Source of the DNA: Megasphaera stantonii
Lineage (GTDB): Bacteria; Bacillota; Negativicutes; Veillonellales; Megasphaeraceae
Direction: 5' to 3'
Assembly: GCF_003367905.1 (NCBI RefSeq)
Contig: NZ_CP029462.1
Location: forward strand, 1,488,001-1,552,000
DNA length: 64,000 nt
In this document: piece by piece, positions 1 through 64,000 of the stretch
Layout: each line of letters begins with the position of its first letter
How positions within the stretch are numbered: position 1 is the first letter of the stretch
Notes under the pieces: generated by a model
Database searches by the model: none
Seen by the model: only the letters and a program-made list of their open reading frames with translations
Told to the model about the DNA's origin: nothing
Made by a program: the position numbers and the translations under genes

Positions 1-2
1 GC

Positions 3-215
3 CATGCACTGGAAAAATCTGTCCGCGCCGCTTTGGAAGAACTGCACCTGGAGGCGGCAATCGACGACGTGACAGATTTTTCACAAATTGCCGCCTACGG
101 CGTCATGACTACTCCTGCCCTCGTCGTAGACAACGTCGTCGTATCGTATGGGAAGGTATTAAAAACAGAAGAAGCCAAAGGGCTTATTGCGGCGGCCCGA
201 AAAAAATCGGAATAA
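3..215 (+). CDS. Thioredoxin-like redox-active disulfide protein, 3' part
   Basis: The reading frame is open from the window edge to the TAA at 213-215, so only the last 70 or so residues are present and the N-terminal CxxC active site would lie outside. The visible part has the cis-proline segment 'VMTTPALVVDN' followed by 'VVVSYGKVL', which is the C-terminal half of the small thioredoxin fold of the archaeal/bacterial redox-active disulfide protein 2 family. Internal TTG at 33 is not the real start because coding sequence of the same fold continues upstream. Substrate unknown. Confidence 0.75.
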   Translation, partial: HALEKSVRAALEELHLEAAIDDVTDFSQIAAYGVMTTPALVVDNVVVSYGKVLKTEEAKGLIAAARKKSE

Positions 216-220
216 CATTT

Positions 221-262
221 AAAGGCAGCGTGTCATGGATTTCTGGCAGGCTGCCTTTTATC
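221..262 (+). terminator. Intrinsic terminator after the thioredoxin-like gene
   Basis: Perfect 9-bp arms AAAGGCAGC (221-229) and GCTGCCTTT (250-258) with a short T run, six bases after the stop codon. Confidence 0.7.
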
Positions 263-287
263 TCTATAAAGTATAGTTTCCCCATAT

Positions 288-330
288 GCAAACCAGCAGG
301 GAGTCAATCCCTGCCGGTTTGCTGTTTTTT
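288..330 (+). terminator. Second intrinsic terminator
   Basis: Arms GCAAACC-A-GCAGGGA (288-302) and TCCCTGC-C-GGTTTGC (308-322) pair with one mismatch, followed by TGTTTTTT. Together with the hairpin at 221 it forms a tandem terminator facing the convergent transporter gene. Confidence 0.8.
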
Positions 331-428
331 ACCTTCTTATCTTGTCAGTAAAGCGTTTTTAGCTGTCAGCGTGCGCGGATGACACGAAGCCGTACATAAA
401 TCTGTACTTCGTCTAAAGGAAGGGCCTA

Positions 429-1361
429 TTACAATACGTTGAACATCAAGTAGGACACGATGGTCATCGTTCCCAGGCAGGCTACCGTCGTTAGGAGGAC
501 CATGCTCAGGGCGTAGTCGCCGTGATTGCGGTTGGACTGGGCGAACATGGCCACGGCGGCCATCGTCGGCAGGGCCGCGATGAGCGTCGCCGCCTGCACC
601 ATTTCCAAATCATCGCACAGGCTGCGGGCGATGAGGAAGAAGCCGATGGGAAAGAGCAGCATCTTCGTCGCAATGCCTGCGTACAGGTCCTTCGTCCTGG
701 CTCCGACGCTCCAGTCCGTATAGTAGATGAGGCCGCCCAGGTAGAGGAGCGACAAGGGCGTCGCTGCCCGCCCGACTGTCAGCAGGGATGTTTCCAGCAC
801 GTTGGGAAGGCCTATGCCGGCCAGGATCAGGACGATAGCCAAGACGATGGCGCATAAGGCTGGATTAAAAAATTTTTTCAGCGAAAAGGCGGCCTTTTTT
901 TCGCCCGGCGTCGTGAGGTACATGCCGTAGGTCCACAAGACGAGCTGGTCGATAATGCTGAACAAGGCGATGTACAGGCCGCCCCGTTCGGGGAAGGCTG
1001 CCGACAATAAGGGGATGCCGAGAAAGCCTACGTTGCCGTAAATCATCGTGGCCTGGTATATGCGGCCCAGGTTTCCCCTGCGGCCCAGCAGCCGGGCCAT
1101 CACGGCCTGCACGATGATCAGGCCGCCGTATATGCCGGCAGATAGGAGGATCATGGCGTAGCAGTCGAACAGGACCTGCCGCGTCGTGCCGTTCATGGCG
1201 TTGGCGAAGATGAGGATGGGCAGCAGGATGCCGATGATGACCTTGGACAACACGTCCAGCGAGGGCTGGGACAAGATTCCCCGGCGGGCGGCGATATACC
1301 CGCAGACCATCATGACGAAGAATTGAAACAGCTGATTGGAAATGATATAAAATAAATCCAT
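429..1361 (-). CDS. AEC family transporter (auxin efflux carrier/malate permease type)
   Basis: 310 residues with about ten hydrophobic segments, the size and pattern of AEC permeases. Family hallmarks are the N-terminal 'GYIAARRGILSQPSLDVLSKVIIGILLPILIF' region (in part), the central 'MIYGNVGFLGIPLL' helix and the C-terminal 'LPTMAAVAMFAQ' helix. Members export or exchange organic anions such as malate, or other weak acids; the substrate cannot be read from sequence. It is monocistronic, converging on the terminators at 221-330. Confidence 0.88.
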   Translation of the reverse strand: MDLFYIISNQLFQFFVMMVCGYIAARRGILSQPSLDVLSKVIIGILLPILIFANAMNGTTRQVLFDCYAMILLSAGIYGGLIIVQAVMARLLGRRGNLGRIYQATMIYGNVGFLGIPLLSAAFPERGGLYIALFSIIDQLVLWTYGMYLTTPGEKKAAFSLKKFFNPALCAIVLAIVLILAGIGLPNVLETSLLTVGRAATPLSLLYLGGLIYYTDWSVGARTKDLYAGIATKMLLFPIGFFLIARSLCDDLEMVQAATLIAALPTMAAVAMFAQSNRNHGDYALSMVLLTTVACLGTMTIVSYLMFNVL

Positions 1362-1437
1362 AGTACACGCACCTTTTGTTTAGAATATAGGCTGGCAAGA
1401 GCCAGTATCATACGTCTATGACCCTGCCCCTTGGCGG

Positions 1438-1470
1438 ATAAAAAAATACTCCCTGAACGGGAGTATTTGT
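1438..1470 (-). terminator. Intrinsic terminator of the OmpH gene
   Basis: Read leftward, AAATACTCCC and GGGAGTATTT pair around a 5-base loop and are followed by a run of T (the A run at 1439-1446 on the plus strand). Confidence 0.85.
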
Positions 1471-1486
1471 AAGGGACTGGGTTTCC

Positions 1487-1918
1487 TTATTTTTTCAGGA
1501 TATTGACGACTTCCTGCGTTTCGTCTGTCGCGTTTTCGAAGCCGGCGATGATGGAGCCCTGAACGACGATGGCGTCTAAGCCCTTGTTCTTGCGAACCTG
1601 GTCGACGGCCTGTACGACGTCTTTTTCCATGGGAACGACCAGTTTATTTTCCAATTCGGCGATGTTCTGGTTCAGCTGTCTTGCCAGATCGCGTTTTTCC
1701 TGGTCCGTCTTCATGTTGGCAGCTTTTTTCGTAAATTCTGCGTCGGCTTTTTTGATGGCTTCCTGCATCTGAGCGCTGACTTTCGGATAATCTTTATGAG
1801 AAGAAATCAAGGTATCGAAGTTGACGTAACCGACGCCGGCTGCAAAGGCGGACGTAGCGGCCACTACGCTCATCATACCGATTACTGCGAGAGAAGCTAT
1901 CTGCTTTTTCAATTTCAT
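1487..1918 (-). CDS. OmpH/Skp family periplasmic chaperone
   Basis: 143 residues: Sec signal peptide (KK, hydrophobic core, cleavage after AFA around residue 26), then the family opening 'GYVNFDTLISSH', a long lysine/alanine/glutamate helical stretch (about 45-100) forming the tentacle coiled coil, and the closing beta-segment 'LDAIVVQGSIIAG'. Skp-type proteins carry unfolded outer-membrane proteins through the periplasm, so this gene is direct support for an outer membrane and suits a genome with a trimeric autotransporter. Unlike many Negativicutes copies it is not next to bamA or lpx genes in this window. Confidence 0.9.
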   Translation of the reverse strand: MKLKKQIASLAVIGMMSVVAATSAFAAGVGYVNFDTLISSHKDYPKVSAQMQEAIKKADAEFTKKAANMKTDQEKRDLARQLNQNIAELENKLVVPMEKDVVQAVDQVRKNKGLDAIVVQGSIIAGFENATDETQEVVNILKK

Positions 1919-2035
1919 TCTAACAATCCTCCTGCGTTGAATAGATTTAACTTTATTCGTTTTTTTATTATATCAGACTCATTGAAAAACTACAACGGGC
2001 CCCGTAAAACTGAGACAATTTTGTAACCTTGGAAA

Positions 2036-2431
2036 TTACTTTTCTTTGTCTGCTGCCGGTGCTTCCTCGTCTTCGTCTTTGATGTAAATATATTTATCCT
2101 TTTTCATCTTGTCGATGATTTCCGGAGCCATGGCGATGAGCTTTTCAAAGGCCGAGGCCTGATAGCCGTCCTTTTTGATGGAAAACATTTCCACCCTGTC
2201 GCCCTTGATGACCAATACGGCCGCCGGTTCCAGCTTCGCGCCTCCGCCTCCGCCGGCGCGGCTGCCCTGACCGTCTGTTGAGCCGGAGCCGAAGCCGAAG
2301 GTGACGTCGACGAAGGGAATGATCGTCGCGCCGCCGATTTGGACGGCCTGTCCTACGACGGTTTCTACCTTGATCATTTCCCTGAAATTATTAAAGATCG
2401 TTTCCAGATTGTTTTTTATCGTGTTGTCCAT
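2036..2431 (-). CDS. GerW family (YtfJ-type) sporulation protein homologue
   Basis: 131 residues from the ATG at 2431, chosen because GGGGAG lies 6 bases upstream; an upstream in-frame ATG at 2455 has no such site. The protein shows the family landmarks: 'VGQAVQIGGATIIPFVDVTFGF', a glycine-rich loop 'GGGGGAKLEPAAVLVI' and an acidic tail. GerW is needed for spore germination in Bacillus, but homologues are widespread in Firmicutes that do not form spores, where the role is unknown. It overlaps the 3' end of the DUF2953 gene by 41 bases, the usual pairing, suggesting coupled translation. Confidence 0.88.
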   Translation of the reverse strand: MDNTIKNNLETIFNNFREMIKVETVVGQAVQIGGATIIPFVDVTFGFGSGSTDGQGSRAGGGGGAKLEPAAVLVIKGDRVEMFSIKKDGYQASAFEKLIAMAPEIIDKMKKDKYIYIKDEDEEAPAADKEK

Positions 2432-3143
2432 GATGCTCTCCCCTTTTCGATGCATGCCAGCCGGCGATGAGACGGCGAACGGGACGGGACGCTATAAAGA
2501 GCGCCGAATACCACAGCAGCGCCGCCGGATACAGGGTCCCGCTGCCGCGTATCGTGCTGTCGTACCGTTCTTCCAGGTAGTCGAAGCGCAGGCCGCCGAT
2601 AGCGTCCGGGACGACGGCGTACAGCGCGCCGGCCAGAAGGCCCGTTTCGTGAGGCTGTCCCAAGCCGATGACGCCGCGGATGTCCAGCGAGCGGACCCGC
2701 GAATGATGCAGGATGCGTCCCAGCCAGCAGAAGAAGGCTGCGGCGAAGTCCCTGTTAAAGACCAGGGGCTTCCAGTGAAAGCCTGCCGCCTTCGGCGCAT
2801 TGCCGTCGTCTTCCCGTTTCAGCGATTCATAGGTGACGGCGCTGTCCGTCTCCGCCTGCTGCCGGACGGCCTCGGCGGCCTGGTCAGCCCCTTTTTCCGA
2901 TGTATCTTCCGATAGGTCCGGCGGCGGTCCGGCCTGCCGCTTCCAGCCTATGTATACCGACGAAACGGGCCGCTGACCCCAGGTATAATCCCAGGTGGCG
3001 GCCAGGGCCCGTCCGAACCAGCCGGCCCGGACGCAGAGGCGGAACGGCCGGCCCGTGCGGATACTGACATGATAGGTAAAGGGTATGAACAGCACGGCCG
3101 CCGCGCATAATACGGCGGCTGCCGTTATGACGACGATGCCCAT
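2391..3143 (-). CDS. DUF2953 domain-containing membrane-anchored protein
   Basis: 250 residues with one N-terminal membrane helix (about 3-24), then the DUF2953 fold, whose recognisable motif is the segment 'IGLGQPHETGLLAGALYAV' around residue 165. Residues 75-115 form a charged linker. This family is nearly always upstream of gerW/ytfJ and, as here, overlaps it. The function is unknown; the pair may act at the membrane. No other gene of a sporulation pathway is present in the window. Confidence 0.82.
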   Translation of the reverse strand: MGIVVITAAAVLCAAAVLFIPFTYHVSIRTGRPFRLCVRAGWFGRALAATWDYTWGQRPVSSVYIGWKRQAGPPPDLSEDTSEKGADQAAEAVRQQAETDSAVTYESLKREDDGNAPKAAGFHWKPLVFNRDFAAAFFCWLGRILHHSRVRSLDIRGVIGLGQPHETGLLAGALYAVVPDAIGGLRFDYLEERYDSTIRGSGTLYPAALLWYSALFIASRPVRRLIAGWHASKRGEHHGQHDKKQSGNDL

Positions 3144-3223
3144 ACGCGCTGCCCTCCCTTTCAGGCGGAAATTCCCGCCTGTACATAGTATTCGAGGCTA
3201 AGGGGGCAAAATCCTTTTATCGG

Positions 3224-4330
3224 TCAGGCCTTTTCTTGTTTATTGAAAATGCAGTCCACGTCTTCGGCGCCGAAGCAGCGGGAGCAGGAAATGCACGTCG
3301 AAGGCTCCGTGCTGCCTTCCCGCCACAGCTTGGGCAGGTCGGGCTGGCGCAGGAGGGGCCGGGACAGGGAGACGAAGGCGATGTCCGTATTTGCCAGGCA
3401 GCTTTCGATTTCGCCGACCTGGCGGAAGCCGCCGATGACGCCGACGTCGGTCCGGCCCTTTAATTTCGCCGCAGCCTTTTCAGCGTAAGGGACGAAATAC
3501 ATGGGCTCCTTCGTGCGGCGGATGGCCCGGATGGGGCCCTTGCGCGGCAGGGACGACATGTTGCCGCCGCTCACTTCGATGGCGCTGACCTTGGCGTCGG
3601 CCAGCCATTCCATGACCTGCAGGCTTTCGTCGAAGGTCATGCCCCCCTCTTTCATGAAGTCTTCGCTGTTGATCTTTACCCATACGGGGTATTCCGGGCC
3701 GACGTGTTTGCGGATCGAGGCGATGCATTCCAGGAGGAAGCGGGCCCGGTTTTCCAGGCTGCCGCCGTACTCGTCGTCGCGGCGGTTGAAATAGGGCGAT
3801 AAGAACTTGCTGGCCAAATAGCCGTGGGCGCTGTGGAACTGCACGCCGTCGAAGCCGGCTTCCTTGGCCCGCAGGGCGGCGCGGCCGGCGTCTTCCGTGA
3901 GGCGGGCGATTTCGTCCGTCGTCAGGGCGTGGGATTCCTGTTCGATTTTGCCTAATTTTTCCGTGACGCCGCTGGGGCTGACGATGACCCGCCCCTCCCC
4001 TTCAGGCATCATGATGGACGAGCCCATGACGACGATCTGGGCGACGATCTTGCCGCCGTGGCCGTGGACGCGCCGTACCATGTCTGCCAGCGGGGCGACG
4101 CAGCTGTCGTCGTCGATGCGGATTTGGCGGTGCTGCCGCGGTTCCAGCGTGCTGACGGCCATCATTCCCGTAATCATGACGCCGACGCCGCCGTCGGCGA
4201 GGCGTTCGTACATTTGAGCTAATTTATCCGTAGGGTATCCTTGGGCGTCGGCCATCCCTTCAAAGGTAGCCGAGCGGACGATGGGACACGCCGCGTCAAT
4301 ACCGCCGATACGGCATCTATCAAATAACAT
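3224..4330 (-). CDS. NADH:flavin oxidoreductase, Old Yellow Enzyme family
   Basis: 368 residues from ATG 4330, preferred over the upstream in-frame start at 4354 because AAGGAGAG sits 7 bases before it. It is a single TIM-barrel FMN reductase: N-terminal 'VRSATFEGMAD', 'QIVVMGSS' and the signature 'GFDGVQFHSAHGYLASKFLSP' with the substrate-binding HxxH-like pair, 'NRARFLLECI' and the C-terminal FMN phosphate region 'VIGGFR'. The C-terminus adds 'CISCSRCFG', a cysteine cluster seen in OYE enzymes with Fe-S or metal-binding tails, but no second pyridine-nucleotide domain. Its promoter is split by the integrated element (see 4379-4407). Confidence 0.88.
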   Translation of the reverse strand: MLFDRCRIGGIDAACPIVRSATFEGMADAQGYPTDKLAQMYERLADGGVGVMITGMMAVSTLEPRQHRQIRIDDDSCVAPLADMVRRVHGHGGKIVAQIVVMGSSIMMPEGEGRVIVSPSGVTEKLGKIEQESHALTTDEIARLTEDAGRAALRAKEAGFDGVQFHSAHGYLASKFLSPYFNRRDDEYGGSLENRARFLLECIASIRKHVGPEYPVWVKINSEDFMKEGGMTFDESLQVMEWLADAKVSAIEVSGGNMSSLPRKGPIRAIRRTKEPMYFVPYAEKAAAKLKGRTDVGVIGGFRQVGEIESCLANTDIAFVSLSRPLLRQPDLPKLWREGSTEPSTCISCSRCFGAEDVDCIFNKQEKA

Positions 4331-4374
4331 GGGCAATCTCTCCTTGGTAATCAAAAAAGGTTTTAAGTTTTATT

Positions 4375-4389
4375 CATCATTATAAACTA
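4375..4389. repeat. attL core of the integrated element
   Basis: CATCATTATAAACTA is repeated exactly at 14656-14670 and nowhere else that I noticed. The copies bracket all the foreign genes and the integrase, as expected for the crossover core of a tyrosine recombinase. Confidence 0.8.
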
Positions 4390-4407
4390 GAACGAGTTAT
4401 TTCTCAA
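4379..4407 (-). promoter_or_regulatory. Hybrid promoter for the OYE gene across attL
   Basis: Read leftward: TTGAGA (4407-4402), a 17-base spacer, TATAAT (4384-4379), about 49 bases before the reductase ATG. The -10 hexamer lies inside the att core; the -35 hexamer lies in the element. In the reconstructed empty site the hexamer at the same spacing is TAGATT, a much poorer match. Confidence 0.55.
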
Positions 4408-4473
4408 TACCAATTTTTTTAAATGCAATGAATATGCAGATTCGTTCTGTATCAAAAATTTCATTCTCAAAAC

Positions 4474-4494
4474 GTGTAACCTAAAGGTGTAACC
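4474..4494. repeat. Left arm-type integrase sites
   Basis: GTGTAACC at 4474-4481 and 4487-4494, 13 bp apart. The same octamer occurs as an inverted pair with the same spacing at the right end (14559-14579). Confidence 0.55.
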
Positions 4495-4582
4495 ATACAT
4501 TATGTTTTACACTTTATGTAGTTACATTTGGTAGAAAACCTCCTGTCTTTGTGTACGTATTTTAATGAGAACAGTAAATCAT

Positions 4583-5149
4583 TTAACCGATTCGATGTAT
4601 TTCCGTCGGCGGCGAAGCGATGTCTTCCATGTCCTGCGTGAAGATGCCGCTCGTAGCCGTTCCGGTCAGTACGGCGTCGATAAACGCCCGTTTCCGCGCC
4701 ATTTTTATGACGGTATTGATGGAAGAATAGAAATCGCCGCGGGAAAATTTCCGTTCCTTGCTGTTGGCGGCGCCTAACCCTTCGGAAACGACTGCGCCGG
4801 CTTGGTTATACAGCGTGACCTTAATTTCGTAGGACACAAATTGGTTTGGTATATCTTCCGTCCGGTGCAGTACGGATACCTCACTGCGAAGTTGGTAATG
4901 GGCGGCTAATTTTTCCGCGCCGGATTTAAACAGGGACGGTTTGCGGCAGCCCTGAATGAGTCCGTAATCGGCGTCGGGCTGCAATAAGCGGCTGACGAGC
5001 TGCTGCTGTGTCATATCGACGACGGCCGATGCAGGTTGCCGGGCAAACGTCGTTTCGGAGTTGGCGGAAGAAGACGCAGGTTGCGTCTGATGCGTTTTAG
5101 CTGTTGATGCCTGTGCTTCCAGTAGTTCATTAATTTTTTGGATATTCAT
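4583..5149 (-). CDS. Putative single-strand annealing protein (Rad52/DdrA-like)
   Basis: 188 residues, start set by AAAGGAGG 6 bases upstream. Residues 1-60 are low-complexity. The core has 'LIQGCRKPSLFKSGAEKLAAHYQL', an edge strand 'SYEIKVTLYNQAGAVVSEGLGAANS' and then 'INTVIKMARKRAFIDAVL', a helix like the KAxKRAxxDA helix of Rad52/DdrA-type annealing proteins. Proteins of this shape often accompany YqaJ exonucleases in phages and mobile elements, as here, giving an exonuclease plus annealing-protein pair for recombination. I infer the function from the motif and position; a plain hypothetical call would also be fair. Confidence 0.6.
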   Translation of the reverse strand: MNIQKINELLEAQASTAKTHQTQPASSSANSETTFARQPASAVVDMTQQQLVSRLLQPDADYGLIQGCRKPSLFKSGAEKLAAHYQLRSEVSVLHRTEDIPNQFVSYEIKVTLYNQAGAVVSEGLGAANSKERKFSRGDFYSSINTVIKMARKRAFIDAVLTGTATSGIFTQDMEDIASPPTEIHRIG

Positions 5150-5176
5150 GAGAGAGGCCTCCTTTCATGGGTTGGG

Positions 5177-5629
5177 TTATATGTACCCCTGTTCGGCTAA
5201 GCTGATCCAATCCGGGGTATTCGTCCCGATAACGATATGATCCAGCAGGGAAACGCCGAGGATTTCTCCCGCTTTTGCCAGACGTTGGGTGATACAAAGG
5301 TCGTCCTGTGAAGGTTCCGGATCTCCTGAGGGATGGTTATGGGCGACGATAACGCCGTTTGCGCCGGTCAGGAGGGCTATCTTATATACGTCGGCAGGAG
5401 AAACGAGAGAGCAGTCAATCAGGCCGATTGTCAGCGTATGGACGGCGACCAGCTGTTTTTTATTGTTTACGTAAATTGCTGCGAACCGTTCTACGTCCGA
5501 TTCGTTCAGATGAAGCACGTCGTTAAAGACCTGTACCGCTTTGTCAGGCGAGCAGATATCGCGGTCGAACTGGTATCGTTTTCCGTATTCTTTGATAAGC
5601 GCTACGCGCTGAAACGTAATGCGGCACAT
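5177..5629 (-). CDS. RadC-like JAB/MPN domain protein
   Basis: 150 residues, start set by AAAGGAG. It carries the complete JAMM metal site of RadC proteins: a glutamate-less N-terminal strand region, 'VIVAHNHPSGDPEPSQDD' with the HxHxnD pattern, and a C-terminal 'LLDHIVIG'. At 150 residues it lacks the N-terminal helix-hairpin-helix half found in chromosomal RadC (about 220 residues), which is typical of copies on plasmids and genomic islands. The molecular role is unsettled; association with recombination genes is common. It begins one base after the yqaJ-like stop codon and so is in the same operon. Confidence 0.88.
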   Translation of the reverse strand: MCRITFQRVALIKEYGKRYQFDRDICSPDKAVQVFNDVLHLNESDVERFAAIYVNNKKQLVAVHTLTIGLIDCSLVSPADVYKIALLTGANGVIVAHNHPSGDPEPSQDDLCITQRLAKAGEILGVSLLDHIVIGTNTPDWISLAEQGYI

Positions 5630-5630
5630 A

Positions 5631-6593
5631 TTAGGATTCTCCTTTCGTGGCGGCTGCGGGTTTTACGGCAAATTTTCTGGATTGCGTAGTTCGGGTGTAT
5701 TGGCCGACTAATTCCGGATGGTCTTGTTTCAGCCGCGTGCTGTCGAGACGGGTCGTCGATACGTTTTTCCATGAGACAGCATATCCTGTCGGTGTCAGGG
5801 CGCATTCCGATTCGCCGAGCAGGGCTTTCAGCTTGTTTTCAGTAGCCGTCTTTTGCGATTTTATGTCCTTTTCTTGTGTTTGCAGCCGCAGGTAGTGTTC
5901 GGCCAATGCGTCTGCCTCTGCTGGTAGGATACGGTCTGTCTGGTTTCCTTTGGGATAAAGGGTGGCAATCGCAGCAGCGGTAGATTCGGTTCCATCGACA
6001 GGCGGTGCGATGTGTTTCAGCACATGTTCTGTCCAAAAGACGGCTTCCAGCGCAATGATATGTTCAATCGCTGCATCGTCGCGCTGGACTTCTAATATCC
6101 GGAAGTCATTTCCGCCAATCAGTACGGCAACATAGGCATGATGTAGTTCGGTGACAGATAAATAATGCTGGATTTGGATATAGTATTCCGGCGGCAGTCC
6201 ATCGCTCCAATCTTTAGCGGCATAGAGTCCGGCTGTCTTGATTTCCAGCAGGGATACTGTGCCATCTTTGTCTTTTGCGATGCCGTCGATATTGGCTAGC
6301 ATCCACGGGTATTCGGCGGAATAAAACATGTAGGGCACGGCGACTGTTTCCAGCTGTGTCCACTTGGCGAATTCTTCCCGCAGAATGGGTTCCATGACGG
6401 TACCCCAGTAGGCTGCCTCTCCGGCTTCTTTTTTAGGGCATGCGCCTGTTTTTTCCATGAACAGTGCATAAGGCGATACAAACCGGGATAATCCGCAGGC
6501 GGCGGCAGCGTCGGAGCCGCCGATTCCCCGACGGCGTAATGCAAGCCAGTCCTGTTTGGATAGGCTCGTTGTTTTTGTTAATACTTTTTTCAT
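5631..6593 (-). CDS. YqaJ-type phage recombinase/exonuclease
   Basis: 320 residues. The opening 'LALRRRGIGGSDAAAACGLSRF' is the YqaJ signature; the PD-(D/E)XK site follows as 'LANIDGIAKDKDG' and 'LLEIKTA', then 'YYIQIQHYLSVT'. This is a lambda-exonuclease-like 5'-3' nuclease that makes 3' single strands for an annealing partner, presumably the product of 4583-5149. Residues 235-270 form a coiled coil ('LRLQTQEKDIKSQKTATENK'). Its ribosome site AAAGGAG lies just after a short terminator hairpin at 6618-6639. Confidence 0.9.
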   Translation of the reverse strand: MKKVLTKTTSLSKQDWLALRRRGIGGSDAAAACGLSRFVSPYALFMEKTGACPKKEAGEAAYWGTVMEPILREEFAKWTQLETVAVPYMFYSAEYPWMLANIDGIAKDKDGTVSLLEIKTAGLYAAKDWSDGLPPEYYIQIQHYLSVTELHHAYVAVLIGGNDFRILEVQRDDAAIEHIIALEAVFWTEHVLKHIAPPVDGTESTAAAIATLYPKGNQTDRILPAEADALAEHYLRLQTQEKDIKSQKTATENKLKALLGESECALTPTGYAVSWKNVSTTRLDSTRLKQDHPELVGQYTRTTQSRKFAVKPAAATKGES

Positions 6594-6617
6594 AGAAATT
6601 GTCTCCTTTCAGGCAAT

Positions 6618-6639
6618 AAAAAAAGCGCCGTACAGGCGC
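6618..6639 (-). terminator. Short leader terminator before the YqaJ gene
   Basis: Leftward: GCGCC-TGTAC-GGCGC followed by seven T, ending about 15 bases before the ribosome site of the exonuclease gene. One of three similar hairpins placed between genes of this operon. Confidence 0.6.
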
Positions 6640-6651
6640 AGACAAACGATG

Positions 6652-6804
6652 CTAATGGGTCAGTATATATGAAGCAGCATGCTGTATTACCAGCAGTGCA
6701 TTGATTGCCGTCAACGCGGCGACGAGCAGGCGTAAGGCGGCGTTATCGCTGCGAAGCCTTCGGTTTTGGTTCCGCAGCCTGCGGCGTGTATAAGTTCTAT
6801 TCAT
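6652..6804 (-). CDS. Small membrane protein of 50 residues
   Basis: ATG at 6804, TAG at 6652-6654, with AGGAGG 8 bases upstream. The start region overlaps the end of the metallopeptidase gene by 8 bases. The first 20 residues are very basic (RRRLRNQNRRLR), and the rest is one predicted membrane helix ('LLVAALTAINALLVIQHAA'). The basic N-terminus should stay in the cytoplasm. It could be a holin-like, anchoring or regulatory peptide; nothing in the sequence decides. Confidence 0.6.
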   Translation of the reverse strand: MNRTYTRRRLRNQNRRLRSDNAALRLLVAALTAINALLVIQHAASYILTH

Positions 6805-7642
6805 GCTGTATCCCTCCTATGTTTGTTTCCGACATGCGAAGAACCGCAGTTACCACGGCTTCGATATCTTTAATGACCGCAGCAATATGGCGCAATACCT
6901 GTTCCGGCGAATCGCCGTCGGCATAGCGGGCAATGTATTGGTAGGCGTTTCCTTCATACCCCGTGAGACCGGCGATACGCGCTAATACGGCGGCAGAGAA
7001 TTCGGCGACGATTTCTTTTTGCTGGCTATCGGCTACGGCGGCCAGTCCCAGATAATCATGCATGGCGTGCGCTAATTCATGGAAGAATACGCCGTCCGTA
7101 TGACTGCATAAATGGATTCGTTTCTCTGCCGGGGCATAGTATCCCAGAAAATTAGCGTATACCGGGCCGTAATCGATTTGGACGCCGATGTTCTTTGCGA
7201 CCTCAATAAATGCCGGCGCATGAACGGGCTTATACGATTCCTTTACGGGAAGCGGCTTGCCGTCCGTATCTTCATAACGGAATACGGGAACGGCTTTAAA
7301 TCCGTATACCCGTTGTTTTACTTCGGGAGCGTCGTCTGTATCCGTATCCGGCGCAGGTTCCGGCGTATACCGCTTCAGAAGCGGTACGAGAATATGAAAG
7401 GCCCGCGCTCCTTTGACGACATGCCGGTTTAGTGCGCGCCATTGGCGAAATCCCATAGCCGTGTCTGTCTGGTTGGATACCATAATCATCGTATTGAGAA
7501 ACGACCAGCGGCGGCAGGGAAAGAGACGCAGTTCGTCAGGAGAACGCCGGATGAGGGCATAGGCTACTTTCTCCGGGAATTCCTGGGTCTGGAAGGCTTG
7601 CAGTAACTGTTGAATGGTTTTTGTTGTAATTTCGGATTTCAT
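6797..7642 (-). CDS. ArdC-type antirestriction metallopeptidase
   Basis: 281 residues from ATG 7642 (AAGGAG 10 bases upstream; the in-frame TTG at 7651 is too close to the site). The N-terminal part (about 25-105) resembles the ArdC single-strand DNA-binding domain with 'WSFLNTMIMVSNQTDTAMGFRQW', 'RHVVKGARAFHILVPL' and the aromatic 'YGFKAVPVFRYEDT'. The C-terminal zincin half has HELAHAMH near residue 190 and a downstream glutamate ('EIVAEFSAAVLA'). ArdC proteins on plasmids protect incoming DNA from host restriction. This makes the operon look designed for establishment as well as recombination. Confidence 0.82.
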   Translation of the reverse strand: MKSEITTKTIQQLLQAFQTQEFPEKVAYALIRRSPDELRLFPCRRWSFLNTMIMVSNQTDTAMGFRQWRALNRHVVKGARAFHILVPLLKRYTPEPAPDTDTDDAPEVKQRVYGFKAVPVFRYEDTDGKPLPVKESYKPVHAPAFIEVAKNIGVQIDYGPVYANFLGYYAPAEKRIHLCSHTDGVFFHELAHAMHDYLGLAAVADSQQKEIVAEFSAAVLARIAGLTGYEGNAYQYIARYADGDSPEQVLRHIAAVIKDIEAVVTAVLRMSETNIGGIQHE

Positions 7643-7668
7643 CTGTATCAAACTCCTTTTCTGTCATA

Positions 7669-9477
7669 TTAAAAAAGCTTCCCGAAAAATCGGGAAGGCT
7701 GATGGGCGGTATGTCCTGTTTTCTTGGCATAACTGATATATAAGCGTTCTTGGGCGCGCGTGACCGCGACGTAAGCTAACCGTCGCTCTTCTTCCAGATC
7801 TGCCGTATCATGGCTGGTATCGGGCAATATGCCGTCTGCCGCGCCGATCAGGAAGACGACGCGGAATTCCATCCCTTTGGCGCTGTGAATAGAGAGAGCC
7901 GATACGTAGTCGGCATCAGGCGTCGCGGCAAGCTGTTCCATGTGCCGACGCTGCTTTTGCAGGATCGATACATGCTTCAGTAGTTCTTGCGGCGTGCGGA
8001 AGGGTTCTGTCTGCGAGAGTACGGTATCCAGTACGGAATCATCGTTAGTGAACTGTTGGCATAGTAACGTTTTCCAAAGCTGAAGCACGGTATTCTTCAA
8101 CGGGACAGATTGGCTGGCTTCTAGGATGGAAACCAGTTGAAGCGCTGTATCCCGCATAGATTCATCCGGTATGAACGACGGAAGCAGCGCAAGCCGGTCT
8201 TCTCCTGTGTCCGCGTGTCGGCGGTTCAGCATGCGCCATATGTCGTCGTTGCCGCCCATGGCATGCAGTATATGTTTCCAGTCCATTGAAGATGCAAGGT
8301 TCATCCCGGCCCGGAGAAGTGAAAAGAGCGTACGGTATACGGGCCTATCGTACAGAAACCGTCCATTACGTTGTACGACGGGAATCGACGACGTATACAG
8401 GCGGTTTACGAGGCAATGAGCGGCGGCAGACGAACGGTATAACACGGCCATGCCGGCATAGGGAATCCCGCTTTGGTACAGGGCTTTGATATGGTTTACG
8501 ACGAAATCCGCTTCGGCCGTATCGGTCGCCGCGGCATAATATACGGGAGCCGGGTATTCTTTCTGTTGCCGTACCGGTACGAGCGGCTCATAGCCTGGCG
8601 TCAGACGATTGCCTAATGCGAGGATAGACGGCGTATTGCGATAGTTTTTCATCAGCGTAACGCAGTGTACGGCATCGCCGTAAAAGGAACAGAAGTCGGT
8701 TAGGATATCCGGTGTTGCGCCTCTAAAACGGTAGATGCTTTGCCTTGGGTCGCCTACGACGGTCAGGTTTGTCGATTTCCGCTTGGGTGCCAATTGCTTC
8801 AGGATCGCCCATTGGATCGGATTGATATCCTGAAACTCATCAACGAGGATATAGCGGAATAGGTTCTGATAGTGCCGGCGCAGTTCTGGATGCTCTTTCA
8901 GCAGCTGATAACAAAACAGCTGCATTGAATCGAAATCCATCACATGATACGTGTGCTGCTGTTGTACGTACGCCTTCCGGAATACGGCAAGATTTCCGCT
9001 TACCGTGACGGCATGCAGCGTGTGTAAGGCATCCTCTGTTGTTAGTGTTTCGTGTAATTGCAGGTTTTGCAAAATGAACTGCGCTAACCGTTTCTGCTGC
9101 GATGCCGAAAGCAGCGAATATCCCTGATAGCCGTGGTTGCGAAGGATATGGTAGAACAGGCTGTGGAACGTCATCACGGAAATATGATGTTCCGTTGGCA
9201 GACGCTGCTTAATTTCTTCGACGGCCTTCCGGGTAAAGCTGATGACCAGAAGCGTATGTGCGTCCGGGTCGGTATGCTGGATATACTGGAGCTTGGCGAT
9301 GATACAGGCGCTTTTTCCGGTACCTGCTCCGGCTTGGATACACTGGACGCCATGAATCGCTTGGACGGCAGCCCGTTGTTCTTCGTTTAACGGGAATAGA
9401 AACGCTTCCGCAGCAGACGGGACGACATGAAGATGCGGATAAGACGAAGCAGACTGTTCTTTTGGAATAGGATACAT
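7669..9477 (-). CDS. UvrD/Rep-like superfamily 1 helicase
   Basis: 602 residues from ATG 9477, which has AAAGGAGG 8 bases upstream; an upstream in-frame ATG at 9501 lies next to a terminator with no such site. Motifs in order: 'QAGAGTGKSACI' (Walker A), 'LLVISFTRKAVEEIKQRL', 'VDEFQDINPIQWAIL' (Walker B), 'VVGDPRQSIYRFRGA', 'YRNTPSILALGNRL', 'ALSIHSAKGMEFRVVF' and 'LAYVAVTRAQERLYIS'. It is a compact UvrD-like 3'-5' DNA helicase, the first gene of the leftward operon, and probably serves replication or recombination of the element. Confidence 0.9.
   Translation of the reverse strand: MYPIPKEQSASSYPHLHVVPSAAEAFLFPLNEEQRAAVQAIHGVQCIQAGAGTGKSACIIAKLQYIQHTDPDAHTLLVISFTRKAVEEIKQRLPTEHHISVMTFHSLFYHILRNHGYQGYSLLSASQQKRLAQFILQNLQLHETLTTEDALHTLHAVTVSGNLAVFRKAYVQQQHTYHVMDFDSMQLFCYQLLKEHPELRRHYQNLFRYILVDEFQDINPIQWAILKQLAPKRKSTNLTVVGDPRQSIYRFRGATPDILTDFCSFYGDAVHCVTLMKNYRNTPSILALGNRLTPGYEPLVPVRQQKEYPAPVYYAAATDTAEADFVVNHIKALYQSGIPYAGMAVLYRSSAAAHCLVNRLYTSSIPVVQRNGRFLYDRPVYRTLFSLLRAGMNLASSMDWKHILHAMGGNDDIWRMLNRRHADTGEDRLALLPSFIPDESMRDTALQLVSILEASQSVPLKNTVLQLWKTLLCQQFTNDDSVLDTVLSQTEPFRTPQELLKHVSILQKQRRHMEQLAATPDADYVSALSIHSAKGMEFRVVFLIGAADGILPDTSHDTADLEEERRLAYVAVTRAQERLYISYAKKTGHTAHQPSRFFGKLF
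7671..7697 (-). terminator. Terminator overlapping the helicase stop codon
   Basis: Leftward CTTCCCGA-tttt-TCGGGAAG then GC and six T; the T run contains the TAA stop (7671-7669). The hairpin encodes the last residues of the helicase and lies just upstream of the metallopeptidase ribosome site. Confidence 0.75.
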
Positions 9478-9501
9478 AGGGATTCCTCCTTTGCGGAACA
9501 T

Positions 9502-9532
9502 AAAAAAAGCGGCCTATCTGGTGGATAGACCG
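9502..9532 (-). terminator. Leader terminator before the helicase gene
   Basis: Leftward CGGTCTATC-caccA-GATAGGCCG (one mismatch) then C and seven T, directly before the helicase ribosome site. Placed in the 5' leader, it would stop all transcripts of the operon unless it is overridden. Confidence 0.65.
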
Positions 9533-9753
9533 TGAAAAAACAGATAACGATATGGGGCTGGCACGAATCATACATATCAATCCTTTCTCTGGATAGAATC
9601 AAACCACCGGGGGCTGATATTTTTTAGGCAGCCTGTGCCTGTACTATCAGGTACTGTCTGGGAATATATATGTTTTGAAACGTATAAAACGTGAATTTCT
9701 TTCAGGAAAACGGCAGAAGAAGACTGTAATTCTATAGATGAAAGGCTGAACGT

Positions 9754-10008
9754 ATGCCCAAATTTTTTAAGAAAGGACATATTTTTGTGTATTTTGAAAT
9801 TATAAATGTAAGAAAGTTACGAGCGATACGGCGGCAGAAAAAATTGTCGCTAGCCTCTGTTGCGCGGCTGTGCGGCATGCATCCGTCTACGCTGTCGAAT
9901 TATGAATTAGAAAAAACGACAATGCCGGCGAAGGTATTGGTTCGCCTGCTTATGCTGTATCAGATTGATATAGCGGATATTACAACGGAAGGGAAAGAAC
10001 GAGTATGA
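9754..10008 (+). CDS. XRE-family regulator 1
   Basis: 84 residues from ATG 9754 (GAAAGG 8 bases upstream; GTG at 9787 is an alternative). The helix-turn-helix spans about 22-75: 'VRKLRAIRRQKKLSLASVARLCGMHPSTLSNYELEKTTMPAKVL' in part. It is divergent from the helicase operon, with about 220 bases between them that would hold both promoters, and its last codon overlaps the next gene (ATGA at 10005-10008). This suggests a switch controlling the recombination operon. Confidence 0.8.
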   Translation: MPKFFKKGHIFVYFEIINVRKLRAIRRQKKLSLASVARLCGMHPSTLSNYELEKTTMPAKVLVRLLMLYQIDIADITTEGKERV

Positions 10009-10253
10009 ATCAAATACCAGTAGAAATGATATGGCGGGAAGAAGGACAACGTTTACAGCATATGCGGGAAACACTACATATTGGCAGGTACGAATTTGCC
10101 AAAACCTTAGGCGTTTCCTACTCATCGCTCCGGCGTCTGGAAGAAGGAGAACGGGTACGCCGTCGTAAGATGTTTATTCAAAGCTATAAAAACGCGCTGC
10201 TGTTGTATTGCAGTCAAAACCAATTAACGTTATATGCAAATCATGTATCGTAA
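10005..10253 (+). CDS. XRE-family regulator 2
   Basis: 82 residues, translationally coupled to regulator 1 by an ATGA overlap. The helix-turn-helix is at about 14-45 ('RLQHMRETLHIGRYEFAKTLGVSYSSLRRLEEGERV'). Short, with no further domain. Two adjacent small XRE proteins in this position may work together, or act as a repressor and an antagonist. Confidence 0.75.
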   Translation: MNQIPVEMIWREEGQRLQHMRETLHIGRYEFAKTLGVSYSSLRRLEEGERVRRRKMFIQSYKNALLLYCSQNQLTLYANHVS

Positions 10254-10313
10254 AAATTTTTTTATTGTACGTATGAAAAATCGCTATATCAGGCTTAATA
10301 GATAAATAATATG

Positions 10314-10406
10314 CACCGTTTCCGAGACAAAATGGGATGGCCCAATCGTTGATAAATGGCATACGTATCAGCTTTACGGCCATTCTGCTTCGTTGCGGAA
10401 ACGGTG
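10314..10406. repeat. Inverted repeat at the start of the initiator gene
   Basis: CACCGTTTCCG (10314-10324) and CGGAAACGGTG (10396-10406) are perfect 11-bp inverted copies 71 bases apart and span the predicted start of the initiator gene. Possible replication origin nick/binding region, or a leader structure. Confidence 0.4.
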
Positions 10407-11626
10407 TACATTTCGTGTCGAACAGAGGTGAAAAATGTATCGTACATACTTTTGAAGCACAATATACCACGACGTTGCATACCCTGATTCGTGTGATGGA
10501 TTGCCTTCATTTGTCGGAACAGAAGAAACAGGAGATTCGCTCCTATGCATCGTCTCCCCATACAATGGGGTTGCATTACCGATGCCATGAACAATATTAC
10601 CGGATACCTGGTATACGCAGGATTACATGTAGCGCAAAGAAGTACCGGCGAGATTATGCCTGCTTTTGGAGTGTACGGTATTATATTCAGATACAGGTCG
10701 AACCGCAAATGATGATATGCGGAATGCGGACTGTTGATTTATTTTGCTGTACACCGGAAAATATTAAGGCACTGACTGATATTTTCTATATGTATCTGTT
10801 CGAGGTCTTCTCCATGGAACGAATCGCACGGCTGGAACACTGGAACCTGACACGGATTGATTATGCCATAAATATACGCTGCGACTATCCGGAACTGTTT
10901 TTTGATATGATAAAACGAATAGACAGACATAAAATCGTATATGCAGGGAGCTACGCGTCGTCACTGGAAAAAAAGCGGAAAAGCTCTAAATTCATCCTGT
11001 ATGATAAACAAGAAGAAATCATGGATACTCAGCCTGCATTGGATACCCGTCCGGATATCGACGCCGAAGAGTGGAACCTGTATACAGAGGAATCCCAGCA
11101 CATTATCCGGATGGAATATCAGTGTTATGCCGATAAAATACAGGCGATGAAAGCAAAATGTCCAGAACTACGCTGTTATGAGTTTAATTTTGGATTATTC
11201 GACGAATATTTGGGAAACAGTCTCTTATACAAAGAATACACGGAAACCATCGGAACCGGTGATTTTTATAAATACCGGAACGATGCGATCCGGCGTATAG
11301 CACATAGTCCATTTACAGAAAAGATGAAAATAAAGCTCCGCTGCACGATGATGCTTTGCGCCCGGGCCCGGCATGTCCGGGAAGCAGAAAAACAGTTTAC
11401 TACCGGTACAATGGTACGGGATAATGGAAACGCTATCGAATTTCAAGGCAGTAAAGAAACGTTTCGGCGATATATCCGGCAGTTAGAATCCATCGGCATA
11501 GCCCCGGTCCCTATTCCGAAAGAATGGTATTCCTCGAATCCTAAATACGGCAGGATTCCCAACGTGATTCCCAACCCGATTCCGGAGGAATGGAAACAGT
11601 TGTCTCAAGAGCTGCGGAATAGGTGA
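10337..11626 (+). CDS. Replication-initiator-like protein (Rep_trans/phage CRI type)
   Basis: 429 residues as drawn from ATG 10337, which lacks a good ribosome site, so the real start may be further in. The centre reads like rolling-circle initiators of small plasmids and elements: 'LEHWNLTRIDYAINIRC' (acid-rich strand), 'YAGSYASSLEKKRKSSKFILYDKQEE', then 'IIRMEYQCY' and a mixed helical C-terminus with 'FGLFDEYLGNSLLYKEY'. I assign the family from this order of motifs, not a single diagnostic site; the catalytic tyrosine is not certain. It follows the two XRE genes and ends in its own terminator. Confidence 0.6.
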   Translation: MAQSLINGIRISFTAILLRCGNGVHFVSNRGEKCIVHTFEAQYTTTLHTLIRVMDCLHLSEQKKQEIRSYASSPHTMGLHYRCHEQYYRIPGIRRITCSAKKYRRDYACFWSVRYYIQIQVEPQMMICGMRTVDLFCCTPENIKALTDIFYMYLFEVFSMERIARLEHWNLTRIDYAINIRCDYPELFFDMIKRIDRHKIVYAGSYASSLEKKRKSSKFILYDKQEEIMDTQPALDTRPDIDAEEWNLYTEESQHIIRMEYQCYADKIQAMKAKCPELRCYEFNFGLFDEYLGNSLLYKEYTETIGTGDFYKYRNDAIRRIAHSPFTEKMKIKLRCTMMLCARARHVREAEKQFTTGTMVRDNGNAIEFQGSKETFRRYIRQLESIGIAPVPIPKEWYSSNPKYGRIPNVIPNPIPEEWKQLSQELRNR

Positions 11627-11682
11627 TGTACGCTCTAGGCCGGTATATACGATGAAAACGAAGCATGGCGTCACATAATGCA

Positions 11683-11733
11683 GAAAACCCGTCATATAAC
11701 AGCTGTCATAGCGTTGTATGGCGGGTTTTCTTA
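11683..11733 (+). terminator. Intrinsic terminator after the initiator gene
   Basis: GAAAACCCG and CGGGTTTTC arms, with further CATA/TATG pairing inside, followed by TTAT. Confidence 0.7.
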
Positions 11734-11802
11734 TATCTTCCTTGTGTAATGCAGCAATGCATATGTAATTAGGTTTTCTTATATAGGGCAAGCTATACGA
11801 AA

Positions 11803-12162
11803 CTAGTCGTTTCGTATGCCGAGTATGACTTCAATCGCTTTTTGCTGGGCCGATGATAACGTACGGAACCGGTTGATTAACCGGATTTCACGGCCGGAAA
11901 ACGTTTGATAGTCTGTCTTCGGATCTTTAATTTTCTTTGCATCGCGCAACTGGCAGTACTCATGGGGATATCCCAAGAGCGTACAGACGGGAATTCGTCC
12001 GTAATCGGCGATCTCAATCAGGCTGGCGACATCAGGCATATTGATATTATTTTCCCATGAATGGACGGCTTGTTTTGATACATGGAATAATGAGCCGAAT
12101 TCTGCCTGTGTCAGCCCAAGCCGTAGCCGAAGCTGTTTTATGCGTTCTCCTATTGTTTCCAT
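11803..12162 (-). CDS. XRE-family repressor-like protein
   Basis: 119 residues from ATG 12162 (AAGGAG about 12 bases upstream). Classic N-terminal helix-turn-helix: 'IGERIKQLRLRLGLTQAEFGSLFHVSKQAVHSWENN' in part, residues 3-58. The C-terminal half ends with 'LSSAQQKAIEVILGI', an oligomerisation-like helix of phage repressors without a LexA-type peptidase. It faces the small membrane gene and integrase across an AT-rich 240-base region, the place expected for a repressor controlling excision. Confidence 0.82.
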   Translation of the reverse strand: METIGERIKQLRLRLGLTQAEFGSLFHVSKQAVHSWENNINMPDVASLIEIADYGRIPVCTLLGYPHEYCQLRDAKKIKDPKTDYQTFSGREIRLINRFRTLSSAQQKAIEVILGIRND

Positions 12163-12400
12163 AGCGGTTCTGTTCTCCTTATATGGCTCTAGTATATAGA
12201 AGAACGGAGAATACATGGGATATAATCTATTTAAAATATACTTTGAAAATATATTATAAATGGATTATAATGGAAACAACATATTTGGGGGAAACTGTGA
12301 AAAAAATAGAGAAAAAACGGCTAGTGATAAAAAAGAATCTCCGCATTGTGGAAACGTTATAGAAAGAAAATATTATATTTACATGGAAGGAGTTTTTACA

Positions 12401-12547
12401 TTGCCACTTATATTGGTTGCACTAGTTTTTTTAGCCGTAGGTCCCGTGGCTTTTCAGCTTATCCTCGGATTAATTTCTTCTTTAACTCCAGTATTCGTAA
12501 TTGGAGGAATTGTTTTTCTTGTTTTCAAAGCATTATCTAATAAGTAA
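12401..12547 (+). CDS. Small hydrophobic membrane protein, 48 residues
   Basis: TTG start at 12401 has GGAAGGAG 8 bases upstream; ATG at 12383 overlaps that site and is less likely. Almost the whole protein is hydrophobic ('LILVALVFLAVGPVAFQLIL' and 'VFVIGGIVFLVFKAL'), so two membrane helices with a lysine end. A strong terminator follows at once. Function unknown; a holin-like or toxin-like role is possible but unsupported. Confidence 0.55.
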   Translation: MPLILVALVFLAVGPVAFQLILGLISSLTPVFVIGGIVFLVFKALSNK

Positions 12548-12588
12548 CACAAAGAGGCTGCAACTGCAGCCTCTTTGTGTTATATTTT
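12547..12588 (+). terminator. Perfect 16-bp stem terminator
   Basis: ACACAAAGAGGCTGCA and its exact complement surround a 2-base loop, then TATATTTTTG. Confidence 0.85.
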
Positions 12589-12835
12589 TGATCTTCTTCT
12601 AAACCACGTAAAATGACACGCCAACATTGTAACGTTTTTAGGACCTGTTGTACATCCTTTTAATTTCCAGCCAGCATAAATTCTAATAGAACCATTTATA
12701 TCATAGACGCGTTAGATAATAGCGCCAGGTAGCCGTAAAAATATTTCGCCCATTAGCGATATAGCTTTCCCAATACATAATGTAGAATGAGCATGCGGGT
12801 TACTATATTCATTAATATTGCATTATTATGAAACG

Positions 12836-12917
12836 GGAATATTTATAATCGTTTTATCCTGTCAATTATGTGAGTTGGCAGGTATCCTAACGGTTATTGA
12901 ATATTCCTGTTTTTTTG
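12836..12917 (+). terminator. Long imperfect hairpin with T run
   Basis: Arms of about 30 bases (GGAATATTtATAAtCGTT and AACGgTTATtgAATATTCC, with inner CCTG/CAGG) end in TGTTTTTTTG. It looks like the end of an unannotated RNA, or a terminator that insulates the integrase. Confidence 0.45.
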
Positions 12918-12958
12918 TTGGATGAATTGCTAAACTATTTATACCTTTCATCTTACTA

Positions 12959-13123
12959 ATGCATTTCATACAGCACTTTATGTTTTGGATGCTTTCGGTG
13001 GAATTTTCAGTCATCGAAGATAACTTATATATAGGTTCTGAAATAAGCGTGATGTCCGTTTTGTTTGGGGCAATATCTTTGACATTTGTCTTGCAATCAT
13101 TGTTGTTTTACTATAAAATATAA
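12959..13123 (+). CDS. Doubtful small membrane ORF, 54 residues
   Basis: ATG to TAA with a hydrophobic C-terminal half ('VMSVLFGAISLTFVLQSLLF'). It has no ribosome site, so the call is weak, but the size and helix resemble small accessory proteins near integrases. Confidence 0.25.
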   Translation: MHFIQHFMFWMLSVEFSVIEDNLYIGSEISVMSVLFGAISLTFVLQSLLFYYKI

Positions 13124-13177
13124 TAGGGGGTTTTTAAACCTAAAATATAAGAAAGGAGAAAAATCACGAATAAGTAC

Positions 13178-14545
13178 GTGTCTGTAAAATACCTATCAGA
13201 CACATACGGAATACCGCAGTCAACGTTGTACAGAGCGGCCAAAGAAAGTCGTATTAAACAAAAAAACGAAGGGCGCCGTATATTGCTTGATGAATCGTCG
13301 GTAATCCGTACTTACGTACATAAAGACAGGAGGTTTTCTTCCAATCTGAAGGGAGAAAACTCCAACATGACAACAATACAAAAGACACCGCCGACAGGCA
13401 AAGGTACCATACAGAAGAAAAAAAATAACCAAGGAAGGGTATATTATCAGGTTATTAAATTTCCTATGGGATATGATAATGACGGACATGTGATTTACGA
13501 ACGCTCTCAGTGTTTTAGGACGAAACAAGAAGCGGAAGACGCGCGGCTGGAATTAATGTACAAGCGTAAGTATGAGCCTGCCGTATCGGCTAAAACGAAT
13601 GATACGAAGGCATCGTCGAAAAGCGTCTCGGCGTATACAGAATTAATGGATTATGTAGAGGCTTACGTTATTCCCAACTATCGGGATAATGAGACGAAGA
13701 TCAATACGCGAAGACAATTCGAAATATATTACTTTGACGAGCTGTCTAAAGTAACTGTACAAGAATGTACCGCGATTGTTATTCAAAAAATTTTGAACGC
13801 CATGAACGAGCGTAGATGCCCTAAAGCTACATATCAAATTCTGAAGAGATTCTTTTTCTGGTTGAAACGACAGGGGCGTATTAGCCGAAATCCGATGGAA
13901 TTTGTTACATGCCCGAAACATGTGCCGAAGAAAAAACAGAATCGCTCTCCCCTAACGGCGGAAGAAGAAAGAAAATTAAAAAAATTTTTGCATAGCGACG
14001 ATTTTATGGCGATTCGGTATGGAGCTCTCATTTTGGTTTTATTGTCGTCTGGAATTCGTCCTGGCGAAGCAGCCGGGTTGGAACGATGCAATATCGACTG
14101 GGAAAAAAGAGCCATTAAAGTAGAAAAAACGATTGGACATTCGCGGGAAATTCAAAAGGTCAGAAATTTCACTAAAACCCCGCAAGGACAACGCTGGGTT
14201 CCGATTTCGAGTGAAGCTTGCGAAGCGCTTAAAAAGTATTTAAACGCACGACCTGATTCACAATGGGTATTTACGTCGCAGCGGGATCCGCAAAAGCATA
14301 TTGAATTAGAATGCATGTATGCTGCTATAAATGCCGTGGGAAGACGAGCAGGTATTAAGCGGTCATTATTCGGATATTTATTTCGACATACTTTTATTAC
14401 AAATGCCGTGCATCATAATATTCCAGCTGCGGAATTGCGTTTTATAACAGGACATAAAAATACCAGTATGATTAACGAAGTATATGCGAATCATCAAAAC
14501 GATAATATTATCTCAACATATCGAGACTTTTTTGATGGCATATAA
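13178..14545 (+). CDS. Tyrosine recombinase (integrase) of the element
   Basis: 455 residues from GTG 13178. An excisionase-like winged helix leads (residues 2-45, 'YLSDTYGIPQSTLYRAAKES'), followed by an arm-binding domain (about 75-115, 'GRVYYQVIKFPMGYDNDG'), a SAM-like core-binding domain (150-255) and a catalytic domain with R in 'SSGIRPGEAAGLE', 'YLFRHTFITNAV', 'TGHKNTSMI' and the nucleophile in 'NEVYANH'. The good ribosome site (AAAGGAG) is 7 bases before an in-frame ACG at 13166 rather than before the GTG, so the true start may be ACG, adding four residues. Acts on the 15-bp core. Confidence 0.9.
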   Translation: MSVKYLSDTYGIPQSTLYRAAKESRIKQKNEGRRILLDESSVIRTYVHKDRRFSSNLKGENSNMTTIQKTPPTGKGTIQKKKNNQGRVYYQVIKFPMGYDNDGHVIYERSQCFRTKQEAEDARLELMYKRKYEPAVSAKTNDTKASSKSVSAYTELMDYVEAYVIPNYRDNETKINTRRQFEIYYFDELSKVTVQECTAIVIQKILNAMNERRCPKATYQILKRFFFWLKRQGRISRNPMEFVTCPKHVPKKKQNRSPLTAEEERKLKKFLHSDDFMAIRYGALILVLLSSGIRPGEAAGLERCNIDWEKRAIKVEKTIGHSREIQKVRNFTKTPQGQRWVPISSEACEALKKYLNARPDSQWVFTSQRDPQKHIELECMYAAINAVGRRAGIKRSLFGYLFRHTFITNAVHHNIPAAELRFITGHKNTSMINEVYANHQNDNIISTYRDFFDGI

Positions 14546-14558
14546 AGGATACACGATA

Positions 14559-14579
14559 GGTTACACATACAGGTTACAC
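14559..14579. repeat. Right arm-type integrase sites
   Basis: GGTTACAC at 14559-14566 and 14572-14579, the mirror image of the left pair, directly after the integrase stop codon. Confidence 0.55.
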
Positions 14580-14655
14580 GTGTAAAAGAATGTAGTTGGG
14601 ATGCCGAAAGAAATGGCTTAACCATGCGAAATATGGGATGTCTGAATAGAAAACG

Positions 14656-14670
14656 CATCATTATAAACTA
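14656..14670. repeat. attR core of the integrated element
   Basis: Exact copy of the 15-bp core at 4375-4389, 111 bases after the integrase stop. From here to the terminator at 14786 I see no gene. Confidence 0.8.
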
Positions 14671-14785
14671 AATCTCCGCAAAAATCTAATCTTTTTCTAT
14701 GTGTGAATAATATGTATTGCGAATTGTCATGATGAATTGAGGCGATGTGACTACCTTGGAGGGGATTGGATGGGATAAAGGCGTG

Positions 14786-14815
14786 AAAAAGCCTCCGGCA
14801 TAGAGGGTCGGAGGC
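14786..14815 (-). terminator. Intrinsic terminator of the HD-protein gene
   Basis: Leftward GCCTCCG, 11-base loop, CGGAGGC, TTTTT. Confidence 0.85.
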
Positions 14816-14829
14816 GGCGTATGGTCAGG

Positions 14830-15495
14830 TCAGCAGATCTTGTTGCCGTTGGCCGTCATCTTAAAGCGCAGGCCCAGCCGTTCGGCGGCGCGCTTGCACA
14901 TGAGCATGCGCTGGAGGAAGATTTCGAAGTAATCCATCATGGAGCAGATCGTCTCGTCCAGCTCGATTTCCAGGGTGACGACCTTTTTGGCGGCGTCGAT
15001 TTTCAGCTTGGACGACAGGGCGGCGTAGTTTACCTGGTCGTGCTTGTCGAAGGTTTCCCGGACCTGATTGCGGACGCGGTTGCGGCGCACGTCGGTCTTG
15101 TCGGCCAGGATCAGGGCCGCCGACACGGGGTCTACGGCCGTGCCGCTGCCCTCGTCGTGCTGGCCGATGGCCGTGATGATGACGGCGATGTCCTCAGGCG
15201 GCGCGCCCCAATGGCGGAGGAACTGGAAGGCCATGAGGGCTCCCGTGTGGGCGTGGTCGACGCGGTTGATGCAGTTGCCCAGGTCGTGCATGTAGCCGGC
15301 GATGCGGGCCAGCTCGACGGTGTGCTCGTCGTAGCCGAGCTTTTTCAGGATTTTGCCGGCTGTGACGGCGACCTTGGCGGCGTGGCGGCGCGAATGCTCC
15401 GTGTAGCCCAGGACGCCGAGCACTTCGTTGCCCTGTTCGAGGTAGATGTTCAGTTCTTTGGCGTTCATTACGTTTTCATAGGTGAATTTTTTCAT
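14830..15495 (-). CDS. HD domain phosphohydrolase
   Basis: 221 residues with one HD domain: first histidine in 'HSRRHAAKVAV', the HD pair in 'YMHDLGN' (about residue 70), third histidine in 'VDHAHTGALM' and a distal aspartate in 'LILADKTDVRR'. Such proteins hydrolyse phosphate esters of nucleotides or signalling molecules; the substrate is unknown. It follows the phoH-like gene with a 69-base gap holding a GC-rich hairpin, so the two may be co-transcribed. Confidence 0.85.
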   Translation of the reverse strand: MKKFTYENVMNAKELNIYLEQGNEVLGVLGYTEHSRRHAAKVAVTAGKILKKLGYDEHTVELARIAGYMHDLGNCINRVDHAHTGALMAFQFLRHWGAPPEDIAVIITAIGQHDEGSGTAVDPVSAALILADKTDVRRNRVRNQVRETFDKHDQVNYAALSSKLKIDAAKKVVTLEIELDETICSMMDYFEIFLQRMLMCKRAAERLGLRFKMTANGNKIC

Positions 15496-15564
15496 AGTCG
15501 TGCTGTGCAGGGAAGGCCTTGGCTCCGCCTGTGCGGCGCGCCTTCCCTTATCCTTTCCTTATAT

Positions 15565-16929
15565 TTACAGGCGCTGAACGGCGTCTAAGGCCAGTTCGGA
15601 GCGCTCGCATTCGTCGGCCGTCATGGTGATCTGAAAGCACAGGGGGCTGCCCTTCATCTTTTCCGAGGCGTAGCTCAGGCCGTTGGTCCGCTCGTCCAGG
15701 AAGGGCTTGTCGATCTGGTTCGGGTCGCCCAGCAGGATGATCTTCGTCCCCTTGCCGGCCCGGGTGATGATGCTCTTGGCCTGGTTGGGCGTCATGTTCT
15801 GGGCCTCGTCGATGATGAGGTAGGTCTTGACGAAGGAGCGGCCGCGGATGAAATTGAGGGCCTCCGTCTGGATGACGTGGCGGTCGAAGAGCTCGTCGAT
15901 TTTGTCCTTCAGCTCCAATTCGTTTTCATAGCGCTCTTCCTCGCTGGCGTCGATGAGCTGCTCCAGGTTGTCGATGATGGGCCGCATGAGGGGTGATATT
16001 TTTTCCTGCTCGTCGCCGGGCAGAAAGCCGATGTCCGAGTCGAACTGGGCGTTGGGACGGCAGACGAGGATGCGCCGGTACTCGCCTGTCGGGCGGTTGA
16101 CGATTTTCTCCAGTCCGACAGCCAGGGCGTAGAAGGTCTTGGCCGTGCCGGCCTGGCCCTTGACGATGACCAGGGGCGCTTCGTCGGCCGGCTTCATGAG
16201 GGCTTCCTGGAGGAAATACTGGCCCGAGTTGCGGGGCTTGACGCCGTAGGGCTGGCTCTTTTTGTATTCCAGGGGGACGATCTTTTTGCCCTTGACCCGG
16301 CCTAAGTGGGTTTTGCGCAGGGACTGGTCGGCCTTTAAGATGACGAACTGGTTTTCCGTCAGGTCCGGGCGGCTCGTGTTCCCTTCGGCGTCGGACAGGT
16401 AGACGTCCTTCGTCGGGACGCCCTTCTTTTTGAAATCCTTGAACTTGTCCTCCGGCACGTAGCACTGGAGGCGGCCCGTGTACTGGTCCTCCTCGGGGAT
16501 GACCTGCTCGGTGCTGAAATCTTCGGCTTCGATGCCGAGGATCTGGGCCTTCAGGCGCAGGACGAGATCCTTGGTGACGAGGATAGGCCCTTCTTCCTTC
16601 AGGCCTTGGCAGACCTTGAGGATGCGGTTGTCCGCCTTGTCGTCGGGCAAGGCCGCCGGCAGCTCGACATCGGAGCAGTTGGCCTCGACGCGCAGCGTCC
16701 CTCCTGTGGGCAAGGCCACGCCGCCCAGCAGGTCGCCCTGGAGGCGCAGCTTTTCCAAAAAGCGGATGGCCCGCCGGGCGTTGGCTCCCCGCTCGCCGTC
16801 GGCCTTTTTCAGGCCGTCCAGCTCTTCCAGGACGACCAGCGGAAGGACGAGGCGGTTCTCTTCAAAGCATTGAAGGGCGTACGGCGCCTGGATGAGTACG
16901 TTCGTGTCGATTACGTATGTTTTTGCCAT
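15565..16929 (-). CDS. PhoH family protein with N-terminal PIN domain
   Basis: 454 residues. The N-terminal PIN ribonuclease-like domain (1-140) opens with 'VIDTNVLIQAP' and has acidic residues in 'VVLEELDGLKK' and 'DNRILKVC'. The C-terminal PhoH ATPase (about 230-454) has Walker A 'GQAGTAKT' and Walker B 'YLIIDEAQNMTP', then 'LLGDPNQID'. This is the PhoH2/YlaK architecture, linking an RNA-acting PIN domain to a helicase-like ATPase; members are reported to unwind and cleave RNA. The length is normal. Confidence 0.92.
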   Translation of the reverse strand: MAKTYVIDTNVLIQAPYALQCFEENRLVLPLVVLEELDGLKKADGERGANARRAIRFLEKLRLQGDLLGGVALPTGGTLRVEANCSDVELPAALPDDKADNRILKVCQGLKEEGPILVTKDLVLRLKAQILGIEAEDFSTEQVIPEEDQYTGRLQCYVPEDKFKDFKKKGVPTKDVYLSDAEGNTSRPDLTENQFVILKADQSLRKTHLGRVKGKKIVPLEYKKSQPYGVKPRNSGQYFLQEALMKPADEAPLVIVKGQAGTAKTFYALAVGLEKIVNRPTGEYRRILVCRPNAQFDSDIGFLPGDEQEKISPLMRPIIDNLEQLIDASEEERYENELELKDKIDELFDRHVIQTEALNFIRGRSFVKTYLIIDEAQNMTPNQAKSIITRAGKGTKIILLGDPNQIDKPFLDERTNGLSYASEKMKGSPLCFQITMTADECERSELALDAVQRL

Positions 16930-17152
16930 GAAAATCCCTGCCTTTATTCTGTTTTACTGCAATTTTTTCCATGTATACCCTATCATAGCAAGGTAATTTC
17001 GGGGTTTTCTACCGCAATACTGTAAAAACTATGCAAAAAATGGAAGCCATGCCAAATTCTCCCGGCCTTTTGTATATATTTTTCGCAAGAGAATAGGAAT
17101 TCAGCCCGTTTTCGTGTATAATATAAGTGTTTGTTAATTTGAAAGTTAGTGA

Positions 17153-18451
<1,299 letters not shown>

Positions 18452-18492
18452 GAGATTTTTGGATTTTCACCATAACAATACAACATGAGGAA

Positions 18493-18524
18493 AAGAGCCG
18501 GCCTATCTGGGGCCGGCCTTTTCC
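18493..18524 (+). terminator. Intrinsic terminator after purA
   Basis: GCCGGCC (18497-18503) and GGCCGGC (18511-18517), then CTTTTCC. Confidence 0.75.
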
Positions 18525-18561
18525 GTATACCGGCGCAGGTTTTTGGAAAGGCGGCGATACG

Positions 18562-19269
18562 ATGCAGTATGATACGACGGATTTTGTAGAAGCAAACGGC
18601 GAGGCGACGATGAAGCTGATTGCCCGCACGCGCAGGCTGACGAGGGAATACTATATGACGGACCATGAAGACGCGGAACGGAGACGGGCTATCCTGGAGG
18701 AGCTGCTGGGCGAAATCGGTAAAAATGTAGAAATCGACACGCCCTTTTACTGCGACTATGGGAAGAATATCCATATCGGCAGCGACGTCATCATCAACAT
18801 GAACTGCACCTTCGTAGACAATAAGCCTATACGGATTGGAAGCAAGGTGCTCATCGCCTCGAACGTGCAGATTTACACCTCGTCCCATCCCATTTTGCCC
18901 CAGGAACGGCTGCGTCTGGACGGGAACGAGACGGAAGAGCCCTTCTTCCGCACCTACGCCCTGCCGGTGGAAATACAGGACAACGTGTGGATTGGCGGTG
19001 GAGTCGTCATTTTGCCCGGCGTCACCATCGGGAAAAACAGTGTCGTCGGAGCCGGAAGCGTCGTGACCCGCTCGATTCCGGCCAACTGCGTAGCCGTCGG
19101 CAATCCCTGCCGGGTGATACGGCGCTTTGGCGAAGATGGACCGGATGATGCACTCCCTTCTGCTCCCAACGCCGAGACGACAGCGGCTATAGAGAACGTA
19201 CAGCAGGGAAAGAATCTAAGCCGGACCTTCGGTTCTGTCGCCGAGCTTATGGAGGATTTGAAACGGTAA
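18562..19269 (+). CDS. Sugar O-acetyltransferase (maltose/galactoside acetyltransferase type)
   Basis: 235 residues. N-terminal helix pair of the Mac domain ('TRRLTREYYMTD'), then left-handed beta-helix hexapeptides ('IHIGSDVIINMNCTFVD', 'IRIGSKVLIASNVQIYT'), the catalytic histidine in 'YTSSHPI', and 'VWIGGGVVILPGVTIGKNSV'. It transfers acetyl from acetyl-CoA to a sugar or related acceptor. Residues after about 190 form a 45-residue tail not usual for the family (typical length 185-200). Strong hairpin follows. Confidence 0.9.
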   Translation: MQYDTTDFVEANGEATMKLIARTRRLTREYYMTDHEDAERRRAILEELLGEIGKNVEIDTPFYCDYGKNIHIGSDVIINMNCTFVDNKPIRIGSKVLIASNVQIYTSSHPILPQERLRLDGNETEEPFFRTYALPVEIQDNVWIGGGVVILPGVTIGKNSVVGAGSVVTRSIPANCVAVGNPCRVIRRFGEDGPDDALPSAPNAETTAAIENVQQGKNLSRTFGSVAELMEDLKR

Positions 19270-19273
19270 GGCA

Positions 19274-19313
19274 AAACGCCGCCGCGCGACTTTTTCATCG
19301 CGCGGCGGCGTTT
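19274..19313. terminator. GC-rich 16-bp hairpin between convergent genes
   Basis: Perfect arms AAACGCCGCCGCGCGA and TCGCGCGGCGGCGTTT around an 8-base loop, likely terminating both converging genes; the T runs are short. Confidence 0.7.
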
Positions 19314-19342
19314 GACGTCTTATATACTATTACATTAACAGC

Positions 19343-19999
19343 TTAGCAGCTGCCGCAGCATCCGGACATAGAGCAGCTCGAGCAGGAGCCGCCGCAGCCT
19401 TCTTCCGTCGGGACGAGGCCGAACAGGGCCGTCAGGGTTTTGCGGGGGCTGAGCATGCCGCCGGCCGTGACGGCCAGGCCGATTTGCCCGCCTCCGGCGG
19501 CGTTGGCCAGGTCCATCTGCTGGCCGATGGGCCAGTCGGCTGTGCCGGGGCTGACGCGCCAGAGGATTTTATATCCCTTGGGTTCGCAGATTTCGTTGAT
19601 GTGATGGGTCAGCTGGTCCAGGAGCTGTCCCGTGGCGACAGCTGCCGCCGAGTCGAGGACGATGCCGCCGGCGACGTCCTGGTTGAGGAAGCGCTTGTCG
19701 ATTTCTTCTTCTACAGCCGGGCCGATGGTGACGGCGGCCATGAGAAGGATGCGCGCTTGTTCCAAATACGGGACGATTTGTTCGCTTTTCAGCTTAAAGG
19801 GGGCGCTGCAGAGGATATGATGGGAGGCAGCGTCGTAGTATCCCTGCTGGAAGACGGCCTTCGGCGCGGCTAAATGCAGGACGGTTGTGCAGGCTTCGCT
19901 GAGGACGGCGTCGTCTGCGTCCCCTTGTCCCCGCTGGGCGGCGTATTCTCTGACTTGTTCCATATTGATGGAGGGTATGGTACCTTCGTATACTGGCAT
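19343..19999 (-). CDS. Stand-alone methionine-synthase-activation-domain-like protein
   Basis: 218 residues. The motif chain 'LDSAAAVATGQLLDQL', 'RVSPGTADWPIGQQMDL' and 'MLSPRKTLTALFGL' matches the cobalamin-reactivation domain of MetH, which binds S-adenosylmethionine; small free-standing versions occur in anaerobes. Here the domain lacks any MetH catalytic part and ends in a tail with seven cysteines in about 16 residues ('CGGSCSSCSMSGCCGSC'), which could bind metal. It may reactivate a corrinoid protein. No B12 genes are next to it. Confidence 0.75.
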   Translation of the reverse strand: MPVYEGTIPSINMEQVREYAAQRGQGDADDAVLSEACTTVLHLAAPKAVFQQGYYDAASHHILCSAPFKLKSEQIVPYLEQARILLMAAVTIGPAVEEEIDKRFLNQDVAGGIVLDSAAAVATGQLLDQLTHHINEICEPKGYKILWRVSPGTADWPIGQQMDLANAAGGGQIGLAVTAGGMLSPRKTLTALFGLVPTEEGCGGSCSSCSMSGCCGSC

Positions 20000-20192
20000 G
20001 ATGGGTTCCCTTTCTTTCGTGTAGTGTAGTCGTCTTCTGAACGATGCGTGACGATGGTCTTATTATACCATAAAAATTTGAGGCTGCTGATAATTTTGTG
20101 ATGGGCCTTGTCATTTCCATGGCCAGTGATATACAATAAAAATGTGATATAACAACACTAAATACCGTATAAAAGTGTGATGAGGTGGGCCT

Positions 20193-21536
20193 ATGGAACG
20201 ATTGATATTGAATACACTGCTGAAATGGAAGAATTCCCCCTATCGCAAGCCATTGATTTTGAAAGGCGTGCGCCAGGTCGGCAAGACCTGGATTCTGAAG
20301 GAATTCGGAAAACGCTGTTATGAAAACACGGCGTATTTCAACTTTGATGAACATGAAGAATATAAGCAGTTTTTTGAAACGACAAAGGATATAGACCGGA
20401 TTTTGCAGAATCTGATGCTGGCAAGCGGCCAAAAGATCATGCCGGAACAAACCCTGATCATTTTTGACGAGGTGCAGGACTGCCCCAAGGTCATGAACTC
20501 CATGAAGTATTTCTGTGAAAATGCGCCGCAGTATCACGTGGCCTGCGCCGGCTCCCTCTTGGGCATCGCTTTGGCAAAGCCCTCTTCGTTCCCCGTAGGC
20601 AAGGTCAACTTCATGCAGATTGACCCCATGACCTTTACGGAGTTCCTGCTGGCCAATGGGGATGAAAACCTGGCAGCATATCTGGAAACAGTGAATACCC
20701 TAGAGCCCATTCCCGACGCCTTTTTTAATCCTTTATACGAAAAGCTGAAAATGTATTATGTGACCGGCGGCATGCCCGAACCTGTCAAGATGTGGACTGA
20801 GGCGCGGGATGTGGAGGCCATGCAGGAGGCGTTGTCCGATATTCTGGGGGCCTATGAGCGAGACTTTGCCAAGCACCCCAACGTCAGCGAGTTTCCCAAG
20901 ATTTCGATGATCTGGAAATCGATCCCGTCCCAGCTGGCGAGGGAAAATAAAAAGTTTCTCTATAAAGTAGTCAAAGAAGGGGCAAGAGCCCGCGAATATG
21001 AGGACGCCCTGCAGTGGCTGGTCGATGCCCGCCTGGTGCATAAGATTTACCGAAGTACCGCGCCGGGCCTGCCCGTGTCTGCTTACGATGATCTTTCAGC
21101 GTTTAAGATTTACCTGGCAGACGTGGGGCTGCTCCGCCGGCTGGCTCAGCTGGCGCCGACGGCCTTTGGCGAGGGGAATCGCTTGTTCACCGAGTTCAAG
21201 GGGGCGCTGACGGAGAACTTCGTGCTGCAGACCTTGATTACGCAATTTGAAGTCGTTCCGCGGTACTGGAGCCAGAACAATCCGCCTTACGAAGTAGATT
21301 TCTTAATTCAGCGGGAGAACGACATATTTCCAATCGAAGTCAAATCCGAGGCAAACACAGCCAGCAAGAGCTTAAAGAAATTCAAGGAATTGTTCCCAAA
21401 GCAGGTGAAGCTCCGCGTCCGGTTTTCGCTGGATAATTTGAAGCTGGACGACGATATGCTGAACATTCCCCTGTTTATGGCTGACCAAACGGACCGGCTG
21501 ATTGGGTTGGCGCTGGAACAACGGAACCATACGTAA
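20193..21536 (+). CDS. AAA ATPase with DUF4143 domain
   Basis: 447 residues. The N-terminal AAA_14 domain has Walker A 'LKGVRQVGKTWIL' and Walker B 'LIIFDEVQDCPKVM', followed by a sensor 'ACAGSLLGIAL'; the C-terminal DUF4143 domain (about 210-410) contains 'YLADVGLLRRL' and 'ENFVLQTLITQF' with a PD-(D/E)XK-like 'YEVDFLIQREND-IFPIEVKS'. These proteins are common, horizontally mobile and of unknown function. It stands alone, preceded by a 190-base AT-rich gap. Confidence 0.88.
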   Translation: MERLILNTLLKWKNSPYRKPLILKGVRQVGKTWILKEFGKRCYENTAYFNFDEHEEYKQFFETTKDIDRILQNLMLASGQKIMPEQTLIIFDEVQDCPKVMNSMKYFCENAPQYHVACAGSLLGIALAKPSSFPVGKVNFMQIDPMTFTEFLLANGDENLAAYLETVNTLEPIPDAFFNPLYEKLKMYYVTGGMPEPVKMWTEARDVEAMQEALSDILGAYERDFAKHPNVSEFPKISMIWKSIPSQLARENKKFLYKVVKEGARAREYEDALQWLVDARLVHKIYRSTAPGLPVSAYDDLSAFKIYLADVGLLRRLAQLAPTAFGEGNRLFTEFKGALTENFVLQTLITQFEVVPRYWSQNNPPYEVDFLIQRENDIFPIEVKSEANTASKSLKKFKELFPKQVKLRVRFSLDNLKLDDDMLNIPLFMADQTDRLIGLALEQRNHT

Positions 21537-21658
21537 ATCATTCTGCAACTTTACGTTATCATACCTCGCTGACCACTGGCTACGAGACATTGACTATGCT
21601 ATACTATAATATAGACTTTAAAATGAAGTTGACTTTATATACAGGGAATGAGGTGGGT

Positions 21659-22438
21659 GTGTTGGCGCATATCATCGCCATAACGAACCAGAAAGGCGGT
21701 GTCGGCAAGACGACGACGGCCGTCAATGTAAGCGCTTGTCTGGCCGAAAGCGGCAAGCGGACGCTCCTCGTCGATTTGGACCCGCAGGGCAACGCGACAA
21801 GCGGCTTGGGCGTCGACAAGGCGAGCTTGGAAACGAATCTGTACGACTGCCTGATCGAAGGAAGGCCGATGGAAGACGTCGTGCAGCCGACAATGATAAA
21901 GAAATTATCCCTCGTACCGGCCACGATGGACGTCGCCGGCGCGGCGGTGGAGCTGGTCACGATGGAAGACCGCGAGTATATTTTGAAGAAGGCCCTGCAG
22001 GCCTACCTGGGGCAGGTGAAGAAGTCCTACGACTACGTCGTCATCGACTGCCCTCCTTCGCTGGGGCTGCTGACGCTCAACGCCCTGGCGGCGGCTGATT
22101 TCGTCCTCATTCCCGTGCAGTGCGAGTTTTACGCGCTGGAAGGGCTGGCCCAGCTCATGCAGACCGTGGACATGGTGCGGGACAATCTGAATTCCCGCCT
22201 GCAGCTCCTGGGACTGCTCATGACGATGTACGACGGCCGGACGAATTTGTCCATCCAGGTGACGGAGGAAGTGAAGAAATACTTCAGCGGCAAGGTGTTC
22301 CACACGATTATTCCGCGCAACGTCCGCTTGGGCGAAGCGCCGAGCCACGGCGAGCCCATTACGATATACGATCCCCATTCGCGGGGCGCCGAGGTGTATA
22401 CGAAATTAGCGAAAGAGGTGATACGCCGTGTCGGCTAA
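21659..22438 (+). CDS. soj: ParA/Soj chromosome-partitioning ATPase
   Basis: About 260 residues from GTG 21659 (or TTG 21662), each a few bases after GAGGTGG; an in-frame ATG at 21590 would add an unrelated tail. Deviant Walker A 'NQKGGVGKTTTAVN', 'LVDLDPQGNATSGLG', 'VVIDCPPSLGLLTLNAL' and 'IPRNVRLGEAPSHG' are all typical of Soj. It forms ATP dimers on DNA and works with ParB to separate origins. It overlaps parB by 11 bases. Confidence 0.95.
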   Translation: MLAHIIAITNQKGGVGKTTTAVNVSACLAESGKRTLLVDLDPQGNATSGLGVDKASLETNLYDCLIEGRPMEDVVQPTMIKKLSLVPATMDVAGAAVELVTMEDREYILKKALQAYLGQVKKSYDYVVIDCPPSLGLLTLNALAAADFVLIPVQCEFYALEGLAQLMQTVDMVRDNLNSRLQLLGLLMTMYDGRTNLSIQVTEEVKKYFSGKVFHTIIPRNVRLGEAPSHGEPITIYDPHSRGAEVYTKLAKEVIRRVG

Positions 22439-23342
22439 GAAGATGGGACTGGGCAAGAACCAGCCCTTAGGCCGGGGCCTGCAGGCCCTGGGGCTGAAGG
22501 AGCATCCGGAGCCTCACGACGGCGCAGCCCTGGAAATCGACATCGACTTGATTTCCCCCAACCCGAAGCAGCCCCGCCGGGCCTTTTCCGATGAGGCGCT
22601 CCAGTCGCTGGCCGAGTCCATCCGGCAGTACGGCCTGATTCAGCCCGTCGTCATCCAGAAAAAGGGCGGCGCCTACGAGCTGATCGCCGGCGAGCGGCGG
22701 CTGCGGGCGGCGAAGCTCTGCGGCCTGACGAAGATTCCCGCCGTCGTGCGGGACTGCGCGCCTCAGGTGTCGGCAGAGCTGGCCCTCATTGAAAATTTGC
22801 AGCGGGAAGATTTGGACCCTGTAGAAGAAGCGTCGGCGTACCGCGCCCTGATTCAGGAATTCGGCCTGACCCAGGAGCAGGCGGCGGAAAAGGTCGGCCG
22901 GAGCCGGGTCCACGTGTCCAATATGATGCGCCTTCTCCAGCTGCCGGAGGAAATCCAGCAGTATTTAATCGACGGCGTCCTGTCTATCGGACAGGCCCGC
23001 CCCCTGCTGCAGCTGAAGGCCCGGCAGGCGCAGATGGAAGCGGCGGCCCGCATCATCGACCAGGAGCTGTCGGCCCGTCAGGTCGAAGCCATGGTCCGGG
23101 CTATGCTCCGGGAAGAGCCGCCGAAGGACGCGCCGGAGCCTGACGCCTATCTGGAATCCATGCAGGACCGGATGAAGATGCATTTGGGCACCAACGTAGC
23201 CATCCGCCTGGGCCGGAACAAGAAGAAGGGGAAAATCGAGATTTCCTTTGCCTCAGAAGAAGAATTTGAACGATTGCTGGCTATTTTGACTGATGAGCCG
23301 GAAGACGGGGATTCCTTCTCCCCTTCCTCTTTCCGCGTGTGA
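22428..23342 (+). CDS. parB: ParB/Spo0J chromosome-partitioning protein
   Basis: 304 residues from GTG 22428, inside the end of soj. Contains the CTPase/ParB box with 'LISPNPKQPRRAFSDEALQSLAESI', 'GERRLRAAKL' and 'ENLQREDLDPVEEASAYR', a helix-turn-helix ('EQAAEKVGRSRVHVSNMMRLLQL') and a C-terminal dimerisation helix. It binds parS and spreads. I did not find a clear parS copy in the window. The gene order soj-parB-DUF4446-M23 is common in Negativicutes. Confidence 0.95.
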   Translation: MSAKKMGLGKNQPLGRGLQALGLKEHPEPHDGAALEIDIDLISPNPKQPRRAFSDEALQSLAESIRQYGLIQPVVIQKKGGAYELIAGERRLRAAKLCGLTKIPAVVRDCAPQVSAELALIENLQREDLDPVEEASAYRALIQEFGLTQEQAAEKVGRSRVHVSNMMRLLQLPEEIQQYLIDGVLSIGQARPLLQLKARQAQMEAAARIIDQELSARQVEAMVRAMLREEPPKDAPEPDAYLESMQDRMKMHLGTNVAIRLGRNKKKGKIEISFASEEEFERLLAILTDEPEDGDSFSPSSFRV

Positions 23343-23395
23343 TCGGCAAAAACAGGCCTGTTTACGAAAGTTATTGACCTGTCAGGAGGAAAGAC

Positions 23396-23920
23396 ATGCT
23401 TTACGGATTGGACGCGCAGCTCGCGTACATGATAGGAGCCGGCATCGCCGGGCTCGTGCTGGTGCTGCTGCTGGCGTATATTGTCATATTGAACCGGCGC
23501 ATCAAGGCGCTGGAAGAAAAATATACCTTTTTTATGAAGGATGAAACGGGGAAAAGCGTCGAAGCCAAGCTGCGCGAGGACGTGGCCGAGCTCCACGGCC
23601 TGCAGGACACGCTGGACCGGATTCACGAGACCCAGAAGGATATCCTGGCCGTACAGAACCACTGCTTCCGCAAAATCGGCTTCGTGCGGTACAACGCCTT
23701 CGACAACATCGGCAACAACCTGAGCTTCGCCTGCACCGTCCTGGACGGCAAGGACGACGGCTTCTGCCTGTCGAGCGTATACGGCCGCAGCGAGTCGCGC
23801 ATCTTTGCCAAGCCCATCGTCGAGGGAAAATGCCTGTACGGCATGAGCGAAGAGGAAAAGGAAAGCCTGGACCAGGCCCTGCACTATCACGGCGACGTGC
23901 AGCCGGTCCGGAAGGATTAG
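23396..23920 (+). CDS. DUF4446 family membrane protein
   Basis: 174 residues. One membrane helix (12-33), a coiled coil (35-80) and the conserved C-terminal domain starting 'AVQNHCFRKIGFVRYNAFDNIGNNLSF'. The family is found almost only beside parAB in Firmicutes; the function is unknown. Start set by AGGAGG upstream. Confidence 0.88.
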   Translation: MLYGLDAQLAYMIGAGIAGLVLVLLLAYIVILNRRIKALEEKYTFFMKDETGKSVEAKLREDVAELHGLQDTLDRIHETQKDILAVQNHCFRKIGFVRYNAFDNIGNNLSFACTVLDGKDDGFCLSSVYGRSESRIFAKPIVEGKCLYGMSEEEKESLDQALHYHGDVQPVRKD

Positions 23921-23940
23921 GATTGAAGAAGGGATAGACC

Positions 23941-24903
23941 TTGAAATTACAGGAAATTATGACGGGGCTTAAGGCCCGCTGGCGCGATATGACGCAGTCC
24001 GCCGCCGATCTGGTCGGCGTCCTGCGCCGCTCCGGGACAGAGCCGGTTACCCTATCGCCGCAGCAGTATCGGACGGCGCTGCGGGCGGCTATCGCCGGGG
24101 CCGTCGTCTTAGTCGCGGCCATCGGGTTCGGCCTGTACCAGTTCATGTCCCTGCAGCAGGCCCGGGCCCAGGAGGCGCTCCACGAGCAGCAGCTGCAGCT
24201 CATGCGGGAAAAGACGGCGTCGCTCCAGGAAAAAATGGATAAGATGGACGCCCTGGACCAGGAACTCCGCCAGATGGTCAAGGGCGCAGGGACGGGCAGC
24301 AGCCCAAAAGGTGACGGTGGCGCAGCAGGGGCGCAGAAGAAAGGGCCGGATCTTTCCTCTGCCGATTACAACGACCTGCTGCTGGCCACCGCCCGTCTGG
24401 AAACGAAAACGAACGCCCGCATTATCAGCTTCATTACGCTGAAAACCGTACTGAGCGATACGGCGGGGCTGCAGGTCCGGCAGATGCAGCAGGTATCAGC
24501 GCAATACGCATCGTCGACGACGCCGTCTATCTGGCCGGCGTACGGCACGATTACGTCTAACTTCGGCTACCGCGGCAATCCCATCGGCGGCGGCACGGGC
24601 TTCCACGAAGGCCTGGATATTGCCGTCGATTACGGTACGCCCGTCCAGGCGACGGCGGCCGGCGAGGTCACGGCGGCCGGCTGGGTAGACGGCTACGGAA
24701 ACCTTGTCGAAGTCGATCACGGCAACGGCTTTGTCACGCGATATGGTCACAACTCCATGGTTCTCGTCGTAGTGGGACAAACGGTGCATACGGGCGACAT
24801 CCTCGCCCTGGCCGGCAGCACGGGCCGCAGCACGGGGCCTCATGTCCATTATGAAGTCCGCGTACAAGGGACTCCGACCGACCCCTTGTTGTTCTTGCCG
24901 TAA
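23941..24903 (+). CDS. M23 family metallopeptidase, membrane anchored
   Basis: 320 residues, TTG start preceded by AAGAAGGG. Cytoplasmic lead, one membrane helix (about 47-67), an extracytoplasmic coiled coil (70-105), then a LytM domain from about 205: 'FGYRGNPIGGGTGFHEGLDIA' (zinc His and Asp) and 'GPHVHYEVRVQGTPTDP'. LytM peptidases cut peptidoglycan cross-bridges; all four metal ligands appear present, so it is probably active. Being in the parAB cluster, it may act in cell division or envelope remodelling. Confidence 0.9.
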   Translation: MKLQEIMTGLKARWRDMTQSAADLVGVLRRSGTEPVTLSPQQYRTALRAAIAGAVVLVAAIGFGLYQFMSLQQARAQEALHEQQLQLMREKTASLQEKMDKMDALDQELRQMVKGAGTGSSPKGDGGAAGAQKKGPDLSSADYNDLLLATARLETKTNARIISFITLKTVLSDTAGLQVRQMQQVSAQYASSTTPSIWPAYGTITSNFGYRGNPIGGGTGFHEGLDIAVDYGTPVQATAAGEVTAAGWVDGYGNLVEVDHGNGFVTRYGHNSMVLVVVGQTVHTGDILALAGSTGRSTGPHVHYEVRVQGTPTDPLLFLP

Positions 24904-24907
24904 AGAT

Positions 24908-24951
24908 GAGGGGACGCTGCCCGATATTGGGCGGCGCCGCCTCTTTTTTTG
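24908..24951 (+). terminator. Intrinsic terminator after the M23 gene
   Basis: GAGG..GC.GCCC and GGGC.GC..CCTC arms with internal mismatches, then seven T. Confidence 0.7.
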
Positions 24952-24965
24952 AAAGGCAGGTTGTT

Positions 24966-26135
24966 ATGCAAAAACTCAAATATTATGGCAGCGTTATCTT
25001 GTTTTTTATCGTCGTCGGCGCGTTGGGCTTCGGCACGTCCTACGTCCAGCGGCCCCATAACGTCGTCATCGGCGTCAACCTGGCCCTCAGCGGCGAGGAA
25101 AAGGCCTACGGCGAAGCGACGGCTCGGGGCATCGGCATGGCCCGCGATAAGATCAACGCCGAAGGCGGCCTGCTGGACGAGGCTGTGACGGTCGTCGCCG
25201 TCGATAATCACGGCAGCGCCGGCGACGCCGAGGCGGCGGTGAAGCAGCTGACGAGCCGTCATGCCGTGGCGATGATCGGCCCGAACTTATCCCACTGCGC
25301 CCTGGCCGTCGTCCGCGACGCGACGGCGGCGAAGATGCCCGTCATCAGCCCGGCCGGCACGAATCCCGACATTACCGTCGACCATGGGACGGGCGAAGCC
25401 CACGAGTACATGTTCCGGGCGACCTTTATCGACTCCTATCAGGGGCGGGCTATGGCCGATTACGCCTTCGGTCAGCTGAAGGCCCGCACGGCCGCCGTCG
25501 TGTACGACGAACGGCAGGCCTACTCCAAAGGGCTGGCGGCCTTTTTCAAGCAGTCCTTCTTAGCCGACGGCGGCCAGGTACCGGTCTACGTCGACGTCTC
25601 GTTAGATGACAGCTTTGCGGCGGCCGTAGCGGCCTTGAAGGCTTCGCCGTGCCAGGTCGTATACGCGCCCTTTTACGATGAAAAGGCCATGGAATTTATC
25701 GTAAAGGCCCGCGACGCCGGCATTGCGGCCCTGATTTTAGGCCCTGACGGCTGGAACGGCCAGCGCATGGCTCAGTCCCTGTCGCCGGCGTATCTGCAGA
25801 ACCTGTTCTATACGGACCACTATGCCAACGACGCCAGCGAACCCGTGGCGGAGGAATTTGCCGAGGCCTATTATGAAAAATACGGCGAGCTTCCCGACAG
25901 CTACGCCGCCCTGGGCTACGACTCCTTCATGATGGTGGCCGAAGCGGTGCGGCGCAGCGGCTCGGCAGACCCGGAAAAAATCGCCGCAGAGCTGGCCAAG
26001 ACCATCGATTACCACGGCGTGACGGGCATGATCGCCCTGGACGCCAACCACGACGCCATCAAGCCGGTCTTTATCATGACCTTCTGGCAGGGACAGCCGG
26101 CGCTGCTGGAAAAGCGGCCGACGGTCCAATTATGA
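24966..26135 (+). CDS. Branched-chain amino acid-type ABC transporter substrate-binding protein
   Basis: 389 residues from ATG 24966 (GAAAGGCAGG upstream); an in-frame ATG at 24906 lies in the preceding terminator. An N-terminal signal or anchor helix (8-25) without a lipobox cysteine precedes a type I periplasmic-binding fold: 'VVIGVNLALSGEEKAYGEA', 'MIGPNLSHCALAV', 'ISPAGTNPDIT' and 'YAALGYDSFMMVAEAV'. It would bind a branched-chain amino acid or related ligand. No permease or ATPase genes are adjacent, so it must use a distant transporter or serve as a sensor. Confidence 0.88.
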   Translation: MQKLKYYGSVILFFIVVGALGFGTSYVQRPHNVVIGVNLALSGEEKAYGEATARGIGMARDKINAEGGLLDEAVTVVAVDNHGSAGDAEAAVKQLTSRHAVAMIGPNLSHCALAVVRDATAAKMPVISPAGTNPDITVDHGTGEAHEYMFRATFIDSYQGRAMADYAFGQLKARTAAVVYDERQAYSKGLAAFFKQSFLADGGQVPVYVDVSLDDSFAAAVAALKASPCQVVYAPFYDEKAMEFIVKARDAGIAALILGPDGWNGQRMAQSLSPAYLQNLFYTDHYANDASEPVAEEFAEAYYEKYGELPDSYAALGYDSFMMVAEAVRRSGSADPEKIAAELAKTIDYHGVTGMIALDANHDAIKPVFIMTFWQGQPALLEKRPTVQL

Positions 26136-26158
26136 TAGGCTGTACGCGGTGGCAGACA

Positions 26159-26204
26159 TAAAAAATTGCGGAATTGTCGAGATGACAGTTCCGCAATTTT
26201 TTTG
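26159..26204. terminator. Bidirectional-type terminator
   Basis: AAAAATTGCGGAA and TTCCGCAATTTTTTT with TGTC/GACA inner pairing, directly after the substrate-binding protein gene. Confidence 0.85.
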
Positions 26205-26536
26205 TAATACGACGAGATGTAGTTGGTGAGGATTTCTATAATAATCGCTGAATTGATGGATAGAGTAACGTTGCGGCAGGTATTTTGGGACGGGAAATTT
26301 TTGATAGTTTCCGCAACCGGCGGTGATTGCCGCTATGGTTCGCATCATACGACGCCATGCCGACGCGCCGTATCGTTATCGTTATATTTTATTTTGTATA
26401 CGAACGTTTTCCCTCAATTTTTTTACGCTGTCCCGTTGAGCTTTTACATCGTCGTACCATCCTTCGCGATGAATGCGCGCCAAAGGGATTCCCGTCAGTC
26501 CGGATACTTCCTCATGGGAAATGGATAGGCAAGCCG
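26205..26536. other. 332 bases without a gene
   Basis: No ORF with a believable ribosome site or protein sequence on either strand, and no obvious repeat. It separates two convergent units. Confidence 0.5.
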
Positions 26537-27259
26537 TTACACGCAGTACGGCAGGTATGGCGTCATGGCGGCGCGGCGCTCCTTCCAGTCAGGCATGATC
26601 ATCGTCATGACGTTGTAAAAGTGGCGCGAGTGGTTGGGATGGACGAGGTGGCACAGCTCGTGGAGCATGACGTGGTCGATGATTTCCGCCGGCATGATGG
26701 CCAAGTAGGTGTTCATGGTAATGATGGCCTTGGCGGGCATGCACGAGCCCCAGCGGGAGCGCATGACGCGCTGGCGGAGCTTGGGCATGGCGATGCCGTA
26801 GGCCGAAAGCTGGGGGAAGATGCGGGCCAGGCTTTCGGCGAACAGCTTCTCCCCTTCCCTGCGCAGCAGCTCGTGGTACAGATGGCGTCGCTCCTCGACG
26901 GTGTTGTCGGCCAGCTCCATGAATACGGTCCGGCCGCGGCGGCGCACCGTATTGCGCAGGCCCAGGCGCACGTCGAGGGTGCAGGCCGTCCCCGCCACGT
27001 ACAGGCTGTCGCCGTCCCGCAAGGTCAGCACCGGCAGGGCTTTCCTGCAGGCGTACTCGTCCAGGGCTTTCACGATGAAGGGGCCCTGCTTTTGCAGAAA
27101 GGCCTCGATGTGCTCTATGGGAACGCGGGGCCCTGCCGATACGTAAATGGATAAGTCGGGGCGGACGCGGAGGTTGATGTTTTTTACGGCCTTCCGCTCC
27201 AGGACGTACGTCAGCTGACGGCCCTCAAGGCAGATGGGGCGCTGCGATATGGGATTCAT
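26537..27259 (-). CDS. YgjP/SprT-like zinc metallopeptidase (DUF45)
   Basis: 240 residues. N-terminal beta-rich half with 'RKAVKNINLRVRPDLSIYVSAG', typical of this family, then 'RSRWGSCMPAKAIITMNTYLAIMP' and the gluzincin site 'HELCHLVHPNHSRHFY'. Homologues are small cytoplasmic proteases; the bacterial role is not settled. It is divergent from the exonuclease gene across 68 bases that hold a TATAAT. Confidence 0.88.
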   Translation of the reverse strand: MNPISQRPICLEGRQLTYVLERKAVKNINLRVRPDLSIYVSAGPRVPIEHIEAFLQKQGPFIVKALDEYACRKALPVLTLRDGDSLYVAGTACTLDVRLGLRNTVRRRGRTVFMELADNTVEERRHLYHELLRREGEKLFAESLARIFPQLSAYGIAMPKLRQRVMRSRWGSCMPAKAIITMNTYLAIMPAEIIDHVMLHELCHLVHPNHSRHFYNVMTMIMPDWKERRAAMTPYLPYCV

Positions 27260-27327
27260 ATTCCTCTCCTCTGTCGATGTGGTATAATACCATCATATTA
27301 TACTATATGCTGCAAGGAGATACTATC

Positions 27328-27882
27328 ATGCTCGATTTTACGGCTATCGATTTTGAAACAGCCAATAAATACTACAACAGCGCCTGCTCCCTGGCGGCCG
27401 TTTCCGTACGGGACTACGAGACGGTCCGGGAAGGCTATACCCTCATCCGCCCTCCCTACATGTCCTTTTCGCCGGACAACATCCGCATCCACGGCATCAC
27501 GCCCGACCAGGTGCGGGACAAGCCGAAATTCGACGCCCTGTGGGACCGCGTCCGGCCTCATCTGGAGGGCCGCATCCTCGTGGCCCACTACGCCGTGTTC
27601 GACACGCGGGTCCTGCGCAGCCTCCTCAAGACGTACGAATTGGAACCGCCCCGGGCGACGTACGCCTGCACGGTGGAAATTTCCCGCAAGGTCTGGCCCG
27701 GCCTGCCCAATCACAAGCTCGATACGGTAGCCGGTTTCCTGGGCTATTCCTTCCGCCACCATCAGGCCTTGGACGACGCCCGGGCCTGCGCCTTCATCGT
27801 CTGCGAGGCGGCGAAGAAGGTCGGCGCATCTTCCATGGAAGAGCTGATGGCGGCGACAGGCCTCTCCCTGAAGATATTATAG
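27328..27882 (+). CDS. DEDD 3'-5' exonuclease (PolC/DnaQ epsilon-like)
   Basis: 184 residues from ATG 27328 (GCAAGGAG upstream). Exonuclease motifs: ExoI 'FTAIDFETAN', ExoII 'ILVAHYAVFDTRVL', ExoIII 'HHQALDDARACAFIV', which gives the DEDDh set with a histidine. Residues 'IHGITPDQVRDKP' are typical of the PolC-like stand-alone exonucleases. It probably trims DNA or RNA ends in repair. Confidence 0.92.
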   Translation: MLDFTAIDFETANKYYNSACSLAAVSVRDYETVREGYTLIRPPYMSFSPDNIRIHGITPDQVRDKPKFDALWDRVRPHLEGRILVAHYAVFDTRVLRSLLKTYELEPPRATYACTVEISRKVWPGLPNHKLDTVAGFLGYSFRHHQALDDARACAFIVCEAAKKVGASSMEELMAATGLSLKIL

Positions 27883-27936
27883 AAATATGAATTTTGCATA
27901 TAGAAGGGCACCTCATGTCGTTTGGTAATACATATC

Positions 27937-27965
27937 TTACATTATCGTCAATCTATGCGTATAAT
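27937..27965 (+). promoter_or_regulatory. Sigma-A-type promoter of the 2-hydroxyacid dehydrogenase
   Basis: TTACAT (27937-27942), 17 bases, TATAAT (27960-27965), about 41 bases before the start codon. Confidence 0.6.
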
Positions 27966-28005
27966 GAAACAAGATAATTTCTATACCGAAAGGGGATTGA
28001 ACATC

Positions 28006-28953
28006 ATGAAAATTGTATTGCTTGAATCGCTGGGAATCAGCCAGGAACTTCTCGATTCGTACGTAAAGCCGCTACGGGAACAGGGCCATGAATTCGCCGC
28101 TTACGAACGCAACGACGACCCGGCCGTCCAGATCGAAGAAGCCAAGGACGCCGATATCCTCATCATCGCCAACATGCCCTTGAAAGGCGAAGTCATCAAC
28201 GCCTGCCCGAACCTGAAATACATCAACGTTGCCTTTACGGGCGTCGACCACGTCGATTTGGAAGCGGCTAAGGCCAAAGGCGTCAAAGTCAGCAACGCTT
28301 CGGGCTATTCGACAGTCGCCGTCGCCGAACTGACCATCGCCATGATCCTCGACCTGCTCCGCTACGTGCCCCAGGTAGACGCAGCCTGCCGCGCCGGCGG
28401 CACGAAGGCCGGCTTCATCGGCGCTGAACTGGAAGGCAAGACTGTCGGCCTCATCGGCACGGGCGCCATCGGCCACCGCGTCGCCGAGCTCGTCCATGCC
28501 TTCGGCGCCAAGGTCATCGCCTACAACGGCTTCTCCCATAAAGCCGATACGGAACTCATCAAATACGTTCCCCTGAAGGAACTGATGGAACAGTCCGATA
28601 TCGTATCGCTCCACTGCCCTGTTACGGACCAGTCCCGCGGCATGATCAACGCCGAAACGCTGTCGTACATGAAGCCGACGGCCTTCCTGGTCAACGAAGC
28701 CCGCGGCCCCGTCGTCGACTCCCAGGCCTTGGCAGACGCCCTCAACAGCGGCAAGATTGCCGGCGCCGGCATCGACGTATTCGAAAACGAACCGCCTCTC
28801 GATACGAATCATCCCCTGCTCCATTCCAAGAACACCATCGTCACGCCCCACGTAGCCTTTGCGACGAAGGAATCCATGGAAAAACGCGCCGTCATCGTCT
28901 TCGACAACATCGACGCCTACATGGCAGGAAATCAGAAAAACGTAATCTTATAA
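28006..28953 (+). CDS. D-isomer-specific 2-hydroxyacid dehydrogenase
   Basis: 315 residues from ATG 28006 (AAAGGGG upstream), rather than from the upstream ATG codons that lie in the promoter. The NAD domain is 'GKTVGLIGTGAIGHRVAELV', and the catalytic R/E/H are in 'NEARGPVVDSQALADAL', 'GIDVFENEPPL' and 'NTIVTPHVAFAT'. It could be a hydroxypyruvate/glyoxylate reductase or a D-lactate-type enzyme; the exact substrate is not decided by sequence. Single gene, with its own promoter and terminator. Confidence 0.9.
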   Translation: MKIVLLESLGISQELLDSYVKPLREQGHEFAAYERNDDPAVQIEEAKDADILIIANMPLKGEVINACPNLKYINVAFTGVDHVDLEAAKAKGVKVSNASGYSTVAVAELTIAMILDLLRYVPQVDAACRAGGTKAGFIGAELEGKTVGLIGTGAIGHRVAELVHAFGAKVIAYNGFSHKADTELIKYVPLKELMEQSDIVSLHCPVTDQSRGMINAETLSYMKPTAFLVNEARGPVVDSQALADALNSGKIAGAGIDVFENEPPLDTNHPLLHSKNTIVTPHVAFATKESMEKRAVIVFDNIDAYMAGNQKNVIL

Positions 28954-28969
28954 GGTATACGAATCCCCA

Positions 28970-29007
28970 AGCAGTATAGGCCTGTCAGGCCTGTACTGCT
29001 TTTTTTA
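28970..29007 (+). terminator. Intrinsic terminator
   Basis: AGCAGTAtAGGCCT and AGGCCTgTACTGCT arms around a 3-base loop, then seven T. Confidence 0.9.
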
Positions 29008-29186
29008 TGGGCGGAAATAGCATACACTATACCATAAATAGATAGGAAATCAAATAACTATAGCATATTTGCAAGCAACGAAAAATATATTGCTTAACAT
29101 AACACTAGTATGGTAGTATGTAAACAACGAAAGACACCATTTAGGTAACCAAGTATTCAGCACATATGTAAAAGGAGCAAACCAGT

Positions 29187-30272
29187 ATGAGCATGAGAAT
29201 GACCTTCCGTTGGTACGGAGAAAAAGACGACAAGATTACGCTGCAGCAGATCGACCAGATCCCCGGCATGGACGGCATCGTCGGCGCATTGTTCGACATT
29301 CCCGTCGGCGACGTATGGCCCGTAGAGCCGCTGCTTCACATCAAACAGCAGGCTGAAGCGAACAACCTCGTATTCAAGGATTTGGAAAGCATCAACGTTC
29401 ACGAAGACATCAAGCTCGGCCTTCCCAGCCGCGACCAGTACATCGAAAACTACATCCAGTCCCTGCGCAACGCCGCAAAGGCCGGCATCGAAATGGTATG
29501 CTACAATTTCATGCCCGTCTTCGACTGGACCCGCACGGAGCTGGCCAAGCCCCTCTACGACGGCTCGACGGTCCTGGCTTACGACTACCACATGGTAGCC
29601 GGCAAGACGCCGCAGGACATGGTAAAAGAAGTCCTGGAAAACAGCAACGGCTATGTCCTCCCCGGCTGGGAACCGGAACGGCTGAAAGAGCTGACCCGCC
29701 TGTTTGAAGCGTACGAAGGCATGGACGAAGACGGCCTGCGCAAAAACCTGGAATACTTCCTCAAAGCCGTCATCCCCGTGGCTGAAGAAGTGGGCATCAA
29801 GATGGGCATCCATCCTGACGATCCCCCCATTTCCGTATTCGGCCTGCCCCGCATCGTAAAGAACGAATCGGACCTCGACAAGATCGCCGCCATGGTAGAC
29901 AGCCCAAGCAACGGCTTCACCATCTGCACGGGCTCCCTCGGCGCCAACCGCCAGAACGACATTCCCCACATCATCCGCAAGTTCGGCAAGATGGGCCGCG
30001 TCAACTTCCTCCACATCCGCAACGTACAGGTTCACGAACCGTGGGTATTCAACGAAGTGGCTCATAAATCGCAGATCGGCAACCTCGACATGTTTGAAAT
30101 CGTCAAGGCCGCTTACGACATCGGCTTCGACGGCCCGATCCGTCCGGACCACGGCCGCATGATCTGGGGCGAAGAAGGCCGTCCCGGCTACGGCTTGTAC
30201 GACCGCGCCCTCGGCGCCAACTACCTCTGCGGCCTTTGGGACGCTATCAACCGCATTTGCGGCCAGAAATAG
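29187..30272 (+). CDS. uxuA: Mannonate dehydratase
   Basis: 361 residues, the normal size. It dehydrates D-mannonate to 2-keto-3-deoxygluconate (KDG). The TIM-barrel sequence has the family motifs 'MTFRWYGEKDDKITLQQIDQIPG' (in part), 'CYNFMPVFDWTRTEL', 'MGIHPDDPP', 'FCxG-type TICTGSLGA' and 'DGPIRPDHGRMIWGEE' with metal-binding His and Asp. First gene of a tight operon with uxuB, a zinc dehydrogenase and a transporter. The 180-base AT-rich upstream region should hold its promoter. Confidence 0.95.
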   Translation: MSMRMTFRWYGEKDDKITLQQIDQIPGMDGIVGALFDIPVGDVWPVEPLLHIKQQAEANNLVFKDLESINVHEDIKLGLPSRDQYIENYIQSLRNAAKAGIEMVCYNFMPVFDWTRTELAKPLYDGSTVLAYDYHMVAGKTPQDMVKEVLENSNGYVLPGWEPERLKELTRLFEAYEGMDEDGLRKNLEYFLKAVIPVAEEVGIKMGIHPDDPPISVFGLPRIVKNESDLDKIAAMVDSPSNGFTICTGSLGANRQNDIPHIIRKFGKMGRVNFLHIRNVQVHEPWVFNEVAHKSQIGNLDMFEIVKAAYDIGFDGPIRPDHGRMIWGEEGRPGYGLYDRALGANYLCGLWDAINRICGQK

Positions 30273-30299
30273 GACGTATACGATAAGGAGGAACCTGAC

Positions 30300-31904
30300 A
30301 TGCTACATTTACATCGCCGCAGCCTCGTCGAAGACAAGGCTGCCTGGGAACAAGCCGGTATCGCCCTGTATCAGTTCGATACAGAGGCTGTGGAAGCAGC
30401 GACGAAGGAAGCGCCCCAGTGGATTCACTTCGGCGGCGGCAATATTTTCCGCGCCTTCATCGCCGCCCTCCAGCAGCGCCTGCTCAATGAAGGACTGGCC
30501 CAAACCGGCATCATTACGGCCGAAACATATGACGAAGAAGTCATCGAACACGTATACCGTCCCTTCGACAATTTGAGCCTGGCCGTTACCATGTATGCCG
30601 ACGGCCGCTTTGAAAACGAAGTCATCGGCTCCGTTGTCGAATCCGTCGTCTGCCGTCCCGATTTTACCGAAGACTGGAAGCGCCTCAAGGAAATCTTCGA
30701 AGCGCCGTCGCTGCAGGTAGCCAGCTTCACCATTACGGAAAAGGGCTACAAGCTGACGGACTACGCCGGCAATTACTTCCCTGCCGTCGCTGAAGACATG
30801 AAGAAGGGCCCGGAACACGTGACTAGCTCCATGGGCTCCATCGCCGCCCTGGCCTACGCCCGCTACAAAGCCGGCGCGTATCCCTTCGCCTTCCTGAGCC
30901 TCGATAACTGCTCCCACAATGGCGACAAGATCAAAGAAGCCATGACGGCCTTTGCACAGCAGTGGGTCGCCAACGGCGTCGCCGAACCGGGCTTTGCCGA
31001 TTACATCAACGACGAAACGAAGGTCTCCTTCCCGTGGAGCATGATCGACAAGATTACGCCCCGCTCGTCGGAAAAAGTACAGGAATACCTGAAAGGCATC
31101 GGCTTCGGTGATACGGAGCTGATCCATACCAATAAAGGAAGCTACGCCGCCTTCGTCAACGCCGAAAACGCCCAGTACCTGGTCATCGAAGACAAGTTCC
31201 CCAATGGCCGCCCGGCCCTCGAAAAAGCCGGCGTCATCTTTACGGACCGGGAAACGGTAGACAAGGTAGAACGGATGAAGGTCTGCACCTGCCTCAACCC
31301 GCTGCACACGGCTCTGGCCGTCTACGGCTGCCTCCTCGGCTACACTCTCATTGCCGACGAAATGAAGGATCCTCAGCTCAAAGGCCTCATTGAACAGATG
31401 GGCTACGGCGAAGGGCTGCCCGTCGTCACCAACCCCGGCGTCCTCGACCCGAAGGCCTTCATCGCCGAAGTCCTGGAACAGCGCCTGACCAACGGCAACC
31501 TGCCCGACACGCCCCAGCGCATCGCCACCGACACGTCGCAGAAGGTCGGCATCCGCTTCGGCGAAACGATCCGCGCTTACGGCGACAAAGCCAAAGACCT
31601 GACTTACGTGCCCCTGGTCATCGCCGGCTGGTGCCGCTACCTCCTGGCTGTCGACGACGAAGGCAAGGCTTTCACGCCGAGCCCGGACCCGCTGCTCCAG
31701 AACGTGCAGGAAGCCCTGCAGGGCGTCGTCCTCGGCGACGTTGCCTCTGCCAAAGGCAAGCTGCGTCCCATCCTGTCCAACACGGGGATTTTCGGCAGCG
31801 ACCTGTACGAAGTCGGCCTCGGCGAAAAGATCGAAGGCTACTTCGAAGAACTCATCGCCGGCCCCCATGCTGTCCGCAATACATTAGTCAAGTACGTGAA
31901 ATAG
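30300..31904 (+). CDS. uxuB: Fructuronate reductase (mannitol dehydrogenase family)
   Basis: 534 residues, start by AAGGAGG. N-terminal Rossmann half with 'WIHFGGGNIFRAF', C-terminal mannitol-dehydrogenase half with 'KVCTCLNPLHTALAVYGCLLGY' and 'SWCRY-type GWCRYLL'. Beside uxuA the best function is NADH-linked reduction of D-fructuronate to D-mannonate. Only 27 bases separate it from uxuA, so the two are one transcript. Confidence 0.92.
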   Translation: MLHLHRRSLVEDKAAWEQAGIALYQFDTEAVEAATKEAPQWIHFGGGNIFRAFIAALQQRLLNEGLAQTGIITAETYDEEVIEHVYRPFDNLSLAVTMYADGRFENEVIGSVVESVVCRPDFTEDWKRLKEIFEAPSLQVASFTITEKGYKLTDYAGNYFPAVAEDMKKGPEHVTSSMGSIAALAYARYKAGAYPFAFLSLDNCSHNGDKIKEAMTAFAQQWVANGVAEPGFADYINDETKVSFPWSMIDKITPRSSEKVQEYLKGIGFGDTELIHTNKGSYAAFVNAENAQYLVIEDKFPNGRPALEKAGVIFTDRETVDKVERMKVCTCLNPLHTALAVYGCLLGYTLIADEMKDPQLKGLIEQMGYGEGLPVVTNPGVLDPKAFIAEVLEQRLTNGNLPDTPQRIATDTSQKVGIRFGETIRAYGDKAKDLTYVPLVIAGWCRYLLAVDDEGKAFTPSPDPLLQNVQEALQGVVLGDVASAKGKLRPILSNTGIFGSDLYEVGLGEKIEGYFEELIAGPHAVRNTLVKYVK

Positions 31905-31930
31905 ATATCGTTTAAGGAGGAAATGCAATT

Positions 31931-32947
31931 ATGAAAGCTGTCGTAGTAGAAACACCGGAAAAGATTACCGTCGTAGAACGTGACATTCCTGAAATCACCA
32001 GCACCCAGGTCCTGCTCAAGGTCAAAGCAGCCGGTATCTGCGGCTCCGACGTAGGCATTTATCACGGCAAAAACGCCTTCGCCACCTATCCCCGCGTCGT
32101 AGGCCACGAATTTGTCGGCGAAGTCGTCAAAGTCGGCGCAGACGTGAAGAACGCCGCCGTCGGCGACCACATCGCCGTCGACCCCGTCGTGTCGTGCGGC
32201 CACTGCTATGCCTGCCGCACAGGCCGTCACAACGTCTGCAAGACCGTCAACGTATTGGGCGTCCACCGCGACGGCGGCTATCAGGAATACGTCGCCGTAG
32301 AACAGAACCAGCTCCACCAGCTGCCGAAGGACCTTCCCTGGGAAATCGCCGCGACGGTTGAACCCTACTCCATCGGCGCCCAGGTCGCCCATCAGGGCCG
32401 CCTGACCGGCGACGACACGGTCCTCATCTGCGGCGCAGGCCCCATCGGCCTGATCATCCTTCAGGTCGCCAAGATGAAGGGCGCTAAGGTCGCTATCCTC
32501 GACGTCGTCGATTCCCGTCTGGAAACGGCGAAGGAAATGGGCGCAGACATGGTCATCAACAGCAAGACCAAAGACCCTGTCGAAGCGATGAACGAATTCA
32601 CCGGCGGCGAAGGCTTCAACCTCATTTACGAAGCGACGGGCAACGTCAACGTATTGCAGATGTGCATCCAGAAGCTGCCCAGCCCGGCAGGCCGCGTCGT
32701 CGTATTGGGCTTCTCGACGGTCGAATTCCCCATCCGGCAGGTCGACATCATGAGCAAGGAACTGGAAATCATCGGCACGCGCCTCAACAACTACCGTTTC
32801 CCCGAAGTCATCGAATGGTTTAAAGAAGGCAAGGTCGACCCGAAATCCATCGTCACCAACACCTTCCCCTTCACCGAAGCGGACAAGGCCTTCCAATACA
32901 ACGACGAACACCCGGAAAACGTGCTGAAAATCGTTCTTACGTTTTAA
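31931..32947 (+). CDS. Zinc-dependent dehydrogenase, probably hexonate (L-gulonate or L-galactonate) 5-dehydrogenase
   Basis: 338 residues. Medium-chain zinc ADH: catalytic zinc at 'AAGICGSDVGIYHG' and 'VVGHEFVGEVV', structural zinc 'CGHCYACRTGRHNVC', NAD site 'VLICGAGPIGLIILQVA'. It resembles the RspB/LgoD group. L-gulonate 5-dehydrogenases of this type give D-fructuronate, which uxuB and uxuA would then process, so the operon position supports this role. L-galactonate to tagaturonate is the main alternative, but no tagaturonate genes are nearby. Confidence 0.8.
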   Translation: MKAVVVETPEKITVVERDIPEITSTQVLLKVKAAGICGSDVGIYHGKNAFATYPRVVGHEFVGEVVKVGADVKNAAVGDHIAVDPVVSCGHCYACRTGRHNVCKTVNVLGVHRDGGYQEYVAVEQNQLHQLPKDLPWEIAATVEPYSIGAQVAHQGRLTGDDTVLICGAGPIGLIILQVAKMKGAKVAILDVVDSRLETAKEMGADMVINSKTKDPVEAMNEFTGGEGFNLIYEATGNVNVLQMCIQKLPSPAGRVVVLGFSTVEFPIRQVDIMSKELEIIGTRLNNYRFPEVIEWFKEGKVDPKSIVTNTFPFTEADKAFQYNDEHPENVLKIVLTF

Positions 32948-32989
32948 CATTCCCGTAGTTTAATGTTTCCGAAAGGACGGTATCAGCGA

Positions 32990-34330
32990 ATGAGTCAACA
33001 AGCATCGTATCAAATCAAAACATCGGAATTAGTCAAAGTCGTCGCCAGCGGCTGGCTGGGCACGGCCATGGAGTTCATGGATTTCCAGCTCTACTCTCTG
33101 GCAGCGGCTATCGTATTCAACGAAATCTTCTTCCCCGAATCGGACCCGGCCATGGGCCTCATCATGGCCATGGGCACGTACGGGGCCGGGTATGTCGCCC
33201 GCCTCGTCGGCGCCTTCGTCTTCGGCCACGTCGGCGACAAGATGGGCCGCCGCACGGTATTATTCGTCACCATTACCCTCATGGGCCTGGCATCTACCCT
33301 CATCGGCTTTTTGCCGACGTACTCTGAAGTCGGCATCTGGGCTCCGGCCGGCCTCGTCGCCCTCCGCATCATCCAGGGCTTAGGGGCAGGCGCGGAAATC
33401 AGCGGCGCCGGCGTCATGGTTACGGAATTCTGCGAAACGAAGACCCGCGGCCTCGTCGGCAGCCTCGTCGGCCTCGGCACCTCGTCGGGCACCCTGTTGG
33501 CCAACCTCATCTGGACCATCATCCTGACGATGCTCACCAAGGAAGAAGTCCTGCTCTGGGGCTGGAGAATCCCCTTCTACGCCTCCTTCGTCGTCATGAT
33601 CGCCGCCGTATTGATCCGGATGTTCGTTCACGAAAGCCCGGTCATGGCGGAAAAGAAGAAATTGCTGGAAGCGGAACGGGAAAAACAGCTTGCCGGCGAC
33701 GTCCCTGTCGAACAGCAGCCGAAAAAAGGCCGGAAGAGCTTTATCGTCGCCCTGGCCCTGCGTTTCGGCCAGGCCGGCAACAGCGGCCTCATGCAGACCT
33801 ACCTGGCCGGTTTTATCGTCACGGTCCTCGCCATGGAAAAGACCGTCGCGACGGAAGCCAACATCATTTCGTCCTGCATTTCCTTCTTCACCATTCCCTT
33901 TGTCGGCTGGCTCGGCGATAAGTTCGGCCGCCGCAAGATGTACATGGTTCTGTCCCTGGCTACGGCTATCTACGCCGTTCCCATGATGCTTCTCTTCGAA
34001 ACGAAGGACCCCGTCATCCTGACCATCGCCATGGTCATCGGCCTGAACGTCGGCGTACAGGGCCTCTTCGCTCTGGAAAACGTCGTATTGACGGAGCTGT
34101 TCGGCGCAAGACACCGCGTCACCATGGTATCGCTGGCGAAGGAAATCGCCGGCCTCGTCGCTACGGGCTTCGGTCCGATCATCGCGGCCGCCGCCGTTAC
34201 GGCGATGACGGGCAGCTGGGTTCCCCTGGCCGTCATGACCATTCTCTTCTCCATGTCGAGCTTCTTCGGCGCCTACTTCTCCGAAGATACGACGGGACGA
34301 GACCTGAACGAACTGGACGACGCTATGTAA
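32990..34330 (+). CDS. MFS transporter, metabolite:H+ symporter type
   Basis: 446 residues from ATG 32990 (AAAGGACGG upstream); ATG 32963 has no ribosome site. Twelve membrane helices. The first helix 'GTAMEFMDFQLYSLAAAIVF' and 'GRRTVLFVTITLMGLAS' plus 'RIIQGLGAGAEISGAG' are the marks of the MHS subfamily (shikimate/proline/dicarboxylate permeases). Last gene of the operon, it probably imports the hexonate that the preceding enzymes degrade. It differs from ExuT-type permeases usual with uxu genes. Confidence 0.88.
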   Translation: MSQQASYQIKTSELVKVVASGWLGTAMEFMDFQLYSLAAAIVFNEIFFPESDPAMGLIMAMGTYGAGYVARLVGAFVFGHVGDKMGRRTVLFVTITLMGLASTLIGFLPTYSEVGIWAPAGLVALRIIQGLGAGAEISGAGVMVTEFCETKTRGLVGSLVGLGTSSGTLLANLIWTIILTMLTKEEVLLWGWRIPFYASFVVMIAAVLIRMFVHESPVMAEKKKLLEAEREKQLAGDVPVEQQPKKGRKSFIVALALRFGQAGNSGLMQTYLAGFIVTVLAMEKTVATEANIISSCISFFTIPFVGWLGDKFGRRKMYMVLSLATAIYAVPMMLLFETKDPVILTIAMVIGLNVGVQGLFALENVVLTELFGARHRVTMVSLAKEIAGLVATGFGPIIAAAAVTAMTGSWVPLAVMTILFSMSSFFGAYFSEDTTGRDLNELDDAM

Positions 34331-34350
34331 CGTCATGTCATATGCAATGG

Positions 34351-34390
34351 ATAACTGAGTATAGTACCTTACTGTACTCAGTTATTTTTC
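34351..34390 (+). terminator. Intrinsic terminator after the transporter
   Basis: ATAACTGAGTA and TACTCAGTTAT with a 13-base loop, then TTTTTC. It sits between the operon and kdgK, so kdgK may be read partly from its own start. Confidence 0.85.
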
Positions 34391-34412
34391 TAAGAAAACA
34401 AGGAGGATTTCT

Positions 34413-35360
34413 ATGGCAAAGGTATTAACCATCGGCGAAGCCATGGGCCTGCTCATTGCTGACCGGCCCGGCGATTTGGCCGAAGTGGAGCGATTTTCCC
34501 GCCACGTCTGCGGAGCCGAATTAAATTACGCCGTCGGCATGGCCCGCTTAGGTCATGACGTATCCTATATTTCCAAGGTCGGCGGCGACCCCTTCGGCCG
34601 CAGCATCCGGGCCTTTTTGAAAGACAACGGAATCCATACGGACTATGTGCAGACCGACGAAGCTCACATGACGGGCTTTCAGATGAAGGAACGGGTCCTG
34701 GAAGGCGACCCGGCCGTGGCGAACATCCGCAAGTACACGGCCTTCTCCTTCATGACGCCTGACGACCTGCAGGGCATCTGCTGGGACGGCGTGACCCACG
34801 TCCATACGACGGGCATTCCCCTGGCTGTGTCGGAATCGTGCCGCCAGACCGTCGTGGCCCTTATGAAGGAAGCCCGCCGCCGCGGCGTGTCCGTTTCCTT
34901 CGATACGAACCTGCGGCCCATGCTCTGGCCTGATACAGAAACCATGGCCAGGGTTATCAACGACGCTGCCCAGTACGCCGATATCGTCATGCCCGGCCTC
35001 AGCGAAGGCAAGATACTGACCGGGCTGGCCGATGAAAAGGCCGTCGCCGGCTATTATCTGGAACGGGGCGCGAAGCTCGTCGTCATCAAGCTGGGCGGCA
35101 GCAGCGGCACGTACGTCGCCGGCAGCGAAGGCGGGCAGTACGTACCGAGCTACCGCGTAGACCATGTCGTCGATACGGTCGGAGCCGGAGACGGCTTTGC
35201 CGTCGGCTTTACCAGCGCCTGGCTGGAAGGCTTGTCTATGGAAGAAGCGGCCCGCCGGGGCGCCGCCGTCGGGGCCATGGTCATCCAGGTCGCCGGCGAC
35301 AACGAAGGCTTGCCGACAAGAGAGCAGCTGGCGGCGTTCCAAAACGAACAGGCAGAATAG
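34413..35360 (+). CDS. kdgK: 2-keto-3-deoxygluconate kinase (PfkB family)
   Basis: 315 residues. PfkB/ribokinase fold: 'GAELNYAVGMARLGHDVSYI', 'VGGDPFGRSI', 'VSFDTNLRPMLWP' and the anion-hole signature 'DTVGAGDGFAVGFTSAWLEG' with the catalytic Asp. It phosphorylates KDG, the product of uxuA, to KDPG for the Entner-Doudoroff aldolase, which is not in this window. Context and the 'TNLRPMLW' motif make KDG the likely substrate. Confidence 0.9.
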   Translation: MAKVLTIGEAMGLLIADRPGDLAEVERFSRHVCGAELNYAVGMARLGHDVSYISKVGGDPFGRSIRAFLKDNGIHTDYVQTDEAHMTGFQMKERVLEGDPAVANIRKYTAFSFMTPDDLQGICWDGVTHVHTTGIPLAVSESCRQTVVALMKEARRRGVSVSFDTNLRPMLWPDTETMARVINDAAQYADIVMPGLSEGKILTGLADEKAVAGYYLERGAKLVVIKLGGSSGTYVAGSEGGQYVPSYRVDHVVDTVGAGDGFAVGFTSAWLEGLSMEEAARRGAAVGAMVIQVAGDNEGLPTREQLAAFQNEQAE

Positions 35361-35376
35361 CAGATTGAACTACACC

Positions 35377-35416
35377 AAAACGGGTTGAGGAACGACATGT
35401 CCTCGGCCCGTTTTTT
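35377..35416 (+). terminator. Intrinsic terminator after kdgK
   Basis: AAACGGGttGAGGA and TCCTCggCCCGTTT arms, then T run. Confidence 0.85.
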
Positions 35417-35608
35417 GGGTTATGCCGAGGCTTGTTTTGTATACTTTAATACACAATCGTTTTACTTTACAAAAGGATTTACGTAGTCTATAATGAAGAA
35501 CAAAACATCATATTTTATCAATATGAGCGGAAAATTATGAAACGCGTTCTGCCCCTGCGCCTGGATCAGGCTGCCTCGGCGGGATTTGCGTCATGAGGAG
35601 GTTTTACT

Positions 35609-36721
35609 ATGGAATATCGTATTCGCCGGGCTCTGCAGGGCATGGTGCGGCACAGCTACCTGAAGGACGAGGAGACGGCTCTGGAGAAGGATATTATCGA
35701 CTGCTCCCTGGGCATCAACCCCTGCGGCGTCACGCCGAAGCTGACGAAGGACATGTACGCGGCGACCTTCGACATCTTGGCCAGCTATCCGGCTCATCCC
35801 TACGTGGAAACGCGGCGGCATATCTGCGAGTATTTTTCCGACGTGGCGTCGCTGGACGTCGGCCAACTCAGCATGCAGAACGGCTCCATGAGCGCCCTGC
35901 GGGCTGTCAACTCCATCTTTCTGGAAGACGGGACGCGGGTCCTCGCTCCCCAGCCCTGCTTTTCGTCGTATACGACGGACGCCCGGGCCTGCGGAGCCGA
36001 AGTCGACGTCGTGCCCCTGCGGGAAGAGGATCATTTTGCCTTCCCTGTAGAAGAATACGTCGCGGCCATCCGCGAAGATCACCGCCTGGCTTACCTGGAC
36101 AACCCCAACAACCCGACGGGGCAGGCCCTGTCCATTGCCGACCTGCGGCGGATTTTGACGGCGGCCCGGGAAAAAGGTGTCCTCGTCCTCGTCGACGAAG
36201 CCTACGGCGACTTTTTGGACAAATCCGAATCGGCCCTGTCCCTTCTCGATGAATTCGACAACCTCATCGTGACCCGGACCTTTTCCAAGGGCTTCGGCTT
36301 AGGAGCCCTGCGGGCCGGCTACATCGCCGTTCCCAAGGCCATGGCCGATATTCTGGAAGCCTTCGGCGGCGAGATGAACCTGACGACGCCGGCGGCGGCC
36401 ATGATCCCCGTCGTGTTGTCCGACCCGGCCTTCCTGGCCTATTCGCGGGATCTCATCGCCCAGAACAATCAGAGGCTCATCAGCGGACTGCAGGTGCTCA
36501 AGACGTCGGCGACGCGGGACGACGTGCCTATTACGCTGTTCTATACGGATCAGGACGTCGATTTGGGAGCCTTGTTCTGGAAATACGGCATCCGCGTGGA
36601 AAACGGCGTCGACTTCGAAGGCATCGGCAAGCGCCACGTCCGCCTGCGCGTGCCTCAGGACATTACGGAATTAGCGCGCCGCTTAGAGCGCATCGAAGCG
36701 GAACTGCAGGCGGCGCGATAA
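35609..36721 (+). CDS. Class I/II PLP aminotransferase (HisC/CobD-like)
   Basis: 370 residues, start by AGGAGG. Fold type I aminotransferase: 'MQNGSMSALRAVNSIFL', 'YLDNPNNPTGQAL', 'LVLVDEAYGDFL', the PLP lysine in 'RTFSKGFGLGALRAGY' and the C-terminal 'HVRLRVP' arginine. It resembles histidinol-phosphate aminotransferase and threonine-phosphate decarboxylase, but no his or cob genes are present; co-location with an amino-acid transporter suggests an amino-acid role instead. An untranscribed-looking 190-base gap precedes it. Confidence 0.85.
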   Translation: MEYRIRRALQGMVRHSYLKDEETALEKDIIDCSLGINPCGVTPKLTKDMYAATFDILASYPAHPYVETRRHICEYFSDVASLDVGQLSMQNGSMSALRAVNSIFLEDGTRVLAPQPCFSSYTTDARACGAEVDVVPLREEDHFAFPVEEYVAAIREDHRLAYLDNPNNPTGQALSIADLRRILTAAREKGVLVLVDEAYGDFLDKSESALSLLDEFDNLIVTRTFSKGFGLGALRAGYIAVPKAMADILEAFGGEMNLTTPAAAMIPVVLSDPAFLAYSRDLIAQNNQRLISGLQVLKTSATRDDVPITLFYTDQDVDLGALFWKYGIRVENGVDFEGIGKRHVRLRVPQDITELARRLERIEAELQAAR

Positions 36722-36734
36722 AGGAGAGATGGAT

Positions 36735-37874
36735 ATGAATCAAGACAGCAACACAAAAGTCAGCCTGCGCAACGTCGTCATTTTCGCCGGCGCTTACTGC
36801 GCCTTCAGCATCGGGTCGGGCTATGCGACGGGCCAGGAAATCCTCCAGTTCTTCGGAGCCTTCGGCCCTCAGGGCATCATCGGCTGCTTCGTCAGCATGC
36901 TCATCTTCGCCTTTCTGGGCGGGGCCCTCATGCAGAAGGGCTACGATTTGAAGCTGAAATACCACACCCAGGTCTTTCACTACTACTGCGGCAAGTACAT
37001 CGGCACGTTTTTGGAATGGGTTACGATCTTATTTTTATTCAGCGTCGTGTCGATCATGATCGCCGGCACGGGAGCTGTGGCCTCGGAATACTTTGCCCTG
37101 CCCGGCGACGTGGGCAGCGTGTTTATGGCTCTCCTGTGCATCCTGTCCATCCTGCTGGGCCTGATGCGCCTGGCCGACGTCATCGGCTCCATGGGTCCGG
37201 TCATCATCTTCTTTACCATCGGCATCGGCATCCTGACAGTCCTCAACGCCAATACGGACTGGGCCAAGGGCTGGGACATCCTGTACGACCTGCGTTCGAC
37301 GAAATCCTGGTGGTTCTCGACGTACGATTTCCTCGATTCGGCCTGGTTCAGCGGCGTCCTGTACGCTTCCTGCATGGTCTTCGGCTCCATCCCCTTCCTG
37401 ACGGGGCTGGGCGGCAAGGCCAACAGCCGGCGGGAAGCCTTCCTCGGCGGGTTCCTCGGCGGCGTAGCCCTGATGATCGCCAGCGCCCTCATGATGGCGG
37501 CCATGCTCTGCTTCCCGGCAGAAGTGGCAAAGCTTCAGGTTCCCAACCTGTTTTTGGCCCAGCAGTTCGCCCCGGCCCTGGCCCTCATCTTCTCGGTCAT
37601 CCTGCTCCTCGGCATTTACAGCACGGCGGCTCCCATGTTCTGGGTCGTCATCAACAAGCTGGAGCAGTGGATGCCCAACAAGACCGTCAAGATGGTCGTG
37701 ACCGTCGTCCTGGGCGTCGTGGCCTACTTCGGCGCCCAGATCGGCTTCGGCAAGCTCATCGGCTTCCTCTATCCCCTGATGGGACAGGTCGGCGTGCTCA
37801 TGATCGTCGTCGTCCTGGTCAAGGTATTCATCCTGAAGGACAACAAAGACCCCGGCTTGGAACGGGAAGAATGA
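36735..37874 (+). CDS. YkvI family transporter (LeuT-fold)
   Basis: 379 residues from ATG 36735 (AAGGAG 8 bases upstream; ATG 36729 is too close). About ten membrane helices. The first helix 'AGAYCAFSIGSGYATGQEILQFF' has the broken-helix glycine motif of the APC/LeuT superfamily and is distinctive of YkvI. The substrate is unknown. It begins 14 bases after the aminotransferase, so they are one operon and perhaps handle the same amino acid. Confidence 0.85.
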   Translation: MNQDSNTKVSLRNVVIFAGAYCAFSIGSGYATGQEILQFFGAFGPQGIIGCFVSMLIFAFLGGALMQKGYDLKLKYHTQVFHYYCGKYIGTFLEWVTILFLFSVVSIMIAGTGAVASEYFALPGDVGSVFMALLCILSILLGLMRLADVIGSMGPVIIFFTIGIGILTVLNANTDWAKGWDILYDLRSTKSWWFSTYDFLDSAWFSGVLYASCMVFGSIPFLTGLGGKANSRREAFLGGFLGGVALMIASALMMAAMLCFPAEVAKLQVPNLFLAQQFAPALALIFSVILLLGIYSTAAPMFWVVINKLEQWMPNKTVKMVVTVVLGVVAYFGAQIGFGKLIGFLYPLMGQVGVLMIVVVLVKVFILKDNKDPGLEREE

Positions 37875-38046
37875 CGTCTCCTGCCCTCTTGCCTCTGCGG
37901 CAAGGGGGTATTTTTCGTCAAAGTACAGAAAGAGGACGCATTTTTTGTATCGGTATACATCATTTTTTTAGCCAATGCATTTCAAATTGAAGCCGTAATA
38001 TGGTAGAATATGAAGTATGGTAATTTTTTAGATACAGGGGACGCCA

Positions 38047-38736
38047 ATGGAACAGTTACGATTACTGGAAAAAGAGCCGCGGGAAAACGTGCGGGAATAC
38101 GCCTACCGCGTGTTGTACGATAACATCATGAATCTGCATCTGGTGCCTGGGACGGCCATGTCGGAACAGGAGCTGTCGACGATGCTGTCCGTCAGCCGGA
38201 CTCCCGTGCGGGAGGCCTTTATCCGCCTGTCCCAGAAGGGCCTTCTCGACGTATTGCCCCAGCGGGGGACCTTCGTGTCTAAGATCAATACGGAGCAGCT
38301 GGCAGAATTCCGCTTTCTGCGGGTGACCATGGAGACGGCTGTCGTCGCCCTGGCCTGCCGGGAGTTTCCCGAAGAATACATGTGGAAGCTCCAGCAATGC
38401 CTGAAGGAGCAGGAGCTGTACCTGCGCCGCCGCGACGTCAACGGCTTTTTCGCCAGCGACAACCAGACCCACAGCATCCTGTACCAGGGCTGCGGCAAGC
38501 CGCATATCTGGCAGATCATCGAAAGCTCTACGGCCGACTACATGCGGGCCCGCGTGCTGAACATCGCCGCGGCGGCCGAGCAGATGAACATTCTCTACAG
38601 CCAGCATCAGGCCCTGGCGGAAGCCATCCTGCGCCACGACGCCCAGCGCGGCGTAGCCATTATGGAAGAACATATCAACAAGGGCATCATCGACGTGGAA
38701 GTGCTGCGCAAGCAGTATCCCGATTACTTTAAATAA
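38047..38736 (+). CDS. GntR family regulator, FCD (FadR) subfamily
   Basis: 229 residues. Winged helix 'LSTMLSVSRTPVREAFIRLSQKGLLDVLPQRGTFVS' (in part), then the all-helical FCD ligand domain with metal-binding Asp/His ('FFASDNQTHSILYQG', 'HQALAEAILRHDAQRG'). FCD regulators usually respond to small carboxylates or sugar acids, so either the hexonate operon or the adjacent transporter operon is a plausible target. A promoter TTCAAA-N17-TAGAAT lies at about 37980-38007. Confidence 0.9.
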   Translation: MEQLRLLEKEPRENVREYAYRVLYDNIMNLHLVPGTAMSEQELSTMLSVSRTPVREAFIRLSQKGLLDVLPQRGTFVSKINTEQLAEFRFLRVTMETAVVALACREFPEEYMWKLQQCLKEQELYLRRRDVNGFFASDNQTHSILYQGCGKPHIWQIIESSTADYMRARVLNIAAAAEQMNILYSQHQALAEAILRHDAQRGVAIMEEHINKGIIDVEVLRKQYPDYFK

Positions 38737-38744
38737 TGCATGGA

Positions 38745-38780
38745 CTCTCCCTGCCGGACGATTCGGCAGGGAGTTTTTTT
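38745..38780 (+). terminator. Intrinsic terminator after the GntR gene
   Basis: CTCCCTGCCG and CGGCAGGGAG around a 7-base loop, then seven T. Confidence 0.92.
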
Positions 38781-39141
38781 GTTATCGGCGAAAATCCGTT
38801 TGGAAATCGCCGCCATACGGCGAAATACAGGGAGAATTACCAAGAATATACCGGCGTATACGGCGCAGGGATGTTCCGCCCCGTCGGCGTCATTATGCCG
38901 ATTTCCTTGACCATACCCGCTGCGACACATCGGAACCGTTACGCGTAACGTCTTATCTTTTCTTTTTTATTTTTACTTTCTTTTTTTGTATACAGCTATC
39001 AATACATAGAACGAAGCGTGTTTTTACAGCGGACAGGTATGCTGAATCTGCATGATTGAAGGGGAAATAAATGCTCCCTTCCCTGTCCCATATACAGTAG
39101 CGAGCAAAGACGGCCCCAGGGCGGGCGGAAAGGAGCAGCCC
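38781..39141. other. 361-base leader region with polypyrimidine tract
   Basis: No convincing ORF. From about 38948 to 38985 the plus strand is nearly all pyrimidine, followed by the bipartite motif 39063-39100 and the ribosome site of the replisome-organizer gene. A comparable pyrimidine stretch (about 50403-50440) precedes the second copy of the motif. Confidence 0.5.
39063..39100 (+). promoter_or_regulatory. Bipartite upstream motif, copy 1
   Basis: GGAAATAAAT (39063-39072), 11 bases, TGTCCCATATACAGTAG (39084-39100). The same two blocks with the same 11-base spacing occur at 50464-50501. Likely a promoter or activator site serving both loci. Confidence 0.6.
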
Positions 39142-40260
39142 ATGAAGAAGCTGCGGTGGTTTCAGACAAAGGTCGGGTTGTTTCAGGACCCGCGCATGAT
39201 GTATCTGTTGAGTCAACCCAGCGGCGACTCCTACTTCGTCATCTGGTTTTACCTGAAGGACCTGGCCGGCATGGTCAACGACGACGGATATATCTACGTA
39301 GCCAAGGGGCAGGCCGTGACGACGGCCTTGCTGGCTCGTCAGCTGCACCGCCGCCGGGCCTTTGTGGAAAAAGTCCTCGACGTGTTCGAGCAAATCGACC
39401 TCATCAGCCGCGACGAGACGGGCCTGATCCGCATCGTGCCATGGCATGAAATCCAGAGCTTTGACCGGGACGAGAAAAAACGCCGCGACGCCCGCGACCG
39501 CATGCGCCGCTACCGCCGTCGCAAGGCCGAAGGCGGTGAGGTGCGCTGCCATACGTCCGAAGCTCCGGCCGGAAGGGGCACAGCGGCGGAAGAATCTGTC
39601 TATGACCAGCACTGCGGCAGCGAAGACTATGCCCGGCCTTCGGCGCAGGCTGCCCCGGCGGGATACGTCTGCTCGGACGAGACGGCGGCAGAGGAAACGG
39701 TATCGGTCTGCCCAGTCGGCGGGCTCGTTCCCGTACGGGAAGAGGCTGGCCGTATGGCGTCCTCTTATGGCGACGGCGAAGCCCCTGCCGTATGGGACGA
39801 CGCAGCTCCGACGGCAGCTCCTTGGCAGGACGAAGAACGCCCTGGCCTGCAGGATACGTGCGCCCACATAGCCGAGCCCGGCGGCAACAGCGGCATCGCG
39901 CCCGTATGGACTACGGCAGCCCAAAGAGGCTGCGGCGATCCGGCGAAGGCCCCGTCCCCTTCGGCAGGACGAGGCGCCTTGCGCTGCTATACGGCGGCCT
40001 TCGGCCAGATGAGCAGCCGCACGGCAGAGGAGCTGACCGACTTGGCCCGCTGCTGGGGCGACGAAGCGGTCTGCGCCGCCATAGACATTGCCAGGGACAA
40101 CGGCGCGTCCGGCATTCGCTACATCCGGGCCGTCCTGGTCAACAGCGGCGGACGGCCGCGGCGAAGGGAGACGATGTATGAACGACGGGAGAAGGAATTT
40201 AATCAATACGTTGATACAATGCTTCGGCAAATCTGGGAATCCGACGGGGATGGCTGCTAG
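39142..40260 (+). CDS. Phage-type replisome organizer with DnaD-like C-terminus
   Basis: 372 residues from ATG 39142 (AAAGGAG upstream). The N-terminal winged helix (1-110) has the phage replisome-organizer signature: 'FQTKVGLFQDPRMMYLL', 'GDSYFVIWFYLKDLAGMVNDDGYIYV' (in part) and 'VLDVFEQIDLIS'. A low-complexity linker follows (about 125-300). Residues 305-360 ('ELTDLARCWGDEAVCAAIDIARDNGASGIRYI', in part) match the DnaD C-terminal domain. In phages such proteins load the replicative helicase at the origin. No phage structural genes are nearby. Confidence 0.82.
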   Translation: MKKLRWFQTKVGLFQDPRMMYLLSQPSGDSYFVIWFYLKDLAGMVNDDGYIYVAKGQAVTTALLARQLHRRRAFVEKVLDVFEQIDLISRDETGLIRIVPWHEIQSFDRDEKKRRDARDRMRRYRRRKAEGGEVRCHTSEAPAGRGTAAEESVYDQHCGSEDYARPSAQAAPAGYVCSDETAAEETVSVCPVGGLVPVREEAGRMASSYGDGEAPAVWDDAAPTAAPWQDEERPGLQDTCAHIAEPGGNSGIAPVWTTAAQRGCGDPAKAPSPSAGRGALRCYTAAFGQMSSRTAEELTDLARCWGDEAVCAAIDIARDNGASGIRYIRAVLVNSGGRPRRRETMYERREKEFNQYVDTMLRQIWESDGDGC

Positions 40261-40786
40261 AATGCGCATCCTGAAGGACATGCTGCCGCCCATGACGGAG
40301 GATCAGGCCCGCGCCCTGGCGCGGCGCATACTGGAGGCACACCGCTTTGAGCCGTCCATTGCCGACGTACTCGCTCATTGGCGGGATATGGAACGCCGCC
40401 GCCGGCAGCAGGAAGGGGCAATCTATCTGGACGAGACACCGCCGCGGATTTCCCACGCCGAGAGGAAACGCCGCGCCGGCGAGCTGCGCCGCGTCCGGAC
40501 GGCCCTCGGCCAGCGCCGCTCCGTGCCGGGTCTCGTCGTATCGGAGGGCCTGACGGCCTTTGCCCGGTCCTTTTTTCCCCACATGAGCGAGGAGCTCATC
40601 GAACGCAACAAAATGGAAATCGCCAACTGCCGGGCCGACCGGGAGCGGGAAGACCGCTGCGCCAGCCCCTACGTCACGATGATGGAGCTCGATGAGACGG
40701 GCTGCGTGACCCTGTACATGGCGAAGCGACCCAGAGAGGAGGATGCCCATGCAGAAGATCCTGCGCTTTTTGAGGTCTGTCGATAA
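40178..40786 (+). CDS. Possible helicase loader/inhibitor (G39P-like)
   Basis: 202 residues from ATG 40178 (AAGGGAG upstream), starting 83 bases inside the replisome-organizer gene in another frame. Residues 20-65 ('MLPPMTEDQARALARRILEAHRFEPSIADVLAHW', in part) have the helical pattern of phage loader/inhibitors that bind the replicative helicase. The rest is arginine-rich. The position right after a replisome organizer supports the idea; the similarity is weak. Confidence 0.55.
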   Translation: MNDGRRNLINTLIQCFGKSGNPTGMAARMRILKDMLPPMTEDQARALARRILEAHRFEPSIADVLAHWRDMERRRRQQEGAIYLDETPPRISHAERKRRAGELRRVRTALGQRRSVPGLVVSEGLTAFARSFFPHMSEELIERNKMEIANCRADREREDRCASPYVTMMELDETGCVTLYMAKRPREEDAHAEDPALFEVCR

Positions 40787-40940
40787 ACGGACCGTCGTCT
40801 TTATCATCCGCATACTGTATTTTCTGATTAGGAGGAACTATACCGATGAAAGTCTATCTCAATCCAGGCCACGACCGCCTGCTGGACAGCGGGGCGGTCA
40901 ACGCCGCCCTGAACCTGCGCGAATGCGACCTGGCCTATGA
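40749..40940 (+). CDS. Doubtful small ORF between loader and amidase
   Basis: 63 residues from ATG 40749, with GAGGAGG 6 bases upstream. The first 30 residues hold a basic stretch and one hydrophobic segment ('TVVFIIRILYFLI'); the rest overlaps the amidase gene out of frame and looks like shadow sequence. Possibly a short membrane peptide with an accidental tail. Confidence 0.25.
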   Translation: MQKILRFLRSVDKRTVVFIIRILYFLIRRNYTDESLSQSRPRPPAGQRGGQRRPEPARMRPGL

Positions 40941-41382
40941 ACTGGCCGAGGCTGTCCAGGCTTATTTGGAGCGAAACGGCGTCGCCGTCGTCCTAGGGCA
41001 GTCCGACGATTTGTACGCTGTTTGCGGACAAGCCAACGCCGCCGAAGCGGACGTATTCGTGTCCCTTCATTTCAACGCCTTCAATAAGCGGGCTACAGGC
41101 ACGGAAACCCTCATTTCCAATACGCCCCAAAGCCTGCTCCTGGGACACTGCATCCAGGCCAACGTCAAGGCCGTCCTCAACCTGCCCGACAGGGGGCTGA
41201 AAGAGCGGCCAGGCCTCTTCGTCCTGCGCAACACGGCCATGCCCGCCGTCGTGGTAGAAGTCTGCTTCATCGACAATGACTACGACATGCGCTGCTACGA
41301 GGCCCATAAGGACGAAACCGCCAGGGCCATTGCCGCAGGCATCATACAATATCCGGCCATGCGCGGCCAGGCCGCGGCGTAA
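40846..41382 (+). CDS. N-acetylmuramoyl-L-alanine amidase (Amidase_3)
   Basis: 178 residues, start by TAGGAGG. The zinc amidase fold without signal peptide or cell-wall repeats: 'YLNPGHD', 'LRECDLAYELAEAV' (zinc Glu), 'FVSLHFNAFN' (zinc His) and 'VVEVCFIDNDYDM' with the catalytic Glu. It cuts the bond between N-acetylmuramate and the stem peptide. A signal-less, single-domain amidase is typical of phage lysins or spore/competence-type lysins, and agrees with the phage-like neighbours. I saw no holin next to it. Confidence 0.9.
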   Translation: MKVYLNPGHDRLLDSGAVNAALNLRECDLAYELAEAVQAYLERNGVAVVLGQSDDLYAVCGQANAAEADVFVSLHFNAFNKRATGTETLISNTPQSLLLGHCIQANVKAVLNLPDRGLKERPGLFVLRNTAMPAVVVEVCFIDNDYDMRCYEAHKDETARAIAAGIIQYPAMRGQAAA

Positions 41383-41422
41383 GGAACCGTTATAACCATA
41401 AAGCGCCCCTTCCTATCGGTAC

Positions 41423-41448
41423 GTGCCGACTGGAAACGGGCACTTTTT
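41423..41448 (+). terminator. Intrinsic terminator after the amidase
   Basis: GTGCC, 11-base loop, GGCAC, TTTTT. Confidence 0.65.
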
Positions 41449-41552
41449 GCGTTGTTTATATCATGCTGCATCTTCATCAAAAACGATTGGCTGCGACATT
41501 GTATTTTGCAGCGATATTTTTTATACTAAGGATAAGAAAGGAGGGCTTAGAC

Positions 41553-41828
41553 ATGATGTATCCCTATATGACGCTGAACGACGGTACGGAAATTACGCAT
41601 TCTCAACTGTTGGATCTGCAGCATGATGGCACGATAACCGTAGAAGTGCATTTTGAGCGGACTACGGATACGGGATTTGACAGCGCTAGATGTTTTCTTC
41701 CCAGCTATACCTGGCTGTATCATGAAGGGTTCAGCGCGGAAGAAATAAAGCGATTTGAACAATTTTTGAAGCGCAATGTCCATCTTTTCTTTAAATTTGC
41801 CGGTCAAGGAGGCATTTTCTGTGCCTAG
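41553..41828 (+). CDS. Uncharacterised 91-residue protein
   Basis: ATG 41553 with AAAGGAGGG 9 bases upstream, chosen over an earlier in-frame ATG at 41463. No family recognised. The sequence is mixed alpha/beta ('YMTLNDGTEITHSQLL', 'GTITVEVHFERTTDTG') with an aromatic C-terminus. It precedes the first Rpn nuclease by 150 bases and a terminator-like hairpin, so linkage is uncertain; an accessory of the Rpn locus is possible. Confidence 0.6.
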   Translation: MMYPYMTLNDGTEITHSQLLDLQHDGTITVEVHFERTTDTGFDSARCFLPSYTWLYHEGFSAEEIKRFEQFLKRNVHLFFKFAGQGGIFCA

Positions 41829-41926
41829 TTTATTTAAAATTGGCGAATATATTAACAAGACGGGTTGGAGATCCTTTTCCGGCCCGTTTTGCGCAGGCGT
41901 TCTGCATTTTTGGTATAGGTCGTTTG

Positions 41927-41956
41927 TTGCCAAGGCGTATGTATGTTTGGTATAAT
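41927..41956 (+). promoter_or_regulatory. Promoter of Rpn nuclease 1
   Basis: TTGCCA, 18-base spacer, TATAAT (41951-41956). The same layout and flanking sequence precede Rpn nuclease 2, showing that the duplication included the promoter. Confidence 0.6.
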
Positions 41957-41978
41957 CCAAGTAGAAGGAGGCGAGGCC

Positions 41979-42812
41979 GTGAAGCGAATTAAGGACTGGG
42001 AAGAGCTGACCATACAAGACAACTTTTTATTTCAAAAGGTCATGCGCAACAAGCGCCTGTGCCAGCATTTAATTGAGAAGATTCTGCAGATTAAGATCGC
42101 CGACATTACTTATCCCGATACGGAAAAGACCATCGACATCCGGCTGGACAGAAAAAGCGTGCGCCTGGACGTCTATGTCAAGGACGATACGGGGCGGGTA
42201 TTCGATATTGAAATGCAGTGTACTGACGAAAAGGACAACGGCCTGGCCAAGCGGACGCGGTACTATCAGGCCATGATCGATATGGACGTCCTGGAAAAGG
42301 GCGACGATTATAGTATGCTGAACCCGGCGTATATCATCTTTATCTGCACCTTTGACGCCTTTGACCGGGGCCTGCCGATGTACACCTTTAGAAATCGCTG
42401 CGTAGAGCAGGATGGCATAGAGCTGAACGACGAGGCGACGAAAATATTTCTGAACAGCAAAGGCGACAGCGAGGCCCTCGACCCGGACGTGCGGGCGTTT
42501 TTGCGGTACGTCGACGGCAAGGCGGCCGAAGGGGTATTTGTACAAGAAGTAGATAAGGAAGTACGGCGCGTGAAGCAGCACGATGAAACGAGGCGAGAAT
42601 ATATGACGTTGGCAATGGAATTAAAGCGGCAGCGGCAGGAAGGTATTGCAGAAGGCCTTGCAGAAGGTATTGCAGAAGGCAGTGCAAACGAAAAGAAGAA
42701 AATAATAGTAACTATGCTGCAAAAGGGGCTATCTGTAGAATTTATTGCGGACTGTGTGCAGACGTCGGCAGAGTATATTATTGAATTGGGTAAAAAACAA
42801 CATTTGTTATAA
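41979..42812 (+). CDS. Rpn family PD-(D/E)XK nuclease 1
   Basis: 277 residues from GTG 41979 (GGAGGCGAGG upstream). The N-terminal nuclease core (formerly transposase_31) has 'IQDNFLFQKVM', D64 in 'VRLDVYVKD' and E78-x-Q80 in 'VFDIEMQ'. After 'AFLRYVDGKAAEG' comes the separable C-terminal part: an internal ATG at residue 209 ('MTLAMELKRQRQ'), a repeat 'EGIAEGLAEGIAEG' and a helical end. Rpn proteins are toxic nucleases linked to recombination and anti-phage defence, and published E. coli work reports that an internally started C-terminal product acts as antitoxin. Confidence 0.88.
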   Translation: MKRIKDWEELTIQDNFLFQKVMRNKRLCQHLIEKILQIKIADITYPDTEKTIDIRLDRKSVRLDVYVKDDTGRVFDIEMQCTDEKDNGLAKRTRYYQAMIDMDVLEKGDDYSMLNPAYIIFICTFDAFDRGLPMYTFRNRCVEQDGIELNDEATKIFLNSKGDSEALDPDVRAFLRYVDGKAAEGVFVQEVDKEVRRVKQHDETRREYMTLAMELKRQRQEGIAEGLAEGIAEGSANEKKKIIVTMLQKGLSVEFIADCVQTSAEYIIELGKKQHLL

Positions 42813-42817
42813 CAGAG

Positions 42818-42850
42818 AGGCTGCTTGTGAAGGCAAGCAGCCTGTTTTTT
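42818..42850 (+). terminator. Intrinsic terminator after Rpn nuclease 1
   Basis: AGGCTGCTTG and CAAGCAGCCT around a 6-base loop, then GTTTTTT. Confidence 0.85.
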
Positions 42851-43231
42851 ATGCGGGCTTCTAGGCAGAAGAAAAAGGATGCAATGTCTTTTGGTACGAT
42901 ACGGTAATGGGGTGGAATGGTTTTAAGGAAATGTAATAAACATCGGGTCTCGTCATTTATTTTAGGGGTGGCTTTAAACCATATAGTGTATTTTTATCCA
43001 TTAGACATTAAACACTTCGTTTCGCCTGAATGGAAGTTTTTTACATTGCACAACGAGCTGCAATCGAAAAACGGCCTGATTTACAGGTATTGCATACTAT
43101 AGGGTATAAAGATGTGACGATAATATTTTAATATAGATTTAACGATTTATTCATAATTATTGGATTAGGGGATATTGCATTTGCCGATATAACATGCTAG
43201 ACTAAAAAGTATATAGAAGGGGGTGAAACAG
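42851..43231. other. 381-base AT-rich gap
   Basis: Holds a possible 61-residue ORF (42917-43102) with weak start signals and no recognisable sequence. A GGGGGTG ribosome site at its right end serves the leader ORF at 43232. Confidence 0.5.
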
Positions 43232-43315
43232 ATGATCTCTAGCCGAAACGATTGGAATGGCATCGCAGGAGCGGACAAATTCCTGAAATTCCATACGGGG
43301 GGGGGGGTACCGTAG
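43232..43315 (+). CDS. Short leader ORF interrupted after an 11-G tract
   Basis: ATG 43232 has GGGGGTG 6 bases upstream. In the present sequence it encodes 27 residues and ends at TAG 43313-43315 just after the G tract (43297-43307). Losing one G (or gaining two) would join it to the frame that runs on to TGA 43536-43538, making about 101 residues and an ATGA overlap with the zinc-ribbon gene. A homopolymer sequencing error could produce the same picture. Confidence 0.4.
   Translation: MISSRNDWNGIAGADKFLKFHTGGGVP
43297..43307 (+). repeat. Homopolymer of 11 G
   Basis: Uninterrupted G(11) inside a short ORF with a good ribosome site; a candidate slipped-strand switch. A small inverted repeat (GTAGT.GTAT / ATAC.TAC) follows immediately. 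Confidence 0.9.
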
Positions 43316-43534
43316 TGGTATAAATACTACCTCCTATACATGCTTTGGCGTATCGATGACCCGGCTTGGGGAATTCGTGCGTTCTTTTTCAGCGCCGTCC
43401 TTTGGGGGGTTCGTATACTCTGGCGATACCATGTTTTTCAGGCAGCATAGGTGTATGCTGTCTTTTTTGCGTGCCCGGAACTGCTTCGCCCGGCGCGCGC
43501 TCCGTGTGCTTGCTAGAGAATCCATAGGTTGCCT

Positions 43535-43963
43535 ATGAAACGGAAAGCCATATGTCCCGTTTGCGGCAAAGAATTTGAAGCGGACCGAATCACGCAGAAA
43601 TACTGCAGCAATTACTGCCGGCGCTACGCCCACCGGCACGGCGTAAACGATCACGGCCGGTCGTCGCGGAAAAAGGAAGCCCTGCGGACCTTTCACTGCC
43701 TGAAATGCGGCAAGCTGGTGCGGGTGACCGAGGCGACGGACTGGCGGACAAAATTCTGCTCGGCCCATTGCGAGCGGCTGTACTGGAAGCACTCGGAAAA
43801 AGTCAAATCCCAGACTATACGCCACGCCTTTCACTGCCGAAACTGCGGAACTTATGTGGAAATCACCGATCCCTACGACCGGCGAATCGCCTTTTGCAGC
43901 ACCGCCTGCCGCCTGCGCTGGTTTTCCCTGCATCGAAGCAAAAAAGAACGCGTATTACCATAG
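43535..43963 (+). CDS. Cysteine-rich protein with three zinc-ribbon repeats
   Basis: 142 residues from ATG 43535 (TTG 43529 is an alternative). Three copies of CxxC-x(12-16)-CxxxC: 'CPVCGKEF..YCSNYC', 'CLKCGKLV..FCSAHC' and 'CRNCGTYV..FCSTAC', spaced about 45 residues apart and joined by basic linkers. It should bind three zinc ions and perhaps nucleic acid. It has only a weak ribosome site of its own, and sits 16 bases before the adhesin gene, so it may affect adhesin expression. Function not recognised. Confidence 0.75.
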   Translation: MKRKAICPVCGKEFEADRITQKYCSNYCRRYAHRHGVNDHGRSSRKKEALRTFHCLKCGKLVRVTEATDWRTKFCSAHCERLYWKHSEKVKSQTIRHAFHCRNCGTYVEITDPYDRRIAFCSTACRLRWFSLHRSKKERVLP

Positions 43964-43979
43964 CAAGGAGGAAATAGGT

Positions 43980-46900
43980 ATGAATCGAATATACAAAGTT
44001 ATATGGAGTAAAGTAAAACATCAATACGTCGTCGTATCCGAACTGGCTCATAGCTGCACGAAGAGCACGAGCAGCCGCGTTGGCCGGAGCGCCGCCGCCG
44101 TATTGGCCGCCCTGGTGCTGACGACGGGCCTCTGCGCCGCGCCCGTACAGGCCGAAGACCTGACGGACCCCTACGCCCTGCTCAACGCCCAGGTAGAAGA
44201 AACGAACAGCACCTCTTCGGATACGCTGGTCACGCTCGTACAGAGCCCCTTGGTAAAGAGCGTTGCGCCCTTGGCAAATGAAGACGAAGGGCAGCCCGGC
44301 GAAGGCGGCAGTTCTACCGTCACGACGCCGGATGGACAGCATACGATCTATAACGAAGAAGGCTTTTATGCCCATAACGGTCAGGGTACGTATAATTCCC
44401 TAACCAAAGACGGCCTGTTTGTTGGGGGTACGGATAACGGCGAAGGGCTGTATGTTGATAACGACGGTAATATCTATACTGATGGAAATGCGGAAATTGA
44501 AGGCTCCTTTTCTGCAGCCGACGGCAATGCAACGATTGCCGCAGATGGTACGACAGTAATTCGGGCCGGCGGCTCTCAGCTCGTTGTCAATGACGGAGCC
44601 GCTGGTATTACTCATGGCAATGCCATTATGGCCGTCAGCAGCAATAAAGCGGAAATGCAGGGGGGCGGCAGCTCTGTGATAGCCGATTTAAACGGCGTTA
44701 CCTTGACAGAACGGACGGGAAATACGACTGTAACGGTTAATCAAGACGGCATGACTGTTGACGGCGACTTTGCCGTAACCGGCAATACGAATTTAAAACA
44801 TACCAATGTTGACGGTGATCTGAACGTATCGGGCAGCACGCATGTTGACGGCGGCTTGACAGCAGGAAATTTACAGACAAAAGGCCAGTTGCATGCAGGA
44901 AGCGCTGTTATTGACGGGAGCGCAACCGTTGGCGGAAAACTCACGGCAGGCGATGTAAAAACGAATACAGTTGATGCGCATAACGTATCTGTCGACAATG
45001 AACTGACGGCCGGAAAAGCGACTATTGACGGCAAGCTGACAGCAGGAAGTGCAGAGATTACGAACAGCGCGACTGTCGGCGGTACTCTGACAGCAGGAGA
45101 TATCGAGACGGAAGGAACCGTCAAAGCAACGAATGCTGATATTACGAATCTGGAAGCTGGCAAAGCGACCGTTGAAGGTAAGCTGACAGCCGGAAGTGCA
45201 GACATTACCGGGGATGCAGTCGTTGGCGGTTCGTTAACAGCGGGCAGCCTTTCTACGGAAGGCAAGCTGACGGCAGGCAGCGCAGCGATTAATGGCAATG
45301 CTGACATTACCGGTACGGCGACAGTCGGCGGCTTGACGACGGAAGGCAAAGTCACGGCAAACAATGCGGAAATTACTAATTTGAAGGCTGGCAAGGCCGA
45401 TGTTGAAGGAATTGTAAGAGGCGGCAGCTTTGCGAATACGAACGATAGCTTTACTGTCGATGACCAAGGAGACGTTAAAGCTCATAATGTAACGCTTACC
45501 GGCACGCTGGGAGTAGCTGGCGCGACAACCCTTGACAGCACGCTGAGCGTTACAGGAGAAACAACTCTGACTGGCGCGTTGACAGCTAACGGCACGGCAA
45601 CATTTGCCAAAGGCGCGTCTATGGGCGGTCAGAAGATCACCAATGTAGGAGATGGAGAAGTTAGCGCGACTTCAAAAGATGCAGTAAACGGCAGCCAGTT
45701 ACAGAAAGTAGCCGATACGGTTAAGACCTATCAGGCCGGAGATGGTATTGCCATAGCTAACGGCGCTACGCAGACGCCGACTATATCGGCTAAAGCAGCT
45801 GACGGCGGAAACATCGTCGTAAACGCTGATGGCATCAGCTTAGCGAAAGACGTGAGCGGCCTGACGAGCCTCGGCACTGATGCGCTGACAGTGAATAATA
45901 ATGCAACAATCGGAGGTACCTTAGGCGTTACAGGAGAAACAACTCTGACTGGCGCGTTGAAGGCTAATGGCACGGCAACGTTTGCACAAGGCGCGTCTAT
46001 GGGCGGTCAGAAGATCACCAATGTAGGAGATGGAGAAGTTAGCGCGACTTCAAAAGATGCAGTAAACGGCAGCCAGTTACAGAAAGTAGCCGATACGGTT
46101 AAGACCTATCAGGCCGGAGATGGTATTGCCATAGCTAACGGCGCTACGCAGACGCCGACTATATCGGCTAAAGCAGCTGACGGCGGAAACATCGTCGTAA
46201 ACGCTGATGGCATCAGCTTAGCGAAAGACGTGAGCGGCCTGACGAGCCTCGGCACTGATGCGCTGACAGTGAATAATAATGCAACAATCGGAGGTACCTT
46301 AGGCGTTACAGGAGAAACAACTCTGACTGGCGCGTTGACAGCTAACGGCACGGCAACATTTGCCAAAGGCGCGTCTATGGGCGGTCAGAAGATCACCAAT
46401 GTAGGAGATGGAGAAGTTAGCGCGACTTCAAAAGATGCAGTAAACGGCAGCCAGTTACAGAAAGTAGCCGATACGGTTAAGACCTATCAGGCCGGAGATG
46501 GTATTGCCATAGCTAACGGCGCTACGCAGACGCCGACTATATCGGCTAAAGCAGCTGACGGCGGAAACATCGTCGTAAACGCTGATGGCATCAGCTTAGC
46601 GAAAGACGTGAGCGGCCTGACGAGCCTCGGCACTAATGCGCTGACAGTGAATAATAATGCAACAATCGGAGGTACCTTAGGCGTTACAGGAGAAACAACT
46701 CTGACTGGCGCGTTGACAGCTAACGGCACGGCAACATTTGCCAAAGGCGCGTCTATGGGCGGTCAGAAGATCACCAATGTAGGAGATGGAGAAGTTAGCG
46801 CGACTTCAAAAGATGCAGTAAACGGCAGCCAGTTACAGAAAGTAGCCGATACGGTTAAGACCTATCAGGCCGGAGATGGTATTGCCATAGCTAACGGCGC

Positions 46901-49900
46901 TACGCAGACGCCGACTATATCGGCTAAAGCAGCTGACGGCGGAAACATCGTCGTAAACGCTGATGGCATCAGCCTGTCGAAGACGGTCAGCGGATTGACG
47001 AGCATCGGCACGGAAACCATTACGGCTAACGGAGCAGCCAAGGTTGGCAGTCTTACGACAACAGGGGCTATCAGTGGCGGTAGCGTAACGGCAGGAACAG
47101 GACTGTTTTCTACTTCCGTGACGATTGGAAATACTGCGAGCGGTCTTAAACTTGCCGACGGAGAAATTACCGGATTAGCTACGAGCAAGATTGATGCTAG
47201 TACGGATGCCGTTAACGTAGAGTATTTGCAAGACTATGTGAGCAAAAATGGTACAGGAAAGACTTATACGGCAGGAAATGGTATAGTTATTGACGGTTCG
47301 AACGTCGTATCGGTGAAGAACGGCAACGGTATAGGATTTGACGCCAGCGGCAAGGTAGAAGTGAAAGCGGCACAGGATGGAAACATCGTTGTCGGTACTG
47401 ACGGAGTCAGCCTGTCGAAGACAGTCAGCGGATTGACGAGTCTCAGCACCGATGCGTTGGCAGTGACCAATAATGCAACCGTACGCGGCACGTTAGGCGT
47501 TACGGGAGGTATCAGCGGCGGCAGCGTGACTGCTGAAACAGGACTGTTTTCTACGTCTGTGACGATTGGAAATGCTACGAGTGGCCTTAAACTTGCTGAT
47601 GGGGAAATTACAGGATTAGTTACAAGTAAAATTGACAGTAATACAGATGCCGTCAACGTAGAATATTTAGAAGACTACGTGAGCCAAAACGGTACGGGCA
47701 AGACCTATACGGCCGGAAACGGCATCGCTATTGATAACAATAAGATTTCCGTAAAAACGGCGGCAGATGGCAATCTGGAAGTGGACAGCAACGGCGTCGC
47801 GCTAAAAGACGCCATCAGCCTGACAAGTGTGACGACGAGAGGCGCAGTAACCGTTGGCGGTACTCTGGGAGTCACAGGAGCGACGAACCTCAACAGTACG
47901 CTGAACGTAACGGGAGCAACGACGTTAGGAGCGCTGACGACGAACGGCACGGCGACTTTCAGCCAGGGAGCTTCGATGAATGGTCAGAAGATTACCCGCG
48001 TACAGGCTGGCACAGAAGGTACTGATGCAGTTAACAGGAGTCAGCTCGACGCAGTAGAAGGAAAGATTAAGACGTATACGGCTGGCGACGGCATTGATAT
48101 TACGTCTGATAAAATCTCCGTTAAATCTGCAGATAATAATATCGTAGTCGACGGAACGGGCGTATCCTTAGCAGACGACATCAGCGTGACGAGCGTTGCG
48201 ACGACGGGAGCGGCCAATGTAGGCGGTAATTTGAGCGTCGCAGGCACGACGACATTGACTGGCGCGACGACCATTAACAGCACTCTCGGCGTAACGGGAG
48301 CGGTAACGGCGGCAAGTGTGACGGCTGCCGGAGGCTTTACGATTAATGACTCTAACTCCTTGACACTCAGCGGCCTGACGATCGGCGGCACGCAGTATAT
48401 TACTTCTGCCGGTTTGAATGCTGGAAACAAGGTCATTACTGATGTAAAAGCCGGCGTAGATGACAACGATGCTGTCAACGTGAGCCAGCTTAAGGAAGTC
48501 AAAGAAGTGTCTGATTTGGCTGTTACATATACGCCTAATACCAACAAGAGTCAGGTTTATTTGCAGGGAACGAATGGAACGACTATTATGAATGTTGCGG
48601 CTGGAAATATTAGTAGTGCAGATTCTAAAGATGCTGTCAATGGCGGACAGTTGTATGCTACGAATCAGATTGTCGGTGATGGCGATTACTCGTCTAATAA
48701 TTTCTTGACAGATAGCATGAATTTAACGCAAGCTGCCAGCGCATTGGATAAGGCTATTGGCGCTAATCGGTATACTGATGGAAACATTTTAGATGTCAAT
48801 TCAGACGGGAAAACCTACACTAGCATAACCGCAGCCGTCGATACGTTGAATAGAAGTATTGGAAGTCTGACTATGACCTCGCCTGCAGCGTACTTCTCAG
48901 AAAATAGTACGTTACCTTCTGTAACATTTGGCCTGAATGAGTTAAGCAAAGCCATTGGTCCTCTGGATTTTGACGGCAGAAACTTTATCAGTAATGATGG
49001 CAATTTGTCGTCTGCCCTGGTGCAGTTAGATTCTCAAATTGGCTTGTCCTTAGAAAGCATCGGGTTCCGAAAGGATTCTACTGGCCATATTACGACATCA
49101 ATTGATTGGACGGGCTTCAACTATGCAGGAAAAACAGTTGTCGATACGCTGAAAAATTTAGATAAAAATGTGTATAATTTGGATCATCGCGTAGGCGTAT
49201 TGGAAAATGAACACGGTATCAGTTCTAATGCTATATCGGCTCTTTCCACCTTCTCCACGTCCAACATCAGCACCCTCAGTGCTCTCAGCAACATGGATAT
49301 GAGCGCAGTCAATACGCTTTCATCGTTGAGTGCTGACGACCTTGCGGCGATTTCTACGCTGTCCGAAGACGGCAGCGTTCCGGCAGCCAACAGCGATCCG
49401 AACAGCAGACCGGGCAGAGGGCCGAGCAGCGGTTCGGAAGATTCTTCGACCCACGACGGAAACACGCAGGTGATGGATCACAACTTGGCTGTAACGGGTA
49501 ATGTCAGCGTCGGCGGCACGCTGGATGTGACGGGCAAGGCTACTTTCGGCAGCGACGTCAGCGTCGGCGGCAACCTGGACGTTCAGGGCGAAACAAACAT
49601 GCACGGCACCCTCAACATGAACGACAACAAGATCACCGGCGTCACGGCAGGCGATATTTCCGCCGATTCGACGGACGCTGTTAACGGCAGCCAGCTCCAT
49701 GACGCATGGCAGCAGATCAACAGCAATACGGAAAACATCGGCATCCTCGGCAGCGCAGTCAACAAGCTGGGCGACCGCATTGAACGGGTCGGCGCAGGGG
49801 CAGCGGCGTTGGCAGCCTTGCATCCGCTGGATTTCGATCCGGACAACAAGCTGGACTTCGCGGCGGGCTTTGGTAACTACCGCGGCGCGAGCGCAGTCGC

Positions 49901-50096
49901 TGTAGGCGCTTTCTATCGGCCCAGTGAAAACGTCATGTTCAGCGTCGGCGGCGCATTCGGCGGCGGCGAAGACATGGTGAACGCCGGCGTATCCTTCAAG
50001 GTAGGCGCAGGCTCGGGCAGCGCGACGACGTCGCGGACGGCCATGGCCAAGTCGCTGAAATCCATGCAGGAAGTCGTGGCTTCCCAGGACGCCTAG
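43980..50096 (+). CDS. Giant YadA-like trimeric autotransporter adhesin
   Basis: 2038 residues from ATG 43980 (AAGGAGG upstream). Extended signal peptide (1-58, 'MNRIYKVIWSKVKHQYVVVS' then a hydrophobic core), a passenger of beta-roll repeats ('GKLTAGSADITGDAVVGG', 290-520), four 126-residue repeats (523-1000), further head/neck modules each with a 'SKDAVNGSQL'-type neck, a Ser/Leu-rich segment (about 1755-1810), a Ser/Pro linker, and the YadA anchor (about 1940-2010, 'GAFYRPSENVMFSVGGAFGGG'). Trimers display the stalk outside the cell for adhesion. The frame ends at TAG 50094-50096 where coding sequence clearly continues, so the normal tail is lost or read through. Confidence 0.93.
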   Translation: MNRIYKVIWSKVKHQYVVVSELAHSCTKSTSSRVGRSAAAVLAALVLTTGLCAAPVQAEDLTDPYALLNAQVEETNSTSSDTLVTLVQSPLVKSVAPLANEDEGQPGEGGSSTVTTPDGQHTIYNEEGFYAHNGQGTYNSLTKDGLFVGGTDNGEGLYVDNDGNIYTDGNAEIEGSFSAADGNATIAADGTTVIRAGGSQLVVNDGAAGITHGNAIMAVSSNKAEMQGGGSSVIADLNGVTLTERTGNTTVTVNQDGMTVDGDFAVTGNTNLKHTNVDGDLNVSGSTHVDGGLTAGNLQTKGQLHAGSAVIDGSATVGGKLTAGDVKTNTVDAHNVSVDNELTAGKATIDGKLTAGSAEITNSATVGGTLTAGDIETEGTVKATNADITNLEAGKATVEGKLTAGSADITGDAVVGGSLTAGSLSTEGKLTAGSAAINGNADITGTATVGGLTTEGKVTANNAEITNLKAGKADVEGIVRGGSFANTNDSFTVDDQGDVKAHNVTLTGTLGVAGATTLDSTLSVTGETTLTGALTANGTATFAKGASMGGQKITNVGDGEVSATSKDAVNGSQLQKVADTVKTYQAGDGIAIANGATQTPTISAKAADGGNIVVNADGISLAKDVSGLTSLGTDALTVNNNATIGGTLGVTGETTLTGALKANGTATFAQGASMGGQKITNVGDGEVSATSKDAVNGSQLQKVADTVKTYQAGDGIAIANGATQTPTISAKAADGGNIVVNADGISLAKDVSGLTSLGTDALTVNNNATIGGTLGVTGETTLTGALTANGTATFAKGASMGGQKITNVGDGEVSATSKDAVNGSQLQKVADTVKTYQAGDGIAIANGATQTPTISAKAADGGNIVVNADGISLAKDVSGLTSLGTNALTVNNNATIGGTLGVTGETTLTGALTANGTATFAKGASMGGQKITNVGDGEVSATSKDAVNGSQLQKVADTVKTYQAGDGIAIANGATQTPTISAKAADGGNIVVNADGISLSKTVSGLTSIGTETITANGAAKVGSLTTTGAISGGSVTAGTGLFSTSVTIGNTASGLKLADGEITGLATSKIDASTDAVNVEYLQDYVSKNGTGKTYTAGNGIVIDGSNVVSVKNGNGIGFDASGKVEVKAAQDGNIVVGTDGVSLSKTVSGLTSLSTDALAVTNNATVRGTLGVTGGISGGSVTAETGLFSTSVTIGNATSGLKLADGEITGLVTSKIDSNTDAVNVEYLEDYVSQNGTGKTYTAGNGIAIDNNKISVKTAADGNLEVDSNGVALKDAISLTSVTTRGAVTVGGTLGVTGATNLNSTLNVTGATTLGALTTNGTATFSQGASMNGQKITRVQAGTEGTDAVNRSQLDAVEGKIKTYTAGDGIDITSDKISVKSADNNIVVDGTGVSLADDISVTSVATTGAANVGGNLSVAGTTTLTGATTINSTLGVTGAVTAASVTAAGGFTINDSNSLTLSGLTIGGTQYITSAGLNAGNKVITDVKAGVDDNDAVNVSQLKEVKEVSDLAVTYTPNTNKSQVYLQGTNGTTIMNVAAGNISSADSKDAVNGGQLYATNQIVGDGDYSSNNFLTDSMNLTQAASALDKAIGANRYTDGNILDVNSDGKTYTSITAAVDTLNRSIGSLTMTSPAAYFSENSTLPSVTFGLNELSKAIGPLDFDGRNFISNDGNLSSALVQLDSQIGLSLESIGFRKDSTGHITTSIDWTGFNYAGKTVVDTLKNLDKNVYNLDHRVGVLENEHGISSNAISALSTFSTSNISTLSALSNMDMSAVNTLSSLSADDLAAISTLSEDGSVPAANSDPNSRPGRGPSSGSEDSSTHDGNTQVMDHNLAVTGNVSVGGTLDVTGKATFGSDVSVGGNLDVQGETNMHGTLNMNDNKITGVTAGDISADSTDAVNGSQLHDAWQQINSNTENIGILGSAVNKLGDRIERVGAGAAALAALHPLDFDPDNKLDFAAGFGNYRGASAVAVGAFYRPSENVMFSVGGAFGGGEDMVNAGVSFKVGAGSGSATTSRTAMAKSLKSMQEVVASQDA
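45547..46975 (+). repeat. Four tandem 378-bp repeats in the adhesin
   Basis: The block starting at about 45547 recurs at 45925, 46303 and 46681 (the last one about 295 bases long). The copies differ at only a few bases. Each encodes 126 residues, including one 'SKDAVNGSQL' neck. Identity at the DNA level shows recent expansion or gene conversion, so copy number may vary between cells. Confidence 0.92.
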
Positions 50097-50216
50097 CTGG
50101 CGCAGCAGCGCGAACAGATCGACAAGCTGACGGCGATGGTCGAGCTCCTGATGGAACAAAACGGCCAGGCGCAGCCGAAGGACGGCGACGCCCAGGCAGC
50201 GCAGCCGCAGCAGTAA
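50097..50216 (+). other. Adhesin coiled-coil tail after the in-frame TAG
   Basis: The adhesin frame continues for 39 codons to TAA 50214-50216: 'LAQQREQIDKLTAMVELLMEQ', a heptad coiled coil, then a Gln/Ala/Pro end. The TAG replaces what would be CAG ('SQDAQLAQQ'). The decayed adhesin at 60857 has a similar coiled tail after its barrel, so this tail is a normal part of the protein. Confidence 0.85.
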
Positions 50217-50262
50217 GATTTTTTGGGCAGCCGCGACAGGCTGACCGAAGGCAAGAGAATAC

Positions 50263-50296
50263 GGGTCGGGGGATGTCCTCCGGCCCGTTTTTTCTG
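50263..50296 (+). terminator. Intrinsic terminator of the adhesin gene
   Basis: ACGGGtCGGgGGA and TCCtCCGgCCCGT, then six T. It lies after the TAA, not after the TAG. Confidence 0.85.
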
Positions 50297-50463
50297 GGCA
50301 AAAATACTTTTTGAAATATAAAAAGTTCAGAAAATATAAGGAATATACCTGTATAGTATTTAATCTTTTCGATATCCTGGCCTTTGTTTTGTATGTATGC
50401 TAAGAATTTCCTTCTGTTTCTTTCTATTTCTTTTCGGATTTTTGCAGAAATTCAGATTTTTAA

Positions 50464-50501
50464 GGAAATAAATATATTTCTTGATGTCCCATATACAGTA
50501 G
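50464..50501 (+). promoter_or_regulatory. Bipartite upstream motif, copy 2
   Basis: GGAAATAAAT (50464-50473), 11 bases, TGTCCCATATACAGTAG (50485-50501), identical in both blocks and spacing to copy 1 and placed 76 bases before the DUF1659 start. Confidence 0.6.
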
Positions 50502-50576
50502 AGGGGCGAGCAGGAAGGACGGCGCGCCTCACCGGAAGTATACGTATCCTAAGTGAAGGGAAAGGAGGAAGGACCG

Positions 50577-50792
50577 ATGGCAGAACGTACGCCTGTTTCC
50601 AGCAAGCTGAAGCTGACCGTGTCGTATCAGGACGGCAGCGGCGCGCAGAAGACCCGTCAGGTCACGTTGGCTCATTTGAAATCCGGCGCAGAGCCGGCCA
50701 ATATCGTCGACGTCGTGACGGCTCTCGGCACGCTGCAGGACGACCCGTTTACGGCGATCCGCGAAGTGGTGGAACACGAGATTTCGGCCTAA
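50577..50792 (+). CDS. DUF1659 family protein
   Basis: 71 residues from ATG 50577 (AAAGGAGGAAGG upstream). Beta-strand protein with 'KLKLTVSYQDGSGAQKTRQVTLAHLKSGA' (in part). The family is short, of unknown function, and in Firmicutes occurs with DUF2922 and often with a sigma factor or amidase, as seen here. Confidence 0.88.
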   Translation: MAERTPVSSKLKLTVSYQDGSGAQKTRQVTLAHLKSGAEPANIVDVVTALGTLQDDPFTAIREVVEHEISA

Positions 50793-50827
50793 GGGCCCGA
50801 CTATACTAGGGAAAGGAGGTACCGGCT

Positions 50828-51055
50828 ATGGCTGTGACGAAAACGAGAACGCTCCAGCTCGAATTTCTCGACGGGGGCGGCAACAGCGTCGTCTACTCCC
50901 TGAAGGACCCGAAAGAGGGCCTGGACAAGGCGACGGTCGAAGCGGCGGCCCAGACGATCGTCGAGAAGAAGGTCTTCGCGACGGCTGACGGCGACCTGGC
51001 GTCGCTGAAGCAGGGCCAGATCGTGACCCGCAGCGTCGAGACGATCGACGAGTAA
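50828..51055 (+). CDS. DUF2922 family protein
   Basis: 75 residues, AAAGGAGG upstream. 'LQLEFLDGGGNSVVYSLKDPKEGLDKATVEAA' (in part) matches the DUF2922 pattern. Paired with DUF1659, function unknown. A GC-rich hairpin (51067-51113) separates it from the sigma gene; no YvrJ-type peptide was found between them. Confidence 0.88.
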   Translation: MAVTKTRTLQLEFLDGGGNSVVYSLKDPKEGLDKATVEAAAQTIVEKKVFATADGDLASLKQGQIVTRSVETIDE

Positions 51056-51142
51056 AAAAACGCGCCGGGCGGCATGTCTCGGGCCCAAGGCCTGAGGCCG
51101 CCTGCCGGCGCATATTATGTGAATAGATTGGAGGAGTTCGAA

Positions 51143-51739
51143 ATGACCGAAGCGCTGCGGCCTTGGATTCGCGAGGCCCAGAACGGCAGCACCGAGGCTG
51201 TCGAATTTATTTTAGAGCAGTTTCACCCCCTCATCTGCAAGCATTCGCGGAAGAACCGCCATCACTACGACTCGATGGACGAGGCCCGCTCGACGGCCCA
51301 TTTGGCGATTATCGACTGCATCCACGCCTTTGACCTGAACAGCGATGAGGACGCGTCGCGGGCTTTCAACCGCACGATTCAGAGCTGGTTTCGCCGGGAA
51401 AGCCGCCAGAACCAGGTGTACTGGGCGAGGGTGGAGAAGAATATTGCCGGTGAGGACGAGGCCACGGATTTGCCGCCTATTATCGACGAGCTGGCGCCGG
51501 ACCCGCATCACTACATGGACTTCGTCGGCTTGCGGGACGCCCTGGAGCTGCACCTGAGCCGCCTCAGCGAACGGGAACGGCGGTTTTTGCATCTGCGCTA
51601 CGCCGCCGATATGACGCTGGCAGCCATCGCCGCCCTGCACGGCTTGTCGGCCTCGCAGGTCTGCAAGGTCATCAAGGGGGCGGAACATAAATTAAAATCG
51701 GCCATGACGGCCCAGGAATACAAGGATATTTCGCCATGA
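51143..51739 (+). CDS. Sigma-70 family alternative sigma factor
   Basis: 198 residues from ATG 51143 (GGAGGAG upstream). Region 2-like part at 1-95 ('LEQFHPLICKHSRKNRHHYDSMDEARSTAHLAIIDCIHAF', in part, for -10 recognition) and region 4 helix-turn-helix at about 140-185 ('LSERERRFLHLRYAADMTLAAIAALHGLSASQVCKVIKGAE', in part). It resembles the small phage/competence-like sigma factors more than extracytoplasmic-function ones. No anti-sigma gene follows. It may read the bipartite motif upstream of its own locus. Confidence 0.82.
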   Translation: MTEALRPWIREAQNGSTEAVEFILEQFHPLICKHSRKNRHHYDSMDEARSTAHLAIIDCIHAFDLNSDEDASRAFNRTIQSWFRRESRQNQVYWARVEKNIAGEDEATDLPPIIDELAPDPHHYMDFVGLRDALELHLSRLSERERRFLHLRYAADMTLAAIAALHGLSASQVCKVIKGAEHKLKSAMTAQEYKDISP

Positions 51740-51870
51740 CAGCTGTGCCGGATGATGCGGACTCGTGCGTCCGGCATCAGTGCGAACGTGGCGAAGACGG
51801 GGGAGCTGAGAGGCTCTTTTTTTTGTGCCTGGAACAGGGGGGAGGTGCCGTTTTTGGCATAGGTCATTTG

Positions 51871-51900
51871 TTGCCGAATCGTACATATGTTTAGTATACT
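51871..51900 (+). promoter_or_regulatory. Promoter of Rpn nuclease 2
   Basis: TTGCCG, 18 bases, TATACT, homologous to the promoter of Rpn nuclease 1. Confidence 0.55.
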
Positions 51901-51922
51901 ATAAGTAGAAGGCGGCGAGGCC

Positions 51923-52756
51923 GTGAAGCGAATCAAGGACTGGGAAGAACTGACGATACAGGACAATTTCCTGTTTTTAAAGGTCATGCAGAATAAAAGG
52001 CTGTGCCAACATCTGATTGAGAAAATACTGCAAATCAAGATCGTCGAGATTACCTACCCTGACACGGAAAAGAGCATCGACGTCCGCTGGGACAGCAAGA
52101 GCGTTCGCCTCGACGTATACGTCAAGGACGAAACGGGCCGGGTCTACGACATCGAAATGCAGTGCGAAAACGAAGCGAACAACGGCCTGGCCAAACGGAC
52201 GCGGTATTATCAGGGAATGATCGACATGGAGCTCTTGAATAAAGGCGACGTATATGATAACTTAAAGCCATCGTATATTATATTTATTTGTACCTTCGAC
52301 GCCTTTGCCAAGGGCCGGCCCATGTATACCTTTCGGAACCGCTGCGTAGAAGAAGAGGGCCTGGAGCTGAACGACGAGGCGACGAAGATATTCCTGAACA
52401 GCAAAGGCGACAGCGAGGCCTTGGACCCGGATATACGGGCGTTCCTGCGGTACGTCGATGGAAAAGCGGCGGAGGGGGCCTTTGTGCAGGCCTTGGATAC
52501 GGAAGTGAAAGCTATCAAGCAGCATAAAGAAACGAGGCGAGAATATATGACGTTGGCGATGGAGTTAAAGAGACAAAGACAATTCGGCCGAGAAGAGGGC
52601 CGAGAAGAGGGGCGAGAAGAAGGGCGGAAAGAAGAACGGTTAAAAATGATACTAGCGATGCTGCAAGATGGCGTTGCTAAAGAAACGATAGCAAAGTATG
52701 CGAAGGTTTCAGTAGATTATATTACAGAATTAGGGAAAAAGAATCATTTACTATAA
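51923..52756 (+). CDS. Rpn family PD-(D/E)XK nuclease 2
   Basis: 277 residues from GTG 51923. Paralogue of the 41979 gene, with the same nuclease residues (D64, E78-x-Q80) and the same internal ATG at residue 209 preceded by GAGG. The variable C-terminus has 'REEGREEGREEGR' in place of the glycine/alanine repeat. The gene is followed by orphan copies of its own C-terminal segment (52793-53800). Confidence 0.88.
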   Translation: MKRIKDWEELTIQDNFLFLKVMQNKRLCQHLIEKILQIKIVEITYPDTEKSIDVRWDSKSVRLDVYVKDETGRVYDIEMQCENEANNGLAKRTRYYQGMIDMELLNKGDVYDNLKPSYIIFICTFDAFAKGRPMYTFRNRCVEEEGLELNDEATKIFLNSKGDSEALDPDIRAFLRYVDGKAAEGAFVQALDTEVKAIKQHKETRREYMTLAMELKRQRQFGREEGREEGREEGRKEERLKMILAMLQDGVAKETIAKYAKVSVDYITELGKKNHLL

Positions 52757-52792
52757 TTTGAACAAGGCGTCTGCAGGAGTAGGCGCCTTGTT

Positions 52793-53173
52793 TTGCAAGA
52801 TGAAGTTAGGGGGGCTGTGAAAGTGACAGCGAGGCGTTGGACCCGGATATACGGGCGTTCCTGCGGTACGTCGATGGAAAAGCGGCCGAAGGGGGCGTTT
52901 GTGCAGGCCTTGGATACGGAAGTGAAAGCTATCAAGCAGCATAAGGAAACGAGGCGAGAATATATGACGTTGGCGATGGAGTTAAAGAGACAAAGACAAT
53001 TCGGCCGAGAAGAAGGCCGAGAAGAGGGGCGAGAAGAAGGGCGGCAAGAAGAACGGTTAAAAATGATACTAGCGATGCTGCGGAAGGGATTTTCCGTAGA
53101 GAGCATTGCAGAATGTGCGCAAACCTCGGTAGAATATATCATGGAATTAGGAAAAAAGAATCATTTGTTGTAA
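52793..53173 (+). CDS. Orphan Rpn C-terminal cassette 1
   Basis: The open frame runs from TTG 52793, but similarity to nuclease 2 starts at about 52826 and an extra G near 52890 puts its first 20 codons out of frame. The sound part is the product from ATG 52964 (GAGG 9 bases upstream): 69 residues, the same length as the internal product of nuclease 2, nearly identical up to 'ERLKMILAML' and then different ('RKGFSVESIAECAQTSVEYI'). It could be a free antitoxin or a donor for recombination. Confidence 0.55.
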   Translation: MQDEVRGAVKVTARRWTRIYGRSCGTSMEKRPKGAFVQALDTEVKAIKQHKETRREYMTLAMELKRQRQFGREEGREEGREEGRQEERLKMILAMLRKGFSVESIAECAQTSVEYIMELGKKNHLL

Positions 53174-53216
53174 TCTGAGTAAGGCATTTGCGGAAGCGGG
53201 TGCCTTATTTCATGAG

Positions 53217-53564
53217 ATGGGATCTCGTTTTTGCAAAGACGGCAGGAGCTGCTGGCTCTCAGACGTGCAGGCGTTCCTGCGGTACGTCGATGGAAAAGCG
53301 GCCGAAGGGGCGTTTGTGCAGGCCTTGGATACGGAAGTGAAAGCTATCAAGCAGCATAAAGAAACGAGGCGAGAATATATGACGTTGGCGATGGAGTTAA
53401 AGAGAATGTTTGCCGAAGGCGAGAGAACGGGCGAGCAAAAGAAAGAGACAATGATGATATTAGAAATGCTGCGTGAAGGTATTTCTAAAGAGACTATTGC
53501 TAGATGTGCGCGTGTATCGGTTGAGTATGTAGTAGAATTAGGAAAAAGGAATCATTTGCTGTAA
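53217..53564 (+). CDS. Orphan Rpn C-terminal cassette 2
   Basis: 115 residues as drawn; homology covers 'AFLRYVDGKAAEGAFVQA' to the end in one frame. The internal ATG 53379 with GAGG is kept and would give 61 residues. The tail differs from the other copies from 'MFAEGERTGEQKKETMMI' onward. The DNA of the shared part is almost identical to nuclease 2, implying a recent duplication or conversion. Confidence 0.55.
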   Translation: MGSRFCKDGRSCWLSDVQAFLRYVDGKAAEGAFVQALDTEVKAIKQHKETRREYMTLAMELKRMFAEGERTGEQKKETMMILEMLREGISKETIARCARVSVEYVVELGKRNHLL

Positions 53565-53625
53565 TTTGGTCAAGGTGCCTGCGGGAGTAGACGCCTTATG
53601 TTGTAAGATAGAATTTCGTTTTTGC

Positions 53626-53800
53626 ACAGACGACAGCGAGGCGTTGGACCCGGATATACGGGCGTTCCTGCGGTACGTCGATGGAAAAGCGGCGGAAGGG
53701 GCGTTTGTGCAGGCCTTTTGTAAAAGCGACAGCGCGAAGGCTATGCAGGTGTTTTGCGGTACGTAGACGGCGAGGCGGCGCAGGAATTGAGAGCCGTCTC
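53626..53800 (+). pseudogene. Rpn C-terminal remnants 3 and 4
   Basis: 53626-53720 repeats the 'ALDPDIRAFLRYVDGKAAEGAFVQA' region (in part) and stops before the internal start; 53724-53800 is a more decayed copy ('LRYVDGEAAQEL', with a stop in frame). Neither can make a C-terminal domain. Confidence 0.6.
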
Positions 53801-53948
53801 AGTGGATCGGGAATGGGGCGATATTTCATCGGGACTATTGTGCCGGATGCTGAGGACACGTGCGGCTGGCATCCGTGGGAAGGTGACGGCGAAGGGCTGC
53901 GTGATTCTTTTCTCAGAGCATACGCCATGCCCCGGCGCAGAACATACG

Positions 53949-53998
53949 AAACAGACCGAAGGACGAGGAACATGGGTCGTCTTTCGGTCTGTTTTTTT
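53949..53998 (+). terminator. Intrinsic terminator closing the Rpn array
   Basis: AACAGACCGAA.GACGA and TCGTC.TTCGGTCTGTT, then seven T. Confidence 0.85.
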
Positions 53999-54022
53999 AC
54001 TTTCATTGGTTTTGTATAAGTC

Positions 54023-54967
54023 TTATGGGATGCCCGGTATGTTGAGGGGAAATGCGTGAGGACGGGCTGCGTCCGGCGTGTCCGGTACGTAGACCGTCAA
54101 AAACGACGGCAGCACTTCCAAATCGAGGGGGAAGGCCGGCCCTTCGTCGCCGTCCATATTGGTCGACAGGGGATGATCATCTACGATGGCGATTTTGGCC
54201 CGAGTCGTCGTCATGAGCGTCATGTATTCGCTGCTCAGGGGGGCGCCGGCGAGAAATTCCGGCACGAGCTTGAGCAAGTCCAGATAGGTAAAGTCCTTGA
54301 ACACGGCCAGCCAGATCTTGCCGTCGTCTACGCGGGCCTGGGGGGCGATGTTGCGGAAGCTGCCGACAGAGCTGGTCAGCATGGCGATGAGCAGGGGCGA
54401 GCGGTATATCATTTTGCCGTCGTCCGTTTCGATTTTAAACAGCGATGTCTGATGATTCTGCAGGGCCTTGATGCCTGTGAGGAAATAGGCCAGCGGCCCG
54501 AGACGGGTCTTCTGTTCAATAGAGACGTGTCCTACGGCTTCGGGCATGATGCCGGCGGCAATGGTGTTGACGAAGTAGCAGTCGTTGGCCCGGGCGATGT
54601 CGACCTTCGTCGTCCGGCAGTGCTTCAGCATGGCAATGGCTGCTTCAGGGTGCAGGGGAATGCGCAGGGCCCTGGCCAAATCGTTGACTGTCCCCAGGGG
54701 GATAAATCCGAAATTGATCGGGCGGTTGGCCTGTGCCAAGCCGTTGATGGTTTCATTCAGCGTGCCGTCGCCGCCCATGGAAAATACGGCGTGGAATCCG
54801 GCCAGGGAGGCTTCTTTCGCCCAGGCTGTCGCATCGCCGGCTTTTTCCGTCTGTCTCAGCTCTACGAAATCAAACATAGTCTCCAGTTGCGCTTTCAGCG
54901 CGTCCTTGTGATATTTGGCCCGTTCCCGGCCGGCCGTCGGGTTGATGATCAGCATACACCGTTCCAA
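54023..54967 (-). CDS. Diacylglycerol kinase-like lipid kinase (YegS/BmrU/DgkB)
   Basis: 314 residues from TTG 54967 (GGAGGG 9 bases upstream; ATG 54955 is the alternative). 'MLIINPTAGRERAKY', 'FSMGGDGTLNETINGL' (nucleotide-binding GGDGT) and 'FIPLGTVNDLARAL' are the family signature, with the C-terminal beta-sandwich ending 'LSTNMDGDEGP'. It phosphorylates diacylglycerol or a related lipid at the membrane. Confidence 0.92.
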   Translation of the reverse strand: MERCMLIINPTAGRERAKYHKDALKAQLETMFDFVELRQTEKAGDATAWAKEASLAGFHAVFSMGGDGTLNETINGLAQANRPINFGFIPLGTVNDLARALRIPLHPEAAIAMLKHCRTTKVDIARANDCYFVNTIAAGIMPEAVGHVSIEQKTRLGPLAYFLTGIKALQNHQTSLFKIETDDGKMIYRSPLLIAMLTSSVGSFRNIAPQARVDDGKIWLAVFKDFTYLDLLKLVPEFLAGAPLSSEYMTLMTTTRAKIAIVDDHPLSTNMDGDEGPAFPLDLEVLPSFLTVYVPDTPDAARPHAFPLNIPGIP

Positions 54968-55189
54968 AGTACATTTCCCTCCATGCTGTTAAAAATACGT
55001 CGTAGCTGTAGGCTGTAATAAATGTACTATTATTATAGCCAGAAACGATTCGCAAGTGAAGACGGGAAGGGGGGATTTGTAAAAAAATTTTACAGAGAAA
55101 ACATGGCGGCGGCAGGAGAGGAGTTGGCTTTTCCTTGTCGAACCATAATAATATAGTGAAATAAAGAGTATCGCAGGGGAGGAATGACT

Positions 55190-56803
55190 ATGAACATGCA
55201 ATTTGACGCGGCCTGGTATCCCTACGCTTCGCGCCGGGAAGTCGTATACGGCCGCCGCGGCATGGTATGCACGTCTCAGACGCTGGCCGCCCAGGCGGGC
55301 CTCGATATGCTCAAGCAGGGAGGCAACGCCGTGGACGCCGCCTTGGCGACGGCGATCAGCTTAGTCGTCCTGGAGCCGACGAGCAACGGCCTGGGCAGCG
55401 ATGCCTTTGCCCTCATCTGGACGAAAGGCAAGCTCCACGGCCTGAACGGCAGCGGCTGGTCGCCTCAGGGGCTGACGTGGGAGGACCTGCATGACAAAGG
55501 CTGCGCCGCCGTGCCGCACCGGGGCTGGACGCCGGTCATGGTACCGGGCGCACCGGCGGCGTGGGCTGAAATCCACGAGCAGTTCGGCAAGCTGCCCTTT
55601 GAAGCTCTCTTTGAGCCGGCCATCTATTACGCTGAACACGGCTATGCCGTCATGCCGAATTTGGCGGCCATGCTGGCTGAAAGCTGGGAAAGCTTTGCGC
55701 CTTACCGGGAGGACGAGGCCTTTTCCGGGCTGTTTTCCACCTTTTTCCCGCAAGGGCGGCCGGCCCAGGCCGGAGACATCCTGCGCCTTCCCGATCATGC
55801 CGCGTCGCTGCGCCTGCTCCGCGACACGCGCTGCCGGGCATTGTACGATGGCGAGCTGGCCGACGCCATAGACGACTGGTCGCGCCGGACCGGCGGCTAT
55901 ATGCGCAAAGAGGATTTGGCAGCCTATGCGCCCCAGTGGGTTGAGCCCATCCATACGAATTACCGGGGCTACGACGTCTGGGAGATTCCGCCCAACGGCC
56001 ACGGCCTGGTCGTGCTGATGGCCATGAACATCGCCAAGGGTTTCGATTTTGCTGAGCGGGATACGGTCGAGTCCTTCCACCGGCAGATCGAAGCCATGAA
56101 GCTGGCCTTTACGGATGGCCGCCAGTACATCGCCGACCCGCGGTTCATGAAGACCGACGTGTCCTACTGGCTGTCCGATGCATACGCCGACATGCGCCGC
56201 AGCCTCATCGGCGAGGAAGCGGTGCTGCCGACGCCGACAGATGCCAACAACGGCGGCACGGTCTACCTGTGCGCTGCCGACGAAGAAGGCAATATGGTAT
56301 CGTATATTCAGAGCAACTTCGACGGCTTCGGATCGGGCATCGTCATTCCCGGCCGGGGCATCGCCCTGAACGACCGGGGCAGCAATTTCAGTATGGATCG
56401 CAGCAGCGACAACTGCGTCGGCCCGCGCAAGAAATCGTACCACACGATCATTCCCGGCTTCCTGACCAAAGACGGCGAGCCCATAGGCCCCTTCGGCGTC
56501 ATGGGCGGGTTCATGCAGCCTCAGGGCCAGATGCAGGTCCTCATGAACACCATCGATTACCACCTCAATCCCCAGGCGGCCCTCGACGCGCCGCGCTGGC
56601 AGTGGGTCGGCGGCAAGCGCATCGAAGTAGAGCCGGCTATTCCGTCTGAAATCGTAGAAGGCCTGCGGGCCAGGGGACACGACGTCGTCGTCAATCCCAA
56701 CATCATTTCGTACGGACGGGGCCAGATCATCTGGCGAAACGACGAAGGCGTCCTCATGGGAGCGACAGAACCCCGGGCCGACGGCGTCGTCGCTGCCTGG
56801 TAG
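55190..56803 (+). CDS. Gamma-glutamyltransferase family protein
   Basis: 537 residues from ATG 55190 (GGAGG 7 bases upstream). The N-terminal part 'GMVCTSQTLAAQAGLDMLKQGGNAVDAALAT' (in part) is typical; the self-processing threonine is in 'NNGGTVYLCAADEEGNMVSYIQSNF' (in part), at the usual start of the small subunit. No signal peptide is seen, so it is probably cytoplasmic, unlike the periplasmic glutathione enzymes. It may hydrolyse a gamma-glutamyl amide or a related acyl compound; the sequence is nearer to YwrD-type members. Confidence 0.88.
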   Translation: MNMQFDAAWYPYASRREVVYGRRGMVCTSQTLAAQAGLDMLKQGGNAVDAALATAISLVVLEPTSNGLGSDAFALIWTKGKLHGLNGSGWSPQGLTWEDLHDKGCAAVPHRGWTPVMVPGAPAAWAEIHEQFGKLPFEALFEPAIYYAEHGYAVMPNLAAMLAESWESFAPYREDEAFSGLFSTFFPQGRPAQAGDILRLPDHAASLRLLRDTRCRALYDGELADAIDDWSRRTGGYMRKEDLAAYAPQWVEPIHTNYRGYDVWEIPPNGHGLVVLMAMNIAKGFDFAERDTVESFHRQIEAMKLAFTDGRQYIADPRFMKTDVSYWLSDAYADMRRSLIGEEAVLPTPTDANNGGTVYLCAADEEGNMVSYIQSNFDGFGSGIVIPGRGIALNDRGSNFSMDRSSDNCVGPRKKSYHTIIPGFLTKDGEPIGPFGVMGGFMQPQGQMQVLMNTIDYHLNPQAALDAPRWQWVGGKRIEVEPAIPSEIVEGLRARGHDVVVNPNIISYGRGQIIWRNDEGVLMGATEPRADGVVAAW

Positions 56804-56921
56804 CTGCTGGGATTTTTGGAATACTGTGAATTCCATGAAAGGGCAAATTTTTATTTGTAATATTTTTCACGAATAAGATTTTTGCATGACGATAAAAAAT
56901 TAGGCATATAACCCCATTACC

Positions 56922-56966
56922 AAGACTGACAGAATCGGATGCATTTGTATTCTGTCAGTCTTTTTG
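56922..56966 (+). terminator. Intrinsic terminator
   Basis: AAGACTGACAGAAT and ATTCTGTCAGTCTT around a 13-base loop, then TTT. The rest of 56804-57118 is AT-rich promoter-like sequence without a gene. Confidence 0.88.
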
Positions 56967-57118
56967 TCATGTTTGGAAGGGACAAAATATACTGTAAATG
57001 CATTACTTATGGGATATAATTGCGATTTTAGTATACGGCAAATATTTTTTGCAAAAGACATTGCAAAAATTTTATTGCGATGATAAAATCTTATCGAAAT
57101 AAGAAAGGAGGGGACGAC

Positions 57119-57793
57119 ATGAGAAAATTAGAGACCTATATACCATTAGTAGAATTTTTGGGAAAAGCCTTAGGGGAACATTGTGAAGTAGTATTACATG
57201 ATGTAAGCAATCCGGAACATTCTATCGTGGCTATTGCGAATGGACATCTAAGCGGACGCAGTATCGGCGGCTCGCTGACCGACATGGTGCTGAAGCTCCT
57301 TCGCCAGGGCGACAAGGAACAGACGCAGTACGTCGTCAATTACCACGGCAAGGGAAGTACGGGTCATCTGTTTCGCTCATCTTCTTATTTTATCCGAAGC
57401 GACGAAGGCTCGATCATCGGCGTGCTGTGTCTGAACTACGACGTGCAGCCCTATATTACGGCCCGGGAGATCATCGATAAGGAAATCCTTAAAGGCCTGA
57501 AGCTGGAAGAATTCCTTCCGGCAAGCCACGAAGACGCCGTGCCTGCCGACGCCGTCGAGAATTTGTATAAAAACGCCGGCGACGCCATCGAGAGCATGAT
57601 CGACAAGCGGCTGGCGGAATATCCCGTAGAGCCGAAGCGCCTGTCCATGAAAGAACGCATTCAGGTCAGCCATGATTTGAATGAGGACGGCCTGTTCCTG
57701 CTCAAGGGCGGGATTTCGGCCCTGGCCGAGAGGCTGGAAGTATCGGAGCCGACGGTATATCGGTATTTGCAGCGTATCCGCCGGGAAGAATAA
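57119..57793 (+). CDS. YheO-like PAS-domain transcriptional regulator (DauR type)
   Basis: 224 residues from ATG 57119 (AAAGGAGGGG upstream). An N-terminal YheO/PAS sensor ('LGEHCEVVLHDVSNPEHSIVAIANGHLSGR', in part) and a C-terminal HTH_22 DNA-binding domain ('KGGISALAERLEVSEPTVYRYLQ', in part). It precedes the cysteine transporter and desulfidase genes and probably controls them; E. coli uses an unrelated Lrp-type regulator for the same pair. Confidence 0.88.
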   Translation: MRKLETYIPLVEFLGKALGEHCEVVLHDVSNPEHSIVAIANGHLSGRSIGGSLTDMVLKLLRQGDKEQTQYVVNYHGKGSTGHLFRSSSYFIRSDEGSIIGVLCLNYDVQPYITAREIIDKEILKGLKLEEFLPASHEDAVPADAVENLYKNAGDAIESMIDKRLAEYPVEPKRLSMKERIQVSHDLNEDGLFLLKGGISALAERLEVSEPTVYRYLQRIRREE

Positions 57794-57905
57794 GCGGACG
57801 AGCTGATTTGAAACTGGTTTAATGTATCGGATTTGGAATAGGGGACGAAGCCGGTATTTATTTATATTTTTGTCATATATTTTGTAAAGGAGATGGATTT
57901 TTAAC

Positions 57906-59204
57906 ATGGCAACAACGAAGTTGACTCACGCCCAGAAAGCTGGCATGACGGAAGCGGAATGGAAAGAAGCGATTAAGTTTGACGGCACCGACTGGGGCTG
58001 GGTCATTATGAGTATCGGCATGGCTATCGGCGCCGGTATCGTATTTCTCCCCGTACAGGTAGGTATCGCCGGGATTTGGATTTATTTGTTATCTTCGGTC
58101 ATCGGCTATCCGGCCATGTATTTGTTCCAGAAATTATTTATTAATACCTTGGCTGCCGCGGAAAAAGCGGAAGACTATCCCAGCATCATCGCCGGCTACC
58201 TCGGCAAGAACTGGGGCTTCTTCCTCGGCGTATTGTACTTCATCATGCTGGTTATCTGGGTATTCGTATATTCTACGGCGATTACCAACGACAGCGCGTC
58301 CTTCCTCCATACCTTCGGCGTGACGGACACGGTCCTTTCGGATAACCCCTTCTATGGCTTGGCCATTATCTGCATCCTCGTAGCCCTGGCTTCCCGCGGC
58401 GAAAAGCTGCTCTTCAAGCTGTCTACGGGCATGGTTCTGACGAAAATCGGCGTTATCGCCGTCCTGGGCGTCATCATGGTACAGCACTGGGATTTGGCCA
58501 ACTTCGGCTCCTTCCCCGACTTTGAATACCTCATCAAGCAGACGATCATCATGCTGCCCTTCACGCTGACGTCTATCCTGTTCATCCAGAGCCTGAGCCC
58601 CATGGTTATTTCCTACCGCGCTCATAACAAGTCTATCGAAGTCGCCCGCTACAAGGCGATCCGCGCGATGAACATCGCCTTCGGCATCCTCTTTGTCGTC
58701 GTATTCTTCTATGCCATTTCCTTCAACCTCGCCATGGGTCACGACCAGGCCGTTGAAGCGTACTCCAAGAATATTTCCTCCCTGGCTATGGCCGCACAGG
58801 GCTTTGAAGGCAACTCCGTCCGCATCATGAGCCTGATCCTGAACATCTTCGCCGTTATGACGGCATACTTCAGCGTATTCCTCGGCTTCCGCGAAGCCTG
58901 CCACGGCATTGCCCTCAACTGCCTGCGCCGCATGATGCCGGAAGAACGCATCAACAAAGGCGCTTTGAAATTCGGCATCCTCATTTTCGCCGTTCTCGTA
59001 TCCTGGGGCGCTATCGTTCTCAACGCACCGGTTCTCAGCTTTACGTCTATCTGCAGTCCTATCTTCGGCCTCGTCGGCTGCCTGATTCCGGCTTACTTAG
59101 TTTACAAAGTGCCGATGCTGCATCAGTTTAAGGATCTCAGCCTGAAAATCATCATCTTCACAGGCTTATTGTTAGTTATTTCTCCGTTCTTGGCATTTTC
59201 GTAA
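57906..59204 (+). CDS. HAAAP family amino-acid/proton symporter (SdaC/CyuP-like)
   Basis: 432 residues with about eleven membrane helices. 'GWVIMSIGMAIGAGIVFLPVQVG' (in part) is the first broken helix of the hydroxy/aromatic amino-acid permease family. With the next gene encoding cysteine desulfidase 18 bases downstream, cysteine uptake is most likely, serine being the other choice. Starts after AAAGGAG. Confidence 0.9.
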   Translation: MATTKLTHAQKAGMTEAEWKEAIKFDGTDWGWVIMSIGMAIGAGIVFLPVQVGIAGIWIYLLSSVIGYPAMYLFQKLFINTLAAAEKAEDYPSIIAGYLGKNWGFFLGVLYFIMLVIWVFVYSTAITNDSASFLHTFGVTDTVLSDNPFYGLAIICILVALASRGEKLLFKLSTGMVLTKIGVIAVLGVIMVQHWDLANFGSFPDFEYLIKQTIIMLPFTLTSILFIQSLSPMVISYRAHNKSIEVARYKAIRAMNIAFGILFVVVFFYAISFNLAMGHDQAVEAYSKNISSLAMAAQGFEGNSVRIMSLILNIFAVMTAYFSVFLGFREACHGIALNCLRRMMPEERINKGALKFGILIFAVLVSWGAIVLNAPVLSFTSICSPIFGLVGCLIPAYLVYKVPMLHQFKDLSLKIIIFTGLLLVISPFLAFS

Positions 59205-59222
59205 AAAGGAGCGCATGATAGT

Positions 59223-60530
59223 ATGACAAACGCAAAATGGGAAAGAATGATTGAAATTATGAAAACCGACGTCGTTCCGGCAACGGGATGTACGGAGCCG
59301 GTATCGTTGGCCTTCGCTGCGGCTACGGCTGCCCGCGAACTGGGCGAACCGGTTCAGTCCATCGAAGCCCGCGTATCGGCGAACCTTATGAAAAACGGTA
59401 TGGGCGTCATGGTGCCCGGTACAGGCCGTCCCGGCTTGTATATTGCCGCAGCTGTCGGCGCTTTGGGCGGCGACCCGTCTAAGGACCTGCAGGTTCTCAA
59501 CGGCATTCCTGCCGACATCATCGAAGCCGGCAAGCAGATGGTAGACACGGGCCTCGTCACGGTCGGCATCGCCCGTGAAGTTCCCAACGTCCTCTACTCT
59601 GAAGCCCTGGTAAAAGGCAAGGAACACAGCGTCAAAGCCTGCATTGCCGATTCCCACACCAACGTCATCCGCATTGAAAAAGACGGCGAAGTGATTTTCA
59701 ATGCCGAACAGGCCGAAGACAACAGCCTGGAAGAAAAGAACGCCTTCCTCAACGGCTTGTCCGTGAAAGAAATCATCGAATTCGCCGAAAACGTTCCCCT
59801 GGAACAGGTCGATTTCATGAAGCAGGCCGAAGCCCTGAACGACGCTCTTTCCAAAGAAGGCCTGACGGGCAAATACGGCCTGGCAATCGGCTGCGCCCTC
59901 CAGCGCAAGCAGGAAAAAGGCCTCGTCGGCAAAGACCTGATGAACGAAGTCGTCATCCGCACGGTCGCTGCATCGGACGCCCGCATGGGCGGCGCTCCCC
60001 TGCCGGCCATGACCAACTCCGGCTCGGGCAACCAGGGCATTTCGGCGACGGAACCTGTCGTCGTCGTAGCGGACTACGTCAAAGCCAACGACGAAGACCG
60101 CCTCCGCGCTATGGTCTTGTCCCACATGATGGCCATTTACACCCATTCCTTCCTGCCGAAGCTGTCCGCCCTGTGCGCGACCCTGACGGCATCGATGGGC
60201 TCGGCGTCGGGTATGGCCTGGCTCCTCGACAGAGAACACGCTGAACAGACCATCAGCAACGCCATCTGCAGCATGACCGGCGACGCCATCGGCATGGTCT
60301 GCGACGGCGCGGCCAACAGCTGCTCCATGAAGGTCGTCACGGCCGTATCGTCGGCATACCGCTCCGTCATGCTGGCCCTCGACAACATCCGCGTCGGCGG
60401 CGACGACGGCCTCGTAGCGCACGATGTAGACGAATGCGTCCGCAACGTAGGCTGCCTGGCCTGCCACGGCATGAAAGTAACGGACGACGAAATCCTCAAC
60501 ATCATGCTCCACAAAAACAAAGGCTGCTAA
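59223..60530 (+). CDS. cyuA: L-cysteine desulfidase (CyuA/YhaM, UPF0597)
   Basis: 435 residues, normal size. It splits L-cysteine to pyruvate, ammonia and sulfide with a [4Fe-4S] cluster; serine may also be used. Family motifs: 'VVPATGCTEPVSLAFAAA', 'NLMKNGMGVMVPGTG', 'SGSGNQGISATEPV' and the cysteine-rich C-terminal part 'SMTGDAIGMVCDGAANSCSMKV' (in part) that holds cluster ligands. Same operon as the symporter. Confidence 0.93.
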   Translation: MTNAKWERMIEIMKTDVVPATGCTEPVSLAFAAATAARELGEPVQSIEARVSANLMKNGMGVMVPGTGRPGLYIAAAVGALGGDPSKDLQVLNGIPADIIEAGKQMVDTGLVTVGIAREVPNVLYSEALVKGKEHSVKACIADSHTNVIRIEKDGEVIFNAEQAEDNSLEEKNAFLNGLSVKEIIEFAENVPLEQVDFMKQAEALNDALSKEGLTGKYGLAIGCALQRKQEKGLVGKDLMNEVVIRTVAASDARMGGAPLPAMTNSGSGNQGISATEPVVVVADYVKANDEDRLRAMVLSHMMAIYTHSFLPKLSALCATLTASMGSASGMAWLLDREHAEQTISNAICSMTGDAIGMVCDGAANSCSMKVVTAVSSAYRSVMLALDNIRVGGDDGLVAHDVDECVRNVGCLACHGMKVTDDEILNIMLHKNKGC

Positions 60531-60579
60531 TCTGGCAGAGTAACTGATACCTTACACCCTTCATAATACATAACAAAGA

Positions 60580-60617
60580 AACACGAGTTTGGGATATTTC
60601 CCGCTCGTGTTTTTTTG
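60580..60617 (+). terminator. Intrinsic terminator after cyuA
   Basis: AACACGAG and CTCGTGTT with a GGGA/TCCC inner pair, then T run. Confidence 0.88.
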
Positions 60618-60856
60618 TTGTGCAACTTTCGGCTGCGAAATGGGACTATCGTACCTAAAACCTGCCGCGAGGCGGTTTACCGTAACTTCAGCGTGGATAT
60701 ATATGATATGATAAGAGCAAGTACAGCGAAAGGTCGGTTTTAGTTTGGGCGTAGAACTTGAAGTGTAAAATTAGGGAAAGGGAAGAAGGCGGGGCTGGGC
60801 AATAGCCGTGTATGGATTCATCAGAATGATGGAACCCTATGCTGTGGTAAGGGAGG

Positions 60857-61161
60857 GGGCAGAGACAGCGGCCTGAACGTCGATGATACGGCGGTGTCGC
60901 TTAGCCATGGAGATAACAGCGCATCTGTCGGAGCAGACGGAACGACGGTAACAGGCGATTTGAACGTGACCGGCGACTTGACTTTCAATGGTGATCGGCC
61001 TCACCTTCCGCGTCGGCGAAGGCGCATCGGAAGCTCCGGCTGTACAGGATAATGAAACAAAACAGCAGATGGAAGCGATGAAGCAGGAAATCGAAATGCT
61101 GAAGGCAGAACTCGAACAGTTGAAGAATAAAGATACGGAAGGCACGAACGATAAGAACTAA
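60857..61161 (+). pseudogene. Decayed 3' end of a YadA-like adhesin
   Basis: Frame 1 reads 'SGLNVDDTAVSLSHGDNSAS' and 'GTTVTGDLNVTGDLTFNG', typical of the adhesin passenger; after an abrupt junction near 60992 a second frame reads 'GLTFRVGEGASEAP' (last barrel strand) and a coiled coil 'QMEAMKQEIEMLKAELEQLK' to TAA 61159-61161. Most of the anchor is missing. A deletion remnant. Confidence 0.8.
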
Positions 61162-61201
61162 CTCCGTGTAACAGGGAACCATCTCTTAGGATACTAACAA
61201 C

Positions 61202-61255
61202 GCAAAAGCATCGGGTTCAGGTATGTATATGTATCTGAGCCCGGTGCTTTTGTGC
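61202..61255 (+). terminator. Terminator after the adhesin remnant
   Basis: GCAAAAGCAtCGGG and CCCGgTGCTTTTGTGC arms with TA-rich loop. Confidence 0.75.
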
Positions 61256-61460
61256 AATTCGCTGCTCGTTTTGTGTATTGCCGCTGCTATACAGGGGCGA
61301 ACTTCGTCATCGTGCCTCCTCCTTTCCTTCGCAGGGCCGACGCCCCTTTTCTGCGTTGGTAGTTGCCCTTCAACATGAAATGGCGGCGTTTTCCATATAC
61401 CCCCTGCATATTTGCAAAATACCCCCTATGCGTATATAAAATCGGCATACCTGCGGCATA

Positions 61461-61520
61461 AACCAGATAAGCTCCCTCCCCGTCATGCTGCAAGACGGAG
61501 AAGGAGCTTATCTGGTTTTG
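61461..61520. terminator. Large inverted repeat
   Basis: AACCAGATAAGCTCC and GGAGCTTATCTGGTT are perfect 15-bp arms, with a GTC/GAC inner pair and TTTTG after. Could be a terminator or the end of a small RNA beside the toxin-like locus. Confidence 0.6.
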
Positions 61521-61544
61521 CTGTTCACTTGTTGGAATTCTTTA

Positions 61545-61665
61545 CAAAAGAAATAACCGCCCTCAGTCCCCAAACTTAGGCGGCATATTTCTTGCTTAAA
61601 ATTGTAGGGGCTGTACCCGTTTGTCGGTGTAATACCTCGTTTTTATTCCATCTTTATGATATCGG
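61545..61665 (+). repeat. 120-bp direct repeat, copy 1
   Basis: Begins CAAAAGAAATAACCGCC, contains a CCGCC/GGCGG hairpin, a GTTTGTCGGTGTAAT block and ends in ATATCGG-type sequence. Copy 2 starts exactly 300 bases on. Confidence 0.85.
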
Positions 61666-61790
61666 GCAGCGAGAAGGCTGTCAAGGAAAATTAGCGTCGG
61701 CATATGTATCATATTGCCACAGGCATTACATACACAACGGCAGGCGGTTATATCGCCCCTATCCATTTGACATGAATGGGGGTGATGCCC

Positions 61791-61856
61791 ATGAACGATA
61801 TGAACATTTTCTTATTGTTGATCATCGTTTTGGTCCTTTTGACGCAAAAGAAATAA
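61791..61856 (+). CDS. Probable type I toxin peptide, 21 residues
   Basis: ATG 61791 follows GGGGGTGATGCCC, a strong ribosome site that can be masked by an upstream CCCC..CCATT sequence (pairing with AATGGGGG). The peptide is a hydrophobic helix ('IFLLLIIVLVLL') between a polar start and a TQKK end, the shape of holin-like/Fst-type toxins. The stop codon runs into the CCGCC hairpin of repeat copy 2, a layout familiar from such loci. Confidence 0.5.
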   Translation: MNDMNIFLLLIIVLVLLTQKK

Positions 61857-61964
61857 CCGCCCGTAGTCGCTAAACGTTGGCGGTATATTTCTACTGTTAC
61901 TATTAGGGGCTATAACCGTTTGTCGGTGTAATGCCTCATTTTTATTTCATCTTTATTATATCGG
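61845..61964 (+). repeat. 120-bp direct repeat, copy 2
   Basis: Overlaps the end of the toxin-like ORF and the following hairpins; about four fifths identical to copy 1, including CAAAAGAAATAACCGCC and GTTTGTCGGTGTAAT. Confidence 0.85.
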
Positions 61965-62039
61965 CTATGGAAATCCTCGTCAAGGAATTTCGCCGCCCGG
62001 CTATGCATATCCTGATAACGGTCTTAAACAGGGACGACC

Positions 62040-62870
62040 TTATCGTATCAGGCGGGACAGGCAGGGTTCGAACTGGACGCCTTCGCGGTAGTCCGAGCCG
62101 GAGCGGTAGGTGTACTCGATGGCGCAGCTGACGAAATCCATGGCCTGCAGCACGGCTTCGTGGAGCGACGCGCCGTTCATCGTCGCGCCGGTCAGGACGC
62201 TGGCGAAGAGGTCGCCGGTGCCGCAGGTGCTGAAGGGGATGCGGGGCGTTGTGCTTTCGTCGAAGGTGGCCGTAGCCGCGTCGTAGCTGGCGACTTTGAT
62301 TTCTTCGTTCGGAGCGGGCACGCTGGTGACGACGATTTTCTGCGGGCCCAGCTCGGCCAGTCCGCTGCATACTTCCCGGATGCGCTGGGTATTGGGAACT
62401 GTTTCGTCGAAGGACGTGCCCAGCAGCAGGCAGGCTTCCGTATAGTTCGGCGTGATGATAGTCGCGCGGCTGACGAGCTTTTTCATTTCCGTGATGATAT
62501 CCGGCGTAAAGACGGGGTACAGGACGCCGTTGTCGGCCATGGCCGGGTCGACGACGATCAGCGTATCTTCGCTGGCGAAGCGGCGGATGGCGTCGGTTAC
62601 GATGGCGATTTGGCCGGCGTCGGCCAGAAAGCCGCTGTAGATGGCGTCGTAGGAAAGGCCCAGCTCCTGCCATTTATCCATAAAGCCGTTCATATGGGGC
62701 GTAAAATCGGAAAAGGTGTAGTTTCCGTAGGTAAGATTATTGCTGAACATGGCCGTCGGAAAGGGACATACCTGGATTCCCATGGCGGAAATGACGGGAA
62801 TGGCGGCAGTCAGGGAACAGCGGCCGAAGGAACACATGTCGTGAATTGCAAGTACTCGTTTGGTTGCCAT
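62040..62870 (-). CDS. Pyridoxamine/pyridoxal kinase (PdxY-like)
   Basis: 276 residues from ATG 62870 (GAGGAGG about 10 bases upstream). Ribokinase-like fold: 'VLAIHDMCSFGRCSLTAAIPVISAMG' (in part), 'DAIYSGFLADAGQI', 'VVDPAMADNG', 'TPNYTEACLLLG' and the phosphate-binding 'STCGTGDLFASVLTGA' with the catalytic Asp. It salvages vitamin B6 to its 5'-phosphate. Confidence 0.9.
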   Translation of the reverse strand: MATKRVLAIHDMCSFGRCSLTAAIPVISAMGIQVCPFPTAMFSNNLTYGNYTFSDFTPHMNGFMDKWQELGLSYDAIYSGFLADAGQIAIVTDAIRRFASEDTLIVVDPAMADNGVLYPVFTPDIITEMKKLVSRATIITPNYTEACLLLGTSFDETVPNTQRIREVCSGLAELGPQKIVVTSVPAPNEEIKVASYDAATATFDESTTPRIPFSTCGTGDLFASVLTGATMNGASLHEAVLQAMDFVSCAIEYTYRSGSDYREGVQFEPCLSRLIR

Positions 62871-63041
62871 AAATATCGCGCCTCCTCGCATAAACTGTAT
62901 ACCCATTTTACCGCATTATCTGGCAGGAGTAAATGAGACAGATAGGGGCGATTCTGTATTCTTTGCGGCCAATCTACTCGCGGCGTCTGTCCTATGATAT
63001 AATAACAGAAAATCTGTTGGCATGGAGATGGAGGAATTAGG

Positions 63042-63497
63042 ATGGCCCAAGAGGAACGGGTAATTATGGGACTGAGCGTAAAAGCCATGGTATTTTTTGA
63101 AGGGCGGTTGCTGCTGCTGCAGAAAAACGACGCCGAAGGGCTCCACCACTGGGAATTTCCCGGCGGCGGCCTGCACTTTACGGAGGATTTCGAAGCCGGC
63201 CTGCGCCGGGAGGTGCAGGAGGAAACGGGGCTGACTGTGGATCTCGAAGCGCCTGTCGGCATTTGGAGCTACCAGAAGCGGGACGGCCAGTTTTTAAACG
63301 GCGTCATCTTTTCGGCCCTGGCAGACAGCGGCGACGTCGTCTTGTCGGACGAGCACCTGGCCTATCGCTGGGTGTCGTCGGAAGAGTTTCACACCTACCG
63401 GATTCACGGCTCCCTGCGGCGGTCCCTGCGGCAGATGAAGGGCTTTGCTTACGAGCGGAGCTACGAGCTGCTGCGCGATTTTTTAGCGATCGATTGA
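63042..63497 (+). CDS. NUDIX hydrolase
   Basis: 151 residues. Complete Nudix box 'GGGLHFTEDFEAGLRREVQEETGL' (in part) with RE..EE residues that bind metal. The outer sequence ('VKAMVFFEGRLLLLQK', 'HWEFPGG') resembles house-cleaning nucleotide pyrophosphatases; substrate unknown. It ends 10 bases before the decarboxylase gene. Confidence 0.92.
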   Translation: MAQEERVIMGLSVKAMVFFEGRLLLLQKNDAEGLHHWEFPGGGLHFTEDFEAGLRREVQEETGLTVDLEAPVGIWSYQKRDGQFLNGVIFSALADSGDVVLSDEHLAYRWVSSEEFHTYRIHGSLRRSLRQMKGFAYERSYELLRDFLAID

Positions 63498-63507
63498 GGA
63501 GATGCAA

Positions 63508-64000
63508 ATGGATAGAAAGAGACAGGAACGGGCTCCCTTTATCGAGGCCCTGGAAGCCTACTGCCGGCTGGGCATGACGCCCTTTCACACGCCGGGGCAC
63601 AAGGGCGGGCGGAGCAGCTCAGCGTATCAGCGCGGCCTGTTCGGCGACGCCCTGCGCCGCGATTTGGGGCTGATGTATGCGCTGGACGATTTGTTCCAGC
63701 CCGAAGGGCCGCTGAAGGAGGCTATGGAGCTGGCGGCAGACCTATACGGCGCGGGACGGACCTTCTTTTCCGTCAACGGCACGACGGCCTGCATTGAAGC
63801 CATGATACTGGCTGTCTGCCGACGCGGCGATTATATCATCATTCCGCGGGAGGCCCACCGGTCGGTCATGGGCGGCCTCATACTGAGCGGCGCCATACCG
63901 GTGTACATGGAGAGCCGCTTTGCAGAAAAAGAGCAAATTTCTTTGGGACCCGATCTGGAAAGCTTGCAGGCCGCCATTGCCGCCTGCCCGCAGGCCAAGG
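63508..64000 (+). CDS. Orn/Lys/Arg decarboxylase family protein, 5' part
   Basis: 164 codons from ATG 63508 (GAGGAG upstream), still open at the window end. 'MTPFHTPGHKGG' and 'LDDLFQPEGPLKEAMELAADLYGA' (in part) and 'FFSVNGTTACIEAMILAV' identify the fold type I PLP decarboxylases of basic amino acids. The PLP lysine lies beyond the window. Probable arginine or lysine decarboxylase for polyamine synthesis. Confidence 0.9.
   Translation, partial: MDRKRQERAPFIEALEAYCRLGMTPFHTPGHKGGRSSSAYQRGLFGDALRRDLGLMYALDDLFQPEGPLKEAMELAADLYGAGRTFFSVNGTTACIEAMILAVCRRGDYIIIPREAHRSVMGGLILSGAIPVYMESRFAEKEQISLGPDLESLQAAIAACPQAK

Follow-up and report, generated by a model that had tools for sequence, protein, structure and literature searches.

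The typical promoter of ECF sigma factors is GGAAC/CGTC. The TcdR-related group 5 (TcdR, BotR and UviA) is characterized by an SRQ motif in region 4.2 and a −35 element TTTACA (PMC4031146). SigO–RsoA of Bacillus subtilis is a hard-to-classify system that, besides its own operon, transcribes a few others, and it has its sigma domains distributed on two proteins (PMC8103513). The locus compared with these systems here lies in the window, i.e. the whole stretch of 64,000 nucleotides of Megasphaera stantonii DNA that was analysed. It contains two exact copies of GGAAATAAAT-N11-TGTCCCATATACAGTAG, copy A at 39063–39100 and copy B at 50464–50501, both on the + strand, and the observation of the earlier note that blocks and 11-base spacing are the same in both is correct in every position.

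Allowing ≤3 mismatches, the window holds these 2 matches, a number that 0 of 100 dinucleotide shuffles reached (mean 0.00). Scanning the genome (one contig, 2,652,760 bases) at the same threshold returned the same 2 sites, and 0 for the reversed control pattern. The pattern is absent from the 16 other genomes of the family. Using TGTCCCATATACAGTAG alone, 9 places were found in the genome at ≤3 mismatches vs 8 for its reversed control; being about as frequent as its control, this block does not stand out by itself, and only the two exact copies do. AGGGG after block 2 is absent in copy A and present in copy B and many relatives. A pyrimidine-rich stretch precedes both copies, as previously described; in at least four related cassettes (L031, L034, L035 and L042), the comparable upstream tract is purine-rich on the cassette strand, and the pyrimidine-rich lead-in is therefore not a conserved detail. 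The features are listed in Table 1.

Table 1. Positions of the bipartite element, the cassette genes and neighbouring features in the window
Feature	Position	Strand	Remark
Palindrome GTTACGCGTAAC	38938..38949	.	Possible operator, putative
Copy A block 1 GGAAATAAAT	39063..39072	+	Exact match; proposed −35 element
Copy A block 2 TGTCCCATATACAGTAG	39084..39100	+	Exact match; proposed −10 element and start region
Replisome-organizer gene (PF09681), head of half A	39142..40260	+	E 1.9e-20
orf2 ("loader" of the earlier note)	40175..40786	+	Conserved in related cassettes
N-acetylmuramoyl-L-alanine amidase (PF01520), endolysin-like	40846..41382	+	Over curated cut-off
Stretch parting the halves	41383..50463	.	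orf4, PDDEXK_2 gene, leader with poly-G tract, zinc-finger-like ORF, YadA-type autotransporter
YadA-type trimeric autotransporter, 2,038 residues	43980-50096		Between the halves
Copy B block 1 GGAAATAAAT	50464..50473	+	Exact match; proposed −35 element
Copy B block 2 TGTCCCATATACAGTAG	50485..50501	+	Exact match; AGGGG next, as in relatives
DUF1659 gene (PF07872), head of half B	50577..50792	+	E 1.2e-14
DUF2922 gene (PF11148)	50828..51055	+	E 2.8e-21
Sigma-70 family factor, 198 aa, proposed reader of both copies	51143..51739	+	Profile matches, predicted structure

The genes assigned to replisome organizer, amidase, DUF1659, DUF2922 and sigma region 4 each score over the curated cut-off. This bears out the DUF1659–DUF2922–sigma series named earlier for the second copy; of the replisome organizer, loader and amidase named for the first, the outer two stand, and the supposed loader (orf2) has nothing over the curated cut-off in Pfam or NCBIfam and nothing in PHROGs at E 0.01. 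The amidase is 64–78% identical to those of six related cassettes. The protein encoded at 51143 is a sigma-70 family factor, with 35.9 bits for Sigma70_r4 (cut-off 24.1) and 51.4 bits for TIGR02937 (cut-off 42.9), of which the single 198-aa protein covers model positions 1–165. Its predicted structure has two helical domains (mean pLDDT 87.3, pTM 0.54), and the best Foldseek matches are sigma factors, whose TM-scores are low (about 0.3–0.4, normalised to query length) owing to a different placement of the domains.

In six related loci (L031, L034, L035, L040, L042 and L043), replisome organizer, orf2, amidase, DUF1659, DUF2922 and sigma follow each other in this order on one strand, L031 being a second, unsplit cassette in the window's own genome and the sigma gene of L042 reading in two pieces. 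L048 has the cassette set without a detected orf2, L038, L039, L041 and L047 have the shorter set amidase–DUF1659–DUF2922–sigma, and L044 and L046 have DUF1659–DUF2922–sigma only. Judged by this gene order, the two loci of the window, 9.2 kb apart (amidase end at 41382, DUF1659 start at 50577), are halves of one presumed ancestral cassette. They had been taken for two separate phage-like loci, a view that we do not uphold, given the whole cassette in relatives and its bacterial look (see below). The genes flanking the cassette mostly differ between species (ten related loci compared), so it has no single fixed place. DUF2922 itself was found in 51 of the 53 genomes of the order that are ≥90% complete.

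An equivalent of the element, with a common core near TATAnAGTAGAGGGG, occurs upstream of related cassettes. By eye, 15 sites in 13 loci were gathered, the window copies among them, and the 500 bases upstream of 17 gene heads were then scanned with a matrix trained on the remaining sites (400 shuffles each). Both sites of the window were left out of training together, as were those of the L083/L087 pair; the other Megasphaera sites were left ungrouped. In 7/7 replisome-organizer cassettes outside the window, the best match falls between −49 and −62 relative to the replisome-organizer gene, with shuffle p values of 0.0025 (L035, L040), 0.0075 (L034, L042), 0.05 (L043), 0.18 (L031) and 0.21 (L048). 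For the cassettes with weak p values, this constant position is a stronger argument than the score. L044, L046, L047, L083 and L087 gave p ≤0.0075, and copy B was recovered at p 0.08. Copy A was not the top match of the blind scan (p 0.27), and no site was found at the heads of L038, L039 and L041 (p 0.10, 0.13 and 0.40).

The upstream block differs by clade, reading GTGAATAAAA in L044/L046/L047, ATGAATAAAA in L043, GGAAATAAAT in the window and TTTTCAAAAA in L083/L087. Where recognisable, it begins 35 or 36 bases before TAG; the upstream blocks of the other sites were placed by that distance, which gives no independent evidence for them. The narrow GTGAATAAAA-type pattern was found in only 2 of 17 genomes in the family scan (G008 and G009). 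L031 has a different promoter-like element with 1 site in the genome at ≤3 mismatches, in line with a separate reader for each cassette.

We therefore favour, at a probability of about 0.6, the reading that both copies are promoters of one cassette-specific type, autoregulated by the sigma factor of the cassette. Block 1 would be the −35 element and the CATATACAG part of block 2 the −10 element, with transcription starting near GTAG(AGGGG). Most likely, the 51143 sigma factor brings RNA polymerase to both copies, so that copy B would drive DUF1659, DUF2922 and the sigma factor's own gene, and copy A the replisome organizer, orf2 and the amidase. By turning on its own gene, the sigma factor would close a positive feedback loop. 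There would be two copies because a single ancestral cassette parted, each half having a promoter. We infer the promoter role, the reading by the 51143 sigma factor, the feedback and the order of events from comparison, as the most likely account. The regulon proposed in the earlier note is thus retained in part: the promoter-like element stands only before the halves of the sigma-encoding cassette, with equivalents in relatives, but the regulon would be the cassette itself and not a union of separate loci.

An alternative that we regard as unlikely, yet take seriously, is that the element is a promoter for a different sigma factor, the housekeeping one or another, overlapped by an operator, with a repressor or activator in control of both halves in place of the 51143 sigma factor. 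The core TATAnA is similar to a −10 box, and three other sigma homologues in the genome, one belonging to the second cassette and two encoded immediately downstream of autotransporter genes, could each be the reader instead. GTAACG half-sites, also present upstream of five related cassettes (six including the window), suggest a further regulator. Against this, no housekeeping −35 lies at the proper distance: a search for housekeeping-type promoters gave none at copy A and, near copy B, one match that ends before block 2. The upstream block is moreover exactly kept and clade-specific.

It is very improbable that the copies are remnants of a recent duplication, a mobile element or an attachment site without regulatory meaning. 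A PDDEXK_2 gene does follow each half, with 76% identity between the two over 907 bases, and a larger unit may thus have been duplicated; duplication of such a unit plus reciprocal loss, or insertion, could equally have parted the cassette. However, the 11-base spacers GCTCCCTTCCC and ATATTTCTTGA differ at 10/11 positions and agree at 1/11, meaning that conservation is limited to the blocks and the distance between them, and the residual similarity of the flanks is not above that of shuffled sequence (111/1000 downstream, 115/500 upstream). Exact blocks amid drifted surroundings are the mark of a candidate protein contact site, and the equivalent element is in the same place in relatives. Slighter still is the chance that the blocks work in RNA as a leader element and not as promoter DNA: the copies end 41 (copy A) and 75 (copy B) bases before the start codons, but an Rfam search of the window gave no family at gathering score, and a promoter accounts better for two short blocks that hold their distance while the spacer varies freely.

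Returning to the favoured reading, i.e. cassette-specific promoters read by the cassette's sigma factor, we compared sigma factors with their sites. The GTGAATAAAA-associated sigma factors (n=3) have a common recognition-helix core, SQAKVSR(R/K)LH, and are 53–71% alike over 17 residues vs 38–50% overall. Covariation was assessed on 11 sigma–site pairs, with one site per genome locus and L042 and L087 left out; the sigma alignment left out L042, with its two-piece gene, and L045 (1 of 30 listed proteins). Region 4 correlates with the upstream block (r 0.41, p 0.005); the values are r 0.10 (p 0.22) for region 4 against the −10 part and r 0.21 (p 0.09) for region 2 against the −10 part. The spacer, taken as a control, gives correlations too, r 0.25 (p 0.04) for region 4 and r 0.38 (p 0.01) for the whole protein, and so these figures do not tell recognition apart from descent.

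Repeated versions of the element occur in other genomes as well. In G023, a version particular to that genome is found at six sites (≤3 mismatches), of which two lie within its sigma–DUF2922–DUF1659 locus. Five of the six head a repeated element of ~330 bases without an evident gene, present in 2/61 genomes of the order, and the sixth heads DUF2922. One site of this version was found in G022 and none in five further genomes of that family. In G028, a TTGCG + GNAATRTAG version matches twice, before an amidase with a leader ORF and before DUF1659; G027, G029 and G030 have one TTGCG-type match each, and a second site in G027 is one base wider. By eye, the sites of G027–G030 (TTGCG, then a TRTAG core) look like housekeeping promoters, which counts against a special reader there. 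Tentatively, and with less than even confidence, we suggest a distinct and so far undescribed sigma class, widespread in the order, in which each member would have its own fast-changing promoter code and run a small, conserved replication-and-lysis cassette with DUF1659/DUF2922 and, in at least one genome (G023), also five copies of the ~330-base, apparently non-coding element. Promoter and sigma factor would change together, keeping two cassettes of the same genome insulated.

Other candidates were tried and rejected. A TGTCCCATATACAGTAG-like site (3 mismatches) lies ~170 bases before the zinc-finger ORF of one autotransporter operon (L147), which would tie the element to such operons; it was put down to chance, since the left block is missing, two other operons compared have no site, and such matches are equally frequent in the reversed control. 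The ECF-type promoter GGAAC...CGTC, scanned over the loci, gave the two known sites and scattered matches only.

The cassette looks bacterial rather than phage-borne, its profile-level phage relatives notwithstanding. Using tblastn, the sigma factor and DUF2922 had 0 matches in 50,697 phage records, and the bipartite motif occurs in 0 viral contigs. The replisome organizer matches in 109 phage records, at 29–32% over 29% of it among the 8 listed, and relatives of the amidase in viral contigs reach 25–46% identity at most in 80 of 116 loci, with values of 25–40% among those listed. PHROGs profiles match the sigma factor (phage sigma families), the replisome organizer and the amidase, and DUF2922 weakly. 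Close relatives of the cassette that would place it in a phage or prophage were not found in the 50,697 records or the viral contigs. Our guess is that the cassette, phage-like in origin, is a module for replication and wall lysis that is switched on under certain conditions.

The earlier note knew of no such system, and we likewise found no description of the cassette in the open-licence literature. Among open-licence papers, DUF2922 was found in none, and DUF1659 in one on domain frequencies, with none on the subject; nor did these papers yield anything on Megasphaera, a sigma factor and a trimeric autotransporter together. YvrJ-type genes accompany DUF1659 and DUF2922 elsewhere. The cassette offers a first handle on DUF1659 and DUF2922, small families without known function, and its promoters, which recur and differ by clade, lend themselves naturally to testing the joint change of sigma factors and promoters.

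Compared with known systems, the window's sigma factor resembles ECF (group IV) factors in its two-domain layout, and the sigma70-ECF superfamily model matched over its cut-off; it differs in that the GGAA start alone agrees with the GGAAC/CGTC promoter. No family match to an anti-sigma gene was found among the six cassette genes with Pfam and NCBIfam profiles. With the TcdR group it shares a small sigma-70 family factor near its presumed targets and a promoter type repeated at few places, whereas its helix LSASQVCKVIKGAEHKL (LSASQVCKV) is without SRQ, its upstream block is GGAAATAAAT and not TTTACA, and the genes are quite different (PMC4031146). Like SigO–RsoA, it is a hard-to-classify sigma system that would act on its own operon; unlike it, both sigma domains are in one 198-aa protein, and the gene neighbours differ (PMC8103513). 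With copy B before DUF1659–DUF2922–sigma and equivalents in relatives, a candidate cognate-type promoter precedes the factor's own operon, and a sigma factor with its own promoter is of an already known kind.

Four operons of the M. stantonii genome, each consisting of a zinc-finger-like ORF and an autotransporter gene, share a common leader, in which a short ORF containing a poly-G tract is followed by a terminator-like hairpin with a T run and then by the zinc-finger ORF. In all four leaders, one of the three tract phases carries the leader ORF through the hairpin, ending in an overlap with the next start codon. At the tract lengths as assembled, the leader ORF stops early in every case. The hairpin pattern was found in one of 17 family genomes, and only at the four leader places. 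Codon-position differences did not clearly show coding constraint.

A further G run lies in L031, the locus of the second, unsplit cassette of this genome, where 11 G separate TTGACA from TATATT at 6700-6735, a site that corresponds to L021 2643. Downstream of it, at 6873-10493, is an ORF of 1,206 residues that matches the Autotransporter beta-domain family, and the G run is perhaps a phase-variable promoter spacer. As a separate observation, DUF1659-DUF2922-sigma genes or, in L032 and L033, a lone sigma homologue are often found close to trimeric autotransporter genes.

In six cassettes, the replisome-organizer gene is preceded at a distance of some 140-550 bases by GTAACG half-sites, mostly arranged as the palindrome GTAACGCGTTAC and adjoined by a purine- or pyrimidine-rich tract; they are a possible operator or origin. 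The PDDEXK_2 gene downstream of the window's sigma gene has additional, shorter stretches that resemble it on its far side (51851-53766), which gives the impression of partial duplication and decay. In the order genome G023, the sigma-type promoter heads five copies of a ~330-base repeated element (L120, L122, L123, L124 and L125) that has no evident gene and no match in Rfam, and whose 3' part is also found by itself.

Features and their positions in the window and in related loci
Feature	Locus	Position	Tract
GTAACG half-sites	window	38938-38949	
GTAACG half-sites	L031	1977	
GTAACG half-sites	L034	10874	
GTAACG half-sites	L035	6025	
GTAACG half-sites	L040	13072	
GTAACG half-sites	L042	11764	
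DUF1659-DUF2922-sigma genes or lone sigma homologue	window	50577-51739	
DUF1659-DUF2922-sigma genes or lone sigma homologue	L032, L033, L040, L041, L044, L046, L106, L110		
Poly-G leader	window	43232-43539	11 G
Poly-G leader	L147	7692-7970	9 G
Poly-G leader	L148	5736-6007	11 G
Poly-G leader	L232		11 G

Judged by its layout, the poly-G leader seems to combine phase-variable attenuation and translational coupling. A close counterpart is the mechanism described for pil1 in Streptococcus gallolyticus, which has GCAGA repeats (PMC3894217).
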